Shown here piece by piece: positions 1 through 28,490 of a stretch of 28,490 bases of DNA. The notes below the pieces were generated by a model. The model worked only from the letters and a program-made list of their open reading frames with translations. It was not told the DNA's origin and ran no database searches. The stretch is taken from positions 1-28,490 of IMG/VR virus record IMGVR_UViG_3300031521_001289; one strand, given 5' to 3'. The position numbers and the translations under genes are program-made. This stretch comes from a virus. Each line of letters opens with the position of its first letter. The first letter of the stretch is position 1.

Positions 1-1
1 T

Positions 2-994
2 TTCAGATTGTTGCTCCCGTTTATGATTGGTATCATTTTTTATCAGTTTGCGGAGTTGTTTCAATGGAGTTTGTATGCTATGTTTGGATTGTCAGGCATA
101 TTGATTTTGCTGTCATATATTATTCGTGTTCCAAAACTACAATTTCAATTCCGTTGGCTTTTTGGCAGCGGAATTTTTTTATTTATGGTCGCGTTGGCTT
201 ATAGTTTAAGTTTCCAACGGGAAAAAGCTGATAAGTTTGATCATCTCCATAAAAAAGGAGTTTATCGGGTTGAACTTACTTCTGCGCCAATTGAGAAGGC
301 AAAATCTTATCTTTGTAAGGTTGATGTTTTGCAATTCCTCGATTCCACCTGGAAACCTGCTCACGGTCAGGCAATTCTTTATTTCCAAAAAGATAAAATG
401 GCTTCAAAGCTATTGTTTGGTGACCGGTTGTTGGTCGAAGCTGAATTTACCACACCCGAAAAAGCGTTGAATCCTGATGGCTTTGATTATGCTGCTTATC
501 TGAAACGACAAGGAGTGGGAGCAACCTGTTATATTTCCTCAGGAAGTTGGCAAATGACTGATCGGAATACCGGTTTTTCAATTCGAAGAGAAGCCGATAA
601 ATGGCGGAATTATTTGTTGGATGTGTATCGGAAGTTTAATACTCAAGGCGATGAATTTGCGGTTTTAGCAGCCCTGACACTTGGTTATACCGACGATTTA
701 CAACCAGATTTGAGAGCCAGTTATAGTGCTACCGGTGCTATGCATATTCTGTCTGTCAGCGGAATGCATGTAGGAGTTGTTTATATTGTCATGGCTTTTT
801 TGTTGGGCTTTTTAAATAAGACGCAACGTCAAAAAGTTTTCAAAACAATTTTTATCATGTTGTTTCTGTGGGCGTATGCTTTCCTTTCAGGTTTGTCCGC
901 AGCTGTGATTCGTGCCACACTTATGTTGGTTGTTGTTATACAAATACTAATTACAAAATATGATTGTAAGTCATTGAAATACAATAGTATATAA
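2..994 (+). CDS. comEC: ComEC/Rec2 competence DNA channel, N-terminal part, interrupted by the prophage
   Basis: ComEC forms the inner-membrane channel for single-stranded DNA uptake in natural transformation. The frame is already open at the left edge (FRLLLPF precedes the first possible start), so the true start lies outside the window. Visible are two N-terminal membrane segments, a soluble DUF4131/OB-like part, and the start of the competence domain with its hallmarks HILSVSGMHVG (about residues 245-255) and LSGLSAAVIRATLM. Family members continue for several more membrane helices and often a beta-lactamase-like domain, for roughly 650-750 residues in all. Here homology ends just after RATLM and about 20-30 unrelated codons follow to a TAA. 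Composition drops to phage-like AT content at the same place. I infer disruption by prophage insertion. ComEC identity is near certain; the exact junction is not visible. Confidence 0.93.
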   Translation, partial: FRLLLPFMIGIIFYQFAELFQWSLYAMFGLSGILILLSYIIRVPKLQFQFRWLFGSGIFLFMVALAYSLSFQREKADKFDHLHKKGVYRVELTSAPIEKAKSYLCKVDVLQFLDSTWKPAHGQAILYFQKDKMASKLLFGDRLLVEAEFTTPEKALNPDGFDYAAYLKRQGVGATCYISSGSWQMTDRNTGFSIRREADKWRNYLLDVYRKFNTQGDEFAVLAALTLGYTDDLQPDLRASYSATGAMHILSVSGMHVGVVYIVMAFLLGFLNKTQRQKVFKTIFIMLFLWAYAFLSGLSAAVIRATLMLVVVIQILITKYDCKSLKYNSI

Positions 995-1200
995 ACAGCT
1001 AACTTTCAATACTTACCAGAAAAATAATTTTTTATTTAGGATAGTTTAACGATCCAGAAAAGCCAAACTTTCAAAAAATCGCTATTTGTGTTTTGTTGAG
1101 ACAGGTTGAGGTCTGGCAACATGTTAAGAATCATGATATTAGCACCCCCCCATTGAATAAAAATCTACCAGCCAGACCACCAGACCAGCCAGTTATAATT
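920..1200. other. Host-prophage junction (attL region)
   Basis: ComEC similarity stops at about 925-960 and the sequence becomes strongly AT-rich. About 300 bp without genes follow before the first phage gene. The stretch holds short direct repeats typical of a recombinase-binding region: AACTTTCAA at 1001-1009 and 1066-1074, CCAGAAAA at 1016-1023 and 1054-1061, and several copies of CAGACC or its complement. The core att sequence cannot be fixed without the right-hand junction, which lies outside the window. The call rests on gene disruption plus composition change. Confidence 0.7.
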
Positions 1201-1268
1201 TAAATTATATATTGTATATCAATTAGTTATATAATAAACAAAAAAGGTCTGTAACTCAATACAGACCT
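1110..1268. repeat. Cluster of CAGACC/GGTCTG hexamers near attL
   Basis: GGTCTGGC (1110-1117) is matched in inverted orientation by GCCAGACC (1171-1178). A further CCAGACC follows at 1180-1186. The hairpin at 1243-1270 again carries GGTCTG and CAGACC. Five copies within 160 bp stand out in such AT-rich DNA. Their position beside the junction suggests arm-type sites for an integrase or excisionase; this is inference. Confidence 0.45.
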
Positions 1269-1270
1269 TT
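1237..1270 (-). terminator. Intrinsic terminator ending the late/lysis operon
   Basis: A perfect 10 bp stem, AAAGGTCTGT/ACAGACCTTT (1243-1252 and 1261-1270), has an 8 nt loop. On the minus strand it runs into a T-rich tract. It lies about 35 bp behind the stop of the last leftward phage gene and would stop late transcription from entering comEC. Confidence 0.85.
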
Positions 1271-1303
1271 AAAACCTAAACAAAACAATACAAAACAATC
1301 TTA

Positions 1304-1567
1304 TCACTCTTTTTCTTTGGTTGTCAAGAATGATGAACCGTAAACACCAAGGCATACAGCAACGATATAAGACAATACAGTTATTAATGTAGCTGGTAAT
1401 GTCAATGGTACACTGGCATTCGCTGTAATGACTGCTAAAGCACCACATCCAAGTTTAAACATTATCTTTCTAAGTCTAACAAAAAAGGCTGGACTTTCTG
1501 ATATAATTCTATTCCTTAATTGGATATAGTTATACTTTATCTTTGTGATGATGTTAGTAGTTATCAT
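1304..1567 (-). CDS. Small holin-like membrane protein
   Basis: An 87-residue protein with a short basic N-terminus, one or two closely spaced hydrophobic segments (about residues 35-52 and 57-80) with small residues between them, and a charged tail ending TTKEKE. Size, topology and location at the end of the cassette that holds the endolysin fit a phage holin, which would open the inner membrane so that the signal-less endolysin reaches the wall. It resembles small membrane proteins common in Bacteroidota prophages, but no diagnostic motif is visible. The start is supported by a leader (18 nt including the ATG) identical to that of the neighbouring fibre gene. It could instead be another lysis accessory protein. 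Confidence 0.5.
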   Translation of the reverse strand: MITTNIITKIKYNYIQLRNRIISESPAFFVRLRKIMFKLGCGALAVITANASVPLTLPATLITVLSYIVAVCLGVYGSSFLTTKEKE

Positions 1568-1589
1568 TGTATTGTTATTAGTTTATTAT

Positions 1590-4208
1590 TTAATAATTAC
1601 TTTCTAAATATATTTTATTTATAGATAGATTAATTGATGTTACTGGTGTCAATGCTGCATTAGATGCATTAACACCAAAGTTTAATAATGTTGATGCTGT
1701 TGGTACTGTGTTAATAGTTCCTGTAACTGTAACCTGTGTGTTTATATCAGTTATTGAATATTTAATTGATGTTCCATTAGGGTCACAATATAAATACATA
1801 TCATACATTTTACCTGATGTTAATGTTAGTGTTGTTGATGTTTTATTAACTGTTCCTGTATTCTTACTTATAACATAAAGTAATCCATTGTCACCACTAT
1901 CACAACCAAATCCAATGGTATCATTTAATGCTGATGGGTTGGCACTAACTACAGTATTTGCTATTGATAATCCTGCAAAGAATCGACCGCCATTAGTCCA
2001 TGTACTAACACCACAACGAGAAAAGAAAGTAAAGCCAGCTTTCACACTATACATTAATTCAGTATTTCTAACACCTAACACTTGATTAGTTGTTGTTACA
2101 ACATTAGCATAATTAGCTCTTTTAATTGATGTTGATGTTGATGTGAATGTTGGTAATGATTGTGCGAATGTTCCTGCTGACGTTCCAACTGTGCCAAGAA
2201 ATAAACCACTTGTTGCATTAGTCTGTTTCCACTCTGTTACATTCTTCATATAACTAACTTGTGATACAGAACCATCAGCCATTAATATTTGAGTTGATGA
2301 ACCACCTGTTTTAATAAATCCTGTAGAAGTAATTGTATTACTGGCTGTTATCTTTCCATTTGGTAGAATATAGAAATATTTAGTTCCTGGCAAACCATAA
2401 GTACCAGTTAAACCATCATAGTTAATACCAAATGAACCATCATCTGGTGTAGTATTAAAGTACCATCTACGACCACCAACGCCATTACTTGCAGTGCTTT
2501 CTAAAACAAAGCCTAAACCACCAGTACCATCACCGTAAAATCTTACATCTTTATCAGCACAATTTAAGTCTAGCATGTAAACACTATCATTTGGAATACA
2601 ATTAATACCTATTGCATTATTACCACTGGTTAACATACTATCAACATATGTAGAACCATTATATACAGGTATTTTATTTAATCCTATAGCTGAAATTGTT
2701 CCATCTTTACCATCAACACCATTAATACCATCAAAATAATCAACACCTTTCACTGGTGTATAACCGCTTAAACCATCAAAGTAATCTACACCTTTCACTG
2801 GTGTATAACCATCAATACCATTAATACCATTTGTTACAGGTAGATCAGTTAATAATGAGCCATCACCAATTATTTTACCAGATAGTGTTATGTTTTCAAT
2901 ATTTAAAGTACCTGTATTATCAAGTGTTATAGTATGTTCACCGTTATTAGATTGTAATGTTGAATCACTGTTTTGATTATGACTTATTGATCCAACAGTA
3001 CTAATATTATTAGATAAGTTGTTTAATGTATCATCTAATCCAGTTATTTGATCTTTAGTTAATCCTGTTAGTAATGAACCGTCACCAATAAAATAAGCAC
3101 CTGTAACATTACCTTTATATATACCATCACCATTATTAGTTAATGTATATAATTTGTTTACACTGTTATCTTGACCCTCAACAGTTGTTATATTGTTCCA
3201 ATTCCACAAATCAATTGAACCAGCTGAATTAATTTTACTTGTATATATTGATTGATTATTTTGATGGTGTAAAGTAGTAATACAAAAATCACCAAATAAA
3301 TTTTGTTGGGTAACATCATCAATAGGATTGATGTTTAATACTAACATTTCTGTATCAATTTCTTTAATATATACATTGCCATTCAGCCAAATACTAGCAT
3401 CTTGTGGATCATTTAATGTATTTGCATTTTTAATGTAATCATCAGAATTAAATACAGCATCTTTACCATCAACACCATCTTTACCATTAATACCATCAAA
3501 ATAATCAACGCCTTTAATTGGTGTATATCCACTTAAACCATCAAAGTAATCAACACCTTTAACTGGTGTATAGCCATCTTTACCATTAATACCATTAATA
3601 CCATCAAAATAATCAATACCCTTAACAGGGGTATAACCATTTAAACCATCGAAATAATCTACACCTTTAACTGGTGTGTTTCCGTCCTTACCATCCTTAC
3701 CAGTAACACCGTCAAAATAATCTACATTCTTGACAGGTGTATAACCATCTTTACCAATTAAGCCATCTTTACCATCAAAGTAATCAATCCCTTTAATTGG
3801 TGTGTGTCCATCACGCCCAGCAAGACCATTGAATGTTATTTGTCCGTTGAGATTTATTTCTTTTGGTTCAACTTCAATATTATCTAATTCAGGGTAATAT
3901 GTTGTATCTTTTATTAATTCAATAGGTTCATAGTTAAATACATAATCAACATCATTAATTGTGTAGTAAACAATAATACAATAAACACCTTGTAAATCTG
4001 TATTTTTTGAATCATAATATAAATCAATTGAATTAGTATTTACTTTGATTGTAGTGTTTAAAATAATAGATGGTTTATGTGAATAACTCATTTTAACGCT
4101 TACATTTTCAGCATTATCAAAGTTTTCAATAATCATTTGATTATCTATATTTTTTCTATATATTTTTAGTTCAATTGATAAATAATTACCTATTTTGTGC
4201 GCTATCAT
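1590..4208 (-). CDS. Tail fibre / receptor-binding protein with GYTPVKGVDYFDG repeats
   Basis: An 872-residue protein probably forming a trimeric fibre at the tail tip. Residues 1-125 form a globular beta-rich attachment domain. Residues 133-251 carry six copies of a GYTPVKGVDYFDG unit separated by collagen-like GKDG linkers, and residues 464-503 carry two more. IGDGSLLTGL-type motifs (about 374-383 and 447-455) are common in Bacteroidota phage fibres. The last ~200 residues look like a beta-sandwich, lectin-like head that probably binds a surface glycan or protein. No intramolecular chaperone is recognised at the C-terminus. The gene lies between endolysin and holin genes, away from the other fibre, which is unusual for a tail gene. 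Fibre role is well supported; the receptor is unknown. Confidence 0.8.
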   Translation of the reverse strand: MIAHKIGNYLSIELKIYRKNIDNQMIIENFDNAENVSVKMSYSHKPSIILNTTIKVNTNSIDLYYDSKNTDLQGVYCIIVYYTINDVDYVFNYEPIELIKDTTYYPELDNIEVEPKEINLNGQITFNGLAGRDGHTPIKGIDYFDGKDGLIGKDGYTPVKNVDYFDGVTGKDGKDGNTPVKGVDYFDGLNGYTPVKGIDYFDGINGINGKDGYTPVKGVDYFDGLSGYTPIKGVDYFDGINGKDGVDGKDAVFNSDDYIKNANTLNDPQDASIWLNGNVYIKEIDTEMLVLNINPIDDVTQQNLFGDFCITTLHHQNNQSIYTSKINSAGSIDLWNWNNITTVEGQDNSVNKLYTLTNNGDGIYKGNVTGAYFIGDGSLLTGLTKDQITGLDDTLNNLSNNISTVGSISHNQNSDSTLQSNNGEHTITLDNTGTLNIENITLSGKIIGDGSLLTDLPVTNGINGIDGYTPVKGVDYFDGLSGYTPVKGVDYFDGINGVDGKDGTISAIGLNKIPVYNGSTYVDSMLTSGNNAIGINCIPNDSVYMLDLNCADKDVRFYGDGTGGLGFVLESTASNGVGGRRWYFNTTPDDGSFGINYDGLTGTYGLPGTKYFYILPNGKITASNTITSTGFIKTGGSSTQILMADGSVSQVSYMKNVTEWKQTNATSGLFLGTVGTSAGTFAQSLPTFTSTSTSIKRANYANVVTTTNQVLGVRNTELMYSVKAGFTFFSRCGVSTWTNGGRFFAGLSIANTVVSANPSALNDTIGFGCDSGDNGLLYVISKNTGTVNKTSTTLTLTSGKMYDMYLYCDPNGTSIKYSITDINTQVTVTGTINTVPTASTLLNFGVNASNAALTPVTSINLSINKIYLESNY
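2700..2819 (-). repeat. Coding repeat block 2 (two GYTPVKGVDYFDG units)
   Basis: Encodes residues 464-503. Its order GYTPVKGVDYFDG-LS-GYTP(V/I)KGVDYFDG-INGxDG almost duplicates the last two units of block 1, which suggests an internal segmental duplication. Confidence 0.8.
3456..3812 (-). repeat. Coding repeat block 1 (six GYTPVKGVDYFDG units)
   Basis: Encodes residues 133-251 of the fibre. Units are 13-14 residues plus Gly/Asp-rich spacers of variable length, which gives a recombination-prone DNA segment. Confidence 0.85.
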
Positions 4209-4218
4209 TGTATTGTTA

Positions 4219-4743
4219 TTATTCTATTATTTTCATTAATTCGTCATAGTACCATTGTCTTTCAGTCATACCATTGTGACCGCCATTAATAACCCTAACT
4301 ACTTCTTTAAAGTCTGGTTTATCTGCCAGTGTGTTTAGCTTATGAGTTGACCAAAACCAACAGGCTGAACGAGTTGCATTATCTGGCTGCTCTAGCAATT
4401 CAGGAAATTTAATAAAGTCTTGATTGAATGCTTTAAATAATAATTGATAGTTAGTTCGACCAGTTATTTGAATTAAACCTCTGCCTTTAAATTTTACACC
4501 ATCACCAGCAATTGTATTACCCAAATCTTTTCTAAACTCATAAGCATGACCGCTGGCTAGTTCTTCGGTATATATTAATCGACCAGATTCAACCAATAGA
4601 TTAGCAATAAAAGCTGATACCCTTAACTTATTATTAATGTCATATTCTACCATATATTTATTCAATAATGGTGTAAATAAATTTGCCTTTGATGTTGATA
4701 TTTTACCGTTACATAGCTTAATAAGTAATTCAGGTGTTAGCAT
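4219..4743 (-). CDS. GH19-family endolysin (chitinase-like lysozyme)
   Basis: A 174-residue glycoside hydrolase family 19 protein that should cut the glycan strands of peptidoglycan at lysis. Family hallmarks are AFIANLLVESG with the likely catalytic acid E52, the TEE pair at 60-61 as second acid, LGNTIAGDG, and the very typical FKGRGLIQITGRTNY at 85-99. The whole protein is one catalytic domain without a signal peptide or separate wall-binding domain, so export would depend on a holin. Its ATG lies inside the end of the preceding 44-residue gene (4730-4864), which suggests coupled translation. Confident. Confidence 0.92.
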   Translation of the reverse strand: MLTPELLIKLCNGKISTSKANLFTPLLNKYMVEYDINNKLRVSAFIANLLVESGRLIYTEELASGHAYEFRKDLGNTIAGDGVKFKGRGLIQITGRTNYQLLFKAFNQDFIKFPELLEQPDNATRSACWFWSTHKLNTLADKPDFKEVVRVINGGHNGMTERQWYYDELMKIIE

Positions 4744-4864
4744 GTATTTGTTTAAATCTATTCATTATTTTGTTGTAACATTCCAAGCAATAATAATGTC
4801 TACCAATCTTATTAATATATTTGACTGGTGTGTTTATTTTGCATAGACTACATTCAATTTTCAT
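4730..4864 (-). CDS. 44-residue protein with two CxxC motifs (putative zinc-binding miniprotein)
   Basis: A short gene translating to MKIECSLCK...YYCLECYNKIMNRFKQIHANT. Two CxxC pairs (C5/C8 and C26/C29) 17 residues apart form a plausible four-cysteine zinc ribbon, followed by a short basic helix. The ATG overlaps the stop of the preceding gene as ATGA (4861-4864), and its own end overlaps the endolysin start by 14 bp, so it is embedded in a tightly coupled chain. That overlap and the paired cysteines are the evidence for coding. The function is unknown: it could be a lysis regulator, a nucleic-acid-binding protein or a structural knuckle. Confidence 0.7.
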   Translation of the reverse strand: MKIECSLCKINTPVKYINKIGRHYYCLECYNKIMNRFKQIHANT

Positions 4865-5205
4865 TCTACAATAACACCATCTTTATATTTATCCAAGGTC
4901 AATAGATATTTTTCTGCATTATCTTTTACATCACCATCAGCTGAAAAGAATAAGGTATAATTTTTAGGACTTTCAACAGGTGCAACACCAGTAGGTGCAT
5001 AAACAGGTGTTTGGTTATCGCTTATATAAATATATTCTGTTTCAACAGGATTTAAACCCTGTTCTTTAATCTCTTTTGATAGATATGTTTTTACATTAAA
5101 ATTCACTGATTTATTTTCAAAATCTATATTAATATTACTGATGGTTATATATGCATTGTCTGCTACTATACCATTTTTAAAATCTATTGTTTTTTGTAAA
5201 CTCAT
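4861..5205 (-). CDS. Conserved-looking phage protein of unknown function (114 aa)
   Basis: A mostly beta-predicted 114-residue protein starting MSLQKTIDFKNGIVADNAYI. No signal peptide, membrane segment or known motif is seen. Many small phage proteins placed just before the lysis genes look like this (a beta-strand N-terminus, then a substitution-tolerant middle). It overlaps the next gene by four bases and follows the 54-residue gene by ~22 bp, so it belongs to the lysis/adsorption operon. A structural accessory role near the fibres is possible but not shown. Confidence 0.7.
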   Translation of the reverse strand: MSLQKTIDFKNGIVADNAYITISNINIDFENKSVNFNVKTYLSKEIKEQGLNPVETEYIYISDNQTPVYAPTGVAPVESPKNYTLFFSADGDVKDNAEKYLLTLDKYKDGVIVE

Positions 5206-5227
5206 TTTGTTTAGGTTATTTGTTTTA

Positions 5228-5392
5228 TTATTTTACTTCTGCTTCTGGTGCTGGTTGTAATTGTGCACTAGCTGACTGTTGCAATTCATTAATCAATTTG
5301 AATACTTGTTCAAATGGTTGTTTAGCTAAAGCGTTAAGTACTGCATTAATTTCATCAACTGTCAATTCAAAATTTAATTTTTTGTTTTCCAT
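5228..5392 (-). CDS. Small phage protein, 54 aa, helical
   Basis: Translates as MENKKLNFELTVDEINAVLN...QLQPAPEAEVK. It has a short beta start, an amphipathic helix-turn-helix pair (LTVDEINAVLNALAKQPFEQVFKLINELQ), and an Ala/Gln/Pro/Glu-rich tail. Proteins of this type, with the LTVDEIN..LNALxxxPFxQVxxLI pattern, recur in Bacteroidota phage tail-lysis regions in my recollection. Their function is not known to me. It starts two bases from the stop of the preceding coiled-coil gene (5394), which supports expression as part of the operon. Confidence 0.75.
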   Translation of the reverse strand: MENKKLNFELTVDEINAVLNALAKQPFEQVFKLINELQQSASAQLQPAPEAEVK

Positions 5393-5393
5393 A

Positions 5394-5825
5394 TTATTTT
5401 TCTTTGTGTAATTTATTTGTGTTTATTTTTCTAATTCTATTAGCACATTCAGTATTTCCACAATAGAATTCTTTCAATTTTATAATCTGCTTATCTTTAT
5501 CATTAAGCATATTTTGTGCTTCTATTAGTTGATTCTTTAATGTATTAATTGCTTTAGATAATGTATCAAGTTCTTTTTGTTTTTCTATTAGTTGCTTCTG
5601 TAATGCTTCAACCTGTTTAACAAAGAATGTAATTTGATTTTGATATAATTCATTATTATTTTTTTCAACATCAATCAATTTTTTATTTATGTCTAATGTT
5701 TCATTATCCTTATCATGTTTATATTTTAGCAGTTTTGTTATTAAAGGAAATAGCCATTTCTGACCAGCTAAAAAAGTAGCTACAGAACCAAGGGCTGTTA
5801 TAATTGCTGTTAACGTTATTGTCAT
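5394..5825 (-). CDS. Membrane-anchored coiled-coil protein, possible inner-membrane spanin
   Basis: 143 residues: an N-terminal hydrophobic helix (about 4-22) plus a second amphipathic stretch to about 33, then a long charged coiled coil (about 45-118) rich in K, E, Q, N and L, and a cysteine-containing end FYCGNTECANRIR. The N-in membrane anchor plus periplasmic coiled coil matches the design of inner-membrane spanin subunits (Rz-like), which help break the outer membrane at lysis. There is no embedded second ORF for an outer-membrane partner. It is the first gene of the lysis/adsorption unit, with a conserved upstream motif at 5881-5898. Membrane plus coiled-coil topology is clear; the spanin role is inference. 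Confidence 0.5.
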   Translation of the reverse strand: MTITLTAIITALGSVATFLAGQKWLFPLITKLLKYKHDKDNETLDINKKLIDVEKNNNELYQNQITFFVKQVEALQKQLIEKQKELDTLSKAINTLKNQLIEAQNMLNDKDKQIIKLKEFYCGNTECANRIRKINTNKLHKEK

Positions 5826-5880
5826 TATTGATTAATTGATATATTTTTATTATTTATTAGAAACATTCTTTTATATATAA

Positions 5881-5898
5881 ATGTGTGATTCTATGCAG
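5881..5898 (-). promoter_or_regulatory. Module-start motif, copy 1 (before the lysis unit)
   Basis: Minus strand reads CTGCATAGAATCACACAT, followed by an AT-rich TTATATATAA. It is one of five copies fitting CTGYAY-N7-RCACAT. It sits 55 nt before the coiled-coil gene and about 35 bp behind the tail terminator at 5934-5964, in the place expected for a promoter or activator site of a new transcription unit. Confidence 0.65.
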
Positions 5899-5933
5899 TA
5901 CTATATTATTAAATGTATTTCATTAGCGGACAC

Positions 5934-5964
5934 AAAAAAACACCACTCAAATTAATGAATGATG
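5934..5964 (-). terminator. Intrinsic terminator after the tail fibre gene
   Basis: On the minus strand CATCATTCA (5964-5956) pairs with TGAGTGGTG (5949-5941) around a 6 nt loop, 9 bp with two G-U pairs. Seven Ts follow. The wobble pairs form only in minus-strand RNA. It lies 25 bp behind the fibre stop codon. Confidence 0.85.
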
Positions 5965-5988
5965 CTTTAATTATATTTATTTGAAATA

Positions 5989-8550
5989 TTAATAGCCTAT
6001 TGCAAACCACATACCAGTATTAGTTTTTCCATAGTTATTAAAATAAAAGCCAGTTCTTGTTAAACTTGTAAAAGAAAATGCTTCTGTGTTATTACTTGAA
6101 ATATTTGACCCATGAATTGATAATACCGCATTAGGGAAAGCAATCGGAAAAGTAACATTACTGTTAGCTGCATTTGTTCCCCATTGCATAATCATTCCAT
6201 TGCTTAATTTCTGATAACCAGCTGTAGCGAATGAATGGGCTGCATCATAACTTGTAGCTGCCACTGAATAGTTTGGAATATTTAACACATTACCACTAAA
6301 AGTTGCTGCACCAGATGTATTATTTGTTGTCACCGTTATCGGTGCTTGTGCTCCTACTTCACTATAGCCATAAGATGGTTTAGTTGATTGTTTCGCCCAG
6401 CTATATACATCGTTAGCCGATGCACTACCAGCACTATTGGCATAGTTAGCACTGTTAGCATATCTAACCCCCAAATCTGATGGTTCAACCCATCCAGAGC
6501 CAGAATAAGCACCATTATTAAAAACACACCTTGCATAATCAATATATTGTGTCCCCTCAGGTCTATGTGTTGCATATGCATCATGAACATGATTTGTTGC
6601 TGCTGCCCATTGTCCAAAATTAGAACTATTCAAATAATATACCCAGTTGCTATAACTTCCACCGCTTATATTTCTAGTTGCCAATTTATTAGCATTATCT
6701 TCCCAACCCCAAGCAACTTGCACACCCCAATAATTTGAACTGTTAGTATGTCTGAAATTCTGTTGAAACCACCAAGAACCACCAGCGTTATTTGTTCCAC
6801 TAGCACCAACATCACCACCATAAGTTAATGTTCCTGCTGGTGTTGCTTGAAAATCTCCATTCCATGTACCTGTAGCACCTCTTTGCGAAATGTAATTAGA
6901 ACTATTTAAAGAGCCTGAATAATTGGCATAGTTAACATTCAAACTGTTTGCTGTACCAGATAAACCCGAACCAGACCCATTAAATGAACCACCAATATAT
7001 ATATCACCATTCGCTGCAATTCCATTACTAACATATACATCATTACATTGCATACTTTTTTTTGTAGTTATTCCACCAAGGCAATATATAGCACCTTTGT
7101 TATTATCAAATTCAGCTTGTACAGTTGAATTTACTATTAATTGACCACTAGCTGTTATATTATTAGCTATAAAACTAGCATTATTATATGTCCTTACATT
7201 ACCCGATTCAGTAGAATAAATACCAGTTGCATAAGTTTCATTATACCAACCACAATTACCAGCACTTCTAAACCAACCGTCAGAACCATTAGTATGTGCA
7301 GAGCCATTTAACATATTTGCTGAACCAGCTGAATTAGCATAGTTAGCACTGTTAGCACTGTTAGAATAGTTAACGCTTTGACTTCCTATATTAGATGTAT
7401 TAATTGCTGTACTTGATAATTGATATGGAGAAAGTGCATAACTTGTTATATATCCATTTGGATTAGTTGCATTATATGGAGTATAACCAAGACCACTAAT
7501 AATTAATGCACTTGATACACTGTTAACATTACCTGCTGTTGTCGCATAAGTTGAATTATCAGAATGTGCAACATTAACCCCTTTATTATAATTACTTGTT
7601 AATTGAAAATAATTACCGTCAAAACTATGTGTTAAATAATAATCATTTGGATAATTGACACACCATAATTTTGTTGCACTATCAACCCTCATATTTGGTG
7701 CAGTACCATAAAGACCAACAGCCGAACCAATAAATTTACCATCAGAATAAACATCACCATGTAATGTTATTGTATTAGCAGTAATAGAGTTTACACCAGT
7801 TATATTATAAAGGTTCATTAATAAATTACCATAAGATTGTATGTTCGTACCTTGATGATAGTATTGCAGAATAATTTCTTTTCCGTTGAATGAATCTAAA
7901 TGCAGACCATCACCAAGTATTATTTTTCCATTATTATGAGCTAATGTATTAACATAGAGAAAGTTGTCATTCATTGTTAATATGCCATTCATTGTACCAC
8001 CATTAGCAGTTATTGAACCATAAGCATTAATTGATCCACCAGCATATATATCACCATTTGCAGCTATTCCAGTTGATGAATAAAAGTCATTAGCTTGTAT
8101 TGATTTTTTAGCTGTTATACCACCAAGTGTATAAATTGAACCTACATTATTATCAAATTCAGCTTGTATATCAGATGTTATATTTAATTGACCTGTTAGT
8201 GTTCCACCTGTTAAAGACAAATAATTATTTAAGCTTGAACTAGTTATATAACCAGATGGATTATTTGAATTATAAGGAATATAACCCAAAGTATTAGTTA
8301 TTAATGTACTTGTTAGTCCAGCCAAATAATTTTTATTTTCAACCGTTACTAGTCTATTGTTAATTGTACTAATAGAATAAGCATTAAAAGTGCTTGATAA
8401 ATCTGTATCAGCAAATAAATCATTAATATTTGAATAACCATATACTGTTTTAATTAATCCAGAACCACCACCAGAATAACTAATACCACCAGAATAACTA
8501 GTTGAATTTGTTGTGTTATTTTTTGCTATATCTCTTATTATAAAATCCAT
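5989..8550 (-). CDS. Tail fibre protein with gp53-like C-terminal domain
   Basis: 853 residues with typical long-fibre features: a short N-terminal attachment region with Gly/Ser repeats, LGYTPYN/LGYIPYN and LTGGTLTGQL motifs, ANYANSAGSAN pseudo-repeats, and SDGWFRSAGNCGWYNETYA (about 422-440). Two ~60-residue segments, about 120-175 and 469-525, are diverged copies of each other (QAEFDNN.G.IY.LGGIT.KKS). The last ~90 residues (GYQKLSNGMIMQWG...VTFPIAFPNAV) match the gp53-like fibre-tip domain, which probably contacts the receptor. It is the last gene of the chaperone-tape measure-hub unit and is followed by a terminator. Confidence 0.88.
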   Translation of the reverse strand: MDFIIRDIAKNNTTNSTSYSGGISYSGGGSGLIKTVYGYSNINDLFADTDLSSTFNAYSISTINNRLVTVENKNYLAGLTSTLITNTLGYIPYNSNNPSGYITSSSLNNYLSLTGGTLTGQLNITSDIQAEFDNNVGSIYTLGGITAKKSIQANDFYSSTGIAANGDIYAGGSINAYGSITANGGTMNGILTMNDNFLYVNTLAHNNGKIILGDGLHLDSFNGKEIILQYYHQGTNIQSYGNLLMNLYNITGVNSITANTITLHGDVYSDGKFIGSAVGLYGTAPNMRVDSATKLWCVNYPNDYYLTHSFDGNYFQLTSNYNKGVNVAHSDNSTYATTAGNVNSVSSALIISGLGYTPYNATNPNGYITSYALSPYQLSSTAINTSNIGSQSVNYSNSANSANYANSAGSANMLNGSAHTNGSDGWFRSAGNCGWYNETYATGIYSTESGNVRTYNNASFIANNITASGQLIVNSTVQAEFDNNKGAIYCLGGITTKKSMQCNDVYVSNGIAANGDIYIGGSFNGSGSGLSGTANSLNVNYANYSGSLNSSNYISQRGATGTWNGDFQATPAGTLTYGGDVGASGTNNAGGSWWFQQNFRHTNSSNYWGVQVAWGWEDNANKLATRNISGGSYSNWVYYLNSSNFGQWAAATNHVHDAYATHRPEGTQYIDYARCVFNNGAYSGSGWVEPSDLGVRYANSANYANSAGSASANDVYSWAKQSTKPSYGYSEVGAQAPITVTTNNTSGAATFSGNVLNIPNYSVAATSYDAAHSFATAGYQKLSNGMIMQWGTNAANSNVTFPIAFPNAVLSIHGSNISSNNTEAFSFTSLTRTGFYFNNYGKTNTGMWFAIGY

Positions 8551-8582
8551 TTTAAAATTTGTTTGTGTATTGCATTATTATT

Positions 8583-10724
8583 TTATACCTTTTCGATGAT
8601 GGTTAATAAATTATTATCATTGTAATAATCAATAGACATTTTATCAACTATGAAGTTTTTATTTTGAAATAAACTACATGTAAATAATGAATAAGGTTTA
8701 TAATCATTTTCCAGTGTTAGGTTTAATTTAACTCTAGGGCTTGAATATTGATTTACATATTTTTCAATTATGTTATATTCTTGTAGCTGAGTTTTATTTA
8801 ATACCTTATTATTTATTGATTGATTATATGAATATGTACCATCATCATTTAATTGAATAACTGAACTAAAATTCAACCCTTTATTTGTCTGACTACATAT
8901 TTTAAAATCTAAATCACTGAATTGATTAATATAATCTGTATCAATTACATTTAGATATTGTGTGTCTGTACCTGTATTTTTTTCAGCATTTTGATTTACT
9001 AAATTAACTTTGAAATCCTTCAAAAATACATTATCAACTCTATGATGAGGTATAATATTTTGAGGTGTATAAAGAACAAAATTAACATCACCAAAAATCT
9101 GATCTGTTACCTTAATTGGTATTTTTTGCCCGACATCAGTTATTGAATCAATATATTGATTTTTCACCGAAAACCACTTATTAATTAAATGTGATTCATC
9201 ACCTTTTTTGAAATAAATTTTAAAAGTTGATACTGTTGTTGTCCATACTGTACCATTCCAGTATTTATTTCCAATTTGCAATGTTGCAGTTAAATATAAA
9301 TTATCATCTGTAAAATTTGTATCATCGTCAATACTTTCGGTTTGGTCTATATACCATTTCTGAGGCTGATTTGTCCAACATGCAGAACCATCGATTATTA
9401 TGTAAAAAGCGTCATATAAATAACTATTTTGTGGAACACTGCCAGCTTTATTAAATAAAACAGGTTTTAACATATTCTGTGTTGTATTTGGGTTGCTTTC
9501 TTGATGCCTGAATAATTGAATAATATCGCTATATGACACACTATCAGTACCTTTAGCAGTCTCAAAATAAGCTTGTCTACTGACTAAAGCACCAATATTA
9601 TTTTCTAAAATAGGCATAGTTGTATAATCAAAATTTAACTGTTGCCAATTGTTATCATCAACATACCATGTTGTTAAATATTGGTCATGTTTATAGTATT
9701 TATTATAATATGTCCAACCATTATCAAACCATAATACAAAGTCATTCCATAAAAAATGGTTATATTGTGTAACAGAAATATTAGTTAATTGTGTATCATC
9801 AAAAAAATCTGGTATAATTGAATCTTTGTTATTTAAGACTGATTTAATTGATATTTGATTATAAGTTGTATCTAATTCAATAGTACCGCCATTAGCTTTA
9901 AAATTAGTCCCTGTTATGTCATTTATATCATTTAATACTACTTGACTAATTGAGTAATTTAACCAGTTATTTGATGTTGAATACTTGGTATAATTTGTAT
10001 TATTATTTCTAATATAATCAAAATCTAAAATATATAATGAATCACCAAAAGCTGTTAATGTATATCCAAGAAATTGCATTATTTCCGTTAAGACTTCTTT
10101 ATATGTCATTGATGTTTCATTAACTGCTGCTGTTGTATCTGTTGCAGGTTGTGAATCATTGTTAAAGAAATTTTGTTCAGGTATAAATAATTTATTGATT
10201 ATATTAGTTGAATTTGTTGATCCTGTTAATGTATTATTTTGATTAATATATATGTTATTATAACAGTTACATTGTTTTATACATTGAATAATAATATCTT
10301 CAAAACTTACTATTTTTTTGTTCATATAATCAATTTGTTTATATTGGAAGTTATCAAGTGTTGATAATCCGTCAATTGCTTCAATTTGTAAGTTTTCTAA
10401 CTCTTGTTCAAATCCCTGTGTATAAATGTTCGGTGTAACATATCCAACCCATTCAATAGTATTATTGTCTAGGTTGGTTAATGTTAATTTAGTTCCTTGT
10501 GCTGTACTTGAATAAATATCAAAATAATAATCATCAACAATTAAACCAGCTGTTGCATTTGAAAGTTTCAAAGGTTCATAATTCATTTTATCACCATTTA
10601 AATCTACTTTAAAAGGTTCACCAGAAAAAGTTAATTGTGTTGATTGTGTAGAATCATTATTTGTTATAATATCAACTTGATATAACTTATTATTTATATT
10701 TTTAAATTGTCCTGTGTATAACAT
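8583..10724 (-). CDS. Tail hub / baseplate-like minor tail protein
   Basis: 713 residues directly after the tape measure, the place where siphophages encode distal tail and tail-associated (gp27-like) proteins. The N-terminal ~130 residues (LYTGQFKNINNKLYQVDI...EWVGYVTP) look like the beta-barrel domain of a hub. The middle (SMTYKEVLTEIMQFLGYTLTAFGDSLYILDF, about 206-236) is the pattern of Bacteroidota tail proteins where a flexible loop returns to a hub fold. The C-terminal part is beta-rich. No peptidase motif is apparent. Only one base separates it from the tape measure stop. The role is inferred mainly from position and general fold appearance. Confidence 0.65.
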   Translation of the reverse strand: MLYTGQFKNINNKLYQVDIITNNDSTQSTQLTFSGEPFKVDLNGDKMNYEPLKLSNATAGLIVDDYYFDIYSSTAQGTKLTLTNLDNNTIEWVGYVTPNIYTQGFEQELENLQIEAIDGLSTLDNFQYKQIDYMNKKIVSFEDIIIQCIKQCNCYNNIYINQNNTLTGSTNSTNIINKLFIPEQNFFNNDSQPATDTTAAVNETSMTYKEVLTEIMQFLGYTLTAFGDSLYILDFDYIRNNNTNYTKYSTSNNWLNYSISQVVLNDINDITGTNFKANGGTIELDTTYNQISIKSVLNNKDSIIPDFFDDTQLTNISVTQYNHFLWNDFVLWFDNGWTYYNKYYKHDQYLTTWYVDDNNWQQLNFDYTTMPILENNIGALVSRQAYFETAKGTDSVSYSDIIQLFRHQESNPNTTQNMLKPVLFNKAGSVPQNSYLYDAFYIIIDGSACWTNQPQKWYIDQTESIDDDTNFTDDNLYLTATLQIGNKYWNGTVWTTTVSTFKIYFKKGDESHLINKWFSVKNQYIDSITDVGQKIPIKVTDQIFGDVNFVLYTPQNIIPHHRVDNVFLKDFKVNLVNQNAEKNTGTDTQYLNVIDTDYINQFSDLDFKICSQTNKGLNFSSVIQLNDDGTYSYNQSINNKVLNKTQLQEYNIIEKYVNQYSSPRVKLNLTLENDYKPYSLFTCSLFQNKNFIVDKMSIDYYNDNNLLTIIEKV

Positions 10725-10725
10725 T

Positions 10726-13700
10726 TTAGTTTACTTTACTTTTTATTGCATTATAATTTTTTTGAGATAAATATAAATCTTTTCCATTTATTTTAGTGTC
10801 CAATACAATGTAATGTGTTTGTGCTTGACCTGAGATTAATGAACCTACATTGTTAACTCCATTAGCAGTTAAAACACCCTCACCACTATTAACCATTGCC
10901 AGAACCTTATCACCTTGAAAACTGTTACCACCAATCATACCACCAGTTGCAAATTTCGGTAAATTACTAAGTAAACTAGTTGCTGATGCTGCTGCTGATG
11001 CCATTTCAATTAGATTTAAAGGAAATGGTAAATCTGATGCTGATGCGATAGCCCCAGACATAGCAACTGCGCTATTTGCTGCAACTTTTGTTTTATCTGC
11101 ATCGGTTTGTTTTGAATCATTTTCTGTACTATCACTATTATCATCACCTGAACCAGCTAATTTTTTCAAATCAGTTAAATCAACTTTTGGTTTATCAGTT
11201 TTTAATGTGGCTAATGTGCTTTTAATTAATTCTGGTTTATTTGCTTTATCATCAAGTTTCTTTTGTTCTATTTTAGCTTTAGTTAATTTTTCTGTTATAG
11301 CAATTAATGTTTGCATTGTTTTAATAGCAGTGGTTATATTATCAATGCTATTAGTTATTGCATCCCATATACTAAGAATCTTTTCCCAGCCTGTTGATTT
11401 TACATTAGAAAATGTATCATTAACCGCTTTGAAAGAATTATATAAATTCTTTGCACTATTGGCAACCTCTTTAACGCTGGAATAAACACCAGTATTTAAT
11501 TGATGCTGCAAGTCTTTTACATCCTCTTTAACCTTAGCTATTTTAAGAGCCTCTGCAAGACTAGGGGCTTTTTTTAATGCATTGTTCAATTCATCAATTA
11601 AACTGTCTGCTTGACCATTAAACTGTGCTTTAAGCTTGTCTAAATCGCCACCAGCATCAGCCATTGATTTTTTAATGTCTTTTACACCAGCATCTGTAAA
11701 AGCTTTTTCAATAGCCTTAATGTAATCATCATTCTGCTGTGATTTGTCTTCTAATTTTTCAGTGTTATTTTTATTGTAATCGAATGTATGGTCTATTTCT
11801 GGTTTAGCAGGTAAATCAAAAGAATAATCTTTTTTAGCTAATTCTTTTTGTTTATCCTTTACGGTTTTTACAAAATCATTAGTACCAAAGTTAACACCCT
11901 TTATAGCTGAAATAGTTCTTAATGCTTCATCGACAACACCAGCCATTGCATTAGTATATTCATCCTGTGTAATAATACCATTCTTTAAATAACTGTCTTG
12001 TTCAGCTAGTTTCTTTAAATAATTATCTTTAGCAGTATCAATTTTATCGTCAATACTTGATAAAGGTTTATAAGATTGAATTGATTTATAAATTGTATTA
12101 TTTTTAGCTTCATCTTTTGTTAATATACCACCATATTGTTTTTTACCCTCTTCAACATGTTTATCAAAAGCAATGTTATATTCTCGTTGTGAAATAACAT
12201 GATTATCCAATTGATTATTTAATTCTTGTGTTTTCTTGATATATGCAGCCTGTACATTATCAATTTCTTTTTGATGTTTTTCTGCTTCTGTATCTTCACC
12301 AGTTCCACCACCAAGACCAGTTAATTTAGTATCAGTTGTATCACCTGTATTATCACCTAATTGAGATTTAAGTTTGTTTTTTTCTCTTGCAATACTATCT
12401 CTTATTTTATATAACTGGTCACGTTCTTTTAATAAATCACTTTTATTATCTACTAGTTTACTGGAAACACCTTTACCACCATTAATATCATTCCTTAATT
12501 TATTATCTATAACATCAATTTTAGATTGATTTTCAGCAATTTTATCATCATTCGGATTCTGTTTGTTTAATAAGTATTGATACTTACTTTGTTTGTCTAA
12601 TAAATCAAGTCTTTCACCTATTTTCTTGTTAATATCACCAGCGATTTTTAAACCATCTTTATCATATTTGTAATTAGTACCTAAAATTGAATTGATGGTA
12701 TTTAATGCGGTTTGTCTTTCCTTTAACGAAATTGTTGTGTCTTCAATAATCTTTTTTGAATTCCTTAGTTCATTTAATTGACCATTACTTTCACCTGCAT
12801 TTTTTAAACCAGATGTGTAATCTGTCCAAATTGCTTTTAACTCTTTTGCTTTCTCTGCTATGTTTTGAAAGTGTTGATAAATTGCTATTGCGCCAGAAAT
12901 AATTATCATTGGTAAAAATGCACTAAATGCCCCTGATATAGCTGAACCAACATTTTTAGCTGCAAATGCTAATGTTCCAAATTTTTTGGCTGCAAACTCT
13001 TGTTGTGCGCCACTTTCTGCTGCTGCAATACTTTCAGCTAAATATCTTTTTTGAGATGATTTTGTTAATGTCGAGTTTAAAAGTTCTTGTTGTACTGCTA
13101 CTTTTTCAGCTGCTACAGCCTGTTTAATGTACGATTGTTCTGCTGCTGTTGTAACAGTTGTATAACCATCTTTAAAGGCTTTAAAAGCTTTTCCAATGAT
13201 AACAGTACTAACTATATTTAAAATAGTATCACCGACAAGTTTAAAGTTTTCAACTATCCAGTGGAAGCCCTCACCAAATGATTTAACTATGTTCTTATAT
13301 ATATCACCAACACTTAGTTTTTTTGTTAACTCTTCAAAGTCATTGCCTATGCGATTCATTGCACCGCCTATTGTATCGGTATCAACATTTTTAAATGCTT
13401 TTTCAAGTTCTGCCCCAAATTTTGGCATTATATCAGATGCGATTAATTGACCATGTTTAGCCATATCACGGAGCTTGTCAGTTGTAACGCCTAAAGATTT
13501 TGCCATTATTGACAATGATTCAGGCAATGCAGAACCAAGCCCACCAATCAACATTTTAGTGGTTATTTGCCCTTTTTGCATCATTTTACTAACTGCGTCA
13601 AGTGCTTCAGCTTTTTGTTCAGGTTTAGCACCTACAGCCAACAAAGCAGAATTCAAACCAGTAAATAACTGTTGTTGATCTTTAATGTTGATACTACTTG

Positions 13701-14040
13701 ATTTTGCTGATGCTGTGAACTTAGCAAAAGAACCAGTCATTTCATTAACTGATAATCCAAGCTTGTTAGATAATTCAATTATGTATTTTTGATTTTCTCC
13801 ATATTCAGCCAGTGAACCAGATGCAACTTTTAAAGCCTTATTAACTGCTGCTGATTCTCTAGCAACATTAATCATTTCTTTAACTATATGCTCGAACCCT
13901 AAACCAGCACCAAGCAACCCAGCCATTGACATTGCAGTTGATTTTATTTCATTCAAACCATTTTTAATTTCTTGTTGTCCCCTTTTGAACTGTTCCGTCA
14001 TAAGGTTCACGGCAATTCCGAAACTCAAATTATTAGCCAT
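10726..14040 (-). CDS. Tail tape measure protein
   Basis: 1104 residues. It sets tail length and is threaded through the tail tube, later helping DNA entry. The N-terminal ~220 residues match the tape-measure N-terminal domain (SLAEYGENQKYIIELSNKLGLSVNEMTGSFAKF...; GLGSALPESLSIMAKSLGV...). A hydrophobic stretch (about 365-390, SGAFSAFLPMIIISGAIAIY) could be a membrane-inserting segment. Long coiled-coil/helical regions with K/D/N-rich repeats fill the middle. The end has the family-typical FATGGMIGGNSFQGDKVLAMVNSGEGVLT. The length implies a tail of roughly 150 nm by the usual rule of thumb. Confident. Confidence 0.95.
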   Translation of the reverse strand: MANNLSFGIAVNLMTEQFKRGQQEIKNGLNEIKSTAMSMAGLLGAGLGFEHIVKEMINVARESAAVNKALKVASGSLAEYGENQKYIIELSNKLGLSVNEMTGSFAKFTASAKSSSINIKDQQQLFTGLNSALLAVGAKPEQKAEALDAVSKMMQKGQITTKMLIGGLGSALPESLSIMAKSLGVTTDKLRDMAKHGQLIASDIMPKFGAELEKAFKNVDTDTIGGAMNRIGNDFEELTKKLSVGDIYKNIVKSFGEGFHWIVENFKLVGDTILNIVSTVIIGKAFKAFKDGYTTVTTAAEQSYIKQAVAAEKVAVQQELLNSTLTKSSQKRYLAESIAAAESGAQQEFAAKKFGTLAFAAKNVGSAISGAFSAFLPMIIISGAIAIYQHFQNIAEKAKELKAIWTDYTSGLKNAGESNGQLNELRNSKKIIEDTTISLKERQTALNTINSILGTNYKYDKDGLKIAGDINKKIGERLDLLDKQSKYQYLLNKQNPNDDKIAENQSKIDVIDNKLRNDINGGKGVSSKLVDNKSDLLKERDQLYKIRDSIAREKNKLKSQLGDNTGDTTDTKLTGLGGGTGEDTEAEKHQKEIDNVQAAYIKKTQELNNQLDNHVISQREYNIAFDKHVEEGKKQYGGILTKDEAKNNTIYKSIQSYKPLSSIDDKIDTAKDNYLKKLAEQDSYLKNGIITQDEYTNAMAGVVDEALRTISAIKGVNFGTNDFVKTVKDKQKELAKKDYSFDLPAKPEIDHTFDYNKNNTEKLEDKSQQNDDYIKAIEKAFTDAGVKDIKKSMADAGGDLDKLKAQFNGQADSLIDELNNALKKAPSLAEALKIAKVKEDVKDLQHQLNTGVYSSVKEVANSAKNLYNSFKAVNDTFSNVKSTGWEKILSIWDAITNSIDNITTAIKTMQTLIAITEKLTKAKIEQKKLDDKANKPELIKSTLATLKTDKPKVDLTDLKKLAGSGDDNSDSTENDSKQTDADKTKVAANSAVAMSGAIASASDLPFPLNLIEMASAAASATSLLSNLPKFATGGMIGGNSFQGDKVLAMVNSGEGVLTANGVNNVGSLISGQAQTHYIVLDTKINGKDLYLSQKNYNAIKSKVN

Positions 14041-14063
14041 ATTATATATTGATATTTACTTTA

Positions 14064-14768
14064 TTATTTTTGAATTAATTTCTGCATTTGATTTTTCATT
14101 ATATTATCAAATTCATTCTTGTTAATCTTATTCTTTTCTATTTGTTTTTTAATGCTTTCTTGCTCCCACGGGAACGGATAAAATTTTTGTGGTGTATTAA
14201 TCTTGTCACTTGAAATATGTGGTAAAATCGACATAAAACACCATAATCTTTCCCTTTCCATAATCATTTTATTTTTGTTATTATATGCTGTTGTGTAAAT
14301 ATTAATCTCATTAATATTCATTTCATTCATTACATATTCAGGATTTAAACCGCATTGAACTATTAATAACCCTGCAATGTCTTTCATAAATACAACTTCT
14401 GGTTTTTCATCTGTTTCAATTGAATTATTTTCTATTTCTTGTTTGTCGTTATTCTTTACAAACTGTTCAATTAATTGATACATTCTTTTAAACTTTACTG
14501 ATATTTCACTAGCAATATTTTCATTATCTATAATACTTAAAAACTCATCATATAAGAAAACTTCTTTATTGTTTTCCAGAACTAAACAATACATTAATTT
14601 TAATATATCTTCTGTATTTTCATAATCAATTTGATAGAATGATTTACCTGATAATTGTTCATAAGAAATAATTGATCTTAGATTCAATTTAATTTCAATA
14701 GGTTTTATTTTTGATAGATAAATTACTGTTAATACATATTCAACTAACTTTTTGATTATACTTTTCAT
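14064..14768 (-). CDS. Tail assembly chaperone-like protein
   Basis: About 234 residues starting MKSIIKKLVEYVLTVIY. Position between tail tube and tape measure is that of gpG/gpT-type tail chaperones, which bind the tape measure during assembly. The C-terminal half has a pattern I associate with Bacteroidota versions (DIAGLLIVQCGLNPEYVMNEM... then RERLWCFMSILPHISS... and FPWE). No slippery frameshift site or second overlapping frame is seen, so one product is expected. A longer in-frame start at 14843 lies inside the terminator hairpin and upstream of the module-start motif; I therefore choose 14768, 22 nt behind that motif. Confidence 0.65.
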   Translation of the reverse strand: MKSIIKKLVEYVLTVIYLSKIKPIEIKLNLRSIISYEQLSGKSFYQIDYENTEDILKLMYCLVLENNKEVFLYDEFLSIIDNENIASEISVKFKRMYQLIEQFVKNNDKQEIENNSIETDEKPEVVFMKDIAGLLIVQCGLNPEYVMNEMNINEINIYTTAYNNKNKMIMERERLWCFMSILPHISSDKINTPQKFYPFPWEQESIKKQIEKNKINKNEFDNIMKNQMQKLIQK

Positions 14769-14790
14769 ATAGGTTACTCTTTTAATATAT

Positions 14791-14808
14791 ATGTGTGTTT
14801 TCATACAG
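14791..14808 (-). promoter_or_regulatory. Module-start motif, copy 2 (before the tail chaperone)
   Basis: Minus strand reads CTGTATGAAAACACACAT, then ATATATTAAAAGAG. It lies 10 bp behind the terminator at 14819-14851 and 22 nt before the preferred ATG. It belongs to the five-copy family. Confidence 0.65.
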
Positions 14809-14818
14809 TGGTGGACAT

Positions 14819-14851
14819 AAAAAAAGCTGGTGAAATAAATCACCAGCTTTT
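14819..14851 (-). terminator. Intrinsic terminator after the tail tube gene
   Basis: Perfect 12 bp stem AAAAGCTGGTGA/TCACCAGCTTTT with a 6 nt loop, followed on the minus strand by a run of seven Ts. It starts 25 bp after the tail tube stop codon and separates the head/tail-tube unit from the chaperone-tape measure unit. Confidence 0.9.
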
Positions 14852-14875
14852 AATATTTTAAATTCTTAATTGAAA

Positions 14876-15316
14876 TTATGCTTTAGCTAAAGCCCCTGAA
14901 CCCTCTAAAGTCACAGAACAATCAACTACACTATCATGTACTGAATTCTGATCTAATGAAGTGATAAAAGCAACGCCACTATATTTAGGTGCACCAACAA
15001 CTTGTTCAAATGTAATTGGGTCACAATCCGTTAAAGTTACATTAACCGACTGTTCAGCCATTTGTGCAGCGAAAAGTGTATCATAAGAAGTATCACCAGA
15101 TACAGCGGTTTTGAAAAAACTTGATGTAATGTTCCAGCTGATTTGACCAGGCAAAACATTCTTGAATTTTCCGCTAAATTTTGAAGTGGTGTCAATAGTT
15201 GCGCTAGTAGATGTTAATTTAAAATCTTTAGAAAATGCAATTGGTTTATCATTGATGTAAACTAAGCAGGTGTTAGATAGTTGTAAATCTGTGTTTGAAT
15301 TATATGAAGTACTCAT
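14876..15316 (-). CDS. Major tail (tube) protein
   Basis: 146 residues: a compact beta-rich protein with the pattern of TP901-1/phi13-like major tail proteins (VYINDKPIAFSKDFKLTSTSATIDTTSK... SWNITSSFF... VTLTDCDPI...YSGVAFITSLDQNS.. CSVTLEGSGAL). It should polymerise into the tail tube. It lies after the tail completion gene and before a terminator, typical of a highly expressed structural gene. The absence of a sheath gene nearby supports a siphovirus tail. Confident for the family, based on pattern recall. Confidence 0.85.
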   Translation of the reverse strand: MSTSYNSNTDLQLSNTCLVYINDKPIAFSKDFKLTSTSATIDTTSKFSGKFKNVLPGQISWNITSSFFKTAVSGDTSYDTLFAAQMAEQSVNVTLTDCDPITFEQVVGAPKYSGVAFITSLDQNSVHDSVVDCSVTLEGSGALAKA

Positions 15317-15343
15317 AGTTAATTATATTTTTGTTTTTGTTAT

Positions 15344-15742
15344 TTATTTTATTTCAAACTGTAATATTTGAAAATATTTTTTATCAATTAAATCTTCTGC
15401 TGATTCAATTAATTTACAGTTGTATTTATATCCATCTTTATTAAGATGTGTTCCATTAATTATTTTATTTGCCAGTTCAACTATTTCAATACTTTCATCA
15501 TAATCATCCGATCTTATTGCATAAGTTACAACTGCTTTGTAATTAATAATAATATCATTCATTGTATATTCAGGTATTGATTTATCCCTGTAATAAAATA
15601 TACAATTACCGTCAGTTTCTTCTGGTGCATTAATTGGAAATATATTTGTATTAACCAGTGCTTTTAAATCTTCATTATCAAGCAACAATTTTCTAATATC
15701 TGTAGTTATTGAAAATTTTGTAAATCCTTGTATTGTTGCCAT
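15344..15742 (-). CDS. Tail completion/terminator protein (DUF3168-like)
   Basis: 132 residues with the DUF3168-type pattern at the N-terminus (RKLLLDNEDLKALVNTNIFPINAPEET...CIFYYRD), followed by alternating strands and a long helix near residues 80-95. Such proteins cap the finished tail and dock it to the head. It shares one base with the preceding gp10-like gene and precedes the tail tube gene, the standard order. The start ATG at 15742 overlaps the previous stop, which indicates coupling. Confidence 0.75.
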   Translation of the reverse strand: MATIQGFTKFSITTDIRKLLLDNEDLKALVNTNIFPINAPEETDGNCIFYYRDKSIPEYTMNDIIINYKAVVTYAIRSDDYDESIEIVELANKIINGTHLNKDGYKYNCKLIESAEDLIDKKYFQILQFEIK

Positions 15743-16170
15743 TACTTATTAATTAAATTTATTATTCCTCTTTCAATACCAGAATATATTTTTTCAATCG
15801 CTGATATTTGATTAGTTTCTATTGCCTCAGTCCAAAAATGATTACCAATAACTTTACCTCTGTATTGACCTTTCTTGTTATATCTTTCATCAGTACCTTT
15901 ATCAATCAAATGTGCATGTGCTCCACTCTTTTCAAATCCTGCCAGTACACCCAACTTATTACGCTTTAATTTCTGTCTGAAAGAATATAATAATTTACCC
16001 TTTTGTGTACCTTTTAATCTATCCCTTAAATTTGCTTTACCAGCATTAATAAATAGAGCACTAGCATCTTTTAAACCTTGTTGAACTACCTTATCAGATT
16101 GAAAACCATTTAAATTTTCAATAGCTTTATAAATTCTATCAAAATCAATTAATGTAGTTTCTATTTGCAT
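15742..16170 (-). CDS. HK97 gp10-like head-tail/tail completion protein
   Basis: 142 residues. It shows the gp10-like signature: a helical N-terminus, then a region such as GLKDASALFINAGKANLRDRLKG, then the conserved AHLIDKGTDERYNKKGQYRGKVIGNHFWTEAI segment (typical aHLvEfGT..R...G...a.pFl..A). These proteins form part of the neck or tail completion ring. It lies between the head-closure-like and DUF3168-like genes with a 6 bp upstream gap and a 1 bp overlap, fitting one operon. Confidence 0.82.
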   Translation of the reverse strand: MQIETTLIDFDRIYKAIENLNGFQSDKVVQQGLKDASALFINAGKANLRDRLKGTQKGKLLYSFRQKLKRNKLGVLAGFEKSGAHAHLIDKGTDERYNKKGQYRGKVIGNHFWTEAIETNQISAIEKIYSGIERGIINLINK

Positions 16171-16176
16171 TTTTTT

Positions 16177-16500
16177 TTATTTGTTGATCTTTTCTAAAGT
16201 TAATTCAATTGTATTTTCAGCAATGTTTTTATCAAAAGATGATATTCTATAATCATTTTTTTCATATTCAACAATCAATAATTCATTAATCAATTTATTA
16301 TTTCTTAGTTTAAACTTTAATTCATTAGCATGAAATAATTCTTTAGCATCTAAAATAAATTTACCAACCTGTTTAACCTTTGCAGCCTTAGTTTTTAGTA
16401 TTTCAACCATAACTTTTTTTGGTGCACCTGAATCAGTTTGAATAGTTTGATTTTCTTTGAATGTAAGTGAGTAAATTAAAGTTCCTGCTGCTAATCCCAT
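16177..16500 (-). CDS. Head-tail adaptor / head closure protein
   Basis: 107 residues, predicted small beta-barrel. The pattern KVMVEILKTKAAKVKQVG...DAKELFHANELKFKLRNN...LLIVEYEKNDYRISSFDK matches phage head-tail joining (SPP1 gp16/HK97 gp7-like) proteins, in which a strand with an R near 'lkfklR' precedes the hydrophobic 'Y.I.S' motif. It would sit under the connector and close the head after packaging. Order after the gp6-like gene and 4 bp spacing support this. It is the least conserved of the joining proteins, so the family call is moderate. Confidence 0.7.
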   Translation of the reverse strand: MGLAAGTLIYSLTFKENQTIQTDSGAPKKVMVEILKTKAAKVKQVGKFILDAKELFHANELKFKLRNNKLINELLIVEYEKNDYRISSFDKNIAENTIELTLEKINK

Positions 16501-16504
16501 ATTA

Positions 16505-16807
16505 TTAATATTGTTGGTAAAAATCTAGTAAATACTCATAATTGAATGGTAATGATGTTGTTTTGGTTGCAAAACTTACTATTTCCCTATTCTTATAATG
16601 TTCACCGATAAATAATAACATTGCCCTTGATAATGGTGCAGGTAATACACCATTATTTAAGGTTACAATGTCATCTAATTTTCTATTAATATGCAATTCA
16701 ACAACTGTTTCAGCAAGACCGATTAAATCGTTAATATAATTATCGTCATCCAAATATGAGTAATCAATATTCAAATGTGCTTTAGCTTGTGAAAGTGTTA
16801 TATACAT
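16505..16807 (-). CDS. gp6-like head-tail connector protein
   Basis: 100 residues, all-helical: MYITLSQAKAHLNIDYSYLDDDNYINDLIGLAETVVELHIN, then a loop and RAMLLFIGEHYKNRE. This is the classic HK97 gp6/YqbG pattern ('l.eaK.hLrid...dD..i..li.aA...ie......l...l..A.l.lv..wY.nRe'). It forms the ring just below the portal. It is separated by only ~20 bp from the capsid gene, in the standard position. Confident. Confidence 0.88.
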   Translation of the reverse strand: MYITLSQAKAHLNIDYSYLDDDNYINDLIGLAETVVELHINRKLDDIVTLNNGVLPAPLSRAMLLFIGEHYKNREIVSFATKTTSLPFNYEYLLDFYQQY

Positions 16808-16828
16808 GTTAATTATTTGTTTTTATTA

Positions 16829-18649
16829 TTATGCTAATTGTGATACTACATAACTAGGTCTAACCCAAGCTGCATCATAGAAAGCGTTAATTATAATTCT
16901 AACTTTACCGTTAATCATTTGGCTTACATTATCAATTGTTAATACAACTGATCCCCATTGACCAATCCACAAATCGTTAAAATTAGCTGCGATTATACCT
17001 TTACCATAAACATTACCAGAGTTAAATGTTTCATAACCATCTATTTCACCACCATCATATACAAATGAAGCTTGATTTTTTACTGTAGATTTCAAAATTG
17101 CTTTTGCTTTGTTTGATACAATAAATTTGTAATCGTTAACATTCAAGTCTTCGATTGCGCCCTCTAATGCTGTAATACCTGTATAGGTTGCTGAAGTAGT
17201 ACCAGTAACACCGTTGAATAAACCAGCTGGCATATTTCCTGTACCTGCTACATTACCAAGGATAGTTTTTTCTAATTTTTGATTAATTGATTCTTGTAAA
17301 GATGCAATCAATTGAGTGTTAGCATCATTAGAATCTTGATTCAAAAATTGCAATGATACATCAACGAAAGTTGTTAATCTTTTTGGCTTCATTACTTGTT
17401 CAGTAAATGCGCCTGTTCCGTCCTGTGCTGCTGCTGTTTCACCTGCCCACAATGAACTAGTTGCAGAGTATGAAGGCAATGAAAAATCATTAACCAAACC
17501 AGCCACGAATTTTGCACCTGCTTTTTGTAGGATTAAATTTGGTTGCAATGCCATAGTTAAAGAGCTTTTAGTTTCTCCAACATTTTCAATACCGAAACCA
17601 ACACCAGTAGCGTTAATATCTCTAGTTTCGCCCATTGGTATATATAAATCACCACCAGCTGACAAACCAGTTCTTTTTAGTTCTTCTTGACCTCTTTTGC
17701 TGAATTCTTTTTGTTCATCTGTTAAGCCTCTTTTATTTGCAATTGCACTAATTGCGGAAATTAAATTGAAATTTTCCATTTTGTTTCTTGTTATTTCTTT
17801 ATTGTTATTTTTATTTATTTCAGTTGATTTTGTTTCAACTGTTTCATTTATTTCTAAACTTCTTTTATTGTCATTACATGCAGTTTCGGGGTCTTCTTCT
17901 TCATCTTCTTCATCTTCTTCAACTGTATTAATTGAACATGTTTCTGTTTCTCCTGTATGGCTACATTCTGCTTGTTCTTCTGCTGGTGTTTCTTCACATT
18001 CATCAGAATCAGTATTAACTATTAAATTTGTTGATAAGTCTAATGAATTATCTGTGTTAACTTCTGTTGAATCATCAGTAACAACTATGTTAATAATAGT
18101 GTCTCTTTTTTCTTGTTCTTTTTCTTGTTCTTTGTCTTGTTCTTCCATCATTCTAATGTATTCTGCACTGGTGGCTTCATAGGCTGGAACATATACAGGG
18201 CTTATATCATGTAGTTGATTGATCTGTGTTATTTTCCTTAATGTTGTACCATCTGGCTGTATTATTTTTTCAAAATTTGAAACACTAAAACAGAAAGAAC
18301 TAGCTGTAATATCACCCCTTTTAATGGCTTCAATTGTGCTATTACCTAAATCTGTGTTAGGCGCTTCAAAAGAGTATTTTAAACCAACTGAATCAACAGT
18401 TAATTGAAGTGTTCCAACTCCATTTTTTGACCTTGCCAAAACTCCCTTATTGAAGTCATGATTAAGCAAAGCATAAACATCACTTCTTTCAATTACGCCA
18501 TCAAGGCAATTAGGGTCTAAAATTTCATAAAAGCTATTATTTAAAAACTCCGACATTGAATTAAAAACTAATGCATAACCCTCAATTAATCTTGATTCAC
18601 TATTTGCATTTAATTTATTGTCTAGTTTTCTTATCTCTCTTTTTTCCAT
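16829..18649 (-). CDS. Fused prohead protease and HK97-fold major capsid protein
   Basis: 606 residues in one frame. Residues 1-165 are a U35-type prohead protease: GYALVFNSMSE, LLNHDFNKGVLAR with the likely catalytic H64, ITASSFCFSV with S117/S118, and LHDISPVYVPAYEATSAE with D148 where family members usually have an acid. Residues ~165-290 form a very acidic low-complexity linker with an EEDEEDEEED run and four cysteines, possibly a scaffold or delta domain. From M291 the sequence is a typical capsid protein, with ...GGDLYIPMGETRDIN and the C-terminal strand VRIIINAFYDAAWVRPSYV. An internal ATG at 17779 could also start a separate capsid protein. Normally these are two genes; here no stop separates them. 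Confidence 0.93.
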   Translation of the reverse strand: MEKREIRKLDNKLNANSESRLIEGYALVFNSMSEFLNNSFYEILDPNCLDGVIERSDVYALLNHDFNKGVLARSKNGVGTLQLTVDSVGLKYSFEAPNTDLGNSTIEAIKRGDITASSFCFSVSNFEKIIQPDGTTLRKITQINQLHDISPVYVPAYEATSAEYIRMMEEQDKEQEKEQEKRDTIINIVVTDDSTEVNTDNSLDLSTNLIVNTDSDECEETPAEEQAECSHTGETETCSINTVEEDEEDEEEDPETACNDNKRSLEINETVETKSTEINKNNNKEITRNKMENFNLISAISAIANKRGLTDEQKEFSKRGQEELKRTGLSAGGDLYIPMGETRDINATGVGFGIENVGETKSSLTMALQPNLILQKAGAKFVAGLVNDFSLPSYSATSSLWAGETAAAQDGTGAFTEQVMKPKRLTTFVDVSLQFLNQDSNDANTQLIASLQESINQKLEKTILGNVAGTGNMPAGLFNGVTGTTSATYTGITALEGAIEDLNVNDYKFIVSNKAKAILKSTVKNQASFVYDGGEIDGYETFNSGNVYGKGIIAANFNDLWIGQWGSVVLTIDNVSQMINGKVRIIINAFYDAAWVRPSYVVSQLA

Positions 18650-18662
18650 TGTATATTAAATT

Positions 18663-18680
18663 ATGTGTTATAATGTGCAG
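18663..18680 (-). promoter_or_regulatory. Module-start motif, copy 3 (before protease-capsid)
   Basis: Minus strand reads CTGCACATTATAACACAT, then AATTTAATATAC and the ATG only 13 nt behind the motif. It starts 7 bp after the portal stop codon. It is the only copy without a terminator just upstream, which fits an extra start site inside a continuing operon. Confidence 0.6.
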
Positions 18681-18687
18681 CAAAATT

Positions 18688-19950
18688 TTAATTAACTGAT
18701 TCTGTAGTTGTTGAATCAGTGTTTTCATTCAATATCTTACTGTCTTTTGGTTGTGTTAATTCTGTTGGATTGTTTATTAAATTCAATGGAGACATTTGTT
18801 TTTGCATATAATTATTATCACCATGTTCAATTTCATCAAAATTTAATGCTTTACGGACTTCATTAACTGAAAGTACACCAGATTGTAATAATGTTTTGTA
18901 ATAATTAGCTGTAGTTACTTTGTCAGTTGATAGCATATCAGTTACATCAAATTTTATTGACATACTGTTATCAGTAAATAGTTTTCTATTAAATTCATCT
19001 TCCATCATTTTCATTAATGGCTTTAACGATGTTTCAAGAAAATCTAAGTTTACTTGCTCCAAACTTGAATAATTTGAATCTCTTAAATCAAATGCTTTAA
19101 CTGGATTTACATTAAAGAATCTGCATATATCAATTACACTATATTGTCTTGATTCAAGCAACATACTATCTTTTGGATTGATTGATATTGATTCATATTC
19201 TAAACCATTTGGAATAATTGCCATACCCAAAGAATCAGCACCGCCAAATGAGTTAAACCATGCATTTTTAATGTCCTGTCTTTGTTTATCATCAAGTCTT
19301 TGAGTTGATTTTAATAAACCGTTACTGGCTGCACCAGATTTGAAAAAATTGGCTGCATGATTTTCGGCATCACTGGCACTTTGTAATGTGTTAAGTGCAT
19401 AACTTATTACGCTAACACCATGTATAAAATCATCTGAATTAATTTTAAAATGAAGTATATTGCTTGAATCAATTGCTTTTGGATAACTCAACACTGTATA
19501 GTTTACTAAATCTAGTTTCCAATCATAGTTAACTGTTACCCATTCAAATGGTAGATATTTAATTGAAATGATATTTCCTTTATTATCTCTATTGATTAAA
19601 GCATATGCGTTACCTTTCAATAATATTGAATTAATAACATAGGTGAAGAAATTGAAAGCTGATATATTTGCTGATGGTTCAAGGTTTAGAATTCTGTTAA
19701 GTGTGTGTTTATAATCAATACTTTTAAATCCTGTTGTTTCATCAGTTGAATAAACATTAATTGGTAATGTTGCAATCCCGTTACTTAATGCATCAACACA
19801 CTTTTTCACTGCTCCAAGTCTCAAACTTTTAGAACTTACAAAACTTGAAATAGCATTAAAACTCAATGCATCAGAATAAAAACTTCTTGTTTCCTGTTCT
19901 GCTGGTGCTGGTGGGGTTGGTATATTTTTATTTCTATTAAATATGCTCAT
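18688..19950 (-). CDS. Portal protein (HK97 family)
   Basis: 420 residues, the usual length. The dodecameric portal forms the DNA entry and exit pore of the head. Typical features: LRLGAVKKCVDALSNGIATLPINVY near the N-terminus, HTLNRILNLEPSANISAFNFFTYVINSILLKGNAYALI (about 80-117), DFIHGVSVISYALNTLQSASDAENHAANFFKSGAASNGLL, QRQDIKNAWFNSFGG, and YSSLEQVNLDFLETSLKPLMKMMEDEFNRKL in the C-terminal clip/crown region. It opens a unit of its own: a terminator (20014-20046) and motif copy 4 lie upstream. Confident. Confidence 0.95.
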   Translation of the reverse strand: MSIFNRNKNIPTPPAPAEQETRSFYSDALSFNAISSFVSSKSLRLGAVKKCVDALSNGIATLPINVYSTDETTGFKSIDYKHTLNRILNLEPSANISAFNFFTYVINSILLKGNAYALINRDNKGNIISIKYLPFEWVTVNYDWKLDLVNYTVLSYPKAIDSSNILHFKINSDDFIHGVSVISYALNTLQSASDAENHAANFFKSGAASNGLLKSTQRLDDKQRQDIKNAWFNSFGGADSLGMAIIPNGLEYESISINPKDSMLLESRQYSVIDICRFFNVNPVKAFDLRDSNYSSLEQVNLDFLETSLKPLMKMMEDEFNRKLFTDNSMSIKFDVTDMLSTDKVTTANYYKTLLQSGVLSVNEVRKALNFDEIEHGDNNYMQKQMSPLNLINNPTELTQPKDSKILNENTDSTTTESVN

Positions 19951-19976
19951 ATTATTAAATTTCTATTTATATATGA

Positions 19977-19994
19977 ATGTGTAATTTTATGCAG
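19977..19994 (-). promoter_or_regulatory. Module-start motif, copy 4 (before the portal)
   Basis: Minus strand reads CTGCATAAAATTACACAT, followed by TCATATATAAATAG. It lies 20 bp behind the terminase terminator and 26 nt before the portal ATG, as expected for a promoter or activator site. Confidence 0.65.
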
Positions 19995-20013
19995 CATTTT
20001 AATTATATGGTAT

Positions 20014-20046
20014 AAAAAAAGGGTAATGACATTAATCACTACCCTT
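20014..20046 (-). terminator. Intrinsic terminator after the large terminase
   Basis: On the minus strand AAGGGTAGTGA (20046-20036) pairs with TCATTACCCTT (20029-20019) around a 6 nt loop, with one G-U pair that forms only in minus-strand RNA. Seven Ts follow. The hairpin begins about 18 bp after the terminase stop. Confidence 0.88.
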
Positions 20047-20064
20047 ATTATATATTAGTTAATA

Positions 20065-21696
20065 TTAGAATGAATATATATCAAAATCATATTCTTCAAC
20101 TGGATTTTGTAAGTAACCACCTAAAGCAGTTAACATAGCAATAACACCATCTATTTTTAAACCCTCTGAAACTTTTAATGGTTTTACATTCTCATAATTA
20201 TCTGGTTTTAATACTACATTTTCAAAACAGAAAGTTGTTATATCATTTGAATCAATTACAACATTATCAGAATAAATTAATCTTTCAAATTCTTTTGTTG
20301 GTCTATTATAACTAGCCTGTGTTTGACTAAATGGCATCATTGGCAAACCTTTATCTGTGCAATTTATAACGAATTGTGAAGCGTTATAACTATCATAATA
20401 ACACATTTGAATATTACACATTTCACTAATTTTCAATATATCATTCATTACATAATCATAATCTGTAACATTACCCTGTGTAATTGTAATTTGTTTTTGA
20501 TAATGCCATTTTTTATATCTTTCTTTTTGCTTATGCTCTGTTAATATACTAGCTGGTAAATAATATTTTGTAATGAAATAATACTTATCATCTTTTTTAC
20601 ACATTACTGACATTGCTGTTAAATCTCGATTTTTGGAAAGATCAATACCCAGTGTTACATCACAACCAGCAAAATCATTAATATCAAGCTTCTTACTATT
20701 CTTTACTATCATTTCATGAGACAACCAAGTTTCCGAAGAAGAACACCACATATTTAAATTTTTTGTTTTTACTGGTACTTCTTGACTAGGGTTATTAATT
20801 GCATTTTGTACTTCTATTTGTATTTCATCAACTGAAACAGTGACATTTAAGTTAGGGTTTGATTTAATCCAAACATTTTTGTCTGTCCAGTTATCATTTT
20901 CATCAAGTTGAAATAACATACAAAAAAAATCATCCTGTATTTTAGTTCCCTGTAGTATTTCTGTTGCTGTTTTATACATTTCATAACAGGGGCTTTGTAG
21001 ATTAAAACCTGCTGTTGAAATAACCATTCCCATAGATGATTTACGTGCAATTGTAGAACTTCTTAAACCTGAATATAACATATCATTACTAGCTTCATGA
21101 AATTCATCATATGCATAAGCAGAAATGTTTTTACCATCAAATTTTTTTGCATCTGCTGAAACAATTTTCATGTAACCTTTTGCTTTTGAAAATTTAATTT
21201 CATTCCTATAAACCTTTAAATATTTTGATTTTGGATCTATTGATTCACTGAATGCAACCGCTGTATCTAATAAATTACCTTTTGCATTTTCTCTAGTTGT
21301 ACAGGCTAAAATTATTTCTGGTGCTGCTTCACCCTCTGCAACAAATAAATAAATTAATATAGCAATTATAAAAGCTGTTTTTCCATTCTTTTTAGCCATA
21401 AGCATAAATGAATTTTTTACAACTCTTCTATTATTAGCAACCCAATAAAAACCAAACATTGCAGCAATACAGAATTCTTGCCAGTCAGTTAAAATAAAAT
21501 TTAATCCTGCATCATCTGCTTTAAAGTGCTTTATATTTGATATAAAAGAAATAACATGTTGTACCTTTTCAGCATCAAAATACATATCAGATCTTTGTAA
21601 AAAACTTTGGTATCTTTTACAAGCTAATTTGACATATTCACAGGTTACTATTTTATTAGTTAATACATCATCAACATATTTGTTATATCCTGTCAT
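20065..21696 (-). CDS. terL: Terminase large subunit
   Basis: 543 residues. It is the ATP-driven packaging motor and nuclease. Visible: the Walker A-like AKKNGKT (101-107) after FMLM, a Walker B with catalytic acid YAYDEFHE (D197/E198), coupling region VISTAGF (about 225-231), and the RNase H-like nuclease domain beginning VTLGIDLSKNRDLTA with D352. Later acids near TCTDKGLPMM... and the C-terminal GLKIDGVIAML complete the usual pattern. It overlaps the small terminase gene by 14 bp. Downstream is a terminator, so the two terminases form one unit. Confident. Confidence 0.96.
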   Translation of the reverse strand: MTGYNKYVDDVLTNKIVTCEYVKLACKRYQSFLQRSDMYFDAEKVQHVISFISNIKHFKADDAGLNFILTDWQEFCIAAMFGFYWVANNRRVVKNSFMLMAKKNGKTAFIIAILIYLFVAEGEAAPEIILACTTRENAKGNLLDTAVAFSESIDPKSKYLKVYRNEIKFSKAKGYMKIVSADAKKFDGKNISAYAYDEFHEASNDMLYSGLRSSTIARKSSMGMVISTAGFNLQSPCYEMYKTATEILQGTKIQDDFFCMLFQLDENDNWTDKNVWIKSNPNLNVTVSVDEIQIEVQNAINNPSQEVPVKTKNLNMWCSSSETWLSHEMIVKNSKKLDINDFAGCDVTLGIDLSKNRDLTAMSVMCKKDDKYYFITKYYLPASILTEHKQKERYKKWHYQKQITITQGNVTDYDYVMNDILKISEMCNIQMCYYDSYNASQFVINCTDKGLPMMPFSQTQASYNRPTKEFERLIYSDNVVIDSNDITTFCFENVVLKPDNYENVKPLKVSEGLKIDGVIAMLTALGGYLQNPVEEYDFDIYSF

Positions 21697-22087
21697 GTAT
21701 TATCTTTTTATCTGGTTTATTTTGCGAAAATGCTTTAATTATATCATCGTCATCATCTTCATTATCGGGTGGTGTTGGTAATTTAATTACTGACTTTTTA
21801 GTTAGAAGAAATTCAATTAATAATTTCTGCAACTGTATTGATGCATTCTTTGATATTTCAATTGCTGGATTAGGTATTTTATTACCAAATCTATTAGTTA
21901 ATAATAATCCCTCTTTTTTAATTGTTCGCTGACATTCAATAAATGTATTATAGTTTTCAGCAATCATATTTAAGCCTGCTGTCCAAGTTTCATCAATTTC
22001 ACCATCTTGTTTTAATTTTTTCAATACATCTTTCATGTATGTTTTTACCTCATTATCTAATTCGGGGTTTATTTTGTATTTTGCCAT
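21683..22087 (-). CDS. terS: Terminase small subunit (P27 family-like)
   Basis: About 134 residues from MAKYKINPEL. Small terminases recognise phage DNA and regulate the large subunit. The helical layout (LDNEVKTYMKDVLKKL...WTAGLNMIAENYNTFIECQRTIKKEGLLLTNRFGNKIPNPAIEISKNASIQLQKLLIEFLLT) matches P27-type proteins: 'k.G.....g....nPa......a......l...f.lt'. A longer in-frame start at 22153 would add 22 residues, but that stretch includes the module-start motif (22108-22125) and abuts the terminator, so I choose 22087. The product overlaps TerL by 14 bp. The poly-acidic DDDD near the end is notable. Confidence 0.85.
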   Translation of the reverse strand: MAKYKINPELDNEVKTYMKDVLKKLKQDGEIDETWTAGLNMIAENYNTFIECQRTIKKEGLLLTNRFGNKIPNPAIEISKNASIQLQKLLIEFLLTKKSVIKLPTPPDNEDDDDDIIKAFSQNKPDKKIIHDRI

Positions 22088-22107
22088 ATTATTGTTTTTA
22101 TTAATAT

Positions 22108-22125
22108 ATGTGCTGTTTTGTACAG
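22108..22125 (-). promoter_or_regulatory. Module-start motif, copy 5 (before terminase)
   Basis: Minus strand reads CTGTACAAAACAGCACAT, then ATATTAATAAAAACAATAAT and the ATG 20 nt behind the motif. It lies 30 bp after a terminator, as with the other copies, and is the most divergent of the five in its middle part. Confidence 0.6.
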
Positions 22126-22154
22126 TAAAGTGCCAGAAATCGACTGAAAACAAT

Positions 22155-22190
22155 AAAAAAAGGTGCTACACTGGAATGAGTGCAACACCT
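22155..22190 (-). terminator. Intrinsic terminator before the terminase unit
   Basis: On the minus strand AGGTGTTGCACT (22190-22179) pairs with AGTGTAGCACCT (22172-22161) around a 6 nt loop, 12 bp with one G-U pair. A run of Ts follows. It closes the unit of the two small unknown genes (22223-23111). Confidence 0.88.
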
Positions 22191-22222
22191 AAAAATAAAA
22201 ACTAATGAGAGTAAGTTTTTAG

Positions 22223-22783
22223 TTATTTTCTTTTTTTTATTTCAATTAATTCTGCATTTGGGTTAAATATATTTGATGGGTTTATATAAGAATATGAATA
22301 TTTTGAAATTACATCAACATACATCTCAGCAATTAATATTATAGCATCATTATTTTTTAATGATTTATTATCTACTAATAAATCAATATTTCCAAAAGTT
22401 GCAAATAATAATTCAGAATAATCATGTTTTAATTCAGATTTAAATTCATTTTCAAATTCATTTTCAAATTCTTCATTTAATGAAAGGATGATTAATTGAA
22501 TTAATGATTTATCAGTTATTTCTGAAATTAAACTGTTTGGTAATTTAATTTTTGCTGTTAATCTTTTAGGAGTTAATTCTTGTTCATTAAAATCAACTTC
22601 TTTAGGTGCTTTAGTTTTACAATTTAATCCAATAATTAGTGTTGCACCACCATTTGTATATTTTTCAAATATTGTTGATATGGTATTATCATTATTTTCA
22701 TTTAAAACATCTTCATTTAATTGTAATTGATTATTCATTAAATTATTTATTGATGTAATGATTCTCTTTTCTTTGTTTTCCAT
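22223..22783 (-). CDS. Phage protein of unknown function (186 aa), acidic
   Basis: 186 residues, soluble, with an N-terminal helical part, a beta-rich centre (TLIIGLNCKTK...RLTAKIKLPNSLISEITDKSLIQLIILSLN), and a repeated acidic EFENEFENEFKSEL stretch (about 104-118). It ends basic (IKKRK). I do not recognise a family. It lies ~20 bp behind the 101-residue gene and is the last gene of a two-gene unit ended by a terminator; the leader ACCTAAACA before its ATG resembles that of the 4861-5205 gene. An early or middle role before packaging genes is possible but unproven. Confidence 0.7.
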   Translation of the reverse strand: MENKEKRIITSINNLMNNQLQLNEDVLNENNDNTISTIFEKYTNGGATLIIGLNCKTKAPKEVDFNEQELTPKRLTAKIKLPNSLISEITDKSLIQLIILSLNEEFENEFENEFKSELKHDYSELLFATFGNIDLLVDNKSLKNNDAIILIAEMYVDVISKYSYSYINPSNIFNPNAELIEIKKRK

Positions 22784-22805
22784 TGTGTTTAGGTTTTAGG
22801 GTTTG

Positions 22806-23111
22806 TTATTTTAATGTTGTAATGGTACAGTATTTTGTTAATTCATTGTCATAACTCCACCAGTTATTATCACCATTGCTTGTTGTTGGGTTACTTATTG
22901 TATATTCAACATCATTTAATATAAATGTACCATATGCAAATGTTTCATAAGGGTTTAAACCAAAATTGGTTGTATAACATTTTGTTTTAATTAATTCATA
23001 ATATTCCAATAAATCAGCTGTATTATCTAATTTGATTATGTATTCAATTCGATCTGAATATAGTAATGTATTACCTACTTTGCCGAAAAAATCTTTTTGT
23101 TTTGTTTCCAT
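22806..23111 (-). CDS. Phage protein of unknown function (101 aa)
   Basis: 101 residues, probably a small alpha/beta fold: FFGKVGNTLLYSDRIEYIIKLDNTADLLEYYELIKTKCYTTNFGLNPYETFAYGTFILNDVEYTISNP... with tyrosines and a WW near residue 85. No known motif. Its promoter region (element at 23149-23174) matches, at 24 of 26 bases and with the same spacing to the ATG, the one in front of the plus-strand gene at 26921. That suggests co-regulated early expression. It precedes the 186-residue gene in the same unit. Confidence 0.7.
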   Translation of the reverse strand: METKQKDFFGKVGNTLLYSDRIEYIIKLDNTADLLEYYELIKTKCYTTNFGLNPYETFAYGTFILNDVEYTISNPTTSNGDNNWWSYDNELTKYCTITTLK

Positions 23112-23148
23112 GTTGTTGTGTTTTTATTTGTTATTTTATTTGTATACT

Positions 23149-23174
23149 TATAAATAGTTTGCTAATTGCAAAAG
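23149..23174 (-). promoter_or_regulatory. Early promoter/operator element, copy A
   Basis: Minus strand: CTTTTGCAATTAGCAAAC followed by TATTTATA, 37 nt before the ATG at 23111. Inside is a TTTGC/GCAAA inverted repeat around AATTA, a possible operator. The element recurs on the plus strand before 26921 and, in its outer boxes, before 24787. It is probably the promoter for the 22806-23111 gene. Confidence 0.6.
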
Positions 23175-23391
23175 TTCATATTTATTTTTATTTATTTTAC
23201 TTGAAAGTGCAATTTATTATTCATTCTAAATAGTGTTAATTAATGTGATAGACCGAACCACCAAACTATCCCCAAAAACTAAACATCAACAACACAAATC
23301 ATCTTTAATTAACTTACACTGCAAATGTACTAATACTATATTTTAATAACAAGTTGATTAACATGTGTTAACTTTATATTATTGAATAATT
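23175..23391. other. Intergenic stretch with an inverted repeat
   Basis: About 215 bp without a credible gene, between the HNH gene and the early element. It contains TTAACA-TG-TGTTAA at 23358-23371, a compact inverted repeat that could be an operator for a dimeric regulator. No terminator with a clear T-tract is visible behind the HNH gene. Confidence 0.4.
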
Positions 23392-24108
23392 TTAAAAATC
23401 TTCATCTTTGGTTTTATTTTGCTTCTGATTTTTTACTGTTGTATCAGTATATTTGAATATGAACCCACCAGTTGTTTTTATTCTGTTAGAACAAGACATA
23501 TATATGTTTTGCTTTGGAATACCTGTATTAATGAATGCATCATCACTACTATTAAATGTATTTATCAATTCACCCGTTAAATTATATTGATAGATTTTTT
23601 TAGGTGTTTTTTTCTTATATACTGGATATTGTTTATATGTAGGCTTGTTAGTTTGCTTATTGTGATGGTGCGAATGACAATCACAACATAATGTAATTAT
23701 ATCAGACATATTATTAAATTCAAAGCCTCTGTTAATATATGTACTGTGATGTACATTTAAGTTTTTATCACCATTACATAATCTACATACATTTTTATCA
23801 ATTCTTTTTCTTTCATTTGATATTATTTTCCAGTATGGACTTGCTAAATAATCTTTATAATCCATATTGTTTAGTAAGTCTTTAAAGTAGTGATAATATT
23901 CTTTGATGTTATTAGCTCTTTGTTCTAAATATATAAATTCATTTTCTTTGTATTCATATTCATTTATAATATAGTCACAAATGAACAATGAAAGATTTGT
24001 TAATGTGTTTGAAAATTCTTTTGTTATAATTCCTGTATATCCATTTGTTATTGATCCTTTTAATTTATTGATTAACACTTCGCTTTTTTGTGTATATTTT
24101 GTATTCAT
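23392..24108 (-). CDS. HNH endonuclease with C-terminal NUMOD1-like DNA-binding module
   Basis: 238 residues. The centre is a clear HNH/zinc domain: YLASPYWKIISNERKRID, C108-x2-C111, LNVHH at 117-121 (catalytic H), N132/N133, LCCDCHSHHH (C141-x2-C144 and H). Residues ~172-220 (KIYQYNLTGELINTFNSSDDAF...SNRIKTTGGFIFKY) fit NUMOD1, a DNA-binding module typical of homing endonucleases of the HNH and GIY-YIG types. HNH nucleases near terminase genes can also act in DNA packaging, but the NUMOD tail favours homing. The N-terminal ~80 residues are helical and unknown. It follows the 225-residue gene by 1 bp, so it is co-transcribed. Confidence 0.9.
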   Translation of the reverse strand: MNTKYTQKSEVLINKLKGSITNGYTGIITKEFSNTLTNLSLFICDYIINEYEYKENEFIYLEQRANNIKEYYHYFKDLLNNMDYKDYLASPYWKIISNERKRIDKNVCRLCNGDKNLNVHHSTYINRGFEFNNMSDIITLCCDCHSHHHNKQTNKPTYKQYPVYKKKTPKKIYQYNLTGELINTFNSSDDAFINTGIPKQNIYMSCSNRIKTTGGFIFKYTDTTVKNQKQNKTKDEDF

Positions 24109-24109
24109 A

Positions 24110-24787
24110 TTAATTTTGTTTTATATAGTTATATTCTTTTATTAAATTTGCATTAATCTCTTTGATTAATTGGTTATGTTGTTTTATCAATTCTTTTTGA
24201 TCTGGTGTTATTCTTCTTTTAATCGTCCTAACATTTAAACCTGTATATTTAGCTGTTAAATCAAGTGTTATTTTCCAATGAATTTGTTTTATATCAACAT
24301 TGAAAAAATATTCAATTATAACTAAACTTTCTTCGCTTCTGGCTTTTTGATATAGAGCTAATTTATTTTTACATTCTGGATTAATCCAACGGTCTTTGTA
24401 ATATTGATTAATAGGTTGTAAGTTTTCTTTGTTGGTGTATATTTTATCAATTGTTTCATACAAAAATTTATCTGAAACATATGTATAGTACAATTTCTTT
24501 AATTTGAAATTTACTACATTAAATATTTGTTCTGGTGTTGCTGTTGTATTTAACAGAATAAAATTATTAATAAACATTGGTATGACATTTGTTTTATCAT
24601 CTTCTGTTAATATAATTTTGTGATCTAAAAATTCAAAAGGGAATGAGGCACTAAAATATAATTCAGTGGTATAAATTATTTCTTTGCCTTTGTAGTCTGA
24701 AAGTTGTTTTTTGTAGATAAAATTACTTAGTATAGTAGTGTCACTATTTAAGTTTTCTTTGTTTTGTAGTTTGTTTGATGTTTCCAT
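24110..24787 (-). CDS. Putative DNA-binding phage protein (225 aa)
   Basis: 225 residues, soluble and Asn/Lys-rich. Near the C-terminus, residues ~176-196 (LDLTAKYTGLNVRTIKRRITP) look like a helix-turn-helix, with TGLNVRTIKR as the recognition helix. The N-terminal half is beta-like, then helical. No family is recognised. It is the first gene of a leftward unit whose long leader contains two hairpins and an early-type element (24913-24938). A replication or transcription role would suit its place before packaging genes, but this is only a guess. Confidence 0.6.
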   Translation of the reverse strand: METSNKLQNKENLNSDTTILSNFIYKKQLSDYKGKEIIYTTELYFSASFPFEFLDHKIILTEDDKTNVIPMFINNFILLNTTATPEQIFNVVNFKLKKLYYTYVSDKFLYETIDKIYTNKENLQPINQYYKDRWINPECKNKLALYQKARSEESLVIIEYFFNVDIKQIHWKITLDLTAKYTGLNVRTIKRRITPDQKELIKQHNQLIKEINANLIKEYNYIKQN

Positions 24788-24837
24788 CGTTGTTAGTGTT
24801 ATGCATAATTATTTTAGTTTAGTGTTTTAGTTTATAT

Positions 24838-24882
24838 AAAAACTAGGGACGGGCAAACACTACTAAAACCGCCCCCAGTTTT
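24838..24882 (-). terminator. GC-rich hairpin in the leader of the 24787 gene (possible attenuator)
   Basis: On the minus strand AAAACTGGGGGCGG (24882-24869) pairs along 14 bp with CCGTCCCTAGTTTT (24852-24839), including two G-U pairs that form only in this orientation. The stem ends in a short U-tract. GC content is far above its surroundings. It lies between the putative promoter and the gene, so it could attenuate transcription, or end a short RNA. Confidence 0.6.
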
Positions 24883-24907
24883 AAGAATGAGTAATTAATT
24901 CATTCTT
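24883..24907. other. Second hairpin of the same leader
   Basis: Perfect 8 bp stem AAGAATGA/TCATTCTT (24883-24890 and 24900-24907), 9 nt AT-rich loop, directly adjoining the GC-rich hairpin. In minus-strand RNA it would come first. It could be part of a regulatory leader together with its neighbour. Confidence 0.5.
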
Positions 24908-24912
24908 GTTAA

Positions 24913-24938
24913 TATAAATATAAACTAAAAATCAAAAG
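24913..24938 (-). promoter_or_regulatory. Early promoter-like element, copy C (outer boxes only)
   Basis: Minus strand: CTTTTG, 12 unrelated bases, then TATTTATA, the same boxes and spacing as the copies at 23149 and 26857. The inverted repeat between the boxes is absent here. It lies 125 bp before the 24787 ATG, ahead of the two hairpins. Confidence 0.45.
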
Positions 24939-25183
24939 TGCATTGAAAATAAAATATTTCTTTGTTTAAAATGAAAATAATTTAAAATTGTCTTAACTGT
25001 TTCAAATGTACATATATTATTTGTAATTAACAAGTACTTTGAAAATATATTTCATAAAAAGGTATGACGTTGAAACTGTTGATTAAATTATAATCAGCTA
25101 CAACTGTATAAGTAATATTATGAGAAAAACAATAATAATTGAAAACAATCTAATCATCTATTATAATTGAATAACGTTATGGG

Positions 25184-25205
25184 AAAAGAAACTTTGCTTT
25201 CAGCA
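25184..25205 (+). repeat. 18-19 nt repeat, copy 1 of 3
   Basis: GAAACTTTGCTTTCAGCA at 25188-25205, identical to copy 3 over 22 nt when the preceding four As are included. Copy spacing is about 148 and 130 bp. Each copy is preceded by an AT-rich segment containing an ATG. Too far apart for a CRISPR array. Confidence 0.75.
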
Positions 25206-25250
25206 ATAACATATTGATAGATTGATATTAATAATGTTTAATAGTAAAAT

Positions 25251-25294
25251 AGTGACAGTACTATACTAATATTATACAGTAGTGTCACTTTTTT
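25251..25294. terminator. Bidirectional hairpin / terminator in the central gap
   Basis: AGTGACA (25251-25257) and TGTCACT (25283-25289) enclose a mostly paired stem with a 7 nt AT loop. On the plus strand it ends in six Ts, the terminator form. On the minus strand G-U pairs make the stem more complete, but the T-tract is weaker. It lies between copies 1 and 2 of the repeat. Confidence 0.65.
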
Positions 25295-25335
25295 AAATAT
25301 AGTTGAAAATAATCTATCAATTATATTATGAGAAA

Positions 25336-25354
25336 GAAACCTATGCTTTCAGCA
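25336..25354 (+). repeat. 18-19 nt repeat, copy 2 of 3
   Basis: GAAACCTATGCTTTCAGCA, one base longer than the other copies and with one substitution in the middle. The CTTTCAGCA end is unchanged. Confidence 0.7.
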
Positions 25355-25461
25355 CAATCATATTATAGATTCTTTGTTAATTTAGTTGATATGTTATTAT
25401 TCAATGGAAACACTTTTTCAATTATGATCTATTCAATTATAATAGTTGAACTATGTTAATC

Positions 25462-25483
25462 AAAAGAAACTTTGCTTTCAGCA
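25462..25483 (+). repeat. 18-19 nt repeat, copy 3 of 3
   Basis: AAAAGAAACTTTGCTTTCAG then CA, identical to copy 1. The possible small frames read this copy in a different phase from copies 1 and 2, so the conservation is probably at DNA or RNA level. Confidence 0.75.
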
Positions 25484-25730
25484 CAATATTTTTATTTATA
25501 ATGTTGTTTTTTAAAATTCTTATTGATATAATCAGGCGCATAGGCGCACACACCCCTGTTCACTAGGCAAAAAGTTAAAGAATAATCTATAATTTTCAAT
25601 CTACCATATAATATTAACTATTTATAATTATAATTGATTGATTATTACTGATTTATTATATTATTCAATAGATTATTGTTAATTACTCTTGAAATATATA
25701 AAGGGTTAGTTATACCAACGGGAAAGTATG

Positions 25731-25903
25731 AAGCGATTTAAAGCCCATTACAGCTACTTTAACCAACCGATTGAACGAATATACCTCATAACTGCTTAAA
25801 CAGCCCCAGAACATCTTAAAATTAGTATTTAGGCATATAACAGCCATCTACCAACCTAAAGGATAAAACAAGCCATTTAGAGCCGATTTAAGCGACTTTA
25901 CCC
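25731..25903 (+). repeat. Imperfect direct repeat pair (~31 nt, 139 bp apart)
   Basis: AAGCGATTTAAAGCCCATT (25731-25749) and AAGCCATTTAGAGCCGATT (25870-25888) match at 16 of 19 positions, and similarity continues into AGC.ACTTTA on both sides. ACCAAC or ACCAACC also occurs at 25714, 25762, 25850 and 25922. The segment is richer in C than its surroundings. It may be iteron-like or part of a structured RNA. Confidence 0.5.
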
Positions 25904-26083
25904 ATAAAACCATACAAACATACCAACCAGAGTGGAATAATTCAACCAGCATCAAGCAAATATTAAAAAAACATATCTGTTGAATATTTCAATACCATAT
26001 AATTAAATTATCTCAATAGATTATTTTGATTAACTATTTAAATAACTAACTGAAAAGTTATAATTGAATAAAGAATAATCAAA

Positions 26084-26794
26084 ATGAAAACAATCAATTT
26101 TAAAACCATCTCAATTATAATAGTATTAATTATATTGAACTTATTAACTATTACATATTTCAAAAGAAAGAATAATAAACTATCAACAGATAACTACAAT
26201 TTAACTGTCCAGAGCGACACAATTAAAAAGAGCTATAACCGATTAACAAAGGAATATGAATACACTAAAGCATCCTATGCAGTTAATACAGTTAAAGATC
26301 TTAAGCAATTCAATAAAGACTTATATAACCAGACAAAACAGCATAAGAACACCGCTGTAGCAATACAAAGCACAGCAAGTATTTATATACCAAGCCAAAG
26401 CAAATTAAACAGCATAGCGGACACAACAGACACATATATTAAAGAAAGATTTAACTTTTTGTATGCTGATAGCTCCATAACACAGAAAATCAGCGGTTTA
26501 AACACAATAAATAGGCTTAACAACCAGATAATAACCAATTTAGACACAAATACAACTATTATAAAGCTGAAATACAGCATAATAAAGGTAAAAACAGGCT
26601 ATCAAATCCAGGCTTTTACAACTTCAAAGTACTTGAATATAAGCGATTTAAATGCAGTTTATATTGAAAATAAGCCCAAAAGTAGGTGGAATGTAGGGTT
26701 ATTTATGGGCTATGGTTTGAATAGTAATAGTTTAGGTAGTGATATTCGGGCTGGTTGGTCTTGTGGTGTGGGGTTAAATTACAGATTATTTTAA
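26084..26794 (+). CDS. Membrane-anchored coiled-coil protein with a beta-rich, Phe-terminated end (DUF6808-like)
   Basis: 236 residues: one N-terminal membrane helix (about 9-25), a long polar coiled-coil or helical region (about 28-150) rich in N, T, K and Q, then strands and a tail KSRWNVGLFMGYG...GVGLNYRLF. The alternating hydrophobic ending with terminal phenylalanine resembles the last strands of outer-membrane beta proteins. This layout could bridge inner and outer membranes, as one-piece spanins do. Similar proteins (DUF6808-type, from memory) occur in Bacteroidota phages and are unassigned. First gene of the rightward block; codon use and GC are somewhat higher than neighbours. Confidence 0.6.
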   Translation: MKTINFKTISIIIVLIILNLLTITYFKRKNNKLSTDNYNLTVQSDTIKKSYNRLTKEYEYTKASYAVNTVKDLKQFNKDLYNQTKQHKNTAVAIQSTASIYIPSQSKLNSIADTTDTYIKERFNFLYADSSITQKISGLNTINRLNNQIITNLDTNTTIIKLKYSIIKVKTGYQIQAFTTSKYLNISDLNAVYIENKPKSRWNVGLFMGYGLNSNSLGSDIRAGWSCGVGLNYRLF

Positions 26795-26856
26795 CTAATT
26801 GCTATCTGGACATTGCAAAATGAAAATAAATGAAAATAATTTATTTTTTATACTCA

Positions 26857-26882
26857 CTTTTGAAATTAACAAACTATTTATA
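26857..26882 (+). promoter_or_regulatory. Early promoter/operator element, copy B
   Basis: CTTTTGAAATTAACAAAC then TATTTATA, matching copy A on the other strand at 24 of 26 bases. The following A-rich leader is also similar, and the ATG is 38 nt away (37 in copy A). The TTTG/CAAA inverted repeat around the centre is kept. Likely promoter of the 26921 operon. Confidence 0.65.
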
Positions 26883-26920
26883 TATGTAAGCAAATAAATA
26901 ACCAAATAAAAAACATTAAC

Positions 26921-27175
26921 ATGAAAAAAAAATTAAAAACATTAACAACAGAACAATATGAAAAGTTTAATAAAGCTACAGATGTAATTGCAGAAATAAT
27001 AGCATATATTATACCTCCCTTATTCATAATAGGTTTAATTTGGACTGCTTATTCAATGACAAGTTATAGAATAAAATCAGAACAAGTTTACAAACAACAA
27101 CAAACAGTAATACATCAACAAGATAGTATTCAATGGTCAGAAATAAATAACAGAATGGCTAAATATAAAATATAA
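26921..27175 (+). CDS. Small single-pass membrane protein (84 aa)
   Basis: 84 residues with a charged, helical N-terminus (MKKKLKTLTTEQYEKFNKATD), one membrane helix (about 23-46, IAEIIAYIIPPLFIIGLIWTAYSM) with a double proline, and a polar Q/K-rich tail. No family recognised. Its TAATG end overlaps the next gene's start, so translation is coupled to the nuclease-like gene. It is the first gene behind early element B. Possible roles include superinfection exclusion or membrane-linked early functions; none is shown. Confidence 0.75.
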   Translation: MKKKLKTLTTEQYEKFNKATDVIAEIIAYIIPPLFIIGLIWTAYSMTSYRIKSEQVYKQQQTVIHQQDSIQWSEINNRMAKYKI

Positions 27176-27681
27176 TGAGTGGGATTTGGACGAAAGAAAG
27201 TAAAGAGTTTGCAAACTCACAGGAAAATAGAACCGATACATATATGAGTTTCTTAACTGGTTCAACTGGTTGGTTTTCTTCTTTTACTGGCAACGCCAGA
27301 AACAGCGAAATAGATTATAATTACATTGATAAGAACGGCTATACTGGTGTTATTGAGTGTAAAATTAGAAAGTGTTCTTTTGATAGATTTGATGAAATGT
27401 TTATTGAACTAAACAAATTTAATGCTTTAACTGGTGCAACGCTTTCATATTCTAAAAGCACTTATATCAATTTTTTAAATGATTCAAATGATGAATTTTT
27501 GATCTTTGATATTAGAAAAATAATGAATAATCCGCTAAACATTCAACGTAATGTTTATATAAAAAACTTGAACTTACCAACCGAAAATAACTATACTGCC
27601 GACCGCTATTTATTACCTAAAGAATGGGGTAGACATTTTAAACTAAACAAACTAACTAATGAATATGAAGAAATTAAATGA
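27175..27681 (+). CDS. PD-(D/E)XK-like nuclease
   Basis: 168 residues. The stretch SEIDYNYIDKNGYTGVIECKIRK has E45 and D47, then E61-C62-K63 on a following strand, the geometry of PD-(D/E)XK nucleases (E...D-x(13)-ExK). A helix (FDEMFIELNKFNAL) follows, as in Holliday-junction resolvases and VRR-NUC-type proteins. The N-terminus WTKESKEFANSQENRTDTYMSFL and C-terminus YTADRYLLPKEWGRHF are not recognised. It would act on phage DNA intermediates or host DNA. It overlaps the membrane gene by one base and the next gene by 23 bp. Fold is likely; substrate unknown. Confidence 0.6.
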   Translation: MSGIWTKESKEFANSQENRTDTYMSFLTGSTGWFSSFTGNARNSEIDYNYIDKNGYTGVIECKIRKCSFDRFDEMFIELNKFNALTGATLSYSKSTYINFLNDSNDEFLIFDIRKIMNNPLNIQRNVYIKNLNLPTENNYTADRYLLPKEWGRHFKLNKLTNEYEEIK

Positions 27682-27871
27682 TGAAATAGTAAAACTAAAA
27701 TATATCAATGATGAAAAAATTGAATATGCTGCTGGAAAACTAACTTATGAAAATGATAACTACAAAGTAATTGATTCAAGCAATGAAATACAATTTGCAA
27801 GCCTTAACCCATTAACCAAACAACAACTAATAATGAAAAATAAATTAATTACAGATGAAACAGAAAAATGA
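27659..27871 (+). CDS. Small phage protein of unknown function (70 aa)
   Basis: 70 residues, MNMKKLNDEIVKLKYINDEKIEYAAGKLTYENDNYKVIDSS..., a small alpha/beta protein with a charged C-terminus. No motif recognised. A second in-frame ATG two codons in could be the real start. It overlaps the nuclease gene by 23 bp and the ribbon-helix-helix gene (27855-28025) by 17 bp, so it is part of the same coupled early operon. Confidence 0.65.
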   Translation: MNMKKLNDEIVKLKYINDEKIEYAAGKLTYENDNYKVIDSSNEIQFASLNPLTKQQLIMKNKLITDETEK

Positions 27872-28025
27872 TAGATTAACAATAGTTTTTGACCCTCATT
27901 GCTATTTGAGATTAACCGAAATGAAAAATAAATTAAATGTCTCTTATGCCAGATTAGTAAGAACAATAATAATGTCATTCATTGAAAAGAATGAAGACCA
28001 CATAAATAATTTGCTTGATAAATAA
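27855..28025 (+). CDS. Ribbon-helix-helix-like small DNA-binding protein (56 aa)
   Basis: Translates as MKQKNDRLTIVFDPHCYLRLTEM...VRTIIMSFIEKNEDHINNLLDK. A short strand (RLTIVFD, residues 7-13) is followed by helix 1 (about 14-28) and, after the NVSYARL turn, helix 2 (about 30-47), the pattern of Arc/CopG-type repressors that bind DNA as dimers. Size fits. It starts inside the preceding gene and is followed 5 bp later by the GIY-YIG gene. It is a good candidate for a regulator of the early elements, which contain short inverted repeats; this link is inference. Confidence 0.7.
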   Translation: MKQKNDRLTIVFDPHCYLRLTEMKNKLNVSYARLVRTIIMSFIEKNEDHINNLLDK

Positions 28026-28030
28026 TTAAT

Positions 28031-28490
28031 ATGATAGCTGGAATTTATAAACTTGAAAATAAAATTAATGGTAAAATATACATTGGTCAATCAATTAATA
28101 TAACTAAAAGAATGTATATGTATAAAGGTTTATTTTGTAAAGGTCAACCAAAAATTTATAATGCATTAAAAAAATATGGCTTTGATAATTTTGATGTTGA
28201 ATATTTATATCAAAATGATAGTGATAAAATAACTATTGATACATTAAATGAATTGGAAATATTTTATATCGATTCTTTTCAAACAATCAAAAGAGGATAT
28301 AATTTAAAAGGTGGTGGATATAACGCTACACTTTCAGATGAAATAAAATTAAAACTTAGTGTATTAAAAAAGGGTACAAAACATACTAGTAAATCAAAGT
28401 TAAAAATGAGTGTTTCACATTTAAATTTATCTTTAAAATCAAAACAAAAAATAATACAATCTGTAAAAGATGCAAATTGTAAGCCAGTTT
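28031..28490 (+). CDS. GIY-YIG homing endonuclease (5' part, runs off the window)
   Basis: 153 codons are open to the window edge. GIYKLENKINGKIYIGQS (4-21) carries the GIY and YIG motifs, with R27 and the IYNALKKYGFDNFDVEYL segment (42-59), LNELEIFYID with the likely catalytic E (74/76), and GYNLKGGG (89-96). Residues ~102-132 (SDEIKLKLSVLKKGTKHTSKSKLKMSVSHL) fit NUMOD3 DNA-binding repeats, and CKPV at the end may begin a NUMOD1. These enzymes cut specific sites to spread their own genes. Freestanding in an early operon here, no intron is visible. Confident. Confidence 0.93.
   Translation, partial: MIAGIYKLENKINGKIYIGQSINITKRMYMYKGLFCKGQPKIYNALKKYGFDNFDVEYLYQNDSDKITIDTLNELEIFYIDSFQTIKRGYNLKGGGYNATLSDEIKLKLSVLKKGTKHTSKSKLKMSVSHLNLSLKSKQKIIQSVKDANCKPV

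Follow-up and report, generated by a model that had tools for sequence, protein, structure and literature searches.

Five copies of an 18-nt element in a Bacteroidales prophage are most probably phage-specific late promoters, read by the host RNA polymerase together with a phage-encoded factor. The copies stand before the late-gene modules, four of them behind an intrinsic terminator. Promoters of the host's own type precede early operons only, and related prophages carry counterpart elements at the same junctions. From this arrangement we infer promoter activity, late timing and the phage-encoded factor, and the late-promoter reading suggested by the first-pass annotation gains support from each of these observations.

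Organization of the prophage

The window, meaning the whole stretch of DNA that was analysed, is the IMG/VR virus record IMGVR_UViG_3300031521_001289 (28,490 bases, G+C 28.5%). It is a prophage of a Bacteroidales bacterium, temperate and siphovirus-type. Read from right to left, the minus strand carries two early-looking operons followed by the small and large terminase, portal, and fused protease-capsid genes. Beyond the capsid lie connectors, the major tail protein, a tail chaperone-like gene, the tape measure, tail proteins, and a lysis unit with its endolysin and a collagen-like fibre protein; the tape measure and fibre were called by eye. The right end of the window falls before the early region is complete. 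Coordinates of the key features are given in Table 1.

Several further features were seen along the way. The fibre-like protein (872 aa, positions 1590-4208) contains many GKDGYTPVKGVDYFDG collagen-like repeats. An open frame at 28032-28490, cut by the right end of the record, resembles a GIY-YIG homing endonuclease by eye, and an HNH gene with a NUMOD1-like domain is located at 23392-24108. The left end (8-994) holds a truncated host comEC gene with Competence and DUF4131 domains. Most alignments to the ComEC of approximately 370 Bacteroidales genomes stop near residue 308-312, so the prophage appears to be inserted within comEC near nt 938. Such an insertion would inactivate a DNA-uptake gene. 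Prophages of Listeria insert likewise at comK. Searches around G344, the genome with the best comEC match, returned only distant terminases, without repeated elements.

A repeated element before the late-gene modules

All five copies reported by the first-pass annotation are present on the minus strand, all are intergenic, and the plus strand has none. The genes placed downstream of them (lysis unit, tail chaperone, protease-capsid, portal and small terminase) are also as described. The spacer had been miscounted: the form with N7 in its title gives 19 nt and has 0 matches, and the correct 18-nt form is CTGYAY-N6-RCACAT. Within it, CTG, A5, A10 and C14-A15-C16-A17-T18 are invariant, as claimed, while Y4, Y6 and R13 are degenerate. 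Dyad symmetry around the CTG, judged by eye, is perfect (ATGC-T-GCAT) in one of the five copies.

On the minus strand the full pattern has five occurrences, against 0.01 expected per shuffled minus strand. Because the pattern was read off the copies after the fact, we added a blind test of the minus-strand gaps, in which the best 18-mer family spanning five short gaps was sought. The top family is this same motif, with CTGCATAAAATTACACAT as its seed. It scores 88.5, compared with a mean of 61.3 (sd 3.1) and a maximum of 76.1 in 1000 dinucleotide shuffles. Scoring was base-weighted, since plain identity scoring is swamped by AT-rich runs. EM motif finding by itself gave a weak signal on the window.

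Table 1. Positions of the elements, neighbouring genes, terminators and candidate regulators in the window; the last row refers to related loci.
Feature	Sequence	Position	Strand	Context or evidence
Element copy 1	CTGTACAAAACAGCACAT	22108..22125	-	before small terminase gene
Element copy 2	CTGCATAAAATTACACAT	19977..19994	-	before portal gene
Element copy 3	CTGCACATTATAACACAT	18663..18680	-	before fused protease-capsid gene
Element copy 4	CTGTATGAAAACACACAT	14791..14808	-	before tail chaperone-like gene
Element copy 5	CTGCATAGAATCACACAT	5881..5898	-	before lysis unit
-10-like block, copy 1	ATTAATAAA	22097..22105	-	alignment of copies
-10-like block, copy 2	ATATATAAA	19966..19974	-	alignment of copies
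-10-like block, copy 3	TTTAATATA	18652..18660	-	ends 2 nt before capsid ATG
-10-like block, copy 4	ATATTAAAA	14780..14788	-	alignment of copies
-10-like block, copy 5	ATATATAAA	5870..5878	-	alignment of copies
terS		ATG 22087	-	downstream of copy 1; phrog_83 E=4.9e-16
Portal		ATG 19950	-	phrog_12 E=1e-94
Fused protease-capsid gene		ATG 18649	-	phrog_80 and phrog_617
Tail chaperone-like gene		ATG 14768	-	weak phrog_29715 E=0.011; homologues in L088/L010
Lysis unit		ATG 5825; endolysin 4219-4743	-	endolysin phrog_181 E=5.6e-50
Intrinsic terminator		22161..22190	-	~35 nt 5' of copy 1; 12 pairs, T tail
Intrinsic terminator		20019..20046	-	24 nt 5' of copy 2
Intrinsic terminator		14822..14851	-	13 nt 5' of copy 4; 12 pairs
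Intrinsic terminator		5937..5968	-	38 nt 5' of copy 5
Intrinsic terminator		1243..1270	-	no motif behind; closes late region beside comEC
Host-type promoter	TTG-N20-TACATTTG	25003..25033	-	216 nt before first early operon (24787)
Host-type promoter	TTG-N20-TACATTTG	23322..23352	-	211 nt before second early operon (23111)
225-aa protein, first early operon		24110..24787	-	weak HTH match near C terminus
Second early operon, 101-aa + 186-aa proteins		22223..23111	-	last genes before first late element
114-aa family (~113-118 aa, helical)		L088:3164-3508, L010:8783-9124, L007:2459-2803, L086:8656-8997, L087:8828-9184		directly before HNH + terS

A -10-like block and upstream terminators

An AT-rich block does follow each copy. 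It had been described as a TATATAA-like stretch, a wording that the alignment bears out in part: the aligned columns read N2-A-T-N2-A-T-A-A-A. T+4, A+9 and A+11 after CACAT are invariant in the aligned copies, and the AT..ATAAA block is found at a fixed distance downstream of CACAT. The conserved unit is approximately 29 nt long and consists of CTGYAY-N3-A-N2-R-CACAT and then the block. As aligned, the spacing of CTG, CACAT and AT..ATAAA over this length accords with a -35/-10 promoter whose spacer includes an additional conserved part.

The distance from CACAT to the start codon is 20 nt for terS, 26 nt for the portal, 13 nt for the protease-capsid gene, 22 nt for the tail chaperone and 55 nt for the lysis unit. 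The short capsid distance agrees with the first reading of the DNA, and the position of the capsid ATG is backed by a MEKREIR-type N terminus in homologues. With the -10-like block so close to the ATG, the capsid mRNA may be leaderless or nearly so. Leaderless transcripts or very short leaders had been suggested from the short capsid distance; leaderless transcription is geometrically plausible for the capsid copy and not for the other four. The capsid spacing is tight, and we count it against a promoter. In B. thetaiotaomicron, only ~3.7% of leaders are shorter than 10 nt (PMC7366714).

Five strong intrinsic terminators, each a stem of 11-13 pairs with a T run, are found on the minus strand, and four of them precede a copy by 13-38 nt. 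Upstream of the capsid copy there is no more than a weak hairpin. The order terminator, element, gene is what separate transcription units look like. When the copies of the relatives described below are pooled with those of the window, a terminator is present upstream of 13/31, compared with a baseline of 9-21% of positions. Several copies in relatives have no upstream terminator, and these too are counted against the promoter reading.

The same geometry bears on whether the motif could instead act in RNA, as part of the late mRNA leader that binds a protein or aids ribosomes in the manner of the start-associated sequences (SAS) of cluster K mycobacteriophages. We consider this unlikely. The copies are indeed near start codons and in a single orientation; the capsid ATG is very close to its copy, and in the related prophage G023 one ATG lies 25 nt after CTG, which is tight for a promoter. 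However, the distance to the ATG varies across the copies whereas the AT..ATAAA block lies at a constant distance, the motif is without a ribosome-binding feature, and the upstream terminators leave no other conserved sequence from which transcription could restart. The mycobacteriophage SAS, moreover, belong to the non-structural half of the genome, lie 3-7 nt from start codons and contain AGGAG (PMC3203893).

Host-type promoters on the minus strand are confined to the early region

The housekeeping promoter of Bacteroidetes (sigma-ABfr) has TTTG near -33 and TAnnTTTG at -7 (PMC7366714). We scanned for TTG, 18-21 nt, and TAnnTTTG. The minus strand has three matches, all within the early/control region; ~21 kb of late genes on that strand have none, and no late module is preceded by one. 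The earlier remark that the host TTG...TAnnTTTG type is not seen at the late elements is therefore correct, and we add that such promoters do precede early operons. Three matches per strand is not above chance by number (shuffled mean 2.4). Their weight comes from two of them, which are near-identical (TTGTTA-N17-TACATTTG) and are placed before the two early operons. The related prophages G005 and G023 also have a host-type promoter before a common early gene. With host-type promoters early and none late, only the early genes have the look of being host-read. A generic sigma-70 promoter scan of the window remained at chance level.

The leaders of the early operons are long, ~210 nt each, and may carry regulation. 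The 1.3-kb control region, flanked by divergent early operons, contains three 46-nt direct repeats (25170-25493, core GAAACTTTGCTTTCAGCA) spaced 149 and 129 nt, which are possibly repressor or replication-initiator sites.

Related prophages carry their own elements at the same junctions

Searches with the terminase yielded 80 viral and 22 genome loci, of which the nearest is ~44% identical. In the closest genome records the hosts are given as Parabacteroides, Dysgonomonas and a Muribaculaceae bacterium; the Dysgonomonas strain of L088 is an isolate, and the IMG genomes from which L007-L009 come appear to be isolates too. None of these loci contains the exact window motif, and an IMG/VR scan for it returned 50 contigs with one match each, as expected by chance. 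A capsid scan found one further contig (L261), without the window motif, and a portal scan found no relative. Relatives thus show neither the motif kept in the same places, the expectation of the first-pass annotation, nor the motif at random positions, its refuting outcome. The exact motif is missing and a lineage-specific substitute takes its places: the relatives' own repeated elements sit at terminase, portal, protease/capsid and tail junctions.

The clearest case is CTGACA-N5-ATGGTTTRTA, present in five copies each in G005 (= L010) and G023 (= L088). It precedes terS, portal, protease and tail genes, and in G023 the tail chaperone too. G002 (= L007) has three copies of ATGTATTACAY-N2-TTTCGG, before the portal, the protease and one tail gene. 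The repeated elements of G024 (= L089), G012 (= L020) and G015 (= L030) are ATTATTATTATATAAATA, TTATTATTAAYTAAATAA and TTTATTATTAAATATA, respectively. Across the whole contigs of these six prophages, the elements are found on the late strand only, in most cases 31-47 nt ahead of an ATG. Approximately nine contigs have in common, at the same place, a TTATTATTA-plus-TATA element; in L029-L031, L034 and L035 it occurs 15 times forward and 0 times in reverse, again on the late strand only. The nearest relative, L006, has CTGACAATTCAATACATATATAATA before terS, and its terS element, given as CTGACAATTCAATACATATATAATATAAATA, is a cousin of the window element shorter by one base. No repeated element was found in the relatives G559 and G407, which speaks against the promoter reading.

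In a prophage-like region of G559 (L187/L188; G559:C3:384000-420000), the terminase and other late genes contain in-frame TGA codons, and reading TGA as tryptophan raises coding density from 71% to 93%. Its late genes are tightly packed and without repeated late elements.

Judged from these loci, the junction position is kept while the element sequence changes between lineages. IMG/VR scans for two of the private motifs found repeats only in the contig of origin, the remaining hits being near-identical sister contigs or single chance matches, as expected if each motif coevolves with a phage-encoded partner. G005 and G023, which have a motif in common, have head proteins 90-96% identical, indicating that the motif follows the phage.

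These comparisons weigh on a reading in which the sites belong to a host regulator or a host alternative (ECF-type) sigma factor and were borrowed by the phage. Bacteroidetes carry many ECF sigma factors (PMC7366714), and a host factor would account for no phage regulator being seen in the window. It does not explain a motif that tracks phage lineage, as in the G005/G023 pair, and different phage lineages have different sequences even inside one host order. To this reading we give as little credence as to an element acting in RNA.

Candidates for the late factor

Three early proteins of the window are candidates for the late factor: the 225-aa protein of the first early operon and the 101-aa and 186-aa proteins of the second, with the gene for the HNH protein between them. 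The match of the 225-aa protein to Xre-like-HTH (E=0.096) is below the cut-off. For this protein, viral contigs and phages yielded no homologue, 250 host-family genomes gave matches at chance level alone, and its AF2 single-sequence model (pLDDT 43) was too poor for a fold search. The C-terminal 50 residues of the 186-aa protein (22223-22783) match C-terminal segments of 433-652-aa proteins from relatives (L073, L046, L093 and L087; E 9e-5 to 5e-3).

A gene of the 114-aa protein family adjoins HNH-terS in seven related loci (L007-L010 and L086-L088). The protein looks like sigma region 2 by eye, but was rejected as a sigma factor after Pfam, PHROGs, PDB sequence and Foldseek gave no support, the last with an AF2 model of pLDDT 70. 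This outcome, and the lack of homologues of the 225-aa protein, count against the late-promoter reading. No sigma family was found among the scanned early window proteins, and sigma region 4 was never above cut-off in 20 related records. Among the scanned window proteins there is no activator family of the Mu C or P2 Ogr type. A gp55-like gene was not seen in the window, which contains only part of the early region.

Proposed mechanism and its implications

We propose that the host polymerase would transcribe the early minus-strand genes using promoters of its own type, TTG-N20-TAnnTTTG. A factor made early, or encoded in the missing right part, would then cause the host polymerase to recognise the bipartite element CTGYAY...RCACAT together with the AT..ATAAA block. 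This factor would be a replacement sigma factor or else an activator that occupies the -35 region. Transcription would begin anew at each element, immediately past the terminator of the preceding module, making the packaging, portal, capsid, tail and lysis modules separate late transcription units. Leaders would be short, approximately 5-50 nt, with perhaps none for the capsid.

Stoperators of cluster A mycobacteriophages are asymmetric sites that lie in one orientation in short intergenic gaps. The copies described here share these features, but it is very improbable that they are stoperator-like repressor sites silencing late transcription in the lysogen, since no copy within one mismatch is found in 24788-26083, the early control region on which a repressor would have to act, and the fixed coupling to the -10-like block and the place behind terminators fit a promoter better.

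Extending late promoters beyond the window is more speculative. In a picture that we hold only tentatively and rather doubt as a whole, syntenic Bacteroidales prophages would keep late promoters at fixed positions and exchange their sequence wholesale between lineages, each with its own factor, of a type showing no recognisable kinship to any known sigma factor or late activator; capsid transcripts would be near-leaderless.

The housekeeping promoter of the host phylum is unusual, and the open literature that we searched describes no late promoter for any temperate phage of Bacteroidales. A short, lineage-specific late promoter would give a handle on the lysis switch in prophages of dominant gut bacteria and would offer orthogonal promoters for Bacteroides genetics. 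Matching motifs to genes across lineages would be a way to find late regulators.

Comparison with known systems

The late promoters of phage T4 are marked by a short TATAAATA motif read by gp55 (PMC1524935). The T4 motif is located at -13 to -6, with gp55 serving as the sigma factor, and as in the window, one short phage-specific promoter is repeated before many late units. The portal copy ends in TATAAATA, and L089, a relative from the TTATTATTA group, has the exact TATAAATA. T4 late promoters are not known to have an upstream element, whereas conservation here extends to the upstream CTGYAY...RCACAT and only one of the five copies has TATAAATA, so that the set does not follow the T4 consensus.

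The Mu late promoters lys, I, P and mom need C, and have non-consensus -10 and -35 regions with an activator site near -35 (PMC4461284). Mu is likewise a temperate phage with a handful of late promoters, one before each module. The difference is that in the window CTGYAY/CACAT is the conserved part, set at a constant distance from a -10-like block, and the sequences are unrelated.

With the sigma-ABfr promoters of Bacteroidetes, the late elements would presumably have the host polymerase in common, and promoters of that type stand before the early operons of this same prophage; the late elements, in contrast, have neither part in that arrangement. The SAS of cluster K resemble the window elements in being asymmetric, one-orientation repeats before start codons. 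They differ in that the elements here are 13-55 nt from the start, are without AGGAG, and precede late structural genes from behind terminators. Overall, the window elements would work like the late promoters of T4, Mu or P2, and by the tests made they belong to none of these groups.
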